Assembly (NCBI GenBank): GCA_023014365.1
Contig: JAEBUN010000005.1
Coordinates: 2,108,001-2,172,000 of the forward strand
DNA from: Lepiota brunneoincarnata
Taxonomy: Eukaryota > Basidiomycota > Agaricomycetes > Agaricales > Agaricaceae
DNA length: 64,000 nt
Reading direction: 5' to 3'
Positions 1-64,000 of the stretch are shown here, in pieces. Below the pieces are notes generated by a model that saw only the letters and a program-made list of their open reading frames with translations, did not search any database and was not told the DNA's origin. Each line of letters begins with the position of its first letter. Position 1 is the stretch's first letter. Position numbers and translations under genes: made by a program.

Positions 1-278
1 CTAAAAGGGCAATAGAGTGGTTTGAAGATAACAATATGCAAATTCTACTATAGCCTGCACAATCCCCTGACCCCAATTCCATTGAACACCTCTGGATATC
101 CCCAAAGGACTGGTTGAAGGGATATGAGAAACCACCTGAGGGAATACATGAATTATGGGACAGGTTGGTGGTAAAGTGGAATGGGATTGCTGCAGAAAGG
201 TGTCAAAAACTTACAGAAAGCATCCCCAGAAGGCTCAAGGCAGTTATCAAGGCAAAAGGAGACTACACAATGTATTAA
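1..278 (+). pseudogene. Tc1-like transposase, C-terminal fragment (type 1)
   Basis: The plus strand reads as the last part of a Tc1/mariner DDE transposase. An AQSPDPNSIEHLW-like segment carries the third catalytic region, followed by the usual C-terminal helix rich in K and R, ending at TAA near 278. The reading frame is broken by a stop near position 52. The 5' part lies outside the window. The same C-terminus is found, equally damaged, in the type-1 element at 7559-9525. Confidence 0.75.
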
Positions 279-290
279 TTAGGAAAATAA

Positions 291-505
291 CAGAGGGTCA
301 AAAAACTGTCCCACTGAGTTAATATTTTAAATGATTAATTGATCCATAACCTCTTGGACAAATCACATGGTCTAAACGGATTCAGGATCCCAATATGCTA
401 TATTATCATTGTCTATTTTCCCAAGTATTTATGTAATCACCTTGGTCCACTATTAGCTGATCTTTCCAAATGGTGAAAATATTGGGACAGTTTTTTGACC
501 CACTA
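291..505 (+). repeat. Right terminal block of type-1 Tc1 element
   Basis: This 215-bp block starts CAGAGGGTCAAAAAACTGTC and ends with the inverted motif GACAGTTTTTTGACCCACTA. It is followed by a TA at 507-508. It matches the right terminal block 9311-9525 closely and, inverted, the left block 7559-7773. Confidence 0.8.
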
Positions 506-508
506 GTA

Positions 509-1748
509 CAGTAACAAAAGTTTTGTGAAAACAACAAAGACAAACAATGCATTAATTGTTAAAAATATTCACTACACTACCACAACTGCATCTAAAAATA
601 TGTTAATATTTTGTATGGTGGCCCTTGGCCTCATAGACTGCCTGAGCACAATCAGGCATGCTCTTAACCAGGTTGTTAATATAATTTATATCAATCATCC
701 TCCACTCCTCCTGAATTGCCTCCCAAAGTTTGTCAAGGTTTTGGGGGATTTCCGCTCAGTCATTTATTCTGAGTTTGAGGTATCTTCATACATGTTCGAT
801 GGGATTGAGGTCTAGTGACTGAGCTGGGTGTGGAAGTTCATTGATGAGATGGGAATTGTGGAATTGTCAGGTGATCTTTGCCTGGTGGACTAGAGCTCCA
901 TCTTTCACTGCTACCTGCCCCCTCTCCTCTGATAAATTCCCATAAAAATCCCATAATGGTCCACTAAGGATGAGGCTAATATAATCTGCAGCTGTCCTTG
1001 CATCCTTGGGTATACAAACCAGTGGACCAAGTTTTCCATGTGCCATGCACCCCATATCATAAGACTCTGTCTTCCAGACTTGAAAGGAAGTAGGGGTTAA
1101 ACACCTTTCTGTGTACCTCTCACCAGGTCTCCTCCATACCCAAACCACCTTTGAACTCTTTCCAATCTCCACAGAAGTCTCATCTGTCCAAATCACATAT
1201 CTCCAGTCCTCCTCCATCCACCTCTGATATTCTCTTGCCCATACCATCCTGCCTTTGACATGGGAGGCTTAAGAAATGGTTTCTTGCAGAAATGTGTTGG
1301 CTAAGACCCAATTGATACCTAATGGCATGCCAGATAGTGTGGGGATGAGCAGGGGAGTTGAGAAAAAGTGTTTATTGTATGGGTAATCTTGCAGAGAGTT
1401 AGGCATCTATTTCTCTTCAGCACAATTTGAATGTGTTGCATTGCCCTGTCATCCAATAAGGAAGGTCTCCCAGACCTGGGAGCATCCTCATGATGACCCT
1501 GCTCTTTGTGCCTATGGATAACCCAATAGACAGTGGAAATGTGGACTCCAAAGAAATTAGCAATTTCACAAGCAGGAATACCCTTCTGATGCCTTGCACA
1601 TATCAGGGAGTGTAGTTCAGGGACAGTATTCTTTTGTCCAGCTATTTTTGGCATGTAGGGTGGAGTTGTTGATCAGTGGGAATATTTTTCATTTATTGTT
1701 AAATGAGGTCATGTGACAGATTTTCACAAAACTTTTGCTACTCTACTG
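509..1748 (-). mobile_element. Tc1-like element, type 2 (decayed)
   Basis: The element is bounded by inverted ends (CAGTAACAAAAGTTTTGTG at the left; at the right CAGTAGAGTAGCAAAAG when read inward) and by TA at 507-508 and 1749-1750, the target duplication of the Tc1/mariner superfamily. The transposase is on the minus strand. The N-terminal helix-turn-helix part starts at 1654 with MPKIAGQKN and includes GRPSLLDDRA. The middle holds a VIWTDETSVEIG segment with the first catalytic Asp, and the C-terminal part is near 509-760. Frameshifts and stops break it. Confidence 0.85.
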
Positions 1749-1754
1749 TATATA

Positions 1755-2230
1755 TCAGGAAGCATAGTTCAGAGACAGTATTCTTCTTTCCAGCTATTTT
1801 TGGCATGTAAGATATAGTTGTTGATTAATGGGAATTTTTTTCATTTGTTCTTAAATGAGGTCATGTGATCTCATTTAACAATGAACAACCATACCCTACA
1901 TGCCAAAAATAGCTGGAAAGAAGAATACTGTCCCTGAACTATGCTCTCTGATATGTGTAAAGCATCAGGGGGGTATTCCTGCTTGTAAAATCACTGATTT
2001 CTTTGGAGTCAACATTTCTACTATCCATTGGGTTATTGATAGGCACAAGGAGCAGGGTCATCATGAGGATGCTCCCAGGTCTGGGAGACCCTCCTTATTG
2101 AATGACAGGGTAATGTGACACATCAAAATTGTGCTGGAGGGAATAGATGCCAAACTCTTTACAAGATCACCCACTCAATAAACACTTCTCTTTGTAAGAA
2201 ACACTACTAAGCTACATGGCATGAGTATCT
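1755..2230 (+). pseudogene. Head-to-head fragments of type-2 Tc1 transposase
   Basis: A minus-strand start of the transposase (ATG at about 1814, MPKIAGKKNTV) faces a plus-strand copy starting at 1900 with the same residues. The plus copy reads as the HTH domain to 2118 and continues in a damaged frame to about 2230. The two starts are inverted copies of each other, so 1755-1955 is a large imperfect palindrome. Confidence 0.7.
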
Positions 2231-2344
2231 ACAGGATGCATGTAAGATAGATATAGAAGCTTACATCAGCACTCATTTACAACAAGAACTGAGGAAAGCA
2301 GTCTCAAGGAAAGGTCTAGGTTAAATATAAATCAACATAGTTAA
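2230..2344. other. Unassigned AT-rich spacer
   Basis: Between the decayed transposase and the copia remnant there are about 115 bases in which I see no coding or repeat structure. Confidence 0.4.
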
Positions 2345-2790
2345 ATGATCATTGTCAGAGAAGGAAAAGAGTACTTGCTGCATGCCTATGTGGCATGCAT
2401 CAGGGTCCAAACTTGTAGTCTTGACTCTCACAATGCATCCTATAGTCTTAGGGATGTGTTTGCATACTCCAACACTAGCCCTCAAACTGTACTGAGACTA
2501 AGAGCATATGCAAAGTGCTTGATCTTGGGGGAGGGAAGTGCTTTTGTGAATATGTCAGCAACCATGTCATCTGTGGGGCAATATATGAGCCAAAGTTTGT
2601 CATTTTCAATGGTCTAGCACATAGAATAATATTGAATGTCAATGTGCTTGGTGTGGGCATGAAATTAGTGGTCTTGGGCAAGTGTGATTGCAGACCAGCT
2701 GTTGGAGAAGAGAGTAGTAGGTGAGGTGATAGGGAAAAAACTTCTGAAATAAAAGAATGAAGCCAGAGGGCTTCTTTTGCATTAGTACTG
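2345..2790 (-). pseudogene. Copia RNase H C-terminus with part of an LTR, decayed
   Basis: On the minus strand 2474-2790 aligns with the 3' end of the intact copia element at 21963-22300, covering the RNase H C-terminal region with its tail and the polypurine tract. The base before 2474 ends a TCCAACA LTR terminus, as in the intact copy, so roughly 2345-2473 is LTR remnant. CpG sites of the intact copy are TpG or CpA here. Confidence 0.6.
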
Positions 2791-2794
2791 TCAA

Positions 2795-3047
2795 TGAGAA
2801 TACCCCATTATGAATCAAAGGAATTGGTGCCATCCTCTTATCAGATCCAATATGAAGACAAAACAGAAGTTGCAGTAACATACCTGATACCTGTCTATTA
2901 TTGTCCTGGACTTACAATGAGACTGCTTTCTATGGGAATCCTTCTCTATGAAGGTTGGAAAGTAGAAGAAACTGTAGATCAAATATGTTTTCATGACTTG
3001 CAAGGTAAAGTGGTGCTTCAGGCACAACCCCAATTGTTGCAGTCTAC
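2795..3047 (+). pseudogene. Copia protease fragment, part 1
   Basis: An open frame on the plus strand contains PGLTMRLLSMGILLYEGWKV, the pattern that follows the active site in Ty1/copia proteases. The frame continues after the Y LTR at 7435. The TSD TCTAC (3043-3047 and 7435-7439) shows that the LTR split this copia remnant. Confidence 0.6.
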
Positions 3048-3574
3048 TGTTAGAGCTGGTGTGGGTTGGGACTGAAGTGGAGGGTCAGGGTGGTATCCTT
3101 AATACAAGGTAACTGGGGGACAGGGCAAAGTCAGTATGTAGACTTTAGGACTGAGGTGGAGTACTTCGGGCAGGGGTTTGGACTTGCAGCCTCAGCTTAT
3201 GTGCTGTGCCCTCTTACTGTCCAAGTCCATATTTTAGGAGGTCAGGGCCAAAGCAGAGCAAGGCAGAAGAGAGAGGAGGATATGGAACAGGGAACTGGTC
3301 CATTGCTTGATTTGAATTATCAGACTGAGGAGTACAGTAGCTGCCAAAACCTTTCCAATATTCTCCAGGTCTCAACTATTCCTTGAATAGCTCTAGATAT
3401 ACTAAAGCTAGAGACCTCATATTTTAAATATATATACCCCTATATCCTATCTACTAATTGATCTAACAATAATTACATAATATTCCATATTTGGAAGTCA
3501 ATGAATTAAACAATATTTATAGTGCATTGGAAAGGTTTTGGAACTCAGTAAACAAAATATACAATTATGGGTAT

Positions 3575-3943
3575 TTAGTACATGGTATAGCCCCCCCTAG
3601 CCTCCAAAATAGCCTGAACCCTTCCAGGCATACTTTCAATCAAATTCTGACACACTGAAGGTGGAATCTTATTCCACTCCACCTCTGTCCTCTCCCACAA
3701 CTCCAATATTCCTCCAGGAGGAGTATCATACTCCTCCAGCCTCCTTTTGATATAAGTCCATAGGTATTCAATAGGATTGAGGTCAGGAGACTGTGGGGGC
3801 CATACCATAACCTCCATTTTAGCCCTTTTAAACCACTTTGTAGCTGTTTGGCTCTTGTGCTTGGGATCATTGTCTTGTTGGAAGACAATATCTCCCACCT
3901 TCTTCTTGTACCACATAAGGCTTTCCTGCAGTTCATCATTCAA
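3575..3943 (-). pseudogene. Tc1 type-3 transposase, catalytic C-terminal half
   Basis: An open segment of 122 codons covers the second and third catalytic residues (QQDNDPKH and SPDLNPIEYLW) and runs to the natural stop after GGYTMY. This spacing fits the DD34E Tc1 family. The N-terminal half lies at 4345-4832 on the same strand, beyond the 4100-4325 insertion, and contains in-frame stops at former Trp codons. The protein is therefore dead in this copy. Confidence 0.8.
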
Positions 3944-4084
3944 AATGCTGGTCTAAAGGGTTAGCATCCATCTTCCCCTCAATTCTGCATAGGATTCCCC
4001 CTCCTTCCCATAACATGCAGCCCCAGACCATGATAGAACCTCCTCCAAACTTCCTAGTTCCATCTACCAGCCTACTTTTCAGCT

Positions 4085-4340
4085 TCTCTGACCCTCTTTT
4101 CTTTTTTTTTCCTTCGGTCAGGGCAAAAACTGATTACCAGCTAACCTCTAGGACTAGGTCCCAAGAGTGTGAGGTTCTCCCTGTCGGGCATACTCACTAA
4201 AAACCCTTGGTGTTACATGGTTTCCCATTACACCCTCCTGTGATTTTGCACTCGCTTTAAGCCTAGTACTAGTCAATCATATTGACTTGCGTCTTTATGA
4301 TCCCTTTCACTTGGGGCAGGCCCAATCTCTGACCCTCTTT
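4085..4340 (-). mobile_element. SINE-like retroposon with 15-bp TSD
   Basis: A 15-bp direct repeat TCTCTGACCCTCTTT (4085-4099 and 4326-4340) flanks about 226 bp that interrupt the Tc1 transposase frame. At the left edge a T-rich run (4097-4110) is a minus-strand poly-A tail. Long TSD plus A-tail is the signature of LINE-mobilised retroposition. I could not make out clear pol III A and B boxes, so calling it a SINE is inference. A processed RNA fragment is an alternative. Confidence 0.6.
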
Positions 4341-5507
4341 CCAAACCCAATACCTTCCATCTGATCCCAAACAATTGATTTTGGTTTCATCTGACCAAAC
4401 TACCCTCTTCTAGTCTTCCAAAGTCCAGTTGACATGTGCCTCAGCCCACTCCATCCTCTTCTACTGGTGAGCCAAGCTGAGAAAAGGTCATTTCACTTTG
4501 ATTACAGCTTTTATTCCAGCTCTTTTGAGTGCCCTGTGAATAGTATTGGTAGAAAGAGATTGCTGGATCATGTGTTGGAGTGATTTGGTAACCTGAACAG
4601 CATTATTGGCCTTTTGGGAGGTGATGAGTTTGATAGCATAGCAGGTATCACAGGAGGAAAGCTTGGATGGATGGCCACCAACAGACTTGGAGAGTGTTGA
4701 TCAATGTTTGGAGCAAAGTCTGGATATAGTACTAAGGCCTAGGCCCATAGTAGAAGATATTTGGGCAGCAGAAATTCCCTTGTCCAAGAGAGAGAGAGTG
4801 TGATTGATCTGAGTAGTCGAAAGTGACCTCATGGTAGGGTATGATAGGTTAGGGGGTTGGGTTAGGTATAGGAAGTAAGCACCTATATATATATACATTA
4901 CCCTATAGGGTCACATGATTTTATTTGCATGTATTTGATTACATTAAATAAAATCATGTGATTATATATTAAGAGTTCCAAAATCTTTCCAATGCACTAT
5001 AAATATTGTTTAATTCATTGACTTCCAAATATGGAATATTATGTAATTATTGTTAGATCAATTAGTAGATAGGATATAGGGGTATATATATTTAAAATAT
5101 GAGGTCTCTAGCTTTAGTATATCTAGAGCTATTCAAGGAATAGTTGAGATCTGGAGAACATTGGAAAGGTTTTGGCAGCTACTGTACAAGCCAAGTACCT
5201 ATGGTATATATACTACTGGCCTTATGAATCATGACTTGTACTGACTACATGCAGAGCAAAGCAGAGACTGATATGGTTACAAGCAGATTACGAATGGGTT
5301 ATGAATGGAATGGAGACTGGTACAAGTGTGGAGACTGATAACATATTTTGACTATGGATGGAGAATGGAGAACTGGGAAGTAGAAACACTGAGGGTCAGG
5401 TGACCATGGCACATGTGGAGGTGGTCACATGATTGGGGTGATGGGTTGCAGTCGGAGCAAGTTGGGGCCAAGTTGGAGGGCAGTGGGTTGCTGTGTGGAG
5501 CACACAT

Positions 5508-7375
5508 TGAAATGCAGATTACTTTACAGGATTGGAAACAAAGTTTGTTAACAAGTTTGCTAATTCCGACTTTATGAGTTCATGGGGGAGAGGTTGTCAC
5601 AAATCTCCAGAAATATATTCAATTCTAATGTTTTAGGGTTTTGGTAAATTATTCTCTTAGTCTCCAATTAGACAGACAGTTGTCCTATCTGAATGCAATG
5701 GGAACTTCAATGGTTGTTACTATATAATGTGTTAACTAATATCTTCATGATTCGTTAAGTCAGGGCAAAATGCAAGCTTTCACAATCAGTGAGCCTCTGT
5801 AGACCTAGCAGACAGCAGTGTTCTAACAAGCCCTAGTGTACTATGTCCTTCTCTCTTGACAATGCTATAACTTTACACCACCCAGCAAGACAGGCTTTTT
5901 ACAAGCTCCTACAGTAAGTGTCTTTAAGCTAGTAGGCCTAGTGGACAGCGTTATCTAATGGGCCCTAGCGCACTACAGCTTCTGAACAAGGCAATAAAAC
6001 TTTATACTACTCAGTGAGACAGGCTTCTTGCAAGCTCCTGCAGTAAGTATCTTTAAACTAGATAGACCTAGTGGACAGCATTTTCAATGGGTCCTAGTGT
6101 ACTATGTTCACTTCTCAATTAAACAGCTCTACAATTCAATGGTATACTTCTGAGGCAAGGTCTCTAAGAGGAACCCAAAGAAATGGAAGTTAGTGAACTT
6201 TCTACTTAAGAACAGAAGAGTCATAGCAACTTGTATTCAGTTCTCAAGTCAAGCAGAAGGGTCTGTCAATATCTCAATTGTTTCAAAGGGTCTAGTTTTA
6301 AAGAGTATAACTCTTTAAGTCTCTGGTGGTCTATGACCAAAGAAAATTGCATAAAATTGCTTTATATTCCTATCCTAATCAACCATACAATTAGGGGGGG
6401 GAAATAGGCAAGCGGATTCTTGCCTCCCATGTAACTTTACAGACTGACTTTTATAACAAAAATACAATTAACTTATGGGTATACCATGAAAACAAGCCTT
6501 CAGCATTCATCATTTTATTGTCTCCTCATCATTTAGGAGCATCATTCTATGAGTTCTGATATCAGCAACATCAATTTGCTCTCAGGGACTTGCTCCCTAG
6601 GGTGCCTGGCTATTTATATCACAGCCAGCCAGGTTAGCAAGTTTCTATGCTAACATTTATTGATAGGTTTTATTTTATTCTTGGACTCTCCACACCTGAG
6701 TTTTCAACCCTAATGTTCTAAAGTCCACTTCCATAGTCTTCAGGCAGTAGACTAATACTAGAATTAATTAGCTTATTCTATTCTTATCAATCTTCATTTT
6801 CTAGTTCATCATTTCTGATCTCTTTTGTTTCTATGAGGGGGCATCCTTTCCTGAGTACCCTCTGGGATACCCCCATTTGATCCCTTAGGTTTCAATATCA
6901 TCAGAACTGTTCCAAGGGGACATTCTTGTCAGGGCATTAGCTAATCCCTACATTCTTTCGTCAAGATTCACTCCTGGACCTGTTATTATGACTAGGTACC
7001 ATCTGGATGACATAGGTGTTGCAACTTGTCTGCTTTCTAGGGTAGAGGCGAAGAAATAGGGTCTTTTGTGCAGTCATGAGTATCTTAACTAATATCTTAG
7101 TTAACACAGTATCAGGATACAATGCTCGGGTACATTCATACCAGAGTCATTCTTCCATAGCCTTATCACTAATAAGTTAGTTAACATCACTTTTACTTGT
7201 CTGGGTGTTCTGGTTCTGTTTCTGAGATATCTGCCTTCACATATTTTAGATAGTATTCTAAATCTCTCGCACCCAGTGTCTGATCATGGCCATATACTGA
7301 TATTATTCAGTAACAGAGAGTTAGTTACTTTATTAGCTAGTGATTTCACAAATGAAATGATTTTGCAGTGCAACA
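5508..7375. repeat. Unclassified repeat 'X' (TG..CA ends, 4-bp TSD)
   Basis: This 1,868-bp insertion in the Y LTR begins TGAAATGCAG and ends GTGCAACA. The paralogous LTR reads GAGCACACGTGG at this point. Here the left flank reads ACAT and the right flank ATGT, which is what a duplicated ACGT would give after one CpG transition on each strand. It holds about 2.5 tandem copies of a 130-133 bp unit (about 5775-6130). No convincing ORF is present. It could be a very long solo LTR or a non-coding LTR element. A second partial copy lies at 9528-10798. Confidence 0.65.
5775..6130. repeat. Tandem repeat, about 131-bp unit, 2.5 copies
   Basis: The motif (A/G)G(A/G)CCTAG..GACAGC recurs at 5801, 5934 and 6064. 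It is followed each time by similar text ending CAAGCTCCT(A/G)CAGTAAGT. The units differ by about 15-20 percent by eye. Confidence 0.7.
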
Positions 7376-7434
7376 ATGTGGAGTCAAGAAGCCAAAGTTT
7401 AATGATTAGGCTCTGAGTTGGCATGGATATGACA

Positions 7435-7558
7435 TCTACCATATTTTGGGTAGAAGAAAAGTGTGTTGCATGTGAAAGCCTTTCCTTCCTAAAAGTACCT
7501 AATGCAGAGACCTAGCATCATTGTCCTGGTCATGCCTCAGAAGAGGTGTTCAGATATC
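7435..7558 (+). pseudogene. Copia protease/pre-integrase fragment, part 2
   Basis: After removal of the Y LTR, the frame of 2795-3047 runs on through a short open stretch (IFWVEEKCVACESLSF) to a stop near 7516. It is then cut by the type-1 Tc1 element at 7559. Too little remains for more detail. Confidence 0.4.
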
Positions 7559-7978
7559 CAGTGGGTCAAAAAACTGTCCTAATGTTTCCATTATTTAGAA
7601 AGATTAGCTAATAGTGGACCAGGGTGATTGTGTAGATATTTGGAAAAATAGAAAATGATAATATAGCATATTGAGATCCTGTATCCATTTAAATCATGTG
7701 GTTTGTCCAAGAAGTAATGGATTAATTAATTATTTAAGATATTAACTCATTGGGACAATTTTTTGACTCTCTGTCATTTTCCTAAAATCTGGTTTTAAAT
7801 AGGCCAAATCAATACTAAATCAAGTGTGGAGATAACAAAAATTGTCATGTGATATAGAAGAGGTCACACGATCATATTGAAATCACTTCAACCATCTTTT
7901 CTTCTTACCATTATATTATGAAAGCTGTGTCTTTTGTCCAGTGTTCTCAAGTCATTTTTCTTCTTCAGAATGGCTATC

Positions 7979-8310
7979 TGTTTGGGGAATGAATAGGCCC
8001 AAAACCCAAATGATATTTGAGTGGGGATTGCAATCCCCACTAGCATTACATATTTATACATAGTGGTCTGTGCACAGACCAGGTCACTGTAACCATGACT
8101 ACAGTGATCAGATGATACCACATGGCTAACAATAAACAGTGTACAAGAATAGAACATGCACATACATGCAGTGATAAAGGAGATGGGAGTGTTGAGAAAG
8201 GTCCAAGGTACCCTAGGCTGTAACCCCTCAGGATGCCTAAACTAGACAATGCTCAGGGAACCCCAAGGCAGCCAGAAGGCTGAGGTCAATGGATGATTGC
8301 TTGAGATAGA
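7979..8310 (-). repeat. Ancient solo LTR related to the KH-element LTR
   Basis: Read on the plus strand, this block begins TGTTTGGGGAA. It follows the reverse complement of the KH-element LTR (17674-17984) through matching blocks: GATATTTG.GTGG, the TATA region (CATATTTATACATAG), GCACAGACC.GGT and GATGGGAGTG. Nearly all CpGs are lost. The right boundary is approximate. It interrupts the type-1 Tc1 transposase just after its apparent start. Confidence 0.55.
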
Positions 8311-8722
8311 GTAACCTACCATCAGAAGTAGTCCCCTGACAATTTCCTGGAATAAACTCATTCCAAATTGGTCTAGGCAAGAGTACTATTGAGCACATCA
8401 TGAAAAAAGTTGATCAAGGTAAGGAAAATTACAAAAGAGGACAACCCTCCATGCTTTCTTCTCAGGATAAACAATCAATAATTTACTAAATCACTACTAG
8501 GAAGCTGGACAATGCTGTTCAAGCTACCCAATTCATCAACCCTATCCTTCCTACTCCTGTCACACTTCAAACAATCTGAAAATGCTTAGGAAGAACAATT
8601 TCTGGTCTGTTATTAAGACCAAATGATCTTTTCTTAAGAAGCAATACTGAATCACCCACTCCAAATTGCCCACAAGCACAAGAATTGGATAGTGGAAGAT
8701 TGGAAGAGGGTATTATGGACAG

Positions 8723-9290
8723 ATGAAACAAAAATCAACAAGTTTGGTTATATGGGAAGATGTATACTTGGAAGGAAAGGGGGGAGGACTCTCAGGCAAG
8801 ACTATTATTCCTACTGTTAAGCATGAAGGTGGTTACAACATTATGGTATGGCAGGCTATAAGATGGAAAGGAGTAGGAATGCTAGTGGAGGTTGAGGGGA
8901 TTATAGATGTAGAGCAATACTGTGAGATTTTGAAGTATGGGATGGTGGACAGCTTTGAAACTTTGGAGATGAGGAGGAGGAGTGGATATTCCAGTAAGAC
9001 AATAATCCAAAATACAAGTCTAAAAGGGCAGCAGAGTGGTTTGAAGATAACAATATACAAGTTCTACTATGGCCCTGCACAATCTCCTAACCCCAATTCC
9101 ATTAAACAATCCTGGATATACCTGAAGGACTAGTTGAAGGGATATGAGAAACTACCTGAGGGAGTACATGAATTATGGGACAGGTTGGTGGTCAAGTAGG
9201 ATAGGATTGCTGCAAAAAGGTGTCAAAAGTATATAGGAAGCATACTCAGAAGGCTCAAGGCAGTTATCAAGGCAAAAGGAGGCTATACAA
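8723..9290 (+). pseudogene. Tc1 type-1 transposase, catalytic half
   Basis: A frame opening at 8723 matches the fragment at the window start, with MVWQAIRWKGVG as the core strand region and AQSPNPNSIKQSW where AQSPDPNSIEHLW is expected. The catalytic Asp of that motif is changed to Asn and the stop at 9133 is premature. It cannot encode an active enzyme. Confidence 0.7.
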
Positions 9291-9527
9291 AGTATTAATT
9301 AGGAAAATGACAGAGGGTCAAAAAACTGTCCCAATGAGTTAATATTTTAAATGATTAATTAATCCATTACTTCTCGGACAAATCACATGATTTAAACGGA
9401 TTCAGGATCTCAATATGCTATATTATCATTATCTATTTTTCCAAATATTTACATAATCACCTTGGCCCACTATTGGCTGATCTTTCCAAATAGTGATAAC
9501 ATTGGGACAGTTTTTTGACTTACTGTA

Positions 9528-10798
9528 TGTGTTTTTATCCCATTCTTGGATTCCCCACACCTGGGTTCTCAACCTCTATGTTCTAAAGGTTCATTTCTGT
9601 AGTCTTAGGCAGTAAATTAGTGCAAGAACTAATTAACTTGTTCCATTCTTATAGATCTTTATTTTCTAATTTATTATTTCTGATATCTTTTCCTTTGTCC
9701 AGGAGTATTTGACCCTGAGTACCCTATTGGATATCCCCATCCTATCCATTATGTCTCAAAACCAGCAGAACAGTTCTGAAGGAACATTCTCACTAGGACA
9801 TTAACTAATCTATAATTTCTCTGTCAAGATTCATTCTGGAACCTGTCACTATGGCTAGGTATTATCTGAATGACATAAGCATGATAGCTTGTTTGTTTTC
9901 TAGAGCAGGAACAGAGAAAGGGATCTTTTTGTACAGTCATTAGTACCTTAACTAATATCTTAGTTAACAAAGTATCAGATACAATGCCTGGATATATTCA
10001 TACCAGAGTTGCTCTTCCATAGCCTTATCACTAATAAGTTAGCTAACATCATTTTTACTTGTCTGGGTATTCTTAATTCAGTTTCCAAGATATCTGCCTC
10101 CACATACTCTAGATAGTATTCTAATCTCTCATACCCAGTATCTGATAATGGCCATATACTGATATTATTCAGTACAGTACACTTTCTCATAATGCATAGG
10201 ATTTCTGCTTTCCCCATATATGTGTAGGGGCATATTGCATAATGCATAATGCATAGACATCTTGGAGCATTATGCACTATCATGTTTGGATTTATGCCCT
10301 AATTTGGCATCCAGGGACACAAATTAATATGAAAATTTCCTCCTGAATGGTTCAGGCAGTAGGTGAGGTACTTCCAAGGTGTCCTCTTTCCACTTCAAAC
10401 AACACATGAAGCACCAGGAGCCCACTTGGAAGCCTCATCCCCTTCCTGGACCATACAAACCATGGACTAAAGTCACCAAACCAAATAAAGATGCCCCAAA
10501 GACATCTGCCCATCCTACAAAGCAACAACACCTGCACCAGTACAGAACCCACCTGACAAAGGAGATGTTGCAGAATTTGAAGCAGACAACACTAGACATG
10601 TTTCTAACAGGGTAGATCACATCTGTCACATCTGTTACATACCATGTGACATTACTCATCTATATGGTAGTACATAATTGTCATAATGCATAAAGTTCTT
10701 CCCCTCCCCAACCTTATGCATTATGAGAAAGTGTACTGTAACAGAGAGTTAGTTACTTTATTAATTAGTGATTTCATGAATGAAATGATTTTGTGGTC
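9528..10798. repeat. Second partial copy of repeat X
   Basis: The sequence follows 6670-7375 from the CTTGGA(C/T)TC.CCACACCTG block to the common end TTT..GTG..CAACA. It is interrupted by a MITE at 10175-10738. Its 5' part is missing. The left edge touches the Tc1 element that ends at 9525. Confidence 0.7.
10175..10738. mobile_element. Non-autonomous Tc1/mariner-type MITE, 564 bp
   Basis: The terminal inverted repeats are a perfect 24 bp starting CAGTACACTTTCTCATAATG. TA flanks at 10173-10174 and 10739-10740. The first copy of X reads TTCAGTAACAGAG with one TA at the same place near 7308, so it is an empty site. The interior has no transposase. It does contain a proline- and histidine-rich plus-strand ORF (10379-10615) of unknown origin. 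Confidence 0.85.
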
Positions 10799-11896
10799 CA
10801 ACACTGTTGCACTACTGAAAATCCTCTTCTGATCCCAACTCTGCTTCTTCCACCCTTGGTATTCCAGCTGTTGCAGCTAGGGTATCTATCTCCAAATTCC
10901 ACCTGTGCATCAGCTCATCCAATTCCTCTAGGTCCATGTACTGGATGTTATAATGGAGTGGACACTCAGCCTTCATGTGTCCCAGTTTTTTACAGTGGTA
11001 GCAGACTGGGGGAAGTTCCAATTTCTGCTTGGAGGTGAGAGTGAGTGGGAAGTGAGCATTGGAGCAGAATGCCTTGTTCACCATCCAGGCTTAGTCTACC
11101 CATCACACTGCCAAGTACCAGGCCTCTGGGTCTGAGTCAGAGGGGCAGCCTGCTGGGAGAGTAGTGATGGCAGTCTGGATGGAAGGGTGCAGACCTCAGC
11201 AGAATTTGACCACTATGACCTGAGGGTCTTAGTACCCAGACTCAGAGATGAGGACCTTGAAGGTGTCTAGGTAGTCCTTAACCATGTGTTCCTATTAGTG
11301 GTACAATGTAGACTCCAATGTATTTAGTGCATTGGCTTCAGCATTGACAGGGAAAAACTAACCCTTGAATTGTTCAGTGAAGTCTTACCAGTCCATAAAT
11401 GGAAATCCACCAATGTTAGCTTCCAAATGGAATAGCTCATCAGCTCACTGTACTGCACATCCCAACTTCATGTACATAAGAGATGGTCTACAGTATTTTC
11501 TGTTCTGATGAACAGAATTAATCTGCTGAGAGCCTGATGTAGAGCTGGCATGCATTTAGAAATGCATGACCCTTGGCACATTCTCAGTCAAATTTGGGTG
11601 GGGTTGCCATCTTAGCCTTGGTGGAGGTGCATGGTGGAGGTGATGGTAGGTAAGGGTGGAGAGTGGGAGGAGGGGGATCATGGATGGCAGCTTGGGAATT
11701 CATACTCTCCTCTATTGAGGGGCATAGCTGAGATGGAGGGGGGGGGTGTTTGGGTGCTGACATCCTACTGAGTCCATGTGGTTTTGGAGTGTGTCACATA
11801 TGCCATTCACCATGTCCATCATGTTCCATTTGGCTTCAGCTTGTCAGGCCTGTATAGGCTGCCATAGTCTGTGAGTAGTGAGCCTATGGCCTCCTC
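10799..11896 (-). pseudogene. Gypsy D gag, CCHC zinc-knuckle part
   Basis: On the minus strand the segment 11084-10812 contains CYHCKKLGHMKAECP, a CX2CX4HX4C knuckle. It is followed by an acidic tail ending VEEAELGSEEDFQ before a stop, as in the Gag of many basidiomycete gypsy elements (family knowledge). Upstream gag runs to 11896, is full of stops, and continues at 43613-43662. The split is explained by insertion of element C with TSD TCCTC (11892-11896 and 43613-43617). Repeat X ends at 10798 and removes the rest of D. Confidence 0.7.
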
Positions 11897-11948
11897 TGTT
11901 ACCTGGGTTAGGGGTTCGCTCTTGAGTAGCATGGAGTTCATCACAGGA
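11897..11948 (-). repeat. Gypsy C 3' LTR, first 52 bp (plus-strand view)
   Basis: This starts TGTTACCTGGG and is identical in layout to 43227-43278. The LTR resumes at 35462-35795 after element A, giving 52 + 334 = 386 bp, the same length as the other LTR of C. The TSD of C, TCCTC, precedes it at 11892-11896. Confidence 0.9.
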
Positions 11949-12306
11949 TGTTACCAGTTTTTCCCCTTTTGCGTGCCTGCCCACCTATTTTTACTTATCA
12001 CATGTCACTGCCCTGTTGTCAGCGCTTGGTTATATTTACTTATCACATGCCACTGCACCTGTCTATAGTTAGCTTATCTTTGGCTTGTGATTTCCACCTG
12101 TTCACATGTGATTCTTTTCTTTCTCATGCCAGTCACCCCAGTAGTATATATAGACCTAGATATTACTTGTAATCTCTAGCTTTGTCTTGTTATACACAGT
12201 ATTTGTTCCTGCTCTTTGGTATTGCCTTAGACTTGCTTGCACTACTCAATGGTTAACTTGTCATTAATTCGCATTAAGCCTTGCAGATGCCTAACCAGCA
12301 GTAACA
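11949..12306 (+). repeat. Gypsy A 5' LTR
   Basis: The 358-bp LTR starts TGTTACCAG and ends CAGTAACA. The TATA box is TATATATA at 12145-12152. The 3' LTR is 352 bp and differs at several sites, which makes A clearly older than B, copia and the KH element. Confidence 0.9.
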
Positions 12307-12319
12307 AAAGACAAAGCTA
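12145..12319 (+). promoter_or_regulatory. Gypsy A promoter and self-priming pair
   Basis: TATATATA (12145-12152) lies 32 bp before TAGCTTTGTCTT (12177-12188), the expected RNA start. The presumed primer-binding site AAGACAAAGCTA (12308-12319) begins two bases after the LTR end and is the exact reverse complement over 12 bases. This is the arrangement known for Tf1/sushi retrotransposons, where the RNA 5' end folds back to prime (established); its use here is inference. Confidence 0.75.
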
Positions 12320-12526
12320 CTCGTTGCCTCTCTTCTCTCTTCTTGCCCTCCTTGGTTTGCACAGTACCGTTAACTGTGAGGTCTAGACAGAACTGTAATC
12401 TGTTGAGGATCATCGCTTGTCTATTCAAGCATCTGACATGGTCCTCACCCCGAAGAACTCTAGCTGTTGTTCTTCTGAACCTTTGCACCCCAGTGTCTCT
12501 ATAGGTTCTCAGATTCCTCGATTGTC

Positions 12527-14074
12527 TTGTCAAACATCTTAGTGGATCTTAAATTCTCAGAGGTTCCTCTTTACCAGAAAAGACATTGTTGCCCATCATG
12601 GGTAGCTACTTCAAAGCCAGGACAGACTGTCCCAACCCTCGCATTTCCCAAACTGGTTCTGGATCTCCGGGACCCTCTCAACCATCTGTTACCCCACGTG
12701 CCATTCCATCTACTTGTCCTACTCCTTCTTTTCGCATGCCTTCATCTTCTGCTGAGTCCGACCAACCCGTATATGCAACCCTACCCTGAACCAGTGGATA
12801 CCACCCTTCAGGTAGCCACCCAAATTACTGAACCATCACCTGTTGAACTGCCTTGACTCCCCTTTGGTCTGCTAGAAGCAACCACAAGTACAGGAGGTCC
12901 CTTGCACTTTCCCATCCGTCAGATCAAACCCAGACAATACCAACTTCCCTGAAATCTACAATCCCTTTCCACCACCCTCTCCTCCCTCTGAACCCATGTC
13001 TGAGACTATGGAAGACCCGCTGGCTAACCAGCCACCAGTCAGGACCACCTGAGAGGACCACCCTGGAGGCCCACCAGGACCGCCTGGACCACCACAAGGT
13101 CCACCCCAACCACCTGTCACCACAACCTGCAACACAACAGCTACAAAGAACTATCATTTGAGAAACCGACACCATTCAACAGCAACTGCAAAAACTTCCA
13201 GGAATTCATTAACTCCATAGCACTCTACCTCTATGGTAATGCCAATATCTACAATACCTGACTGACAAGAAGATCATTTTCTTCTTATCCTTGCTTAAAA
13301 CCTGGTGAAGCCAGCAACTGGAAGAACCAGTACTTTCAGTTGAAGCAAATTTGGGGAGAGTTCACCCCCGGATCATATGATGAACTTGTTGAAGAGTTCA
13401 CCAAAGCATTCTCACCCATCGATGTCCCATCCCAAGCATTCCACGACCTTAACACCCTCCGCCACAGATTCCAGTAATGTCAAAGACATCATCAGCAGAG
13501 TTCAAGACTCTCGTCCACCAGTTCAGGACTCCGTGAAGATTGCGCCCTCATAGAAAAGTTCCAAAACATCATCAATCGGAACCTCGCTTACAAAATCCTC
13601 ACCGATCCGAACCTGCCCAATACCATAAATGAATGGTACTGCTGCACTATACAGATCAATCACAACTGGCGCACAATCCTTGGACCACGCCCAGGATTCT
13701 GTCCACGCCCCGCTCCCGTTAATAACTACTGCTGTATGCAACAGCCATATTGCAAACCGCCACAACAATCATCCTACACTGGACCAAACCATCACTACCA
13801 ATTCCGCCCATTGTGTGATCCAAACGCTATGGAGATCAACAATATGTACCTTAACGAAGGTCCCGAATATTATCCTTCTTTTAATATCCCCGGTGATCCG
13901 CACCCCAATCAAGAAGAAGCCAAAGAAGACCAACCAGATCATTTCCCCCACAATGATGACATCAATATCAACACCATCTTTACACCCGAAGAGAAACGCG
14001 CCTACAAGAAAGGCTTGTGTTTCCATTGCTTCAAACCCAGTCACATTTCCCGTATCTGCCCTAACATTGCCTGA
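12527..14074 (+). pseudogene. Gypsy A gag
   Basis: A proline-rich N-terminal part (12527-13160) is followed by a capsid-like region (about 13170-13480, with LYLYGNANIYN and YDELVEEFTKAF) in a second frame. The C-terminal part (13736-14074) has a degenerate CCHC knuckle, CFHCFKPSHISRIC, near 14010-14055. At least two frameshifts separate the pieces. Expected role: virus-like particle shell and RNA binding. Inactive here. Confidence 0.7.
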
Positions 14075-14182
14075 CCACAACCAAAGATTGATAAAGGCAA
14101 CCAACATACGAAACACCTCCCTTAAAATCCGTTCTATCATTGAATCTATTCCCGAAACCGAAGCCGTTGAAGTCTATGAAAC

Positions 14183-15055
14183 TTGGTCCAAAGATCTGAC
14201 TATGCAACCGTTTGCAAATTTTTGATTCAGAGGTTCTGTTTGACACCAGCCCCTCCCAGTTCCCCTCTCTCTTGTAATGTTGTAACTCTCGCATCTACTT
14301 CAAACAATAAATCCATATATCTTCCTTTAAAGGTGCAGAGCCTGAGAGAACAAAAAGATGTCCCACTTATTGCCCTCCTTGACTCCGGAGCTCAAGGAAA
14401 CTTCATATCAGATGACTTCGTCACCAAGCACCATTTATGGAGACAAGAACTTCCCTGAGCAATTAACATGCACAATTTCAATGGATCAAACAATTTAAAT
14501 GGAATGATCACCCATTATTCTACCTTCCGCACAATAATTGATGGTCGATTAACTCCCATCACTGCCTATGTCACAGCAACAGGATCAAAACCAATGGTCC
14601 TTGGTTTCCCATGGCTTAACAAAGTTAACCCGAAAATCGATTGGAAACACCATACATTCCAATGGAGAAAAGAGAAGAAGCACAACCACCACCCCAAGTA
14701 CCTAACAAACAACAACCATCCGATCGATATCGCTACCCTCGCAATGGACCGACTAAACGCATTCAACCCTGAAGGAAAGTTTTCTTATACCCCACACGAA
14801 CTGATCTATGAACCTCTCCTCAATGAGGATTACAAAGAGTTCTCTCTAGAGTCTGAGATGCATCAGATCATTAGTACACCTGCTGAACTTGCTCATGTTG
14901 AGCTTGAGATCAATCGAACTAGCCAGGCTACAGAACTTGCAATTAAACATGGAGACAAAAAGGTCGACAACCCTGCTGTTAAAGTTCCCTGCCGATTCCA
15001 CCAATGGTTGAGTTGTTTCAGCAAGAAGGCTGCCAAACGATTCCCTCCCCGATGA
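14183..15055 (+). pseudogene. Gypsy A protease
   Basis: The frame holds LIALLDSGAQGNFIS, the aspartic-protease active site (DSG), then, after a stop near 14458, VLGFPWLNKVNPKIDW, the conserved ILG(Y/F)PWL flap of Ty3/gypsy proteases. It ends in the linker before reverse transcriptase, at a stop where CGA has become TGA. Confidence 0.8.
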
Positions 15056-16284
15056 TCCTACAACCATGCTATCAAATTAAAACCCAAATTCAAACCTGTC
15101 GCAATGAAAGCTTACAAGCTTTCCCCGAATCAAGATAACTCTTTGAAAGAGTTTATTTCCGAAAACCTCCATAAAGGTTACATCCGTCTGTCAAAATCCC
15201 TGATGGTATCCCCATTCTTCTTTGTCGACAAAAAGGATGGCTCACTCCGCCCCTGTCAAGATTACTGCTATGTCAATAAGCATATGGTCAAAAACGCATA
15301 CCGAATCCCAATGGTTACCGAGATTATGGATAAGCTCAAAGGAGCCCGCATATTTTCCAAACTCGACGTCCGTGCTGGATACAACAACATTCATATCAAA
15401 AAGGGAGACAAATGGAAAGGTGCATTCAACACCCTGCTTGGACTATTCAAACCAACTGTCATGTTCTTTGGAATGTGCAACTCCCCCGCAACCTTCCAAG
15501 CATTTATGGACAATATCTTAGCGTCCCCGATCTGCAAAGGAGGAATCGTTGTTTACATGGACAATATTCTCATCTTCACTTGTGACCAGGAAGAACATGA
15601 CCACATTATGGAAGAAGTTCTCGAGTGTTTGGCCCTGAATGACATCTATCTCAAGACCAAAAAATGCGAATTCTACCACAATTGTATGGAATACCTCGGT
15701 ATGATCATCACGCCCGATAAAATCGAGATGGACCCCATCAAATTAGCCAGGAATCGCCCAATGGCCTGTTCCAAAATGTACTAAAGACGTCTGCAAGTTT
15801 ATAGGATTCTGTAACTTCTATCAGAAGTTTATCCACGGCTATTCCGCTATTGCCCGACCTCTTAATGCTCTCATGTCAACCAAGTGACTATTCGAATGGA
15901 CTGATGAGTGCCGAGACTCGTTTGATGCTCTGAAACTTCAGTTCTCAAAGCAACCCATGCTTACGATGCCCGATCAATCGAAACTGTTCAAAATCGAATG
16001 TGATGCCTCGAAATATGCTACCGGAGCTGTACTTTATCAAACTGACATTAATAATCAACATCACCCTGTGGCTTTTCTGTCGAAAACCCTTATGCCTGCC
16101 GAATGAAATTACAATATTCACGACCGCAAGTTACTCGCCATCATCCACGCCCTTGGTGAATGGTGTCATTATCTGGAAGGAGGACCCTTCCCCGTGAAAG
16201 TTTGTACCAATCACCAAAATCTTACTTATTGGAAGAAACCACAGGATATAAACCGGCACCAGGCCTGCTGGCATCAATTCCTCT
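15056..16284 (+). pseudogene. Gypsy A reverse transcriptase and RNase H, first part
   Basis: Reverse transcriptase motifs in order: FFVDKKDGSLRPCQDY, FSKLDVRAGYNNI, FFGMCNSPATFQ and YMDNILIF. The catalytic YMDD box has lost its second Asp (YMDN). The frame shifts at about 15770. RNase H then follows, with IECDASKYATGAVL and later [12 protein letters not shown], until the solo Y LTR at 16285. It matches the intact B protein at 30200-31400 segment by segment. Confidence 0.85.
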
Positions 16285-16926
16285 TGTTAGAGCCGGTGCG
16301 GGTCGGGGTGGTAACCTTGATATAAGGTAACCGGGGGACAGGGCGAAGTCAGTACGTAGACTTTGGGACCAAGGCAGAGTGTGTCGGGCGGGGGGTTGGA
16401 CTTGCGGCCTCAGCGTATGTGCTGTGCCCTCCTACTGTCCTAGTCTGTATTTCAGGAAGTCAGGGCCGAAGCGGAGCAAGGCAGAAGAGAGGAGAGGATA
16501 GAGAACAGGGAGCTGGTCTGCTGCTCGATTCAATTATCAGACTGAGGAGTACAAGCCAAGTACCTACTGTATATATACTACTGGCCTTACAAACTATGAC
16601 TCGTACTGATTATGTGTGGAGCGAAGTGGAGGCTGATATAGTTACAAACGGATTACGAACAGATTACAAATGGAATGGAAACCGGTACAGGTATGGAGAC
16701 TGATAACGTATCTTGACTACAGATGGGAAATGGAGACTGGAACTAGAGATACCGAGGGTCAGGTGACCATGGCATGTGTGGAGGTGGTCACATGATTGGG
16801 GCAGTGGGTTGTGGTTGGAGCAAGTCGGGGCCGAGTCGGAGGGCAGAGGGTTGTTGTGTGGAGCACACGTGGAATCGAGAAGCCGAAGTTTAAGTGATTA
16901 GACTTTGAGTTGGCATGGATATGACA
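16285..16926 (+). repeat. Solo LTR 'Y' inside gypsy A
   Basis: The 642-bp LTR starts TGTTAGAGCC and ends GATATGACA, with TSD CCTCT at 16280-16284 and 16927-16931. Removing it rejoins the RNase H frame of A. It is the CpG-rich, least damaged copy and serves as an empty-site reference for the insertions in 3048-7434. Confidence 0.9.
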
Positions 16927-17673
16927 CCTCTCCTGCTTTAATCTCCAGATCAAGCATGTACCTGGTACAAAAATACCTGCCGCCAATGCTCTCTCCTGAC
17001 GTCCTGACCATATCCCCGACAAAGACAAGGACAACAAATCCGTAACAGTATTACCCAAGACTATATTTGTCAACACCATCGACCAAGAAACCCATGACGA
17101 TATACTTCATAATAATATATACAACCTGCATACAACCAAGCAGATCACTGCTCTCATGACCGCCCCATACACCCCAACGGACTCCCGGTATTCTGTAACT
17201 TGAACCCCGAAAGGTCTAATTGTTACCTATGATGGTAGAACTGTTCCTCCAGAAAACCTCGAACTCCGCCGATGTATCATATGGAAATATCATAATTCCC
17301 CCACCGCAGGACACCCCAGTATCGATACAACCCTTCACGCATTGGAGCGTGATTTCTACTGGCCCGGTATGGCCAGTTTCACATGTGATTATGTCAAAGG
17401 ATGTGCTGACTGTCAACAGTTTAAGATTAACTAACACCCTGCCAAGCCTGCATTTACCCCTATCCCGGCACCCGATTCAAACCACCCATTCACCCAGATT
17501 GCAATGGATCTCATTACCAACCTCCCTCCCTCCACAGGTTTTGACTCAATTCTGTCCATTGTGGACCATGGACTCTCAAAGGGGGTAATTCTCACCGCTA
17601 CCAACAAATCCATGACTGCCGACGACATTGCCAACATCATTCTAAATAAGGTCTACCCGTGTTATGGCCTACC
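16927..17673 (+). pseudogene. Gypsy A RNase H end and integrase, first part
   Basis: The segment begins with FNLQIKHVPGTK, the end of RNase H, then runs through the integrase zinc-binding and catalytic start in shifted frames. DLITNLPPSTGFDSILSIVDHG (17504-17580) is the first catalytic Asp region. The KH element interrupts at 17674, right after VYPCYGLP. Confidence 0.75.
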
Positions 17674-17984
17674 TGTAAGGGGACTACACCCCCTTACGCA
17701 AGGTACGTCTAGGGGTCTGTGGTTGGGTATCCGTGCTCGGCCTCTCTAGCCGATGCCCGATGCCTAAGCCCGGCCTCGGCCTTCGGCCACTCCCATCCCC
17801 GAGTCTAACCCACGTGCGACTGACGTTGTTTGTATATTGTTTGCGTACTTTATGTTCTAGTAGCTACGTAGTGTTTGGCTACCCGGTCTGTGCGCAGGCC
17901 TCTATGTATATAAGTAGTGTGGGTGTCGATTGTATTCGCCACCCAAATATCAACTTGGTTCCGGTGCTCTTACTTCCCCTAACA
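17674..17984 (+). repeat. KH element 5' LTR
   Basis: TGTAAGGGG...CCCCTAACA. TATATAAG at 17907-17914 is followed 34 bp later by ACCCAAATAT (17941-17950). Compared with the 3' LTR: ACG/ACA near 17705, CCGG/CTGG near 17771 and one T/C difference near 17788. Confidence 0.92.
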
Positions 17985-17996
17985 GAATATTTGGGT
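17907..17996 (+). promoter_or_regulatory. KH element promoter and self-priming pair
   Basis: The TATA box is at 17907-17914. ACCCAAATAT at 17941-17950 is the exact reverse complement of ATATTTGGGT at 17987-17996, three bases inside the LTR end. The geometry matches elements A, B and C, with a 10-base rather than a 12-base pairing. Confidence 0.65.
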
Positions 17997-18065
17997 CTCT
18001 ACGCAGACTTGCCCATCTAGCCCTCTGCACCCCACCTACCCTGTCTTCTCAGCTCTAACGCTAGT

Positions 18066-19217
18066 ATGCCCTGCCGAAAGTCCTCAGGCAAACAGAAAGC
18101 GACTGTGCCCGCCCTACCGACAACGGCCCCTGCCTCGGCAGGACCCTCGCGTTCAGGCGAGGATACTCAGGCCTTACTGGCCCGGATCGGCGAGCTTAAC
18201 CGCTTGATCGGTTCGCTCTCATCCCACCTGCGCACCCTCGAGGATCGCACCTCGACGGCTGCTGCCGGTCCTACTCCAGCTGTCATTCAAGCAGCTACTA
18301 CCCAGAAGGGTCGCTCGCGGATCTCCGTGGATGTCCCACGCACTTCTAACCGCCCGGGCCCCACTCGCCCCGTGGTAAAAGGCACCTCTACCGCCCTCCC
18401 GCTGTCAGCTCACTACCCACGGGACGACGAGGCCGATCGCTATCAGGCCACCCTTGTCATCGCCGATGACATGGGTGGGCACGTGGTTGGTCGCGGCGGC
18501 CGCGGCCTTAAACAGGTCGCCGACATTAGTGGTGCTCACCTCCGGGTCTATTCTGTGGCCACGGATGGTGCCGACGAGCGCCATGTCTCTATCAGGGGGA
18601 CCGAGCAGCAACTCGGTGATGCCCTTGTGGTATTAGGTAAGCGGATTGCGCGCAAGCGCGTCCACCTTCCAAAGACGAAGAAGGAGAAGACAACGGCGGC
18701 TTCCGGCCCCGCCTCAGCGGCCCCCGGACTGTCCGCTCCTGCGGCGGCGCAGGCTCCCGCTCCAGCTCGTGTGGATCCCACTGCCTCCGGCTCTGCTACC
18801 CCGGTCCCTGACTGGGCGCATCCGGGTGCACGGTCTTCCTCGCAGGCCTCTTCTGTCGCCCCCACTCCCCCCATGATTTCTACCCCGGCCGGCGTCCCAT
18901 CGACTACTATGCGCACGGCCGCATCTACTCCTACCCCTATGCGCTCGCCCACGGTTTCTCGGCAACTGTTGCACGGCTCCCCCATGCCCATCTCTACCCC
19001 CTCCGGTGCGTCTACTCCCGGAGTCCCATCAGTCCGGATGGGAAGCGCTACCCCTACCCCTGCCTTGACCCCGATGGAGGTCGACAGCGTCATCTCGACC
19101 TGGGGCCAGGGACTTCCGCCTGTCGCCTACCCGGCCCGTCTCGACTATGCCCGTTCCCTTCTGGCGGATGGGCTTGTCATTCGGCTCGTGGATGGTCGCT
19201 GGGCTCGTGCTGCTTAG
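18066..19217 (+). CDS. KH-domain protein of a non-autonomous LTR element
   Basis: The 383-residue ORF begins at the first ATG after the primer site and ends 48 bp before the 3' LTR. It starts with a basic stretch (MPCRKSSGKQK), then a short leucine-rich, probably coiled-coil segment (about residues 35-62). A KH domain follows at about residues 127-200: the GxxG loop is VVGRGGRGLKQVADISG, followed by AHLRVYS and the last helix QQLGDALVVLGKRI. The C-terminal half is a long Ser/Thr/Pro/Ala-rich linker, and the last 40 residues look folded. KH domains bind single-stranded RNA (established). A Gag-like role in packaging the element RNA is inference. The reading frame is undamaged and CpG-rich. Confidence 0.85.
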   Translation: MPCRKSSGKQKATVPALPTTAPASAGPSRSGEDTQALLARIGELNRLIGSLSSHLRTLEDRTSTAAAGPTPAVIQAATTQKGRSRISVDVPRTSNRPGPTRPVVKGTSTALPLSAHYPRDDEADRYQATLVIADDMGGHVVGRGGRGLKQVADISGAHLRVYSVATDGADERHVSIRGTEQQLGDALVVLGKRIARKRVHLPKTKKEKTTAASGPASAAPGLSAPAAAQAPAPARVDPTASGSATPVPDWAHPGARSSSQASSVAPTPPMISTPAGVPSTTMRTAASTPTPMRSPTVSRQLLHGSPMPISTPSGASTPGVPSVRMGSATPTPALTPMEVDSVISTWGQGLPPVAYPARLDYARSLLADGLVIRLVDGRWARAA

Positions 19218-19265
19218 GACGGAGGAACCGAGTCGTCGGGTCATCGACTCTCAAGAGGGGGCTGG

Positions 19266-19576
19266 TGTAAGGGGACTACACCCCCTTACGCAAGGTACAT
19301 CTAGGGGTCTGTGGTTGGGTATCCGTGCTCGGCCTCTCTAGCCGATGCCCGATGCCTAAGCCTGGCCTCGGCCTTCGGCCACCCCCATCCCCGAGTCTAA
19401 CCCACGTGCGACTGACGTTGTTTGTATATTGTTTGCGTACTTTATGTTCTAGTAGCTACGTAGTGTTTGGCTACCCGGTCTGTGCGCAGGCCTCTATGTA
19501 TATAAGTAGTGTGGGTGTCGATTGTATTCGCCACCCAAATATCAACTTGGTTCCGGTGCTCTTACTTCCCCTAACA
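19266..19576 (+). repeat. KH element 3' LTR
   Basis: 311 bp, preceded by the purine tract AAGAGGGGGCTGG and followed by the TSD CTACC. About 99 percent identical to the 5' LTR, so the insertion is recent. Confidence 0.92.
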
Positions 19577-20131
19577 CTACCCGAACATATTATATCCAAC
19601 TGCAACCCACGCTTTACTGCGCATTCATTCCAGAAACTGTTAGAATGACTTGAAATAACCCCTGCAATGACCACAGCCTACCACCCTGAAGCAGATGGAG
19701 CAACTGAACGATCGCATCAGGAGACCCAAGCATATCTTTCCATTTTCTGTTTGCATCATCCCAAAAATTGGTCACAGGCTCTCCCTCTCCTCAAGTTCGC
19801 ATACAATAGCCGACTGCACACCTTACAAAAACAAACACCATTCAAAATCATTATGGGAATACAACCAAAAGCACTCCCCACTGTTCTCCTTGAAACCGAA
19901 TCTCCCACTGTCAACAACTGCATGGAACTCATCGATTTATACCATCAAAACACTAAAACCGCACATGAAGCCACTATGAAACACATGGAAAACCGATGCC
20001 AATCAAAGTTTACCCCGTTCCACAAAAATCAAATGGTTTGGCTCGACGCCCGGAATTTAAATACCTGCCCCCAAACATCTCGGACCATTCTGTATTCTCA
20101 ACATTTTATCCCCTGTTTCATATCAACTTGA
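19577..20131 (+). pseudogene. Gypsy A integrase, second part
   Basis: It resumes after the KH element with the second catalytic Asp region (SNCNPRF, where SDRDPRF is expected). Then comes MTTAYHPEADGATERSHQE with the catalytic Glu, LKFAYNSRLH and, near 20030, QMVWLDARNL. Changes in the DRD motif and frameshifts make it inactive. Confidence 0.8.
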
Positions 20132-20180
20132 ACTCCCCAAATGTTGGAAAATCCACCCCATATTCCACACCCAACTCCCC

Positions 20181-20477
20181 ATGCTGTATACTGAAACCGA
20201 AACGTATGGACCCAACTATGTCCGACCCCCACCCCTAACAGTTGAAGGCGAACAAGTGTACGAAATCGAAGCCATACTAAACCACCAAAAACGACGAAAC
20301 CGCCTTGAATACCTAGTCAAATGGCTCGGATGGCCCAAATCTGAAAATACCTGGGAACCCAAGTCTCACTTTAAATCAGTACCCGATGAAATCAGACCTG
20401 AAACTCTGGATGGCGAAGTTATCCCCGAAACAGAAGATGAAGGAGATGCAGTAGCATTCCTGATGGAGTATAAGTGA
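20181..20477 (+). pseudogene. Gypsy A chromodomain
   Basis: The segment EQVYEIEAILNHQKR..LEYLVKWLGWPKSENTWEP has the aromatic cage layout of a retroviral chromodomain fused to the integrase C-terminus. Such domains steer chromovirus insertion to marked chromatin (established for the clade). Confidence 0.85.
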
Positions 20478-20606
20478 CTCAAAGGACTTGACCGAAACGA
20501 CAAAAACACACCTGTTATTTGTTCTCTTAAAGCCATGAAGAAACCACGACATTCTCACTGCCACCCCTACTGTAAATAAAATCACACTGCCCCATTCAAC
20601 AGCACA

Positions 20607-21615
20607 ATGCCTTCCTCCATCCGTTCACTCCCATCCAAATCTGCTCTTATTTCTACCCTGCCTACATTAGATGGAACCACCAGGTCCTCATCCACTCAAC
20701 CTGACTCCAACCGCATCCTTTACCAATTCCTTGTTGAAAGTACCCTTAACACCACTGAAGACATACCACCCCCACGCTGTGTACCATGACAGACCACTCC
20801 CCCCAGTCCTGTTCCACCCATCGCTGAAACGCCAACCACCGTCCCTGCTCCCCCACTCATCGCTACAGTTAGCGACTATATTAACGAAGTTGACAGTGCC
20901 TCTACCCTCATCTTTTCGCTTCTTATTGCACCAACACCAGCAGTATCAACAGAAGTTTGTGATGGCTTCTTCCAACTCCGTGAAAACCTCCTCTGCCTCC
21001 GCGGCCTTGAACAAAGTGTTGAAAGAGTCAAAGAGGCAAACCAAAACACATTCAACTGCCTGTGGGCCGACCCCACCTTTCACCAAATCTTTACTGAGCA
21101 TTGCAGCTCCACAACCGGTATATGGATTGTGCCCGCAATCCCTAGTCCAATTCAACCTATGCCAACTGACAGACCAGCCCGATGAATCCCCGTTCACTCA
21201 ACGCACCGATGAGTTCAACCTGAACAACCTCCAAGCCCTGCTACCCCGCCTATTATTGTACCCCCTGCCTCCACACCACCACCCCGAACTCGATGACAAA
21301 CAGTGGACAACTTCACCCAGCGAATGGAAGCCTGTCAACAGCAGGAAACCCACCCCCTACCCCAAAGACCTCCTCAACATCGTACCACCCCCACCATCAC
21401 ACCCCAAGCCGTGACAACCCGTTCATATGATGTTGGAAGAAATCACTGCTTTGAATGTCACCAGATTGGCCACTGGGCACATAGCTGCCCCCGATACACC
21501 TGCCGCCACTGCAACCACTCTGCACCAGGACATTACATGTAAACCTGCCCTGTCTATCACCAAAACCAACAGAACACCACGCTCGAAAGGACAGCGCAAT
21601 GCTATCCCAATACCT
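20607..21615 (+). pseudogene. Gypsy A ORF3 with paired zinc knuckles
   Basis: Downstream of the chromodomain, fragments in shifting frames end in a cysteine-rich part at about 21440-21545: CFECHQIGHWAHSCPRYTC and then CNHSAPGHY. The same layout occurs in ORF3 of B and C. The 3' end is cut by the copia element at 21616 and by B, and resumes at 34953. Confidence 0.65.
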
Positions 21616-21962
21616 TGTAGGAAACAGTAAATCTCAGTCACTCGTTTACGCGCGAGTACTATCTTGTTATAAGTACCTGTAGGAAACAGTAAATCTGTAA
21701 TGACGTGAATACTGGGATGATAGAATGGTATAGACGGGGCTCACCTCAGTCACTCGTTTACGCGCGAGTACTGAGGGGAGCGTCCGTGGACTGTCTGCAA
21801 TATATATCTACATGTCTAAAAGGATAATGGGGGAACCATAAAGGCGCTACAAAGGGAAGAAGTATAAGGTCAAGGCACGTATTTAATAAAGGGCGAGGCT
21901 GTTGAATGCGTGTCCAAGGGGATTGTGGGTCCACGACCCTGCCACGTATTTGCGTTCCAACA
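21616..21962 (-). repeat. Copia 3' LTR
   Basis: On the plus strand it begins TGTAGGAAAC and ends GTTCCAACA. Internally it repeats TGTAGGAAACAGTAAATCT (21616 and 21678) and CAGTCACTCG...CGCGAGTACT (about 21636 and 21748). The second copy forms a hairpin. Confidence 0.92.
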
Positions 21963-21969
21963 CTCCCCT

Positions 21970-24900
21970 TCAAAACGTGGCGAGACCGAGACCATGAGCG
22001 AAGTGCTTGACTTTGGGTGATGGTAAGGCCTTGGTAAAGATGTCGGCCACCATTTCTTCAGTAGGGCAGTAGATGAGCACGAGCTTGCCGTCCTGTATGG
22101 TCCACCGGATAAAGTGATATCGTATATCGATGTGTTTGGTTCGGGCGTGGAACTGGTGATCTTGGGCAAGTGCGATCGCTGACTGATTGTCAGATAAGAG
22201 GGGGGTGGGTTTTAGTTGCACGTCGAAAATCTGTGTGATAAGAGAACGAAGCCAGAGGGCTTCTTTAGTAGCGTGAGTGGCTGCCACATACTCTGACTCC
22301 GTGGTAGACAGGGTGACCAGCTCCTGTCGTTTGGCGCTCCATGAAACAGCACCGCCGTTGATGATAAAGGCAAAACCTGATGTGGCACGGCGATCTTCGG
22401 CCATACTGCCATCTGCGTCTGTATACCCACTAACGTCTTCTCCAGCACCTCCATATGTAAGCCACAAGTCCCTTGTTCCCTTGAGATAGCGAAAAACGCG
22501 TTTTGCGGCCTCCCAGTGTGCGTTTCCAGGGTTCCTGGAAAAACGGGAGAGGTGTTGCACAGCGTATGCAATGTCCGGGCGTGTTCCGAGTGAGGCATAC
22601 ATTAAGGTTCCGATGGCCTCTTGATAAGGTACCTGGGCCATGCGTGCAATGTCGGCCGTTGACTTTGGGGATTGATCTGTTGTGAGCCTGACTGACGGAT
22701 CCATTGGTACACTGCTTGGCCTTGCATCCTCCAGGCCAAAACGTCGTAGCGAGGCATCAATATAAGATCTTTGAGACAGGTAGATCTTACGCTGGTCCCT
22801 GTCCCTTTTCACCTCTATCCCTAACAACCAATGTAGCTCTCCCAAATCAGTGATCTCGACAAAATTGGATATACGGGACTTGGCCCAAATGACGAGTGTG
22901 GTGGTTGTGGTGGCAAGTGTACAGTCATCAACATGTACAAATATGATACTGAGATTCGGAGGGTCGTTTTTGAAGAACACGCTATGGTCCACATCGCATC
23001 GTGTGAAACCCAGTTGGTCGATAAGGATCTCGCAAAGTTTCTGGTACCAGCGGCGGCCTGATTGTTTGAGGCCGTAGAGTGTCTTCTTCAGGTGGCATAC
23101 CTTGAGGGGGTGGCTTGGATCCTTGAAACCGGGAGGTTGGCGCATGTATAGGACTTCATCGTCAGTGAGTTCTCCATTTAGGTACGCTCCCTTGATATCA
23201 ATTTGATGTAGCTCCATGTCCCTTTCAGCTGCGATTGCCAGGATGGCCCGTATGGAAGAAAGTCTGGCCACCGGTGCATATGTGTCGAAATAATCAACAC
23301 CCGGCACCTGTGAGAAACCCTGTGCGACGAGACGGGCCTTATATCGAACGACGTTGCCGGCCGCATCCTTTTTTGCACGATATACCCATTTGGAGCCAAT
23401 AATGTTGGCGTTGCGAGGTGGGTCCACCAGCTCCCATGTTCCAGCCTTTTCCAAGGTGGCTAACTCTTCCCTCATTGCTCCCCACCACAGGTCTCGGTCT
23501 GCTCTCCCCTTCAAGTCTTTGAAGTTCTCAGGTTCCAAAGCCTCTGCCGACTCCATTTCGGCTGCAAATGCGCATGCTTCTTCCCAGTCAAGCTCTTCTA
23601 CAGACGTAACTGCACGGCCTTCAAGAATATCCTGTGCTTTCTGGCTTGGATTTCGGATGCGCTGGGGACGTTCAGGGATGCTTGAAATGGGTTCTGGGTG
23701 AGTGCTAGACATAGGGAAGGATCCTGGGATTTCAGGGGGACTCGTAATGGGTTCGCCGGCGGACTCGTTCGCTGTTTGCATGGTGGGTGGAGCATGTCCT
23801 TGAATCTCGCACTGAGGTTGACTACCCTCCCCTTCGAGATTCACATGGTTTCGAAAACGTACATTCCGTTCAACCTTGACAGCACCAGTATCTGGGAACC
23901 ATACCCGCATGCCATTGCTCTCGGTATCGAAACCCAACCAACGGGCTTTGCGAGCCCGGTCGTCCAGCTTGTTGCCCCCAGCGTTGTGCACCCAACAATC
24001 CTCACCCCACTCCCTCAGGCCCTCAAAGTCAGGCCGCTTCCCATACAACACCTCATATGGTGTCCTCCCAGCAACTGCCCTCGTCGCAGTTCTGTTCATC
24101 AGCCAGACAACATGCCCTACTGCCTCCGCCCACAGATATTTTGGCAAGCGAGGGACATGGTTTATAGCCCGGACACGTTCGAGAATTGTACGGTTTCGGC
24201 GCTCAGCAACCCCATTATGTTGCGGCGTGTCATGGACGGTAAGCTTACTTTCCGTTCCCTTGGACTTGAGGTAATCCTGAAAATCGTTTCCAGTGAATTC
24301 ACCGCCTCGATCCGAGTGCAGGGATTTGATGCGTGCATTAAACTGGGTCTGGCACCAGGCCTCGAAACGTTTGTAAGCTGCAGGGACGTCCGATTTGTTT
24401 GCAAGGAATTCAACATGGGTCCAGCGTGAGAAATCGTCTGTGAAGGTGACATAGTACTTTCTTCCCCTCTTCGTCTCATTTTGTGCAGGTCCCCAAACGT
24501 CAGAGTGAACCTCCTGCCCCAGCACGGTCGCCCGCTCGCCCCTTCTGACCTTTGCAACCGATAGGCATGTGGATTTGGCAAACACGCAAGACTCGCAAAA
24601 ATAGTCCGCTCCACCATCAGAATCCATTCGCAGCCCAGTCACCAGCCCATCCCTGATGAGCTTTCGAGCCGTTGCAGGCGCAATGTGTCCCAAGCGTCGG
24701 TGCACCATATCCAAGGTGAGTGGCTCCGTTACTGAAAGCACTTCAGATTCAACCTCCTTGATAACCTTGTACAGGCCCTGCTGATTTCGCATGATTTCAG
24801 CAACTCGCAGCCCCCCAGGATCCCGGATGACACACTTTCCGTGCCCGAAAGTGACAGTGAAGCCAGCCTCATCCAAACGTCCCACAGACACCAGCGTATA

Positions 24901-26271
24901 TCCAGTCTCTGGTGAGAATAAGACCTCCGTGAGTTGCAGCTGTGACATTACAGCACCGTTTGGAACTTCTAAAGCCATAGCACCTTTTCCAACAGCATTG
25001 AAGCTCTGTTTGTTCGCGGCACGCAAGGGTTTCGGTGGGATCTTCTGAAGCTTGTTGAATGCATTTCTGTATGGGGATATGTGGCGAGAGGATCCGGAGT
25101 CGAACAGGATTGTCTGAGTTGAGGTCGGTATGGTCTGCACCTGACCAGCATGGTCCTCATCGCAGGCCTCGCTCATGAAGACATCGACTTCACCGGTATT
25201 GGGCTCCAGGTTGACAATTGCATCCACCAACCAGTAGGTGTCATCATCTCCATCGGTATCGCTCTTCTCATCAGTGCCATCTTCAATCTCGACCATATAG
25301 GACTCGTCCTCCTCAATGGCTGCATTTGCTTGGGCCTTCTTGCCTTCCGCATTGTCTGGCTTGACCTTTCTATCATTCGGGCATTCTCTCCTCCAATGGC
25401 CCATCTTCCCACACTTGAAACACTTTGTCCTCTTCTTTATCTGGTCAATCTTTTGTTTGCCGGAGGACCCTCCAGAGCTCCCTTCAACTGCCATTGCATC
25501 ACCCACTTCATCGCGACCTTGGCGAGGTTTGGTCTGATTTGGCTGGTGGAACATGCGTGTGCGTTCCCATTCCCCTATGATCATCATGATGAACACTTCA
25601 GGGTCGATCGTAAAATTTAGGTGGGGATGAAGTTGTGCTGCTGAGAGCTGACCAGACGCATAGTGGGAGAGATGTCGAGGTAGGGACTGCAGTACAGCGC
25701 TTCTGTATTCATCATCACCAATGCTGACACCCATGGCAAGGAGCTCAGTTCGCTTAGCCCGAAGGTTGCCAAGGAACTGGCGGATGTCCCCTTTTTCAGG
25801 GCACCTCGCCTGCATGAATTCTCTCCGCATCTGCGCCTGAGCGAAGGCATTCTTGTGAGTGAATTCCTTTACTACGCCCGCCCACATAAGCTGAACAGTG
25901 GGCTCGTTATCGACCACCAGGAATGTAGGACCAGGGAGACGTTGTGCAAGTAAGGCACGAGCAACGTTTTCGCTACGATCCCACTCGAGCATCTCGGCAG
26001 TAGTGCCAAGGACGACTGTGGGTGCTGGTATGCTTGTAGTAGTGGTATCATCAGCTGTGGTGGTGGCTGCAGTGCCAGCTGCAGCACTTGTGGCTGGTGC
26101 GGGGATAGGGTTTGGCAGAGTGAGTACAGGACGGGGGGAGGAGCCATCAAAATGCCCCCACAACCCATGTCCTCGGATTGTCGTCCGGAACTGGCGCATG
26201 AATAGCACCCAGTTGGCACCGGTTTGCTCGAGATGGGGTACAGAGGGTGGCAGGCTTGTAACGGTAGACAT
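21970..26271 (-). CDS. Copia Gag-Pol polyprotein
   Basis: The 1,433-residue frame starts at the first ATG (26271). Order: Gag with a CCHC knuckle CFKCGKMGHWRREC (about residues 290-305); protease with LFDSGSSRHIS; a pre-integrase His/Cys region (HRRLGHI...CESC); integrase with YVTFTDDFSRWTHVEF, HSDRGGEF and HNGVAERRNRTI as the DDE triad context; reverse transcriptase from WVYRAKKDAAG through DIKGAYLNGEL to FVHVDDC (the YVDD box); and RNase H with GYTDADGSMAEDRRATSG and STTESEYVA. No stop or shift is seen. The protease acts on the polyprotein inside the particle, and integrase inserts the cDNA. Gag is expected to be overproduced by a route I cannot see in the sequence. Confidence 0.93.
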   Translation of the reverse strand: MSTVTSLPPSVPHLEQTGANWVLFMRQFRTTIRGHGLWGHFDGSSPRPVLTLPNPIPAPATSAAAGTAATTTADDTTTTSIPAPTVVLGTTAEMLEWDRSENVARALLAQRLPGPTFLVVDNEPTVQLMWAGVVKEFTHKNAFAQAQMRREFMQARCPEKGDIRQFLGNLRAKRTELLAMGVSIGDDEYRSAVLQSLPRHLSHYASGQLSAAQLHPHLNFTIDPEVFIMMIIGEWERTRMFHQPNQTKPRQGRDEVGDAMAVEGSSGGSSGKQKIDQIKKRTKCFKCGKMGHWRRECPNDRKVKPDNAEGKKAQANAAIEEDESYMVEIEDGTDEKSDTDGDDDTYWLVDAIVNLEPNTGEVDVFMSEACDEDHAGQVQTIPTSTQTILFDSGSSRHISPYRNAFNKLQKIPPKPLRAANKQSFNAVGKGAMALEVPNGAVMSQLQLTEVLFSPETGYTLVSVGRLDEAGFTVTFGHGKCVIRDPGGLRVAEIMRNQQGLYKVIKEVESEVLSVTEPLTLDMVHRRLGHIAPATARKLIRDGLVTGLRMDSDGGADYFCESCVFAKSTCLSVAKVRRGERATVLGQEVHSDVWGPAQNETKRGRKYYVTFTDDFSRWTHVEFLANKSDVPAAYKRFEAWCQTQFNARIKSLHSDRGGEFTGNDFQDYLKSKGTESKLTVHDTPQHNGVAERRNRTILERVRAINHVPRLPKYLWAEAVGHVVWLMNRTATRAVAGRTPYEVLYGKRPDFEGLREWGEDCWVHNAGGNKLDDRARKARWLGFDTESNGMRVWFPDTGAVKVERNVRFRNHVNLEGEGSQPQCEIQGHAPPTMQTANESAGEPITSPPEIPGSFPMSSTHPEPISSIPERPQRIRNPSQKAQDILEGRAVTSVEELDWEEACAFAAEMESAEALEPENFKDLKGRADRDLWWGAMREELATLEKAGTWELVDPPRNANIIGSKWVYRAKKDAAGNVVRYKARLVAQGFSQVPGVDYFDTYAPVARLSSIRAILAIAAERDMELHQIDIKGAYLNGELTDDEVLYMRQPPGFKDPSHPLKVCHLKKTLYGLKQSGRRWYQKLCEILIDQLGFTRCDVDHSVFFKNDPPNLSIIFVHVDDCTLATTTTTLVIWAKSRISNFVEITDLGELHWLLGIEVKRDRDQRKIYLSQRSYIDASLRRFGLEDARPSSVPMDPSVRLTTDQSPKSTADIARMAQVPYQEAIGTLMYASLGTRPDIAYAVQHLSRFSRNPGNAHWEAAKRVFRYLKGTRDLWLTYGGAGEDVSGYTDADGSMAEDRRATSGFAFIINGGAVSWSAKRQELVTLSTTESEYVAATHATKEALWLRSLITQIFDVQLKPTPLLSDNQSAIALAQDHQFHARTKHIDIRYHFIRWTIQDGKLVLIYCPTEEMVADIFTKALPSPKVKHFAHGLGLATF

Positions 26272-26319
26272 AATTTCGAGTGTTTGGGCAAAAATTCTTT
26301 CTAGGTTTAGCAACGGGCG

Positions 26320-26331
26320 GGGCCCATAACC
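26320..26331 (-). promoter_or_regulatory. Copia primer-binding site (initiator tRNA-Met, internal)
   Basis: The plus strand GGGCCCATAACC, directly against the 5' LTR, equals the anticodon stem-loop of eukaryotic initiator tRNA-Met (CAT is the anticodon). So the RNA would be primed by a half-tRNA, as for Drosophila copia (established mechanism, recalled tRNA sequence). Confidence 0.8.
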
Positions 26332-26678
26332 TGTAGGAAACAGTAAATCTCAGTCACTCGTTTACGCGCGAGTACTATCTTGTTATAAGTACCTGTAGGA
26401 AACAGTAAATCTGTAATGACGTGAATACTGGGATGATAGAATGGTATAGACGGGGCTCACCTCAGTCACTCGTTTACGCGCGAGTACTGAGGGGAGCATC
26501 CGTGGACTGTCTGCAATATATATCTACATGTCTAAAAGGATAATGGGGGAACCATAAAGGCGCTACAAAGGGAAGAAGTATAAGGTCAAGGCACGTATTT
26601 AATAAAGGGCGAGGCTGTTGAATGCGTGTCCAAGGGGATTGTGGGTCCACGACCCTGCCACGTATTTGCGTTCCAACA
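26332..26678 (-). repeat. Copia 5' LTR
   Basis: Same structure as 21616-21962. The only difference I find is GAGCATCC here versus GAGCGTCC there. Confidence 0.92.
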
Positions 26679-26699
26679 TACCTTTGGATGAACATACAA

Positions 26700-27397
26700 T
26701 GTTATGAACAGTCCAGACCGGGAGGAACAAGAACTATTGTTCGACTTTACAAGATGGGTACAGGAGACTACAGACCAATTACGGGCACAAGAATACGAAG
26801 ACAAGGAAGGGGAATATTACACCGCCATGCAGGACCTGGCGAGAGAAGCAGGAATGGAGATAACCTTGGAGGATATATTGGAATACCCCGAGGACGAGGA
26901 AGATAACCATGGATCAACCGACCCAACCTCCGATACGGATGGAAGCACTGAGAGAATGGAGAGCGAGAACGGAGAGGACTCCATGGAGATACAATCGGGA
27001 GAAGAAGATTATGAGTCAGAGGAAAGCGATGGAACATTGCACAGCAGTAGCGAGAGTACTGACTCATTGTAATATAAATAACGCTAGGATGCCATCAGCC
27101 AGGATGTGCATCATGGTCAGGACTGCGCACGACCAGTAGAACAGCCAAGTAACCTATAACGAGTATATAGCACCTCATAGGTATATAAGGCCTGTACAAG
27201 TAGAGATTAAAGCCTCAAGCTTTAATCTTGTTAACAGCGGTCATTTACCTCTCTGCCTTAACTTGGCGTCTTCCCTCGTTATCTCATTGAGCGCGATCCA
27301 CTAAGCTCTATAAGGCCAACCGTCTCGGACACCTTGTAGAGTGATTGAAGGCCGTCTCCAGTTATCCTCGGATACAGAAGGAGCATGGATCATAACA
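26700..27397 (+). repeat. Gypsy B 5' LTR
   Basis: Starts TGTTATGA and ends TCATAACA, an 8-bp terminal inversion. It holds the U3 ORF (26704-27072) and the promoter described separately. Confidence 0.94.
26704..27072 (+). CDS. U3-encoded acidic ORF, 5' LTR copy
   Basis: 122 residues starting four bases inside the LTR (MNSPDREEQELL) and ending SSSESTDSL. It is strongly acidic and Ser-rich toward the C-terminus. One residue differs by a CpG transition from the 3' LTR copy (K for E). It lies upstream of the TATA box, so this 5' copy would not be on the element RNA. Confidence 0.45.
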   Translation: MNSPDREEQELLFDFTRWVQETTDQLRAQEYEDKEGEYYTAMQDLAREAGMEITLEDILEYPEDEEDNHGSTDPTSDTDGSTERMESENGEDSMEIQSGEEDYESEESDGTLHSSSESTDSL

Positions 27398-27411
27398 TTA
27401 GATTAAAGCTT
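27182..27411 (+). promoter_or_regulatory. Gypsy B promoter and self-priming pair
   Basis: TATATAAG at 27182-27189, then AAGCTTTAATCT at 27217-27228 (35 bp from the TATA start). The site AGATTAAAGCTT at 27400-27411, just past the LTR end, is its exact 12-base reverse complement. A local hairpin (27203-27212 with 27219-27228) also covers the presumed RNA start. Confidence 0.75.
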
Positions 27412-28324
27412 CCTTTGGACAACCTCCATCGTACACCCCGTGGCATCGGTACGCCTTGTCGCTACCCTTCCACACCGGCAGACGATACGCTTTATCGCTA
27501 TCCGAGTGCCAACCGTATCTGACGACACGCCTTGTCGCTGTCCGGTGATACACCCCCGTAGAGCAGGCCACCATACCCTCTGCACCCTTGGTCAGACGCA
27601 CCGAAAGTGTTGATAGGTCATCCACACCTTTAAGTGTTGATTGGGATAACGCACCCGTAAGCGTTGTATACAGGTCATCCGCACCTTCAAGCGTCGATTG
27701 GGATAACGCACCCGCAAGCGTTGTTTATTCACCCTCACCTTCACCTTCGACTTCTTCCCTCTTCACCCTGTCTACAAACCGAAACGACCCCCTTGCCACC
27801 GACTACGAAGAATCCAACAGTTCTGACTGGTTGACAACCGACTCCGAACCCGACTTCACACCCCCTCCACCACGGACCCTAAAAAGAAAACAAAACCTAT
27901 ACCCCTCACTCGTTCACCCTCTGGTTCCGCACCGTACCCTACACAACCTACCGAGAGAGTTCAACGTCGAACAGAAGACCCAGGATACCCAGCACCCCCA
28001 GCATCAGTTCTTCAATCCCTACCTAAACAACCACCACCTGAAAGAACTGCCACCTCTACCCGCTCAAAGCTCGGGGAGCCGATTCATAGAACATCTACCC
28101 CATCCTCCGGTCCTCAACCCTCAACAAGTACAAGAACTAGCGACAACACTTCGCAACAGAAACCCCCAAGAACATTCTCACCCCTCACATCACCACTTGG
28201 ATCACCGGTACACTCACCGCCTCGATCCAGTTCCCCTGTACAATCCGAACCATCCGAAGCTAGCCCCACTACCGGGTCTATTCACACTTCCGACGAGAAA
28301 TCCACAACCTCTGACATTAACAAT
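27412..28324 (+). other. Gypsy B leader with short tandem repeats and an overlapping ORF
   Basis: This holds repeats of the type ACGCCTTGTCGCT (27450-27540) and two copies of a 57-bp unit with TTGATTGGGATAACGCACCCG (27612-27725). A long ORF begins at 27588 and overlaps gag in another frame as far as 29354. In the gag frame the sequence is also free of stops from about 27830, though without ATG, and reads as a Pro/Ser/Thr-rich chain. Which is translated is unclear. Confidence 0.45.
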
Positions 28325-29449
28325 ATGGCCTCCTCCGCAAAAATTAACACACCCCCAACCTTTAATGGAGAGACCGACTACTTCCACCTCTGGAAGGATG
28401 CAGTACAACTATACATCGATGCAAAGCCAGGAGCCTTTTCCGATGACAAGACCAAGATACAATTCGCCCTTTCATACATGTCCACCGGCCCCGCCGCAAC
28501 ATGGAGAGGAGCATTCTTGGAATCAAACAAAGAACTTGATGGAAGCCAGACCCTTCCGACATGGAAGAAATTTCTCGAAGGACTCGATACATCCTTTGCC
28601 CCAAACAATGTCCCCGCCGATGCAATGGACAGAATCCGCCACCTCAAACAGAATGGACGATATATCGATGATTACATATCCCAGTTCCAGATACTTGCCT
28701 ATCAGGCCGACCTTGGAGATGGAGTGGCGGCGGTCAACTATTTCAAGAACGGGCTGGATCGCCCCGTCGCAATCAAGACAATTAGCCTCAATCCAGGAAA
28801 CAAACTCAGCGACTGGTTCAAGCAAGCTCGAACAGCATATCAAATACTACAAACTCAACGCGACTATATGCAAACTCGAGGAACTCCCTCGTTTCCAACG
28901 ACTTCGCGCACTCGCCCATTTAAAGGGAAAAGAAATGCTTTTACGCGCCGTGTCCCACTGCCCTATCAAGCAACAGACCCTAACGCAATGGATATTGACC
29001 AACTCGCCGAAGCAGTCTATAACCTCGACTTTGAGGATGAGCCAGATCTACTTGCCGAAGAAGCTGATGAAGACGAGGAGACTGAAGAAGACAGACTCCA
29101 CCAGTTGGTACAAGAACGCACCCGCGAAGCCCTCAACGCAATCCTCACGGACGCCCAAAGAAAGGATCTCAAAGAAAAGAGATGCTTCAACTGCCACAAG
29201 ACTGGACACTTCGCCCGCGAATGCCCCACCAAAAAGACAATATATCGCCGATCCGAATTACCCCGCAATTTGGATGCCAGAAACCGGTCAAATGCGATAT
29301 CCAGAAGAAGACAAGCAAGCTACAGGAAAAAGAACTCGCTATACAACATACTAGAAGATGCAACCGACGAAGAAGTCAAGGACATCTACGAACATTTTGC
29401 AAATGAATCCAACCACCCAGATGCCCCTCTGGTTAAGGATTTTGCCTAA
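28325..29449 (+). CDS. Gypsy B Gag
   Basis: 374 residues from ATG 28325 (MASSAKINTPPTFNG). The capsid part resembles retrotransposon Gag, with FHLWKDAVQLYI, ATWRGAFL and IDDYISQFQILAYQA. The region at residues 215-275 is acidic. One CCHC knuckle, CFNCHKTGHFAREC, lies at about residues 287-300. Role: particle assembly and genomic RNA binding. The frame may extend upstream without ATG. It ends at TAA 29447-29449 inside a 13-nt overlap with pol. Confidence 0.9.
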   Translation: MASSAKINTPPTFNGETDYFHLWKDAVQLYIDAKPGAFSDDKTKIQFALSYMSTGPAATWRGAFLESNKELDGSQTLPTWKKFLEGLDTSFAPNNVPADAMDRIRHLKQNGRYIDDYISQFQILAYQADLGDGVAAVNYFKNGLDRPVAIKTISLNPGNKLSDWFKQARTAYQILQTQRDYMQTRGTPSFPTTSRTRPFKGKRNAFTRRVPLPYQATDPNAMDIDQLAEAVYNLDFEDEPDLLAEEADEDEETEEDRLHQLVQERTREALNAILTDAQRKDLKEKRCFNCHKTGHFARECPTKKTIYRRSELPRNLDARNRSNAISRRRQASYRKKNSLYNILEDATDEEVKDIYEHFANESNHPDAPLVKDFA

Positions 29450-32400
29450 GGAGACTAGCCACCACGTCTAGCCCTCCACAAAGACCTCCTTCCCTTTCCT
29501 ATTCACAAAATGATATTAATGTTGTAAAATTACAGGAATCGTCAGCACGTGTAATACATCTACCCTGTCGAATCCGAAAACACAAGTTCACTAAGGAAGG
29601 ACCCGAAAGCGTGGAACTACTCGCCCTACTCGACTCAGGAGCAGCAGGAAACTTCATTGACCCCGGAATGGTCAAACAACATTCATTCAAAACAACACCC
29701 CTCGATCGACCCATCGAAGTACGAAATGCCGATGGATCTGTTAACGAAAATGGAACAGCCACCCACTACACGACCCTCAACCTAACGGTTAACGGGAAAA
29801 ATATGGAGATCAAACCAAAAGTAGTCTCCCTCGGAAGCCCAAGACTCATCCTTGGATTCCCTTGGCTTGCAGAACACAACCCAGACATTGACTGGGATGC
29901 CAAACAACTACGCTGGAGAAACGAACGTTGGGACAACACTATATTCCGAGAACTCATCCAATCCATGGAACCCGATTGGATCTACAACGACCAACTCAAC
30001 CACATCTCCACACTAGAGCCCACAAGCTTCGAAGAAATCAACTTCAAAGCCTCCGCATCACAATTCCTCGCCGTACAACACGGAGAAAAGAAAAACGACG
30101 ACCCAAGAAAAGTCGTACCCACGGAATTCCACGAATACCTCCCAGTATTTAGCAAGAAACAAGCCGAACGATTCCCCCCACAACAACCATGGGATCACAA
30201 AATTGAACTCAAGGAATCATTCAAACCAATTGCCATGAAGTCCTACCGACTCTCCCTCAATGAAGAAAAGGAACTCGACACGTTCCTAGAAGAAAACCTT
30301 CAAAAGGGATACATTCGACCATCCGAATCGCCAATGGCATCACCCTTCTTCTTCGTAGGAAAGAAAGATGGAAAACTACGCCCCTGTCAAGACTACAGGT
30401 ACCTCAACGAGCATACCGTCAAAAATGCGTACAACCTCCCCCTCATCTCTCATATTCTCGACAAACTCCAAGGATCAAAGTACTTTACCAAACTCGACGT
30501 ACGAGCAGGATACAACAACATCCGCATACGCAAAGGAGATGAATGGAAAGGAGCCTTCAGGACACCCCGAGGATTATTCGAACCCACGGTTATGTTCTTT
30601 GGAATGTGTAACTCCCCAGCAACATTCCAAACCATGATGGACTCATTATTTCGAAAACTCATCGACAATGGAGGAGTAATCATTTACATGGACGACATCC
30701 TCATTCACGCAAAAACAAAACAAGAACTCCGACGCCTCACAAGAGAAGTACTCAAGATACTCAAGGACAACGATCTATATCTCAAAACTGAGAAATGCGA
30801 ATTCGAGCAACAACGACTCGAATATCTAGGAGTTATTATCACTCCCGACTCAGTTTCGATGGACCCAGCAAAGCTCAAAGGCATCGCTGAATGGCCAACA
30901 CCAACTACCCCACGCGACGTACGAAAATTCATAGGATTTTGCAACTTCTATCGAAAATTCATACACCAATACGCCATATGGGCAAAACCTCTCAATGCCC
31001 TAATGTCCAAAACCAAGAAATTCGAATGGACAGAAGAATGCCAGAACGCCTTCGATACTCTCAAGAGGAAATTCCAAAGCGAACCGGTATTAATGGTCCC
31101 CGACCGAGACAAACCCTTCGAAATCGAATGCGACGCATCACTATTTGCATCAGGAGCAGTCCTACTTCAACGCGACAACAATGGAGTTAAACACCCAGTC
31201 GCATACTTCTCGAAAGGATTCTCACCAGCCGAACACAACTATCATTGCTCCGAACAGGAACTCTTCGCCATTATCCGAGCACTCAAAGAATGGCGTCACC
31301 ACATAGAAGGATCATCACACAAGACCATCGTATGGTCAGATCACGACAACCTTCGCCGCTGGAGAAAACCTGAAGACCTCAGCAGAAGACAAGCCCGATG
31401 GATTGCCTACATGCAACGATTTGACATCGAAATCCAACATATCCCTGGAAAGAAAAATGGACCAGCAGACGCCCTTTCCAGACGACCCGATCATGAACCC
31501 AAGACAAGAGACAACAAACAGGTCGTTGCACTCCCTGACAAATTCTTCACCTCAGAACAGCCACAACATATCCATATTATCGACGAAAATACTAAACAGG
31601 AAATAAAAGAGCTGTGGAAGAAAAAGAAACAGACCGACATCGCCCAAGAAGATGACTCAGGACACCCACGTGTTCAAGGAAAACTATTTATACCACAAGA
31701 TTTACACCTCAGACGCCGCTTACTGCAAAGAGTACACGACTCACCCACCGCAGGACACCCTGGAATCGCAGAAACAACTAGAAAACTCCAGGAATACGCC
31801 TACTGGCCCGGGATGCGATCATTTGTCAAAAACTATGTCAAAGGATGTGGTGCTTGCCAACAATACAAGATCAATCGCCACCCCCTAAAACCACCGCTTC
31901 AACCTATCCCTGGACCCCATTCTACCCGTCCATTCTCGAACATCTCGATGGATCTTATCACAGACCTACCCCCGGACGGACCCCATGATTCTATACTGGT
32001 CGTGGTCGACCAGCTTACGAAGGGGATAATTCTAGAACCTACTGCGAAAACCGCCAACGTGGACAAGATCGCCGAAATTCTTATCAAACGGCTATTCTCT
32101 AGATTTGGCCTTCCCGAGAAAGTTCTCAGTGATCGCGACCCCAGATTTGCTGCCAAATCCATGAAAGAATTCTACAAACAACTCGGAATCGAACAAGCAC
32201 TCTCTACCACCTACCACCCCCAGACAGACAGACAAACAGAGCGATTCAATCAAGAAATAGAACTCTACCTTGGCATCTATTGCTCATCGAACCCGAACAA
32301 ATGGGTAAAGGCACTCCCACTCCTGGAATATGTCCACAACTCAAAAACACATGCTGAACATCAACATACCCCATTTGAACTCCTCTATGGATCAAGCCCC

Positions 32401-32790
32401 AAAGGATTTCCGACCTCCGAGGAGCCAACGAACATTCCAGCAATAGGAGAGAAGTTTAAATACCTCGCCAAGATACGCCAAGAAGCCCAAGCTGCGCATG
32501 AACAAGCCAGACTAAAAATGGCTGCAAGATATAACCGGCCAGATATCAATCTAAAAGTTGGACAGAAGGTTTGGCTCGACAACCGCAACCTCCCAATTCA
32601 GTACGCCTCAAAGAAACTGGCCCAACGCCGAGAAGGTCCCTTCACCATAACAAGAAAACTCGGACCTGTAACCTATGAACTAAAATTACCCATCAAATGG
32701 AAGATCCACAACAAGTTTCATGCGAGCCTCCTAATGCCTGCAGAAGAGAACGACACACATGGGGAATACAACACAGCCCCACCACCCTGA
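29437..32790 (+). CDS. Gypsy B Pol: protease, RT, RNase H, integrase
   Basis: The frame is open from 29437 and lies -1 relative to gag; there is no obvious ATG before the protease. Protease: LLALLDSGAAGNFID and LILGFPWL. Reverse transcriptase: FFVGKKDGKLRPCQDYRYLN, FTKLDVRAGYNNIRI, FFGMCNSPATFQ and the catalytic IIYMDDILIH. RNase H: IECDASLFASGAVLLQ, SEQELFAI and DALSRRP. Integrase: HHCC-type zinc finger (VHDSPTAGHPG...CGACQQYK), then DLITDLPP, SDRDPRF and YHPQTDRQTERFNQE as the DDE context, and the GPF(T/I) module. No internal stops. It ends PAEENDTHGEYNTAPPP, where a frameshift separates the chromodomain. Confidence 0.93.
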   Translation, partial: GFCLRRLATTSSPPQRPPSLSYSQNDINVVKLQESSARVIHLPCRIRKHKFTKEGPESVELLALLDSGAAGNFIDPGMVKQHSFKTTPLDRPIEVRNADGSVNENGTATHYTTLNLTVNGKNMEIKPKVVSLGSPRLILGFPWLAEHNPDIDWDAKQLRWRNERWDNTIFRELIQSMEPDWIYNDQLNHISTLEPTSFEEINFKASASQFLAVQHGEKKNDDPRKVVPTEFHEYLPVFSKKQAERFPPQQPWDHKIELKESFKPIAMKSYRLSLNEEKELDTFLEENLQKGYIRPSESPMASPFFFVGKKDGKLRPCQDYRYLNEHTVKNAYNLPLISHILDKLQGSKYFTKLDVRAGYNNIRIRKGDEWKGAFRTPRGLFEPTVMFFGMCNSPATFQTMMDSLFRKLIDNGGVIIYMDDILIHAKTKQELRRLTREVLKILKDNDLYLKTEKCEFEQQRLEYLGVIITPDSVSMDPAKLKGIAEWPTPTTPRDVRKFIGFCNFYRKFIHQYAIWAKPLNALMSKTKKFEWTEECQNAFDTLKRKFQSEPVLMVPDRDKPFEIECDASLFASGAVLLQRDNNGVKHPVAYFSKGFSPAEHNYHCSEQELFAIIRALKEWRHHIEGSSHKTIVWSDHDNLRRWRKPEDLSRRQARWIAYMQRFDIEIQHIPGKKNGPADALSRRPDHEPKTRDNKQVVALPDKFFTSEQPQHIHIIDENTKQEIKELWKKKKQTDIAQEDDSGHPRVQGKLFIPQDLHLRRRLLQRVHDSPTAGHPGIAETTRKLQEYAYWPGMRSFVKNYVKGCGACQQYKINRHPLKPPLQPIPGPHSTRPFSNISMDLITDLPPDGPHDSILVVVDQLTKGIILEPTAKTANVDKIAEILIKRLFSRFGLPEKVLSDRDPRFAAKSMKEFYKQLGIEQALSTTYHPQTDRQTERFNQEIELYLGIYCSSNPNKWVKALPLLEYVHNSKTHAEHQHTPFELLYGSSPKGFPTSEEPTNIPAIGEKFKYLAKIRQEAQAAHEQARLKMAARYNRPDINLKVGQKVWLDNRNLPIQYASKKLAQRREGPFTITRKLGPVTYELKLPIKWKIHNKFHASLLMPAEENDTHGEYNTAPPP

Positions 32791-33106
32791 CCTTGTAAAT
32801 GGAGAAGAAGAATACGAGGTCGAGTCAATACTGCGCCACAGAAAATTCCGGAACAAGTATCAATTCCTAGTCAGATGGAAAGGATACCTTCCCACTGAGG
32901 ATTCCTGGGAGCCAGAAGCAAACCTGGAGAACGCCAAGGAAGTCATTGAAGAATATAAAAGGGCCCACAAATTAGACAACCCCACCAATGACCCAACCAC
33001 CCAACACTCGAGCAACCACTCCAGACCTCCCAGAGCCAGACAACGATGGACGCCTTCTCATCCGGGAAAGAATCATATCCCTGGCGAACCGCGTCGCAGG
33101 AAATAG
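32759..33106 (+). CDS. Gypsy B chromodomain segment
   Basis: The chromodomain EEEYEVESILRHRK..YQFLVRWKGYLPTEDSWEPEANL is complete but sits in another frame than the integrase, which stops at 32790. In A and C the chromodomain follows a PPP stretch in frame. Here CCACCACCCTGACC looks like CCACCACCTGACC with one extra C, so a single-base insertion in this copy is likely. A programmed shift is the alternative. Confidence 0.75.
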   Translation: MGNTTQPHHPDLVNGEEEYEVESILRHRKFRNKYQFLVRWKGYLPTEDSWEPEANLENAKEVIEEYKRAHKLDNPTNDPTTQHSSNHSRPPRARQRWTPSHPGKNHIPGEPRRRK

Positions 33107-34202
33107 CCAACCTAACCCTGCCACCGATACTGCTGACGACCAACCAGACAGGACCAACAGTCCTTATATCATCCGGCATACCTTCCTTCCCTCCAACCAA
33201 CCCGAGATACGATCCATCCTTTTACACGAAGTTCCCTTTCATATTACCGGAACCCGTCTTAAACGCAGTCCAGCGATGGTACCCCTGGTCGACACCTGCT
33301 GGAAGACATTTACTGCTCTTCTGTATCACAAGCGCCTCGTCCACGACCGAGCAACAGAATTCGAAAAACTATGCGCCACTATTCTTTCTAGCGCAACAGA
33401 GGAACAGGACCACAATACCATTTCTGCCATGCTATCAACCGCTCTCACCGAATTCCCGTTCGAGAGTCCGATCCCAAGCCCGAGCAATGGAAGCGGAAGT
33501 CAGGACCGCCCTATCCTACCTATCGGGACCACCACCCAACCTTCCAACCCTCCCATGGTGGATACGAGTAACCAACCATCAAGTGTTGTACAAGCTATAT
33601 CTGCTTCTAATGACGCCCCCATCGGGACTACCACCACTCACTTATCCACCACCCGAACTCGCTGCAATTGCTGCCATCGATTCGGCCATATCAAAGCAGG
33701 ATGCCCGCGCTACCAATGTCGATATTGTCGAAAGATTGCCCCAGGCCATTACGAGAAGCACTGCGAGAGAAACCCTTACCAGCATCAACCCGCAAGTATG
33801 GTACCTGGCCTGTATCGCCGCCCACGAGGAATACCAAGCAGAGCTCGATCCCTCACACGCGAAACCACAAACAACAATATTCGACACATTGTTGCAAGCA
33901 CCGAGCAGCGCCCCGCTTCAGCCAGACCCCTCCGCACCCGAATTCAAAATGCCCCCGTCGTCATTCTGACCACCAACGCCACCACCACACCTGCTAGCGG
34001 AAGCCACCAACTTCCTGAATCAATCCTTCGGCGCACCCGCCACCATTCACTCCAGAGAACCCATCGTCATCGACCTCACCCAAGACCCGCCATCCCCAGA
34101 CCACCAAGCTACCGAAGCGACTCCCCAGAACCCGACCCATACTTCGACTGGGACCCCATCGCCGAATCAAACATTACAGGAGAGCCTGTCGGATTATACT
34201 GA
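32988..34202 (+). CDS. Gypsy B ORF3, tandem zinc-knuckle protein
   Basis: 404 codons downstream of pol. The N-terminal 215 residues are of unknown fold, with WKTFTALLYHKRL and FEKLCATIL as helix-like stretches. At about residues 226-260 a paired knuckle CNCCHRFGHIKAGC-PRYQC-RYCRKIAPGHYEKHC is seen. The C-terminus is basic and Pro-rich, ending IAESNITGEP plus four residues. The paired knuckle recurs in A and C and the end motif recurs in C. It may bind nucleic acid. The family is not one I recognise. A 307-aa ORF in another frame overlaps it. Confidence 0.65.
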   Translation: MTQPPNTRATTPDLPEPDNDGRLLIRERIISLANRVAGNSQPNPATDTADDQPDRTNSPYIIRHTFLPSNQPEIRSILLHEVPFHITGTRLKRSPAMVPLVDTCWKTFTALLYHKRLVHDRATEFEKLCATILSSATEEQDHNTISAMLSTALTEFPFESPIPSPSNGSGSQDRPILPIGTTTQPSNPPMVDTSNQPSSVVQAISASNDAPIGTTTTHLSTTRTRCNCCHRFGHIKAGCPRYQCRYCRKIAPGHYEKHCERNPYQHQPASMVPGLYRRPRGIPSRARSLTRETTNNNIRHIVASTEQRPASARPLRTRIQNAPVVILTTNATTTPASGSHQLPESILRRTRHHSLQRTHRHRPHPRPAIPRPPSYRSDSPEPDPYFDWDPIAESNITGEPVGLY

Positions 34203-34245
34203 GGATATGTCTGATGAGGACATCAGACCTTACGAAAGGGGATAA

Positions 34246-34947
34246 TGTTATGAACAGTCCAGACCGGGAGGAACAAGAACTATTGTTCGACTTTACAAGA
34301 TGGGTACAGGAGACTACAGACCAATTACGGGCACAAGAATACGAAGACGAGGAAGGGGAATATTACACCGCCATGCAGGACCTGGCGAGAGAAGCAGGAA
34401 TGGAGATAACCTTGGAGGATATATTGGAATACCCCGAGGACGAGGAAGATAACCATGGATCAACCGACCCAACCTCCGATACGGATGGAAGCACTGAGAG
34501 AATGGAGAGCGAGAACGGAGAGGACTCCATGGAGATACAATCGGGAGAAGAAGATTATGAGTCAGAGGAAAGCGATGGAACATCGCACAGCAGTAGCGAG
34601 AGTACTGACTCATTGTAATATAAATAACGCTAGGATGCCATCAGCCAGGATGTGCATCATGGTCAGGACTGCGCATGACCAGTAGAACAGCCAAGTAACC
34701 TATAACGAGTATATAGCACCTCATAGGTATGTATATAAGGCCTGTACAAGTAGAGATTAAAGCCTCAAGCTTTAATCTTGTTAACAGCGGTCGTTTACCT
34801 CTCTGCCTTAACTTGGCGTCTTCCCTCGTTATCTCATTGAGCGCGATCCACTAAGCTCTATAAGGCCAACCATCTCGGACACCTTGTAGAGTGATTGAAG
34901 GCCGTCTCCAGTTATCCTCGGATACAGAAGGAGCACGGATCATAACA
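34246..34947 (+). repeat. Gypsy B 3' LTR
   Basis: 702 bp, preceded by the purine-rich AAAGGGGATAA and followed by the TSD TACAA. It carries a 4-bp insertion before the TATA box relative to the 5' LTR. Confidence 0.94.
34250..34618 (+). CDS. U3-encoded acidic ORF, 3' LTR copy
   Basis: 122 residues from ATG 34250 to TAA 34618. An in-frame ATG at 34214, in the internal region, would add 12 residues. The protein begins NSPDREEQELLFDFTRWVQE, has the conserved block MEITLEDILEYPE, and ends in an acidic Ser-rich tail. In the element RNA this copy sits at the 3' end, downstream of ORF3 and inside U3. No homologue recognised. The frame is open in all four LTR copies in the window. Confidence 0.6.
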   Translation: MNSPDREEQELLFDFTRWVQETTDQLRAQEYEDEEGEYYTAMQDLAREAGMEITLEDILEYPEDEEDNHGSTDPTSDTDGSTERMESENGEDSMEIQSGEEDYESEESDGTSHSSSESTDSL

Positions 34948-34952
34948 TACAA

Positions 34953-35104
34953 TATCATTGGCGACAGCCAATACAATGATTACGACTATGCCTACAATGG
35001 TTATGGCTACGATTAGGAATGATTACTTCCACAATCCACATCCCACACCCATACCCTGCCATTTGTTAACTTCAAAACAGAGTTTGAAGATTAGAAGGGG
35101 GTAA
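34953..35104 (+). pseudogene. Gypsy A 3' end before its LTR
   Basis: After element B, the 3' part of A resumes (TATCATTGGCGACAG), probably the end of ORF3. It runs to a purine-rich tract (AGAAGGGGGTAA) that abuts the 3' LTR at 35105. Confidence 0.7.
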
Positions 35105-35456
35105 TGTTACCATTTTTCCCCTTTTGTGTGCCCACCCACCTATTTTTACTTATCACATGTCACCGCCCGTTGTCAGTGCTCGGTTATATTTACTTATTAC
35201 ATGCCACTGCCCGTCTATAGTTAGCTTATCTTTGGCTTGTGATTTCCACCTGTTCACATGTGATTCTTTTCTTTCTCATGCCAGTCACCCCAGTAGTATA
35301 TATAGACCTAGATATTACTTGTAATCTCTAGCTTTGTCTTGTTATACACAGTATTTGTTCCTGCTCTTTGGTATCACCTTAGACTTGCTTGCACTACTCA
35401 ACGGTTAACTTGTCATTAATCGCATTGAGCCTTGCAGATGCCTAACCAGCGTAACA
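35105..35456 (+). repeat. Gypsy A 3' LTR
   Basis: 352 bp, TGTTACCATTT...CAGCGTAACA, followed by the TSD CAGGA at 35457-35461. Confidence 0.9.
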
Positions 35457-35461
35457 CAGGA

Positions 35462-35795
35462 TGTCTATACAGACTTGGTCCTGTCCTACTAAGCATGACT
35501 TGGAGATGACGGAGCACTATAGTCCAGCCAGTTTAGAGGCAAAGAGGTATAGGAGGCAAGAACTGTATAACACTAAGATAAGGATACATGACAATGTACT
35601 GTATCCTTATATACTTTCAAGTGTGGCTGTACTCCTACTGTAATAATCCAGACCAGAGTAGATACAAGTCAGAGATAAGGGAAAACGAGGCATGTACTAA
35701 GAATAGTCCTTCTGATGTACACTACTGATGGTTTCATAGTGACATGAGAATATAAACTAAATATAACCGTTCTTCTGATGAGACTTCTGATAACA
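35462..35795 (-). repeat. Gypsy C 3' LTR, remaining 334 bp
   Basis: It continues the LTR started at 11897-11948 and parallels 43279-43612. On the minus strand the LTR starts TGTTATCAGAAG. Confidence 0.9.
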
Positions 35796-36078
35796 TTAGG
35801 TCTGTTTCTAGAGTTGTTTTTCCATAACAACTCATTAGTTTCCTTCTTCTGGGTATTTGGCTAGGTAGTTTGGTTTGTAGTAGTCGACTTGGGGGTTTTC
35901 GGTGGAATCGGGGCAAGGAGGAATGACTGGGGAAAAGGTAAGAGTGAGGGTTCTGCGTAAGTCGAGTATGGTGGCTGTTTCTGGGGAGGGGGGTTGTCCT
36001 GGATAAAAGATGTCATATAAGAGGTGTCTGAAGTGAGGGCTTTCTATTCTTTCTTTTGGTGGGGTGATTGGTTCTTCT

Positions 36079-37106
36079 TCAGAAGGAACTGCATGGTTCT
36101 CCTGTGATATTTGATTCAGCGATACCATCATAGCATTCCTTGTAGTAGTTGTTGTCGGTGAGATCGATGTAACAATTGTGAGTTGTGGGAGTGGTCAAGG
36201 AATGGGTTGTTGAATTTCTGGAGTAGGGGGTGTGTCGGGTCTTCCAATTTGGACATTCGGTCTGTTTATGGTGAGGTTGGAAAACTGCGCAGTGGGGGCA
36301 TCTGTACTTGATGCAGTCATAAGAGTAGTGCCCTGGGGCATATTGCTTGCATCCGAGGCAGGCAAATTGGGGGCAATCCATGGCCCAGTGTCCGGTGTGT
36401 CTGCATTGGATGCACACTGACCTATCGGTGGTTTGGGGGTCGGTTTGTGTGTGAACGGAATTGGTGGGGTTCCAAACTGGGACATTGTTATTGGTGACGG
36501 TGGGGGTGGTGTTTCTGGTGGGGGTGACATGTCTGAAAGGGTTTCTGATACTGGTGGGCTTCTTTCCCTTATTGGGAGTGGGGATGGTGATAGTGGTAGT
36601 GGTTGTCATGGTAATGGGGGTGACGGTTGTGGTGGGGGGCTGCGAGGTATGTACCTCATCTCATTTGGGTAGGTTCTTCGAGACCTTGGACATGAGGCTT
36701 GATTGTGAGTGGAGAAGTTGCTCGAGTGATTCTGCCCAGGCACATTGCATATTGTACGCAGCAGCAAGAGCCTTAGTCTGTTGTATGTGGTGGGTGTAGT
36801 CCAACCAGAGTTGTCAGTTGTATTCTGAAATTGGAGAGTGTTCCAATTTATCTGTAATGGTTCAGCTGGTTGCAGCCTTGCGCAAATCTCCATCAGAAGG
36901 GTGATTTGGTCCATGTGATCGTATTCCAGCTGTATGGAATCTGAGGGAGGCAGCTGGGGTGATTGTTGGTTCTGGGGTGGTGTTGGGGTCAGGGATCTTG
37001 CCTCTATCGGTGGTGTAGGTTGTGGTGAAGGTGTGAGAGGGGGTGTAGGGAGACGGGGCTGGTATGGGAGTTGTCTGAAGTGTTGTATGTTCGACCTTCT
37101 GGTCAT
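36079..37106 (-). pseudogene. Gypsy C ORF3 with three zinc-knuckle-like motifs
   Basis: Two overlapping open pieces (37106-36606 and 36609-36079, different frames) make up ORF3. The second has CIQCRHTGHWAMDC, CLGCKQYAPGHYSYDC and a third CPHCAVFQPHHKQTEC. It ends GIAESNITGEP plus four residues, as in B. The ten codons of IAESNITGEP differ from B at five third positions and nowhere else. Confidence 0.65.
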
Positions 37107-37205
37107 TGATGATGATTATGGAGGATGATGAGGAAGATGGAGAGGGTGTGGTGGAATAAGGGGGTGTGGTTTGGGAGCAAGTGAGATTGGGGTTCATGGG
37201 CATCT

Positions 37206-37865
37206 TTAAGTACATTTGTTGTGAGAATGAAGTTGTCTTTGGTAGGGTTTGATGGGTTCCTGTTCTTTCTGGGGAATTCCATGAGCTTCTTTATATTCTG
37301 TTAGGTATTCTTCAGCGTTTGTACAGAGTGTTTTGTCAGTGATCCATTCGTTCTCCGTGTGGGAGTATCCTTTCCATTTGACGTAGTATTGGAGTTTTCT
37401 GTGGTGTTGTTGGTGGTTTAGAATGGCTTCTATTTTGTATTCTTCTTCTTCATTGATGATGTCTGGTGGTGGTGGCATCAGATGAGGTCTGTATGCTTCT
37501 GTTTTGTTGTATGGGGTTAAGAGGTTTTGGTGGAATACTGGATGTATCTTCCATTTGATTGGAAGTTTTAGTTTGTATGTGAGTGGTGATAAGACTTCTG
37601 AGATGGGGAAGGGTCCTAATCTTTTTGGGGATATTTTGTTGGAGATGAAGGGGAGTTTGAGGTTCTTGGCTTCTAGCCATACTTTTTGATGTGTTTCAAG
37701 GGGTTTGACAGTTCTTCTGGTTCTTTGTTTCATAATGTTGGCAGAGAGTTGATGTGCTGCATGTGCTTCTTTTCTGGCATCATCAAGAAGTCTGATGCAT
37801 TCGTCTACTGATGGAAAGTTTGATGTTTCCATTATCATGGGTATTGGTGGAGGGTTGTATCCCAT
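37206..37865 (-). pseudogene. Gypsy C integrase C-terminus and chromodomain
   Basis: The frame contains QKVWLEAKNLKL and LGPFPISEV (GPF module), then a chromodomain EEEYKIEAILNHQQ..LQYYVKWKGYSHTENEW in frame. The catalytic core lies upstream at 37866-38200, with SDQDPRFAANS and TAYHPQTDGSTKQ readable, where a Glu has become Lys. Confidence 0.85.
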
Positions 37866-39881
37866 GATTAATTCGAATGGGGATTTCTGTCTTGAGGCAT
37901 GTATTTTGGAGTTGTGTGCGAACTCGGCGATAGGGAGGGTTTCTGACCAGTCAAGGGGATTTCTGGTGGAGTATATGGCAAGATAGGTCTCAATTTCTTG
38001 GTTGTATTGTTTGGTGGAACCATCTGTCTGGGGATGGTATGCGGTAGAGAATACTTGTTGGATGTTTAGGCATTTGGCTAGCTCTCGGAGGGAGTTGGCA
38101 GCAAATCTGGGGTCTTGATCCGATATGATTTTGTTGGGTAATCCAAATCTGGTGAAGACTTTTTCTATTAATAGTCATCCAATGTCATTGGTGTTTGATC
38201 AATCTGAGGTTGGGATGAAAATTACCCCCTTTGTAAGGCCATGGTCCACCACAGACAACATTGCATTATGACTGGTGCTAGGTGGTAAACCAGTGATAAG
38301 ATCCCATGAGATCTGAGCAAATGGGCGCTTGGAGGATGATGGTGGGATCGGTTGAGTTGGTGCATGATCCGGTCTGTGTATGATTTTGTGTTGCTGACAC
38401 TCAGGACAGCCTTTGATGTAGTTTTTTATGAACATTGACATTCCTGGCCAATATACTTCTTTCTTGGCAAGACGGTATGTTTCTTGTTCTCTGGGGTGAC
38501 CACATGTAGGGTGGTCGTGATATCTTGCAATGACATTGCATCTGAGTTGGAGGTCTTCTGGAATGATGACACATTCTTGGAATGTGAGGAGTGGACCATT
38601 TGGGGTCGGGACCATTCCAAAGTCTTTATCAGCAGCATTAGGGTGGGTTTTCTTCAGGAATTTGAACACTTCGGTGGTTCTAGCATTGTATTTGGGTGAT
38701 TCTGTGATTCTTTCTTGGAGTTCCATATTGACAGTGGCAATAAAGAGGTGTTCTGGGAGTACTGTGATCAGGTTTTGATCTTCTATGTTGGTGGCGGCAA
38801 CAAAGAGGTTGTTTGGAAGCATGGTGACGTCTTCGTTATCATTATCCTCATCAGGGATGTGGTCTGGACATCTTGATAGAGCATCTGGTGCAGGGATCTT
38901 TGATCCTGGGATGTGTTCTAACTTGAAGTTGTAGTCAGCAAGGGTCTGGACCCATCGTGCTTGTCGGCGGTTGATTTTCTGGGGTTTATGCCAGTATGTG
39001 AGGTTCTGGTGGTCTGTTCTGATACAGACAGTATGGGGACTGCCAAGGAGGTAGTGGCACCATTCTTCGAGGGCTCGGATAATTGCGAGGAGTTCCCTGT
39101 CATAGATATCATAATTGTGTTCTGCTGGTCCAAACATCTTTGAATAGAATGATATGGGTTTCTGTATTCCGTTGATGTCGTGTTGGTACAGGACAGCTCC
39201 TGATGTGAATTTGGAAGCATTGGGTTTTATTTCAAAGGGTTTTGTGGAGTTGGGCATAAGGAGTACCGGTTCCTTTAAGAATTTGTTTTTGAGTGTTTCA
39301 AACACTTTTTGTTGTTCTTCTTTCCATTCAAATTTGTTTGATTTGGATAGTAGTTGGTTAAGGGGTTTGGTGTAGTAGGAGTAGCTGCAGATGAATTTCT
39401 GAATGTGTTGGACTGTTTTTGGCACTGGCCAGTCTTCTATTCCTTTGAGTTTTCTGGGATCCATTTTGATCTCATCTGGCATGATGATCATGCTGAGATA
39501 TTCAAGTCGTTGTTTGTTGAACTTGCATTTCTCCATTTTGAGGTAGAGGTCGTTTTCCTGCAGGATCTGCAGTACTTTTTCTGTAAGTCGGTTGGTTTCT
39601 TCCTGAGTTTTACCATAGATTAGGATATCATCCATATAGATGATAATTCCTCCTTTCTCCATTATCTTGGAGAATAATATGTCCATCATATGTTGGAATG
39701 TTGCGGGACTGTTGCAAAGTCTAAAAAACATGACAGTTGGTTTGAAAAGACCCATGGGAGTCTTGAACACTGCTTTCCATTGATTGCCATCTTTGATTCT
39801 GACGTTATTGTATCCTAGGCAGATGTCAAGCTTAGTGAAATACTTAGCTCCTTTGAGTTTATCCATGATAGAGGAAATCAT
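37866..39881 (-). pseudogene. Gypsy C reverse transcriptase, RNase H, integrase core
   Basis: From 39881: FTKLDICLGYNNVRI, FFRLCNSPATFQ and IIYMDDILIY with the YMDD box kept. Then RNase H (SGAVLYQHDINGIQKPISF, DRELLAIIRALEEW), the HHCC finger (YHDHPTCGHPREQE..CPECQQHK) and DLITGLPPST. Just upstream, the motif LRPCQDY reads L*PCQDY, where CGA became TGA. Stops near 38200 split the integrase. Confidence 0.85.
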
Positions 39882-40019
39882 GGGGATTGGGTAGGCATTT
39901 TTGACTGTGTGATTGTTTAGATAACAATAGTCTTGGCAGGGTCAGAGGTCTCCTCCTTTCTTGGCAACAAAGAAGAAGGGTGATGCCATAGGGGATTTTG
40001 AGGGATGGATGTACCCTTT

Positions 40020-40835
40020 TCAGAGGTTTTCATCTATAAATTCTTTTAACGCTTTTTCTTTGGCAGGTGCCACTTGATAGGGTTTCATTGATTTTGCTTC
40101 AAATGTTGGCTTTAACTTGATTTTGTGATCGAACATTCTTGATGGTGGGAATTGTTCAGAGGGTTTCTTGTTGAATATTTTAGCCCATCGGGTGAATCTC
40201 TGAGGGATCTCGGGTGGTTTCTTGTTTGGTTCTGGTTGTTTTCCTTTTTGGTTTGCCAATTTTGTTGGGTTATGTTGCTCATTGTGGAGTGTTGTGGTGT
40301 GTGTTGCTTTGGCATTTACTTCTAATGGGGTTAGAAGCATCGGGTTCATTTCTCTTTCTAAAGAGAAGGTGTCAAGGTCAACATTTGACAGGTTGACGTA
40401 TCCTTTGGGGTTTTCCTCAGGTTGAGAGGTTTTTCCAGCCATTATGTCCATGGCAATGGAGTTAAGTTTGACAGGTCATCATAGAGTTCTAAGGAGTTTC
40501 AAAAAGTCCTGGTAATCAATTTGGGGTTTCTAAGAGAATGTCTTGGTCTTCCAGTTGATGTCAGGATTGTATTGTTCCAACCAGGGAAATCCAATGATGA
40601 GATCTTTCTCACCAGTGTTTGTGATGTATGCTTCTAGTGTACAGTCTCTTCCATCAATGATGGTCCTGATTTTGATGTATTCATGGATCCTGCCATGTTG
40701 ATTATCAGTTCTGTCAACATTACTGAGAGGAATTGGTTGGTCCAGCCATTTGGTTTGATAACCATGTTGTTCAATGACTTTGTGGGATATGAAATTCCCT
40801 TGGGCTCCTGAGTCTATCAGGGTGGTGATGGCCAC
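40020..40835 (-). pseudogene. Gypsy C protease and linker
   Basis: 40835-40530 reads TTLIDSGAQGNFIS (DSG active site) and DLIIGFPWLEQYNPDINW. The linker toward reverse transcriptase (40451-40020) contains FPPSRMFDHKIKLKP, with breaks at about 40450 and 40020. Confidence 0.8.
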
Positions 40836-43226
40836 AGGTTTTGATGTCTGTTCACTCCAAATCTCAATGGGTAAGAAAAGGGATTGTTTATTTGGGGATA
40901 GTCATAATTGTACAGAGTTTATCGAGAAAATGTCCTTCTGATGTTTGGAACATGCAGGGGCACATCAATCGACAGCGTTCCTTTTTAAAAATCCTGGAAT
41001 GGACACATCTCCGGATCCTTGGCTAGCATGGAGTGGAGTTCTTGTTGGAGTTCAGGATTGAGGTCATCAACCATTTGGCACATCTGAGATGTGACTTCTG
41101 TGACAGCAAGGGAGTACTTGCATTGTGGTGATTGTTGGGCATTCTGGTTTGGAAATCTGGGACAAGTGTTTTATTGTCCAGGGAAAGGATGATTGGGGTT
41201 TCTCACAGGGCAAGGGGGATTGGTACACATTCCTGGGAAGTGTCTAGCTGGCAGTGGTTGTGGGCATTTACTGACCCAGTGGTCCTTAGCTCTGCATCAG
41301 AAGCATTCCTGGTTCTGATATGATTTCATTTGTTGTCCAGTGACAATGGCATCTAACTCCAATGGTTCTTGAGCAGAGTCTTCTTTGGCATATTCCGGTT
41401 GGGGTATTTCAGGATAAGGATCTTTGAATCCTTCTTCTACTGTGGCATGGTCTATTTCCATGGCATGTGGGTCTCGTGGGGTGAAACGTGGAGCGTTGCT
41501 TCTTTAGTAAAATTGTGCATAGGGCATGTTGTTGTTTGGACGGTTTTGTCCGCAGTTTGGTTGGTATTGGTTCCTTTGAGGGAATATGTTTCTGGGTGTG
41601 CCATATAGGGTGTTGATTCTGCAGAAGTTGTCATTGAGTTTGTTGGCTCAGGTATACCAAGCAGTGATGGTTGTTGGAGGGTTTTCCAATTTGTCAATTT
41701 TCATTGCGATGTGGCGATCGATTGCTTTTCGATAGAGATCAATCAGGGTGCAATCTTCATTTAGTCCAGATTGATGGACTAGTTTCTTGAACTGAGCGTT
41801 GAGCTCAGTCATCAGTTTGCCTGCTTGGTGCAGGGTTTGGAGTCTGGTATGTGCATACACATGTTTGTCTGCCAGGGTGAAGTTGGCTCTAAGCTAGGCA
41901 GTGAAGTTGTCCCATGACTCCATAGCTATGGGTTGTCCTTGTTGGGTTTGGGCATTTCTCTCATGGAGGTATTGTCTGACCCAGGCTTGGGCATCTCCTG
42001 ATTGCATTGTCGAAAGGACAAATAAGGTCCTAGCAAGGTCAGTGTTGTAAGTGGTCATGTTGGCAAGCATGTAAACTTCACATTGGAAGATCCAATCTTT
42101 GAAAAGTCTTCTAGTTCCATCAAAGGCTATGGGTTTGCGGAGTCCTAACTTCTTTGGGGTATGTGTGGCAGCCATTATTTGTAATTGTCCAGGTGGCAGC
42201 AGCAGTGGTCTTGGTGGTTGCGGTGGTTGTACAGGTGGTGCCAGTAGGGCTAAGGGTTGTATTGGTGCAGGTAAAGCGGGTGGTTGAGGATCAGGGTCTG
42301 ATTGATTGTCATCAGTGATGTAGACGTCTGAGTTGTTGTCTACTGGAGGAGTTCTTCCTTGATTTACAGCAAATTCATGGCATGTGAGTAAGTTTTCTTC
42401 TGATTGGGAAAGTTCTCTTGGTTGCTTGTGGGCGTTGTGTATTTGTGATGTGTGAGTAGGTTTTCTTCTGATTGGGAAAGTTCTCTCAGTTGTTTGAGGG
42501 CGTATTCGAGTTTTTGGAGTTCAAAATCATTTAGTGGGCTTACTTTAGCACAATATTCTTTGGCTTGTTTACGTTTTCTTTCTTCTCATTTGTAATGTTC
42601 TTTTAACTCTCTTTCATGTTGTAATCTTTGTTGTTCTGCTAGTTCCTCAGCAAAACTTGTTTGAGTGCATGTAAGTATTGATGCACTTGGAGCAGGTGAG
42701 TCGAATGGAGATGGGGGATAAAACAGTGACAGTGTTTGAGTGGGTATAGGGTTTCTTCTGGGATCTGGATTTTGGGTTCCTGATCCTGAGATTCTACTTC
42801 TCGATTCGGGAGGAGGTGATGGAGTTTCTCAGGCTGAGAACTTCTTTGGAGGTGTGGTGGTAGTTGTCTAGCAATCAATTATCACTAGAAGAATGAAAAA
42901 TTGAGTTGCAATAATGGAGATTCCTGAATACAGGTTCCACAATCTGACAACACAACAGTGACAGTGGCATGTGATGCATTCGAGTTCTAGGGTGATTATT
43001 CGGTAGGCGATAAGGGTGGCAGTGGAGGTGAAGATGAAAATGAGTAGGTAAGCCAGGTCTTCTGGCAGGAAGAGGTTGAGGGACATAGCAATGGCTACAC
43101 AGAGGGGCGGTTTTCTTTCGCACATTGTTTTGAATGACCAGAGTACCTTGATGTGTTCAGTTCATTGGCAGAGCAGAGCAGAGTAGAGGGTGAGCAAGAG
43201 ATAAGCAGCAGAGTATCTTAGTGTTT
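40836..43226 (-). pseudogene. Gypsy C gag and leader
   Basis: The capsid part at 42175-41894 starts MAATHTPKKLGLRKPIAFDG and has LFKDWIFQCEVYM and MQSGDAQAWVRQYL. It continues in damaged frames to a knuckle CRAKDHWVSKC near 41270. The 5' leader (42200-43213) shows only low-complexity reading frames. Element E at 44263-44520 has a related Gag. Confidence 0.7.
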
Positions 43227-43430
43227 TGTTACCTGGGTTAGGGGTTTGCTCTTGAGTAGCATGGAGTTCATCACAGGATGTCTATACAGACTTGGTCCTG
43301 TCCTACTAAGCATGACTTGGAGATGACGGAGCACTATAGTCCAGCCGGTTTAGAGGTAAAGAGGTATAGGAGGCAAGAACTGTATAACACTAAGATAAGG
43401 ATACATGACAATGTACTGTATCCTTATATA
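43214..43430 (-). promoter_or_regulatory. Gypsy C promoter and self-priming pair
   Basis: On the minus strand TATATAAG (43430-43423) precedes TATCTTAGTGTT (43397-43386) by 33 bp. The primer-site candidate AACACTAAGATA (43225-43214), one base past the LTR, is the exact 12-base reverse complement. Confidence 0.75.
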
Positions 43431-43612
43431 CTTTCAAGTGTGGCTGTACTCCTACTGTAATAATCCGGACCAGAGTAGATACAAGTCAGAGATAAGGGAA
43501 AATGAGGCATGTACTAAGAATAGTCCTTCTGATGTACACTACTGATGGTTCCATAGTGACATGAGAATATAAACTAAATATAACCATTCTTCTGATGAGA
43601 CTTCTGATAACA
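43227..43612 (-). repeat. Gypsy C 5' LTR (uninterrupted)
   Basis: 386 bp. At 43274-43278 it shows the single CAGGA that was duplicated when A entered the other LTR, so it is the empty site for A. Confidence 0.92.
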
Positions 43613-44220
43613 TCCTCAATGGTCATTTGAGTTGGTAGTTGCTACTGCTGCTCTTGGGACATTTTGGAGGGGGCACTGAGAGGTAGAGGAAGGGTGTAGT
43701 TGGCATGGGAGAAGTGGTGTAACTTGTCCAGGTATTGTCAATGGCCAGTCCTCTGGGAATAGACTTGATTCTTCTGTAAGGGCAACCTAGTTGTCATGTT
43801 GCATTGACTGAGCAGGAATAAACCTTAGAGAATCAAGTAAGGTTTCTCCAAGCTCACCTACACCACTTATACTACCTGCCATAAGGTCTAAGTTGAGTAA
43901 TCTACTCTACATAAAAGCCCATGAAGTATCAGAGATGTCTCAAGTGGGTATAGTTGGGAATGGGCTTGGGACAGGGTCACATATGCCAGTGAGGGCTCAC
44001 ATCTACATCAGAGGGGTGTAGGAGGAAATTCCAAGCACTAGGGTGCTGGGAGACAGATTTCTGGACCCAGGGAGGCTGAGGATCCAATTTACAAGCATGG
44101 GGAGGTTGGGAATCAGGTTTCCAAGTGTAGGGAGTCTGGGAATCAGAATTCCAAATTTGAGGTTGTGAGCAGTGACCCAGAGTTCCCCTTACAGTTTCCT
44201 TGCTTTATAATTTGTAATTG
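43613..44220 (-). pseudogene. Gypsy D 5' end: gag start and leader
   Basis: An ATG at 43662 on the minus strand opens MSQEQQ, and reading continues across the C insertion as MTIEEAIGSLLTDYGSLYRP. To the right lies non-coding leader or LTR sequence without clear ends, with a degenerate repeat of about 36 bp (CTGGGAATC.G.TTCCAA) at 44046-44160. The boundary with element E near 44220 is not resolved. Confidence 0.5.
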
Positions 44221-44730
44221 GGTGTGTGCATGGGCACTTTGATTGGCAGGTCAGAAGTCATCTCATAATTGGGTTATGAAGTCTTCAAATGGTTCAGTGG
44301 TAAACACTTTGGGAGTGGTATTTGAGGCATTTATTCTCTCTTCATTGTATGAGGCAGCCCATGCTTGGGCATCACCACTTTGTATCATTGATAGTATAAA
44401 CAGTGCTTTGGCTTTGTTTGTGGAGTGTATGGCATCATTGGCCTCAAGGTATATTTGGCATTGGAATAGCCAATCTTCAAATTTTGTGTAGTTGCCATCA
44501 AAGATGGGGGGTTTGATCAATCCAAGTTCTCAGGACATTCTTGGTAGGTGTGGGTTGGTTATGATGGGAGGGTTCAATGGTGGTGGTGGCAGAGCTTGGA
44601 TGGGAAGTGGAGTTGGGGTGGTATTAGAAGTAGAAGGTTGATTGATAGGTGTCATAATTGTGGGAATTGGATTTTGAGTGGAATTGAAGGTTCCTGCAAA
44701 TGAATTTTGAATGGGGTTCCATTGGGGCAT
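44221..44730 (-). pseudogene. Gypsy E gag fragment
   Basis: Minus-strand pieces (44730-44530, then 44520-44263) read as a Pro/Thr-rich N-terminus and a capsid-like part. The latter contains KFEDWLFQCQIYLEANDA and MIQSGDAQAWAASY, very like gypsy C Gag. The rest of E is missing to the left. Confidence 0.65.
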
Positions 44731-45426
44731 TGTTATGATCCTTGCTCCATCTGGGAAAGGCCTTCAATCACTCTACAAGGTGTCTGAGACAGTTGGCCTT
44801 GCAGAGCTTAGTGGATCACACTCAATGAGATAATGAGGGAACATGCCAAGTTAAGGCAGAGAGGAGTTAATGACTGCTGTTAACAAGATTAAAGCTTAGG
44901 GCTTTAATCTCTACTTGTACAGGCCTTTATATACCTAAGAGGTACTATATACTCATTATAGGTAGTAAGGCTATTCTACTGTTCCTGTGCAGCCTTGACC
45001 ATGATGCACAACCTAGCTGATGGCATCCTGCTACTATACTTATCTTACAATGAGTTATTGCTCTTGCTCTCCATTCTACTGCTGTGTAATGTTCTATTGC
45101 TTTCCTCTGACTCATATTCTTCTTCTCCTGATCCTATCTCCATGGGCTCTTCTCCATTACTGTTGCCCATTCTCTTGGTGTCTCCATCTGTGTCAGAGGT
45201 TGGATCTGGTGATCCACTGCTATCTCCTTCCTCCTCAGGGTACTCCAGGATATCCTCCAGGGTTATCTCCATTCCTGCATCTCTTGCCAAGTCCTGCATA
45301 GCACTGTAATATTCCTCCTCTTCATCTTCATATTCCTGGGCCCATATTTGGTCCATGGTCTCCTGTACCCATCTCATATAATCAAATATCTGCTCCAGCT
45401 CCTCTTTGTCTGGACTGTTTATAATG
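44731..45426 (-). repeat. Old solo LTR of the gypsy B family
   Basis: 696 bp on the minus strand with TSD GGCAT at 44726-44730 and 45427-45431. It is recognisable along its full length but with most CpGs lost. The U3 ORF is still open (see next entry). Confidence 0.88.
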
Positions 45427-45431
45427 GGCAT
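45045..45431 (-). CDS. U3 acidic ORF in the old LTR
   Basis: The frame matches the young copies over its full length and keeps blocks such as AQEYEDEE, AMQDLAR, AGMEITLEDILEYPE and DPTSDTDG. About one third of residues differ and no stop has arisen. The original ATG is ATA here. The ATG used for the 128-aa ORF comes from flanking sequence, so expression is doubtful. Confidence 0.4.
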   Translation of the reverse strand: MPIINSPDKEELEQIFDYMRWVQETMDQIWAQEYEDEEEEYYSAMQDLARDAGMEITLEDILEYPEEEGDSSGSPDPTSDTDGDTKRMGNSNGEEPMEIGSGEEEYESEESNRTLHSSRMESKSNNSL

Positions 45432-45882
45432 TGGGGTTTGGGTTTTAGTGGTGTCTGTTACTTATCCTTTTTGATAGGAGGGTATGGTGATTTTGAATGG
45501 GAATAGTGGGAATTGTCCTGGAGTAGGTGGTTGTTGGTTTTTATTGTCAGAGTGCTCAATAGGAGCAGAGTATTTGGAGGGTGTTGTTGTTAATCTAATG
45601 ATCATGTTCAGCAACCACAAGTAATATGAGGAAGGAGTTGGCAATTATGTAAGAGGTGAATAGAATGTTGTTTCCACAAACATGGCAGTGAGAGCAGGGG
45701 CAGATGAGAGTTGCAAGTTTAGGAAGAATGATAAAATATGCAGCAGTAGAGTTAGTCAAGACAATGAATGCTATCAGTAGGACAGCCAGCTTGGGAGAGG
45801 ATACAGCAGAGACAGCAGCAGCAGAGGTACAGCAGAAGAGAATAGCAAGTAAGAAAGCCAGAGTGAGAAGAGTACAGTGTTT
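45427..45882 (-). pseudogene. Gypsy E leader and start of gag
   Basis: This is the interior of E between the old solo LTR and its 5' LTR. On the minus strand AGTACAGTGT-type sequence right at the LTR border (45871-45880 on plus) pairs with 46037-46046 in the LTR over 10 bases, again the self-priming layout. A short frame at 45644-45462 is of unclear meaning. Confidence 0.5.
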
Positions 45883-46176
45883 TGTTATCCTGGTAAGGGA
45901 TCATCACTTAGTGGCAATACAACTTACTCTCTACAGGTGTCTATACAGACTTATTCCTAGAGATACTCAGTTGTCAACTTGTGCATGTAAACACTGGTGA
46001 AGACTGGAAGGTGAAGGCTAGTGTATAGAATGAACTACACTGTACTGGAGTACAAGAGTAATTCTACTAGGACTATATATGTATTTATAGTGGCTGTGCT
46101 ACTGCTGTATTGTGGACATTGGAGTTTGGGGATCAAGCTATTGGGGAATGTTCTATTTACAGAGTTTCTGATAACA
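45883..46176 (-). repeat. Gypsy E 5' LTR (relative of the C LTR)
   Basis: 294 bp, on the plus strand TGTTATCCTGG...TCTGATAACA. It shares GGTGTCTATACAGACTTATTCC and both ends with the C LTR. The other LTR of E is not in the window. Confidence 0.7.
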
Positions 46177-46689
46177 GAAATGGACTTGCAGCCTCAGCTT
46201 ATGTACTGTGCCCTCCTTACTGTCCTAGTCCATATTTCGGGAGGAGTAGAGCCAAGCAGGGTGGAGCCAAATGGCAGGGTGGGAGACAGGAATAAGAATC
46301 CACTGTTCAAGTTGATTATCAGACTGAGGTTACAAGTCAGGTGCTGTATTCTACAGTATATATACTAATGTCCTAATAGAATGTGACTAGTAATGACTAC
46401 TGGAAGAAGCAGGTGGGGACTAAACAGGATTACAAACAATAGTCTGGAAATGAAGACTGGTATGGAGATGAACTGGATCTTACTAAGGTAATATGGGACA
46501 GGATAGGGTGTGGGCAAGGATGGCAGAAACTGGGTATAATATTGCTGGAGGTCAGATAACCACAGCATGTGGTCAGGGATAGCCTTGTGATGAGGTAGCA
46601 GGGGTCAGGATGGGGCTGGGTAGGTCTGCAGCAGGGCAAGGGGTCAGAGTTTAAAGTCTATTTGGATTTCAGTCAGCATGGATGTGACA
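46177..46689 (+). repeat. Diverged Y-family LTR, 5' truncated
   Basis: It follows the Y LTR from GGACTTGCAGCCTCAGC to the end GGATGTGACA, with many changes. The first part of the LTR is missing at the junction with E. Confidence 0.7.
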
Positions 46690-47036
46690 GAATGGGGGAG
46701 TTGAGACTGATGGAACATGGTTGTCAGTACATCTATTTATATGTCAAAGACATGTGGTCACATGACCCTGTTGATTCACAATCAACAGAGTTATGTAATA
46801 GCCTAGTTTGGTATTGAAAACTACTATTGATAAAACTGTTCTAATGACTTGAAGTACTTGGAGAATTTATGATTGCCTAATATGGAACTCTTACATAATG
46901 ATATTTTGCAGGGTCAGTATGACATATTTGGCTATGTTTGTAGATATTTACACAATTTCCACTATTTTATTTGTTGAGCTATTGCTACCCCAGTTCAAAA
47001 GTGCAAAATATTGGAACAGTTTTGTGAGTCACTGTA
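46690..47036 (+). repeat. Tc1-type terminal repeat remnant
   Basis: It ends GGAACAGTTTTGTGAGTCACTG followed by TA, like the right end of the type-1 element with changes. The remainder is AT-rich with no coding signal. Confidence 0.5.
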
Positions 47037-47330
47037 TGATATAGAGGTATATGGCACACAGAAAACTCAGTCCACTGGTTCATATACCCAAGGGTGCAAG
47101 GACTGATGCAGATTATGTTAGTCTAGTCCTTAGTGGACCATTGTGGGATTTTTATGGGAATTTATTGGAGGAGAGGGGGGAGGTAGCAGTGATGGAAGAT
47201 GGAGCTCCAATCTACTATGCAATTCCCATCCCCTCAATCAACCCCCACATCCAACTCAGTCACCAGATGTCAATCCATTGAACATGTATAGAGGTACACC
47301 AAAGCCAGAACAAATAACTGACTAGAAAAA
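47037..47330 (+). pseudogene. Type-2 Tc1 transposase fragment
   Basis: The plus-strand frame from 47051 (MAHRKLSPLVHIPKGARTD...LSGPLWDFYGNLLEERGE) matches the middle of the type-2 transposase at 867-1100. It is followed by a shifted SPDVNPLN motif near 47265. Confidence 0.7.
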
Positions 47331-47342
47331 AAAGTGAAAGCC

Positions 47343-47649
47343 TGTTGGGCTCACAAATATCAAAGATGTGCAACTCACAAGATCACCCAAACCAAGAGTG
47401 GTCTCAGTAGTCTATTTGGATTGAGGGAATATGCATATCAAGTATGAGAGAGTGATGGTATATAGAGAAGAAAAAGAAGATAAGATTGTTTACCTCAGTT
47501 GGTTATTTATCTGATGTTTAGTACACATGATTGCGATCATTGTAAGCCCATGCTTACACTCCTCCCCCCAAAATTTTCCGCCAGGGGAGCATCAGCTACT
47601 CTAGAATATGTTAGTGTTCCGAATCAAGATAACTTATTTATGTGCTTCA
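47343..47649 (-). repeat. Gypsy G-family 3' LTR with 92 bp of upstream sequence
   Basis: On the minus strand 47649-47558 matches the end of gypsy G (55243-55338), including the purine tract AATTTTGGGGGGAGGAG. It is followed by an LTR of about 215 bp beginning with the 18-bp palindrome TGTAAGCATGGGCTTACA and ending CCCAACA near 47343. It is truncated on the coding side. Confidence 0.65.
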
Positions 47650-49204
47650 AATAGTCATCCAATGCTATTCTGTGGTTTTCACTGTTCAACAGTTTCTACC
47701 TGCATACAGACACATATTTTTGACACATATATCCACCTTATGTCCTTATCTGTGTACAGATGCATATTTTTGATGCATATATCCACCTTGCATCCCTACC
47801 TGCATACAGACGCATATACGCTACCTTTTGCAACCCTTGACCTCATCAAATCTTGTTCACATGAATACAGGTACCGCCCTGGCTCCTACAACTTGCAGGG
47901 GTGCCTGCTCACTTCCGCTGGTGAAAAGGTGGAGAAACTTTCGTTGGTTTTAATATAGATAGTGGGCTTGTTTTCACTAAGCTTAGCCGCAATTCGATAA
48001 GCTTAAGCTAATACAAGTGGAATGAGATAGATAATGAACAGTTTCATCTTTTAGGGTGTTCTGGGGGTGCATTCTGACAGCGAAATTCAAGAGAGTAGTG
48101 TTTTTAGAGGTTAACAAACAGCCGTTGAAGTTATCTTAGCCATACGGTGCAACAATGAAAGGACAATCCCTGCCAATTCAAAGCGCTGGGTCTCTGGTCT
48201 CTGGTCTCTGGTCTCTGAACTCTGGTCTCTGTCTCTGTCTCTGGGTTGGTCGACGACCGAAGAAATCACACTTAACGATGCACACTAAATAGCCCTCTGA
48301 GACCGTTCTTGATCACGGCTTGCAGACTTGCGTGTGGAAGCGGGGGTGAGACCTCTTGCTTCTTCATGAACAAGTGCGACCGTATTTATATTGTTTGGAT
48401 ACATATGAGAGATAGTAAATATGAAATAAAAAACAATAAGCTTAATTGTTACAGGCACTGTAGAACATTTTGGAAGGTTCAGCAGCATTTCTACCTCACC
48501 CTGGGTTATGGGTTTTTCTCTGATTAACGAATGGCAATCCAGCCAGACGTGTTCTGTGCTTGTCTGCATTATTCTGCATCCACGCAAGCGCATTAAGTTT
48601 CCGGATCAATTATGATTGGAATGTATAGCAGATGGACAATTCCTTGATCCGTTGTAATTAATCTCAGTTAAGCAGTATGCCGAAGTGCCGGGACCCCCAA
48701 AGCACTCGTTAATTAGGAGTCTTTGATATTTCTAGGGTTTTGGGCATCGGGTATTGCCTCCCAAACGTTGGACGTTCCGTTCCGTGGTCCGGTCATCATT
48801 ATTGAACTTGCTATAGATGTAATACGCCTGTGACAGCTGCTAGGTACATTCTTTTATGTTCAAATGCATTCGGGTTCATCAGAAAACTGCTCATAAGGTC
48901 CCTTGATGCGACCGGGGTATACTCAATAGGCTATGTAGAGCCCTGAATCCCTCCGGAGAGCGTTCTGATAGCTTGGTTCACTAAGCTTAGTGATAATGAG
49001 CTGATTTGAACACTTCCGAGGCTCGAATATCCTCAGTTCGGTCGAACTGGCTACTATGGGATATAGTACCAATCCTCTATAGAGTTCTTTAATGATATAG
49101 CCAATGATTCTATGTAGAGAATCATTCCGGAGTACGGAATTCATGTATAGGCGTGAAATCGGCGTATCACCGGTCGAGGATCCCACTCCTTCTGTGGATC
49201 TGCC
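47650..49204. other. Region without recognised gene
   Basis: CpG content is close to that of the host gene block. There is a 50-bp tandem repeat at 47698-47820 (2.4 copies), a (GTCTCTG)n microsatellite at 48187-48245, and a 9-bp-stem inverted repeat AATGATTCT..AGAATCATT near 49105. ORFs here are short or lack any coding feature. I recognise no gene or element. Confidence 0.5.
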
Positions 49205-49259
49205 TACACTTCCTGTGGCCGATTGAACTCTAACCTCCTCCCCCCTACCCTTTTCCCCT

Positions 49260-50414
49260 GTGCTGCACACTTCCCCCCACAAGATACCAGCTTTATTCTC
49301 TGATACTCCTGCCATTGTGACAGTACCAGTAAACGGCCCTGGAAGTCTCTCCACCAGGTCACCGTTACATGAATCATCCTCTGAGTCTGTTCACTCCACC
49401 AATTTACCTTCACCTGAATCATCCTCCGATTCTGACTGTGATTCTGATCCTTACTACATTACCAAAATCATGGCATCTATAACACTTGCATCTGGCATAA
49501 TCCTCCCATCGGGTGCTCCTCCCCTCCTTCCTAACATACCTGTGAACAAGATTACACCATTATTGCTCACAGATTTTGAACATGGTGTCTGGGCTTACTT
49601 TGCAGGAAAACAGAAAAGGGAGGAAGATGAGACACATTGGGTTCCTTGAATCATCAGTAGCTGTATGGGATGCCCCCCAGTTCACAATTGGATTAACAAC
49701 CAGGGAGCAATACTCCTGACCAAATCATTCACAGATTTCATGTTGCTTCTACAAGTCTGGTTCTTGAAGAAAGACTGGCAGAGGAACTACATATGGAGAT
49801 GATTCATTGGACAATGAAGGACAATGAGCAGTTTGTTGTTTGGTGTAAAGAACTCATAGGGGTGAACAACTGCCTGCAAGGCATGCCATCTCATCTTGAT
49901 GATACTGACTTTATCACAATTATTGGTGCTAACATCTGTAAACAACTTTGGTGTCAGGCATGCAATGAGAAACTATTTGATACTGGCAAGTACAAGTTGA
50001 TTGGTGATTGGCAGCTTGCAGTTAGCAAATTGGATGATAGGCGACATGAAGATAATGAACGCATTGATGCCCATGTGCTCGTGATGCACTCCCAGTCACT
50101 GAATGCACAGCCTCATTGAGAAAACAATCACAATACCAAGCCCTATGAAAATTCATTTCCTTTAGCGCCTACTCCATCCTGGAATCACCTGTACTATGCA
50201 CATTGCCCATCTGGACAAAGCAAGCCTGTATCTGCTTGAGCATGTTCAACATACACACCTGGGTCTGGAGTGCCAGCACCACCATGTCTAACACAGGAAG
50301 AACACACTATCCTCACTGAACATGGTGGGTGCACAAAGTGTCAACAAATCCAACCATGACACCAAGGCAAGTGCACAAATGAGGTCCCATTGAGGGATGG
50401 TTACAGACCTATTG
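49260..50414 (+). pseudogene. Gypsy G gag
   Basis: The N-terminal part (49260-49649) contains NKITPLLLTDFEHGVWAYF, followed after a stop by 49793-50119 (MKDNEQFVVWCKELIG and a KLDDRR helix). A CTKCQQIQP.HQGKC finger lies near 50325-50375. This CX2C...HX4C form is the one I know from basidiomycete gypsy Gag proteins. Multiple stops. Confidence 0.65.
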
Positions 50415-51112
50415 TGTTATGAACAGTCCAGACCGGGAGGAACAAGAACTATTGTTCGACTTTACAAGATGGGTACAGGAGACTACAGACCAATTACGGG
50501 CACAAGAATACGAAGACGAGGAAGGGGAATATTACACCGCCATGCAGGACCTGGCGAGAGAAGCAGGAATGGAGATAACCTTGGAGGATATATTGGAATA
50601 CCCCGAGGACGAGGAAGATAACCATGGATCAACCAACCCAACCTCCGATACGGATGGAAGCACTGAGAGAATGGAGAGTGAGAACGAAGAAGACTCCATG
50701 GAGATACAATCGGGAGAAGAAGATTATGAGTCAGAGGAAAGCGATGGAACATCGCACAGCAGTAGCGAGAGTACTGACTCATTGTAATATAAATAACGCT
50801 AGGATGCCATCAGCCAGGATGTGCATCATGGTCAGGACTGCGCACGACCAGTAGAACAGCCAAGTAACCTATAACGAGTATATAGCACCTCATAGGTATA
50901 TAAGGCCTGTACAAGTAGAGATTAAAGCCTCAAGCTTTAATCTTGTTAACAGCGGTCGTTTACCTCTCTGCCTTAACTTGGCGTCTTCCCTCGTTATCTC
51001 ATTGAGTGCGATCCACTAAGCCCTATAAGGCCAACCGTCTCGGACACCTTGTAGAGTGATTGAAGGCCGTCTCCAGTTATCCTCGGATACAGAAGGAGCA
51101 CGGATCATAACA
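50415..51112 (+). repeat. Young solo LTR of gypsy B family
   Basis: 698 bp with TSD TATTG at 50410-50414 and 51113-51117. Very close to the B LTRs, but with its own substitutions. The U3 ORF is intact (50419-50787). Confidence 0.93.
50419..50787 (+). CDS. U3 acidic ORF, solo LTR copy
   Basis: 122 residues, differing from the 3' LTR copy of B by three conservative changes (D/N, G/E and a silent set). It has no downstream element, so it can only be expressed if transcribed from outside. Confidence 0.4.
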   Translation: MNSPDREEQELLFDFTRWVQETTDQLRAQEYEDEEGEYYTAMQDLAREAGMEITLEDILEYPEDEEDNHGSTNPTSDTDGSTERMESENEEDSMEIQSGEEDYESEESDGTSHSSSESTDSL

Positions 51113-51334
51113 TATTGCATACCTTTTACTTGAATCCAACACACAACCCTGTGGACCAGCACCTCAGTCGCAACATACATCCTCAAATGTTTCTTCTAAT
51201 GCCAACTCAAAGCGCCCACCCCCACCCAAAACTGCAGAACGCACAGCGAAACGTGCCAGACCAATAAATGTGGTGTATGAAGACAGTGATGATGATGACA
51301 GTGATATCCCGGTGGCATTGTTCAGGCAGGGGAC

Positions 51335-52001
51335 ATGTCCAACCTTTCATCACAGTCTTCAATCCCTCACACAACTTTCTTCCCACACACATACTCCCCC
51401 CAGTGTGCACCCCAGTATAGGAATGAAGCTGCAAATGCACATACCTTGAACAATTTGGCACCATCATGTATTTCCAACCACAGCACCTCACAAGTACCAG
51501 CCAACTCCATGCCCAACGTGAGTGCAGTGAGTAATGACCATTTTGTGTGGCTCTGTAGACTCACAGACCCAACCAGCCATTGGTCCATAGATGGTTGCAC
51601 TCTAATTGACACTGGAGCTGCAGTGGTGTTAGTCCATGAGTGTCTCATCAACTCATTGCAGCTGGAGAAACATGAACTTGCAAAACCCCTCCCTATCTTA
51701 ACAGTGACTAAGGCTTGGAAATTCCTCACTCATTATGTCGAATTACACCTTTCATCTCCAGATCAAACGTATACTGTGTCACCTGTAAAAGCTGTGATTT
51801 GCAATACCCTATCAAATGATATCATTCTGGGCATTCCATTTCTCCATAAAAATTTTGTGGTGATTGACAATGCAGAAGGTACAGTTAAAGACAAAAGTTT
51901 GGGATATATGTTCTTTATGGAACATTGTTGGAAGCTGGTTTCGAAAGGGCAACCCAATAAAATAAAGAGTCAAATACATATGGACTACATGGGCATACCA
52001 T
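51335..52001 (+). pseudogene. Gypsy G protease
   Basis: The frame has CTLIDTGAAVVLVHECLINSL (DTG active site) and, about 65 residues on, NDIILGIPFLHKNFVVID, the flap and second hydrophobic motif of gypsy proteases. Confidence 0.8.
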
Positions 52002-52028
52002 AGAACACTGCTGGATGATGCGGCTTCA

Positions 52029-53099
52029 GTGGCCCAACCTCTGGAAGTTTTGGTGGCTTCCATCTCTGCACAGATCTTGGCTATTGAAGCTGAATCATGT
52101 TTGGAGCTTGAGTGTCAGCAAATTATCACGGAATTTGCAGACATGCTGGGAGAGATCCCCCATGCTGATGATTTACCATCTGATGTTTTGGCAGAGATTA
52201 AGCTAAAGGATGTGAGTAAGATCATCCAGACATGCACTTACAGCTGCCCACAGAAGTATCATGCAGCATGGCAGACTCTGATACAACAGCACCTAGATGC
52301 AGGATGTATCCAGGAGTCCTCAGCCTCTGCAGCATCACCAGCTTTCATTATACCCAAAGCTGATCCCTTGGCTTTGCCTTGATGGGTGAACGATTACCAG
52401 CAGCTCAACAAAAACATGGTGCCAGATAAATATCCCTTGCCCCATGTGGATGACATTCTTGCAGATTGTGCAAAAGGGAAAGTCTGGGGTACCATTGACA
52501 TGACCAATGCATTTTTCCAAATGAAAATGAAGCCATCAGATGTTCCCCTGACAGTGGTCTCAACACCTTTTGGCATGTATGAATGGCAGGTAATGCCTAT
52601 GGGTCTTCGTAATGCCCCAGTGATTCATCAGCACCATGTAAATCAGGCCCTCTGCAAATACATTGGGAAGTTTTGCCACATCTATTTAGATGATATCATA
52701 ATCTGGTTGGATACTGTAGATGACCACCAGGAACACATCCAGCTGATATTTCTTGCATTAAAGGAGGCAGGGTTGTATTGTAACCTTAAGAAAACTAAAC
52801 TCTTCCAGTCAGAGGTGCATTTCCTTGGTCACAAAATCAACACCCAGGGTATTTTCCCTGATGACCAGAAAGTTGAGCACATCTTGCAGTGGCCAGTTCC
52901 AACCTCTGCCAAAGATGTCCAGCAATTTTTGGGCCTTGTCTGCTACCTCACTGCCTTCCTACCACAGTTGGCAAGGTCAGCACAGGTTCTCAACAGACTC
53001 ATGACAAAGGAATGTGACTTGGATTTTCCCCCTTGGACAGCGGCTCACCAGGCTGCTTTCCAGAACATAAAGGAATTAGTCCTTGGTTCTGACTGTTGA
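52029..53099 (+). pseudogene. Gypsy G reverse transcriptase
   Basis: Two pieces, 52029-52382 and 52386-53099, are separated by a TGA that replaces an Arg codon. Motifs: WGTIDMTNAFFQM, TPFGMYEWQVMPMGLRNAP, CHIYLDDIIIW (YLDD, catalytic) and FLGHKINTQGI. Confidence 0.85.
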
Positions 53100-53117
53100 A
53101 CTGTTATTGATCACAGT

Positions 53118-53570
53118 TTGATGTCAGAGTATCGTGTTTTCATAACAATGGATGCATCAGATTCCCAGTCTGGAGCAATGTTAAGCTTTGGTAAAATGTG
53201 GGAGACATCCCATCCAGTTGCCTTTGACTCCAAACCATTTTGTGGTGCAGAGCTCAACTACCCTGTACATGAGAAAGAGCTGTTCGCCATTGTCTGTGCT
53301 CTCAACAAATGGTGATTGGATTTGCTAGGCATCAAATTCACAGTGCTCACAGATCATTGTACACTGGAATGCTTTGAGTCCCAGAAACATCTTTCATATT
53401 GTCAGGCTTGCTGGATGGAACTCTTACAGCAATATGATTTTGACATTGTATATATAAGAGGGGCAGATAACACAGTTGCCGATGCTCTCTCTCGCACAGC
53501 CTTTGAGGATGCACAGGAGGAGGTTGATGCTTGGTGCATGACACTTTTGACCACTTAGAGGAGTTAGATG
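53118..53570 (+). pseudogene. Gypsy G RNase H
   Basis: ITMDASDSQSGAMLSF, YPVHEKELFAIVCALNKW (then TGA for CGA), FTVLTDHCTLECF and GADNTVADALSRT are the RNase H motifs in order. Confidence 0.8.
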
Positions 53571-53599
53571 TGCCTGTCTGTTCTGCTCTGTGCCCTACA

Positions 53600-54824
53600 G
53601 GTTTAACACCATTGAATTGTGTTGAAGGCTTAGTGGAAGTAGACTATCCTGTTGTGTCCATTCTGGAGATTTCTAGGGATGATGAGCTCTACTCGGCTAT
53701 CACACAAGGCTACAATGAGGACCCTGTGGTGCCAGAAGGCTCTCCAGACCAAGATGGATGGCCTAGAGCAATGTGGTGATCTTTTGTTTTTCAACACTTG
53801 CCTTGTCATTCTTTGTGTGGGTAACATCTGAGAGACACTGGTTGGTCTGGCACATAACATGCTGGGGCATTTTGGGTTTGACAAAACATATGCGGCTATG
53901 TGCACTGCTTTCTTCTGGCCTGGCATGTGGGCTTTTCTGGAAAATTCTTATATCCCAGGGTGTGTTCAGTGCCAATGGGCAAAAGCAACAACAAGGAAGC
54001 TGGTCGGTCCTCTATATCCCTTGCCAGTTCCAAGTGGCCATTTCACATCTGTGGTGGTTGATTTTGTTGGGCCTTTGCCTGAGGAGCATGGGTTCACTCA
54101 CATTTTAACAATGACAGACCGTTTGGGTGCAGACATTTGTCTAGTGCCCTGCCGGAAGGATATCTCAGCACAGGATCTTGCAAACCTTTTCTTTGACCAT
54201 TGGTTCTGTGAGAATGGTTTGCTTGAGGAGATAATTTTGGACTGTGATGTCCTTTTCCTTTCCCATTTCTGGAAACATGTTCATGAACTCACCAGAGTTA
54301 AGCTTAAGCTTTTGATGGCCTTCCATTCAGAAACAGATGGTGCATCAGAGCATATGAATAAAACACTCAACCAATGCCTCCATATGGCTGTGGATGAATG
54401 TCAGCACGGCTGGGTGAAGGCCTTACCTTGCATTCAATTCAACATCATGAACATGTTGAATGTGTCCACAGGGTACTCAGGCTTCCAGCTGCATCTGGGG
54501 TTTTCCCCTCGGCTGATACCCCCACTTGTAAAGGACATCGTTGATGACAAGGCAGAGACACCCAAGGAATTCATAGAGCACCTCAGTGCAGATGTGGGCC
54601 ATGCAGCAGATACTCTCCTGGAGAGTAAGGTATCACAGGCATACCAGGCCAACAAGCATTGTGTTGATGCTTTCCCCTTTTTTGTGGGTGCACAAGTTCT
54701 GCTATCAATGAAGAACCTTAACAAAGCCAATCTTGGGCTTGAAAACAACCCCATTTCCACCAAGAAGCTTAGACCTAAGTTTATTGGACCCTACACAGTG
54801 ACAGTGGTGGATGAAAACCTATAG
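53600..54824 (+). pseudogene. Gypsy G integrase
   Basis: HITCWGILGLTK and FLENSYIPGCVQCQWAKA correspond to the zinc finger. VVDFVGPLPEEHGFTHILTMTDRLG, LDCDVLFLSHFWK and MAFHSETDGASEHMNKTLNQ follow as the DDE core in damaged form. A short tandem duplication (PYTVTVVDE and PYTVTAVDE at about 54790-54900) follows. Confidence 0.78.
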
Positions 54825-55059
54825 CATGGTGACATTGGAACTGCCTGGCCCAACCAACAAATGTCACATCTTCCCCTACACAGTGACAGCGGTGGATGAA
54901 AGCCATAGCACAGTGACATTGGAACTGCCTGGCCCAACCAACAAATGTCATGTCTTCCATACATCACTGGTAAAGTTATTCCACAAACAGGAAGCCATGT
55001 CATTGTCTCACGATGCTATTGTAGAAGCAGCTACAGAACCTCACAATTCAGGAGCCAAG

Positions 55060-55275
55060 ATGTTGATGGGAATCACTCCGGAAACAGTCACCACATCCAC
55101 AGGCATGGAATATTTCATACAGGAAATTGTGACACACAAGGTGGGATGTGGCTACCATTTCTTGGTTAAGTGGTGTGATTTCCCTGACTCACACAACAAA
55201 TGGAAAATGAGATCAGAGATAAAAAATACTATAGCATTGGACGACTATTTGAAGTGCATAAATAAGTTATCTTGA
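55060..55275 (+). pseudogene. Gypsy G chromodomain
   Basis: MEYFIQEIVTHKVGCGYHFLVKWCDFPDSHNKW has the chromodomain pattern with the aromatic residues kept. The stop at 55273 precedes the purine tract by about 46 bp. Confidence 0.75.
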
Positions 55276-55364
55276 TTCAGAACACTAATGTATTCTGGAG
55301 TAGCTGACGCTCCCCTGGCGGAAAATTTTGGGGGGAGGAGTGTAAGCATGGGCTTACAATGATC

Positions 55365-55665
55365 GTTGCATACCTTTTACTTGAATCCAACACACAACCC
55401 CATGGACCAGCACCTCAGTTGCAACATACATCCTCAAATGTTTCTTCTAATGCCAACTCAAAGCACCCACTGCCACCCAAAACTGCAGAATGCACAGCGA
55501 AATGTGCTAGACCAATAAATGCGGTGTATGAAGACAGTGACGATGATGACAGTGATATCCCAGTGGCATTTGTTCAGGCAGGGGACATGTCCAACCTTTC
55601 ATTGCAGTCTTCAATCCCTCACACAACTTTTTTCCCACACACATACTCCCCCCAGTGTGCACCCC
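55365..55665 (+). repeat. Duplicate of gypsy G segment 51113-51412
   Basis: Directly after 26 bp of LTR, about 300 bp repeat the internal region of G (TTGCATACCTTTTACTTG ... CAGTGTGCACCCC) with roughly 95 percent identity by eye. Since 51113 is the right edge of the solo LTR, the duplicated copy also shows the sequence as it continues from the gag side. Confidence 0.8.
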
Positions 55666-55916
55666 AAAAAACCCTAACAAACTTGACAAACTTTGGGAGG
55701 TAATTCAGGAGGAGTGGAGGATGATTGATATAAATTATATTAATGACCTGGTTGAGAGCATACCTGATCATGCTCAGGCAGTCTGTGAGGCCAAGGGTTG
55801 CCATACAAAATATTAACATAATTTTAGATGCAGTTGTGGTAGCATAGTGAATATTTTTAATGATTAATGCATTTTTTGTCTTTGTTGTTGTTGCAAAACT
55901 TTTGCTACCCTACTGT
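55666..55916 (+). pseudogene. Type-2 Tc1 transposase, C-terminal end with right terminus
   Basis: Matches the reverse complement of 509-760. The C-terminal codons (LDKLWEVIQEEWR...DHAQAVCEAKG) are followed by non-coding sequence ending AAAACTTTTGCTACCCTACTGTA. Confidence 0.75.
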
Positions 55917-56037
55917 ACTTGGGCATCCAAGGGAAGGGGCTGCTCATGTATAAACCAGTAGTCTACCTAGCATGTACAGTACAGTTTATCTCCTAATTTT
56001 AGCCACCTTGATTATTGAGCAAGTCACTTCAAGATCC

Positions 56038-56436
56038 TCAAGGCAATGGCCAAATGCACCTGACCTGACAAGTTGCAGAGTTCTTGCACAAGAGCATATT
56101 CTGAAACTGTGATGCCACTCTAGGAGATAAATTAGACAGCTCAAAATGAGCATTGTAGTCAGGGTTGAAGTGTATTAAATGTAATGGAGTATAGACTTGA
56201 GGCCCAGTGAAAAATCCCAGGACCCTGATGGACCAAGAAGGATTGATGCAGAACAGTCTGTGGAGGTCCTTGACAGTCAGTATGGAGCCTGGAGGCAGGA
56301 ATTTCAGGTGGCTCAATTGACTCACAGGGACTCCCAACAACTTAGTTCTGGTATGCTTGTTATCACTCCCAAATGCCTCCTCTGTTCCTTGTCCTACATA
56401 TGCTACATTTAGGAATACCAACCCAACACCTGCCAT
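56038..56436 (-). CDS. Uncharacterised ORF, OB-fold-like flavour
   Basis: The open frame of 132 codons does not resemble any element around it. The stretch LPPGSILTVKDLHRLFCINPSWSIRVLGFFTG followed by FNPDYNAHFELSNLSP looks like consecutive beta strands of a small OB fold. A possible intron (GTGAGTCAATTG...CTCCAG) would remove LSHLKFLPP. A host gene fragment, perhaps a telomere-capping-type OB protein, is speculation. It may equally be an unknown element gene. Confidence 0.3.
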   Translation of the reverse strand: MAGVGLVFLNVAYVGQGTEEAFGSDNKHTRTKLLGVPVSQLSHLKFLPPGSILTVKDLHRLFCINPSWSIRVLGFFTGPQVYTPLHLIHFNPDYNAHFELSNLSPRVASQFQNMLLCKNSATCQVRCIWPLP

Positions 56437-56666
56437 GTGCTCCTGTCCCTCTGCTCATCCCATCCCAGCCACCTCTGCCATCCACCCCTTTGGTACCCAC
56501 CCACCCTCAACTACCCTCTACCTGTACCAGACCCCTTTCCTCACTCATACACCCTTCTAACATCAGATAGACCATGCACAAAGAGAGAATAATGATATAG
56601 TAATACTGTTGGTCAAGTGTGATGAGAATAAGGCTTGATATTGTGCAAATCACTCACCATGTGGGT

Positions 56667-57195
56667 TCAGTTGGTATCCTGAACAATTTTCTTCCTGCGG
56701 CATCGTGTTGGTTGCTTAAGACGAGCTTGAGAATGTTCTGGGGCACTCTGAGCTTGCTTTCCCGAAGCACCAGTGAGCTGAGTGGTCATGGTTGCTGCAT
56801 AATGCTGGCACTAGCATACAGACACGGTCAGTAACAAAACCAATGATTTGGTGACTGAACCACTTACTCCTTCCTCCTTGAAGGGCTAAAACATGACAAA
56901 GAAAGACAAAAGTCAGAGGGCAGAGAACTCCGACATTGATGCATACCTGCTGCTCGACTGAGGTCAGACCATGCCACCAAGCTGCAAAGTGTTTGTTCTT
57001 GTTCTCTTTCTTGTCCGTGTGTTTGAGCGCCCATCGTACACCAGCAATGCGCCTGGAACGATACAAAAATGCACAAAATGATCATGAGAATAAAAGACTC
57101 ACCCAGCGCGATGACCTTTTGGGTTCGGCCCGTATCATGATTTGGGTTGAGTTGAGAAACTAGCGATGTAGCTTCATCATAGACCTTGGGCTTGT
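56667..57195 (-). CDS. Uncharacterised spliced host gene (partial model)
   Basis: Consensus introns on the minus strand are clear: one from GTGAGTCTTTT to TCGTTCCAG (near 57100-57060), 56949-56889 (GTATGC..TTTTAG) and one from GTAAGTGG to ATGCTAG (about 56860-56805). Candidate coding text includes WALKHTDKKENKNKHFAAWWHGLTSVEQQ and, after splicing, PFKEEG. Phases do not close into one convincing protein, because the upstream exon (YDEATSLVSQLNPNHD, from 57195) is one base out of phase. The start is unresolved. I do not recognise the family. Confidence 0.35.
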
Positions 57196-57277
57196 CTGGG
57201 GTAACCGGTTAATGACAACGGCATGGGAAGGATGGTGATGGTGGGCCGAGGGGAAGTCTTATGGAGTAGAGAGAAAA

Positions 57278-57300
57278 GGATATATATATATATATATATA
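57278..57300. repeat. (TA)n microsatellite
   Basis: About eleven TA units, probably in an intron or 5' region of the uncharacterised minus-strand gene. Confidence 0.9.
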
Positions 57301-57439
57301 GCTTCGTCGCTGTCAACGGCATCGACGATCGTCTACATGGCAATTTTGACGGCGAGAGTCGATGTAGCCCGGTGCAGCTCGATGGTCGTGTCATCAATAG
57401 ATGGCGTCATCGAAAAGTTCCCTCAGGCTCGACGCGGCT

Positions 57440-57793
57440 TTCCACCTCAACCCATTTAATCCCTCTCGCTCCTCCTTGGTCCGCCAGGCTCTAGTGACTT
57501 CTCACTGGGCTTAAGGAGTGGCGTAAGGGAGGGCAGGAATTTTTTTTTTAACGATGGAGGGCAGAAGTGACCGCTTGCGCGGAGGCGAGTGCCCGTACTC
57601 GCCGAGGAATTGACTGCTTGATGTCCTTTCGTAGCTATTTCCGGTCGTCAATTTGTTTAAATCTATCATGGACACAACCATGGCCTAGGACGGCAGCGAC
57701 ACTTGCGGTGCAAACTCTCTCGAACTGGGGTATGAATTCACGTTCATAGTCAAAACGTCTGCCCAACAGAAACAGACCGAAGTTGGTTCTGGC
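57440..57793. other. Intergenic spacer
   Basis: Between the uncharacterised gene and the 3' end of the DDX41-type gene. It includes a poly-T run near 57540. No further feature seen. Confidence 0.5.
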
Positions 57794-60123
<2,330 letters not shown>

Positions 60124-60256
60124 GGTTGTTCCGGGCTTCCGGCCAACGTAACGGGATATACCTATGTACATATCGGGCCGACGGGCCGGAGACGCTAATG
60201 AGATGAGCAATGGCTGAGCGATGACTACCGCCCACTCCCACCCCTTCCCTTTCGCC
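60124..60256. promoter_or_regulatory. Divergent promoter region of DDX41 and GALT genes
   Basis: Only 133 bp separate the two start codons, so both 5' regions must share it. No clear TATA box. Possible sharing of control elements is inference. Confidence 0.6.
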
Positions 60257-61642
60257 ATGAGTTTCGACCCGAATATACACCCACATCGCCGCTGTTGGTG
60301 AAGATATTATGTCCATATGTATCCTCTCTGATCACCCTTCCAGTTAACCCTCTCCTCAATGAATACGTTCTGGTGTCCCCACACCGCAACAAACGCCCCT
60401 GGCTTGGGCATACGGAGTCTTCCCAACCTGCAATCCTCACTGCCTATGATTCTAGCTGTTACCTGTGTCCAGGGAATGCAAGATCTGGTGGTCAGCAGAA
60501 CCCCATATATGATCACATCTTCACGTTTATCAACGACTTCCCCGCCATTCTACCCGGTCCCGTTCCGGCGGCACCCATTCCTCCCCATCCGATGTTGATA
60601 TCCCAGCCCATTCACGGCGCATGTGATGTAATAATTTTTGATCCACGCCATAATTTGACCCTGGCTCAATTGGACCCTCCGGATATTGAGCGAATAATTG
60701 ATGAGTGGATTCGTTTATATCTCGAGAGGGGACGCCAGAACGGGATCGAATATGTGCAAATCTTCGAGGTCAGCATATCGTTCGTCGCCGAAACTATAAC
60801 GCGCTGCTGATATACCGCAGAATAAAGGAGCCATGATGGGTTGTTCGAACAATCATCCACACGGCCAAGTCTGGTCTCTTTCCGATATACCCACTATCCC
60901 TGCAAAGGAGCTGGAGTCGTTAAGAAGCTATTCTCTCATAGGGGTGCATACAGGTTCAGCGGCCCCACGGGGCCCTCAAGGTCAGACCAATCTTTAGGTG
61001 GGGAGAGTCGAGCTTCTACTAACTCCACCTAGACCGGCCTTGTTTGCTTTGTGAATATGCTCACGCCGAGGTTCAGTTCGGGCGTAAGAGTGAACGCGTT
61101 GTTCTGCAGAATGATCACTGGGTCGCTCTTGTTCCCTGGTGGGCCGTCTGGCCCTTCGAAATCCTCCGTGCGTTTTCCTCTACTATTTTCTGTTTCTAAC
61201 ATCCTGACCTGCTTATTTCTCAGTCTTACCTTATCGCCGGCACATCAGTTCTATTGACTGCCTGAGTGATATCGAAAGGACAGCCTTTGCGGAGATAATT
61301 TCTCAAATAACTATTCGTTATGATAACTTGTTTCGGTGCCCCTTTGCATATTCAATGGGCATCCACCAAAGGCCAGTGCCTGTAACCGCCTCGAAGGGGT
61401 CAGAGGGCGCGGGAGAATTCGCACACTTACACCTACATTTCGACCCGCCGCTTCTGAGGAGTGCAACCGTGAAGAAATTTGTAGTGGGGTAAGTTATATT
61501 TGTTACCGAAATGCGAGCTCCCATAATTGTTATCACCAGGTTCGAGCTCATGGCAGAGGCCCAGCGAGATCTCACTCCAGAGAAGGCTGCGGAAAGTCTG
61601 CGGAGCTGTTCGGACAGTCACTATCTCAGAGAACCTCAATAA
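60257..61642 (+). CDS. GAL7: Galactose-1-phosphate uridylyltransferase
   Basis: Six exons: 60257-60293, 60344-60768, 60821-60980, 61033-61167, 61224-61488, 61540-61642. They give 374 residues, close to yeast Gal7, with all phases closing and GT-AG introns of 50-56 nt. Features: [16 protein letters not shown] at the start, YLVSPHR-like substrate-binding start, zinc-site [16 protein letters not shown] with the catalytic [17 protein letters not shown], and the C-terminus [22 protein letters not shown]. It transfers UMP between glucose-1-P and galactose-1-P in the Leloir pathway. No galactokinase or epimerase gene lies next to it in this window. Confidence 0.95.
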
Positions 61643-61679
61643 TTTTTTGTTCACGAGCCGAGTGACATACCCCAATAGC

Positions 61680-63497
61680 TCAAATTCCATCAATTTGCAA
61701 CCACATAGACCAGTGCTTTCTTTCGTCTTCTGAGCCTTCAAATCTCCAATTAACCTTTCGAATTTCCGAGAACCCTTCGTCCACTGTTGGTTCCTCGTAT
61801 TGGTCTCGGAAACTGGTGAATGCATTGTAAGGAACAATTGCTCTCGGTGGCTGAAGGACATAAGTGCGATTGTTGATTGTGATCATCGATGCCCTACCTC
61901 TTGAACGGTGACAGACAGAGGAAAATTAAATGTCCGGTAGAGGTTGTTGTGCCAGGCAAGCTCTATGCTTCCCGTGAAAAGGAAGCATCTGTAGAAGAAT
62001 AAGCAATGCACAAGAAGTAGCCGTCCCACTGACCTGACTGGCAATTTCAACTCTTGTGCTATATCAATATATAGCTTGCGCGTCTTAACGTCGCGATTAG
62101 TGTTGTCTACAAAGCAAGAGAACCTCCGCTTAGTTAGCTACTAGTTTTAGATTGGACTTACCAACGACGCAACTCGCGCCTCTTCTCAGGGCATCCCAAG
62201 TTGCTTTGACGCACTTGTTACGCGTTTTCAAGTCATCCTGATTGATATGTACATAGTTCGTAGGTTGAAAATGTTGATGATAGAACCGTGTCTTTCCAAG
62301 GGCTGGGTATCCGCAAAAGATTACAACTTCTTGCCCTCCAGAACGAGGTAAGATGGGTAGTGAAGTAGGTGTAACCAACGGAACTGTGAGATAAGTGTTA
62401 ATTAAAGCCTCAGTCCAAAGGGACAAGCTCCATTCCGTCCTTACGATCTCGGAGAGATGACACGTGAAACCCAGGTAGACTGAAGTTTGAATGAACAGGT
62501 AGGGTTAAAAAGTATTCCTAAGAATCGGGGTCAGTGCAAATGGATAAGGTAGGATTGGTGATTAGCTCACTTCTGGCGTCATGAATGGGATCCCTATATT
62601 CAACGCCATCTTTCTATCTGTGCTAGAAAAATCGGACTTTTTGCTCGGGTAATGACGACCAGCAGCGTCCCCTACAAAAAATGAGCTTCGGAGGTCTAGA
62701 AATCGTGAGGATCGCCAGGATGTACATATGAAGGAATAGGCGACTTACTTACCAATTTCTACTTCCTGTTCTTTGAATATTCTCCCCAGTTCCAACCACA
62801 TTCCCGGCATGGGCTTGCGATACCCGTCTCTGGCTGTCGCGGCGAACAAATGGAAAGGAACACCGTCTAGCTGTGACAGTATTAGACATCGAACGAAGGA
62901 GTGAAGGTACATACGGTAGCCGCTATTGATGATATTTTTTCTTTCCACTGTTTGAGAGGACCTGGCTTGAGAAGTTGGTTTGAAATAATGACGACCGAAT
63001 ATCTGCTAAATTATTGAGGAATCGCCCGACAGCTTCCGTCCGCAAGCTTACCCGGCTTCAGTCACTTCCTTCAGCTTGGCCGCTACGACCGGTTTCCACC
63101 ACTCCCATTGTTGCGAATTTTGCGCAATGCTAGAAGGGAACTGAGATTTGATAATAGTTCCGTCCAGGTCGAAAGCAGCGACTTTCGAATAGCATTTTGG
63201 TTCCAGGTTTACTCCATGAAGACATGTTCCATTCTTGCCCAATGGCTTCTCCCATTTAAAGCTCGCAGAAGGCTCGATAGACCTGTTGGCAACTTTTGTA
63301 AAGAAAGGGTGAACTATGTGAGACTGTGAGGAGGTTATCGCTTGGGTGCACGAATCAAACTTTACTCTTCTTAGCAGGGGTTTCTCCAGATGGAGAACCT
63401 GGTGCAGGTCTCTTCAGGGACTCTGAAACAGGAATGAGTTGTGTAGCTATAAATCAGTACAATGATCAAGTGACTCACTGGGAGACCTCCTCTCCAT
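61680..63497 (-). CDS. PNK1: Polynucleotide 5'-kinase 3'-phosphatase
   Basis: Eleven exons, complement of 63497-63479, 63422-63361, 63323-63052, 63005-62915, 62870-62753, 62671-62571, 62517-62445, 62383-62162, 62106-62034, 61988-61898, 61850-61680. They give 430 residues, like fission yeast Pnk1 and without the FHA domain of animal PNKP. The phosphatase domain has [12 protein letters not shown] (catalytic DxDGT) and SVVIISNQ. The kinase domain has the P-loop [12 protein letters not shown], then [15 protein letters not shown], and a C-terminal [13 protein letters not shown]. It restores 5'-P and 3'-OH ends during DNA strand-break repair. Intron 2 (63360-63324) is only 37 nt in this model, so the N-terminal 27 residues are the least certain. 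The stop lies 37 bp from the stop of the GAL7-type gene. Confidence 0.92.
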
Positions 63498-63921
63498 GTC
63501 TCTTGCTGGATGAAGAAGACGACCTGACGCGCCAATCGAGTTGGCTGGTTTCACGTGATTTACATACCGACTCCTTGGGCCATCGTCCGAAGGATAAATC
63601 TGCTACCCATACCTTTTAGATTGACCCGGGAACGAGGGATGTCTTTGGTCCCGAAAGTTCTGTCAAGAACAGAGCTCTCAGCTCAGGATGCCAAGTTCGT
63701 TCTTAGCCAAATCACTGCACACCAGCCTCAACTAGCGTACTTCCAAGGTGGATCACCCTTCAGAAGATCAAGTATACTGATGCAGGAGGGAGGGAGGTAA
63801 TACAGACCCATTTAAGTAGCTTGGAAGGATCGCTACTACACTTTGTAGAGATTCTGGGAGTCTGCTGAACGCAAAACGCGCAAGTCGATGGGGGTTGATG
63901 GTGCGTTGCCCATTGATCTTC
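63498..63921. other. Intergenic region
   Basis: Lies between the start of the PNK1-type gene and the end of the next minus-strand gene. It should hold the promoter of the former. No motif is convincing. Confidence 0.5.
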
Positions 63922-64000
63922 CTAAGCCGGCGATTTCATCTTGCCACCTTCTTTAGCTGTAGCGGTGATGGCTCTCATAAAGTCAAAGACCAATGCATTT
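63922..64000 (-). CDS. 3' end of an unidentified gene
   Basis: The minus strand from the window edge reads NALVFDFMRAITATAKEGGK and six more residues to TAG at 63924-63922. It looks like a natural C-terminus with a helix. Too short to name. Confidence 0.4.
   Translation of the reverse strand, partial: NALVFDFMRAITATAKEGGKMKSPA

What the first reader, a model, noticed from the sequence alone, without database searches (positions are those of the whole stretch)
17674..19576. A 1.9-kb non-autonomous LTR element whose only ORF is a KH-domain RNA-binding protein
Seen: 311-bp LTRs with three differences, TSD CTACC, purine tract, and a clean 383-aa ORF with a KH domain (GxxG loop VVGRGGRGLKQ). There is no protease, RT or integrase. 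Established: KH domains bind single-stranded RNA, and Gag of LTR elements usually uses CCHC knuckles. Inference: the element replaced the CCHC Gag with a KH protein that selects or packages its own RNA and borrows enzymes from a chromovirus. I cannot say whether such a family is already described.
Basis: partly seen in the sequence, partly recalled or inferred. Interest (0 to 1): 0.87.

Follow-up and report, generated by a model that had tools for sequence, protein, structure and literature searches.

The report
Mobile element with its own RNA-binder
In a genome that is likely a mushroom's, a 1.9-kb retrotransposon present in dozens of copies encodes no replication enzymes and only one protein, with a predicted RNA-gripping KH fold that selection has preserved; it is likely copied by a larger resident retrotransposon, while its own protein would hold and select its RNA.

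Summary
In detail: 311-bp LTRs with three differences, TSD CTACC, purine tract, one 383-aa ORF with a KH domain above Pfam's cut-off, no polymerase genes. It is a family, not a lone passenger: the genome holds 57 LTR/primer-site and 53 tract/3'LTR junctions of its type; of 30 copies cut out, 28 have paired LTRs and 27 of those perfect 5-bp duplications. The ORF is under purifying selection between subfamilies, strongest over KH; 53 related proteins occur in fungi and metagenomes.

New here: (1) the primer site is complementary to the LTR stretch at the predicted RNA start and the two covary (four haplotypes; 35 of 42 junctions perfect), as in Tf1-type self-priming; (2) a covarying hairpin abuts that stretch; (3) an autonomous chromovirus shares the LTR termini and primer layout and has its own CCHC Gag.

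So KH probably does not replace Gag. Most likely it is the RNA-binding accessory of a chromovirus-dependent element. RNA binding, partner identity and KH function are inferred. Closest kind: non-autonomous LTR elements with a single ORF (TR-GAG), but no Gag domain was found here. New variant of a known kind.

The parts
17669..17673 (.). left target-site duplication CTACC
17674..17984 (+). 5' LTR, 311 bp, TGTAAGGGGAC...CCCCTAACA
17907..17913 (+). TATATAA, 34 nt before the predicted RNA start
17920..17945 (+). hairpin at the predicted U3/R boundary; its 3' arm overlaps the first nucleotides of the self-primer; structure kept with compensatory changes among copies
17941..17950 (+). predicted RNA 5' end and self-primer ACCCAAATAT
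17987..17996 (+). primer-binding site ATATTTGGGT, 2 nt after the LTR, complementary to 17941-17950
18066..19217 (+). 383-aa KH protein ORF (stop included)
18153..18260 (+). predicted long helix, residues 30-65 (coiled-coil-like)
18450..18626 (+). KH domain (type I), residues 129-187, GRGG loop
19071..19085 (+). PMEVD motif near the C-terminus, conserved in most relatives; a like motif precedes the zinc knuckle of the partner's Gag
19253..19261 (+). polypurine tract AAGAGGGGG
19266..19576 (+). 3' LTR, 311 bp
19577..19581 (.). right target-site duplication CTACC

Best explanation
It is a multi-copy non-autonomous LTR retrotransposon whose only protein has a predicted KH RNA-binding fold; it likely primes reverse transcription with its own RNA's 5' end, is likely mobilised by a resident chromovirus, and its KH protein would bind the element's RNA to help it enter that chromovirus's replication particles. 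Shown from sequence: LTRs, target duplications, ORF, KH match, selection on the ORF, covariation between primer site and LTR stretch, covarying hairpin, and a chromovirus with the same LTR termini. Inferred: RNA start at 17941; priming by those ten nucleotides; supply of Gag, protease, reverse transcriptase and integrase by the chromovirus of the L031 type; the KH protein as dimer through its N-terminal helix, gripping single-stranded element RNA (perhaps around the hairpin) and steering it to partner Gag. KH is thus an accessory that favours its own RNA, not a capsid.
For: Copies: 28 of 30 fetched copies have LTR pairs (89.5-100% identical), 27 of 28 have perfect 5-bp TSDs of 25 kinds. Junctions: 57, 53. 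ORF: 23 of the 30 best matches run end to end (within one residue) without a stop. Selection, subfamily A against B (L001/L018): w 0.36 against a neutral-simulation mean of 0.89, 0 of 200 runs as low; KH segment 0.17, 0 of 200. Self-primer: 35 of 42 distinct junctions perfectly complementary over 10 nt in four haplotypes, one of them in a lineage only 40% identical in protein. Predicted RNA leader of 125 nt has no ATG before the ORF in L001, L005 and L018. Partner: L031:2098-8262 has identical 453-bp LTRs, TSD AATCC, Gag with CCHC, protease, RT, RNase H, integrase, chromodomain; shares TGTAAGGGGAC and CCCTAACA|GA and has its own 10-nt self-primer, also 2 nt after the LTR. Fold: PCBP2 KH3 is the best PDB match, target TM 0.87.
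Against: No RNA, protein or binding data. Self-priming with a 2-nt offset is also seen in another chromovirus of the window, so the layout alone does not single out L031. The partner lacks the hairpin (z 0.39). The longer RNA piece 17915-18030 folds no better than shuffles (z -0.64; 49 of 200). C-terminal segment is not measurably constrained (L001/L018: 82 of 200 simulations as low), nor the N part for L001/L028 (41 of 200) or the linker for L018/L030 (61 of 200); L018/L037 overall w is 0.78. Within subfamily A, 103 nonsynonymous against 62 synonymous segregating changes. L028 and L030 have one leader ATG.
Confidence: 0.5

Rival explanations
1. The KH protein is a post-transcriptional helper (nuclear export, stability or translation of element RNA, or of the partner's RNA), not a packaging factor.
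For: The nearest solved KH domains belong to hnRNP K, PCBP, Nova and FUBP1; a basic stretch follows KH; no capsid-like part. A retrotransposon protein needed for genomic RNA export is known for Cer1 (PMC10309623, abstract start seen in listing).
Against: The PMEVD motif shared with the partner's Gag and the element's lack of any Gag point to the particle stage; neither is decisive.
Confidence: 0.25
2. The KH protein is a divergent Gag: helix, RNA-binding KH in place of the zinc knuckle, assembling or co-assembling particles.
For: Single ORF in Gag position; N-terminal helix; PMEVD motif like the one before the CCHC knuckle in the L031 Gag and (as AMDID) in the window Gag at 27827-29449.
Against: No Retrotrans_gag match at E<=1, no capsid-like fold in the model, 182 of 383 residues under pLDDT 50; motif could be chance (15 of 20,000 shuffles).
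Confidence: 0.15
3. An ordinary short non-autonomous LTR element carrying a captured host KH gene as passenger.
For: The genome has host KH genes; captured genes are known in transposons (general knowledge).
Against: No close host copy: best of 13 host KH segments scores 21.3 bits; the ORF is conserved among subfamilies and in a 40%-identical lineage with its own primer haplotype; 53 relatives elsewhere.
Confidence: 0.06
4. The KH protein restrains the partner chromovirus or host (interference), and the element gains indirectly.
For: A Gag-derived inhibitor exists in Ty1 (p22; PMC4599808, abstract start seen in listing).
Against: No direct evidence; would not by itself copy the element.
Confidence: 0.04

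Closest known systems
TR-GAG (terminal-repeat retrotransposons with a GAG domain, plants)
   Same: Two LTRs and a single ORF without pol; mobilised in trans. A TR-GAG was seen to transpose in Arabidopsis ddm1 (PMC8704663, abstract and passages).
   Different: Their ORF is Gag; here no Gag domain is found and the ORF is a KH protein; the host is a fungus and the priming type differs.
TRIM and LARD in basidiomycetes
   Same: Short or large LTR elements without pol; reported in Boletales (PMC5689174, passages) and LARD in Laccaria (PMC3411680, passages).
   Different: The Boletales paper calls TRIM and LARD non-coding; this element has a conserved ORF.
Tf1/Tj1-type self-priming LTR retrotransposons
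   Same: Primer site complementary to the RNA's 5' part (Tj1 and Tf1 described in PMC4600332, passages).
   Different: Those are autonomous; here primer and site covary in a pol-less element, with a hairpin abutting the primer.
MarY1-like and other basidiomycete chromoviruses
   Same: Candidate partner has Tf2-1-like SH3, integrase and chromodomain; basidiomycete chromovirus clades are named in PMC2864245 (passages).
   Different: They encode Gag and Pol; clade of L031 was not determined here.
hnRNP K / PCBP KH domains
   Same: Type I KH, GxxG loop, best sequence and fold matches.
   Different: Single KH in an LTR element, with a long helix and disordered tail.

Membership tests
Non-autonomous LTR retrotransposon | paired LTRs with TG...CA ends | tested here: met
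   28 of 30 fetched copies have LTR pairs
Non-autonomous LTR retrotransposon | target-site duplication | tested here: met
   27 of 28 with perfect 5 bp; L023 not
Non-autonomous LTR retrotransposon | no protease, RT, RNase H or integrase | tested here: met
   only KH_1 at E<=1 in the sole long ORF kept by the family
Non-autonomous LTR retrotransposon | mobilised in trans by an autonomous element | not testable with these tools
   candidate partner with the same termini, no mobility data
TR-GAG | single ORF encodes Gag | tested here: not met
   no gag family at E<=1, no capsid-like fold
TRIM | no coding capacity (usual description, partly recalled; non-coding in PMC5689174) | tested here: not met
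   383-aa ORF under purifying selection
Tf1-type self-priming elements | primer site complementary to the 5' part of the RNA | tested here: met
   35 of 42 junctions perfect, four covarying haplotypes; 4 of 5000 shuffles of the primer site reach 10 nt
Tf1-type self-priming elements | RNA starts at the complementary stretch and is cleaved to prime | not testable with these tools
   TATATAA 34 nt upstream only
Type I KH domain | beta-alpha-alpha-beta-beta-alpha order with GxxG loop | tested here: met
   Pfam over cut-off, model and Foldseek
Type I KH domain | binds single-stranded nucleic acid | not testable with these tools
   no binding data
Captured host gene | close parent gene in the host genome | tested here: not met
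   best of 13 host KH segments 21.3 bits; PF00013 search of the genome

The most novel reading that the evidence does not exclude
A parasite of a chromovirus that brings its own RNA selector: a KH protein and a matching hairpin next to the self-primer form a private recognition pair, by which the element's RNA outcompetes the partner's own RNA for the partner's particles. It would be an LTR element that left Gag and Pol to another element and kept only an RNA-choosing protein.
Probability: 0.3. Interest if true: 0.85.

Novelty: new variant of a known kind. Interest (0 to 1): 0.7.

Why it matters
Most pol-less LTR elements are thought of as passive RNAs, or carry Gag. A conserved, selected RNA-binding protein as the only gene raises a testable question: how does a parasite RNA win entry to another element's particles? 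The four covarying primer haplotypes also give sequence evidence that self-priming pairs are maintained by selection in a fungal element outside the yeasts, and the hairpin gives a defined candidate binding site.

Tried and rejected
KH as Gag replacement: put low, because the model shows no capsid-like part and the partner has its own CCHC Gag. Captured host gene: put low. Autonomous partner with the same primer site: the two LTR/primer junctions that had no KH stretch right behind them turned out to be KH copies broken by other elements (L031, L032). Relatives with DNA context elsewhere: scans of viral contigs and genome contigs found none; so whether the other fungi's KH proteins lie in LTR elements is unknown. 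C-richness of the leader (8 CCC sense, 1 antisense) was seen but not tested against a control and is not used. Species name: only relatives of the chromovirus pol in Lyophyllum shimeji and Pleurotus djamor and of the KH protein in Mycena citricolor and Termitomyces; the genome was not identified.

Full report
Observation. The repeats at 17674-17984 and 19266-19576 are 311 bp with three differences, begin TGTAAGGGGA and end TCCCCTAACA, and are flanked by CTACC on both sides. The ORF 18066-19217 codes for 383 aa. Pfam gives KH_1 at E=1.6e-7, 31.4 bits (cut-off 21.5), residues 129-187, and nothing else at E<=1. By sequence the closest solved structures are hnRNP K KH3 chains (E=2e-6).

A family, not a single capture. 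In the genome (55.6 Mb, 95 contigs, unnamed) tblastn finds 106 matching stretches; these are stretches, not copies. The LTR-end/primer-site pattern matches 57 times with up to 3 mismatches, 0 for the reversed control. The pattern AGGGGGN{2,9}TGTAAGGGGAC matches 86 times, 0 for the control; by my count 53 are of the KH type (AGGGGGCTGG), 31 of the type found at the chromovirus in L031, and 2 are neither. Of the 30 best copies, cut out with flanks, 28 have LTR pairs, 89.5 to 100% identical, and 27 of the 28 have a perfect 5-bp duplication, 25 different ones; L003 and L015 lack a pair and L023 lacks the duplication. The identical LTRs of L018 point to recent movement.

Selection. 23 of the 30 best matches run from end to end (within one residue) without a stop; four (L024, L025, L026, L029) have one stop. 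Between subfamilies A and B (L001/L018) the ratio of nonsynonymous to synonymous change is 0.36, against a mean of 0.89 in 200 runs simulated with the substitution pattern of LTR and leader, none as low; over residues 105-206 it is 0.17, none of 200 as low (with Jukes-Cantor correction 0.31 and 0.15). The KH segment is below all 200 runs in each of the five pairs tried. Against this: the C-terminal 48 residues are not measurably constrained in L001/L018 (82 of 200 runs as low), nor are some other segments (L001/L028 N part 41 of 200; L018/L030 linker 61 of 200); L018/L037 gives 0.78 overall (not simulated); within subfamily A there are 103 nonsynonymous and 62 synonymous segregating changes, as expected if copies decay after insertion.

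Self-priming. Two nucleotides after the 5' LTR lies ATATTTGGGT (17987-17996). Its complement ACCCAAATAT lies in the LTR at 17941-17950, 34 nt after TATATAA. Among 42 distinct junctions in the loci at hand, 35 are perfectly complementary over ten nucleotides, in four haplotypes: ACCCAAATAT (17), ACCTGAATAT (15), ATCTGAATAT (2), and ACTTGATTAT (1, in L033, a lineage with about 40% protein identity). Seven carry one or two mismatches (L029, L032, L039, L040, L041, L048, L049); L029 pairs a B-type primer site with an A-type LTR and may be a mosaic. Shuffling the primer site reaches ten nucleotides in 4 of 5000 trials. The piece 17940-18030 folds with this ten-pair helix (z -2.06, 3 of 200 shuffles as good), while the longer piece 17915-18030 is not better than shuffles (z -0.64, 49 of 200). 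If the RNA starts at 17941 its leader is 125 nt with no ATG before the ORF in L001, L005 and L018; L028 and L030 have one. Self-priming as a mechanism is described for Tf1 and proposed for Tj1 in PMC4600332 (passages). That Tf1 uses the first 11 nt is recalled.

Hairpin. Between TATA and the predicted start, 17920-17945, is a hairpin whose 3' arm runs into the primer stretch. It folds far better than shuffles in the four variants tried (z -3.59, -5.63, -3.70, -3.85), not in the chromovirus (0.39). Among 22 distinct 32-mers from the 42 junctions, 7 keep all ten pairs of the B-type stem, 4 keep nine, 5 eight, 4 seven, one (L033) five, with a different strong stem of its own, and one (L032) three; three positions show changes on both sides (C-G/T-A, G-C/A-T, G-C/C-G or T-G). 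If the RNA starts at 17941, the whole hairpin is present only near the RNA's 3' end, before the second copy of the primer stretch, where it could keep that copy from pairing with the primer site or offer the KH protein a loop. Both are inference.

The partner. L031:2098-8262 is an autonomous chromovirus with 453-bp LTRs, 100% identical, duplication AATCC, Gag (Retrotrans_gag, zf-CCHC) and a Pol frame with protease, RT, RNase H, integrase, Tf2-1-like SH3 and chromodomain. It shares TGTAAGGGGAC at the LTR start, CCCTAACA at the end, GA after the LTR, and a self-primer of ten nucleotides at the same 2-nt offset; beyond that there is no convincing DNA similarity to the KH element (best E 0.013). 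Its primer junction is found 34 times; by my count 16 of those lie 5,257 to 5,279 bp from a matching 3' junction, so that many insides have kept their length; only the L031 copy was read. Other LTR families at hand have different ends (TGTTATGAAC..., TGTCATATCC...). One of them, 26700-34948, also has a self-primer (12 nt, offset 2), so the priming layout alone does not single out the partner. Other chromoviruses of the genome could not be fetched.

The protein. The model (21 sequences, mean pLDDT 62) has a helix 30-65, a KH fold over about 114-199 with block means of 76 to 94, a small C-terminal piece 336-381, and 182 of 383 residues under 50. Foldseek's best PDB match is PCBP2 KH3, TM 0.87 by target length; among viral models the only match at E<=0.001 is a KH protein of a mimivirus. 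Profile search finds 53 relatives (of 7,998 candidates scored); 42 of 53 carry PF00013 precomputed and none lists another family; two bear species names, Mycena citricolor and Termitomyces. In an alignment of 21, invariant residues cluster in KH and the following basic stretch. 31 of the first 39 relatives have [SP]M.[VIL][DSG] in the last 40%; the partner's Gag has VPMDID just before its zinc knuckle. By shuffling, PM[DEQA][VI]D arises in 15 of 20,000. A docking motif towards Gag is a hint, no more.

How it works, most likely. RNA made from the 5' LTR is translated to the KH protein and serves as genome. The KH protein, perhaps as a dimer, holds the RNA and brings it to the chromovirus's Gag; the RNA's first ten nucleotides prime minus-strand synthesis on the site next to the LTR; the chromovirus's RT and integrase finish and insert, guided by the shared LTR termini. 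Shown: anatomy, covariation, selection, matching termini. Inferred: every step of the cycle.

Novelty. In the held library, searches for KH with LTR elements and for short or Gag-only LTR elements listed no LTR element with a KH ORF; only the listed results were seen (20, 20, 20, 15, 20 and 10 rows), and passages were read in six papers. Subscription journals and Repbase are not held, so an earlier description cannot be ruled out. TR-GAG is the nearest kind, but fails on the Gag feature.

Noticed in passing
17920-17945: Covarying hairpin at the predicted U3/R boundary abutting the self-primer; specific to the KH family, absent in the L031 chromovirus.
   Followed up: yes
26698-34948: A Gypsy element with about 700-bp LTRs also has a 12-nt self-primer match (AAGCTTTAATCT) 2 nt after the LTR.
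   Followed up: partly
L029, L039, L048, L049: Copies whose primer site and LTR stretch belong to different haplotypes, as if LTR and inside were exchanged between subfamilies.
   Followed up: no
L031:565-8262 and L032:804-9797: Other LTR elements inserted into KH element copies just behind the leader.
   Followed up: partly
21606-26678: Copia-like element on the minus strand with a 1459-aa open frame and about 357-bp repeats 98.9% alike.
   Followed up: no
19071-19214: C-terminal piece of the KH protein is modelled with pLDDT about 80-90 but shows no measurable constraint; some relatives have an arginine-rich tail instead.
   Followed up: no
17674-17699: The LTR starts with an inverted repeat GTAAGGGG...CCCCTTAC.
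   Followed up: no
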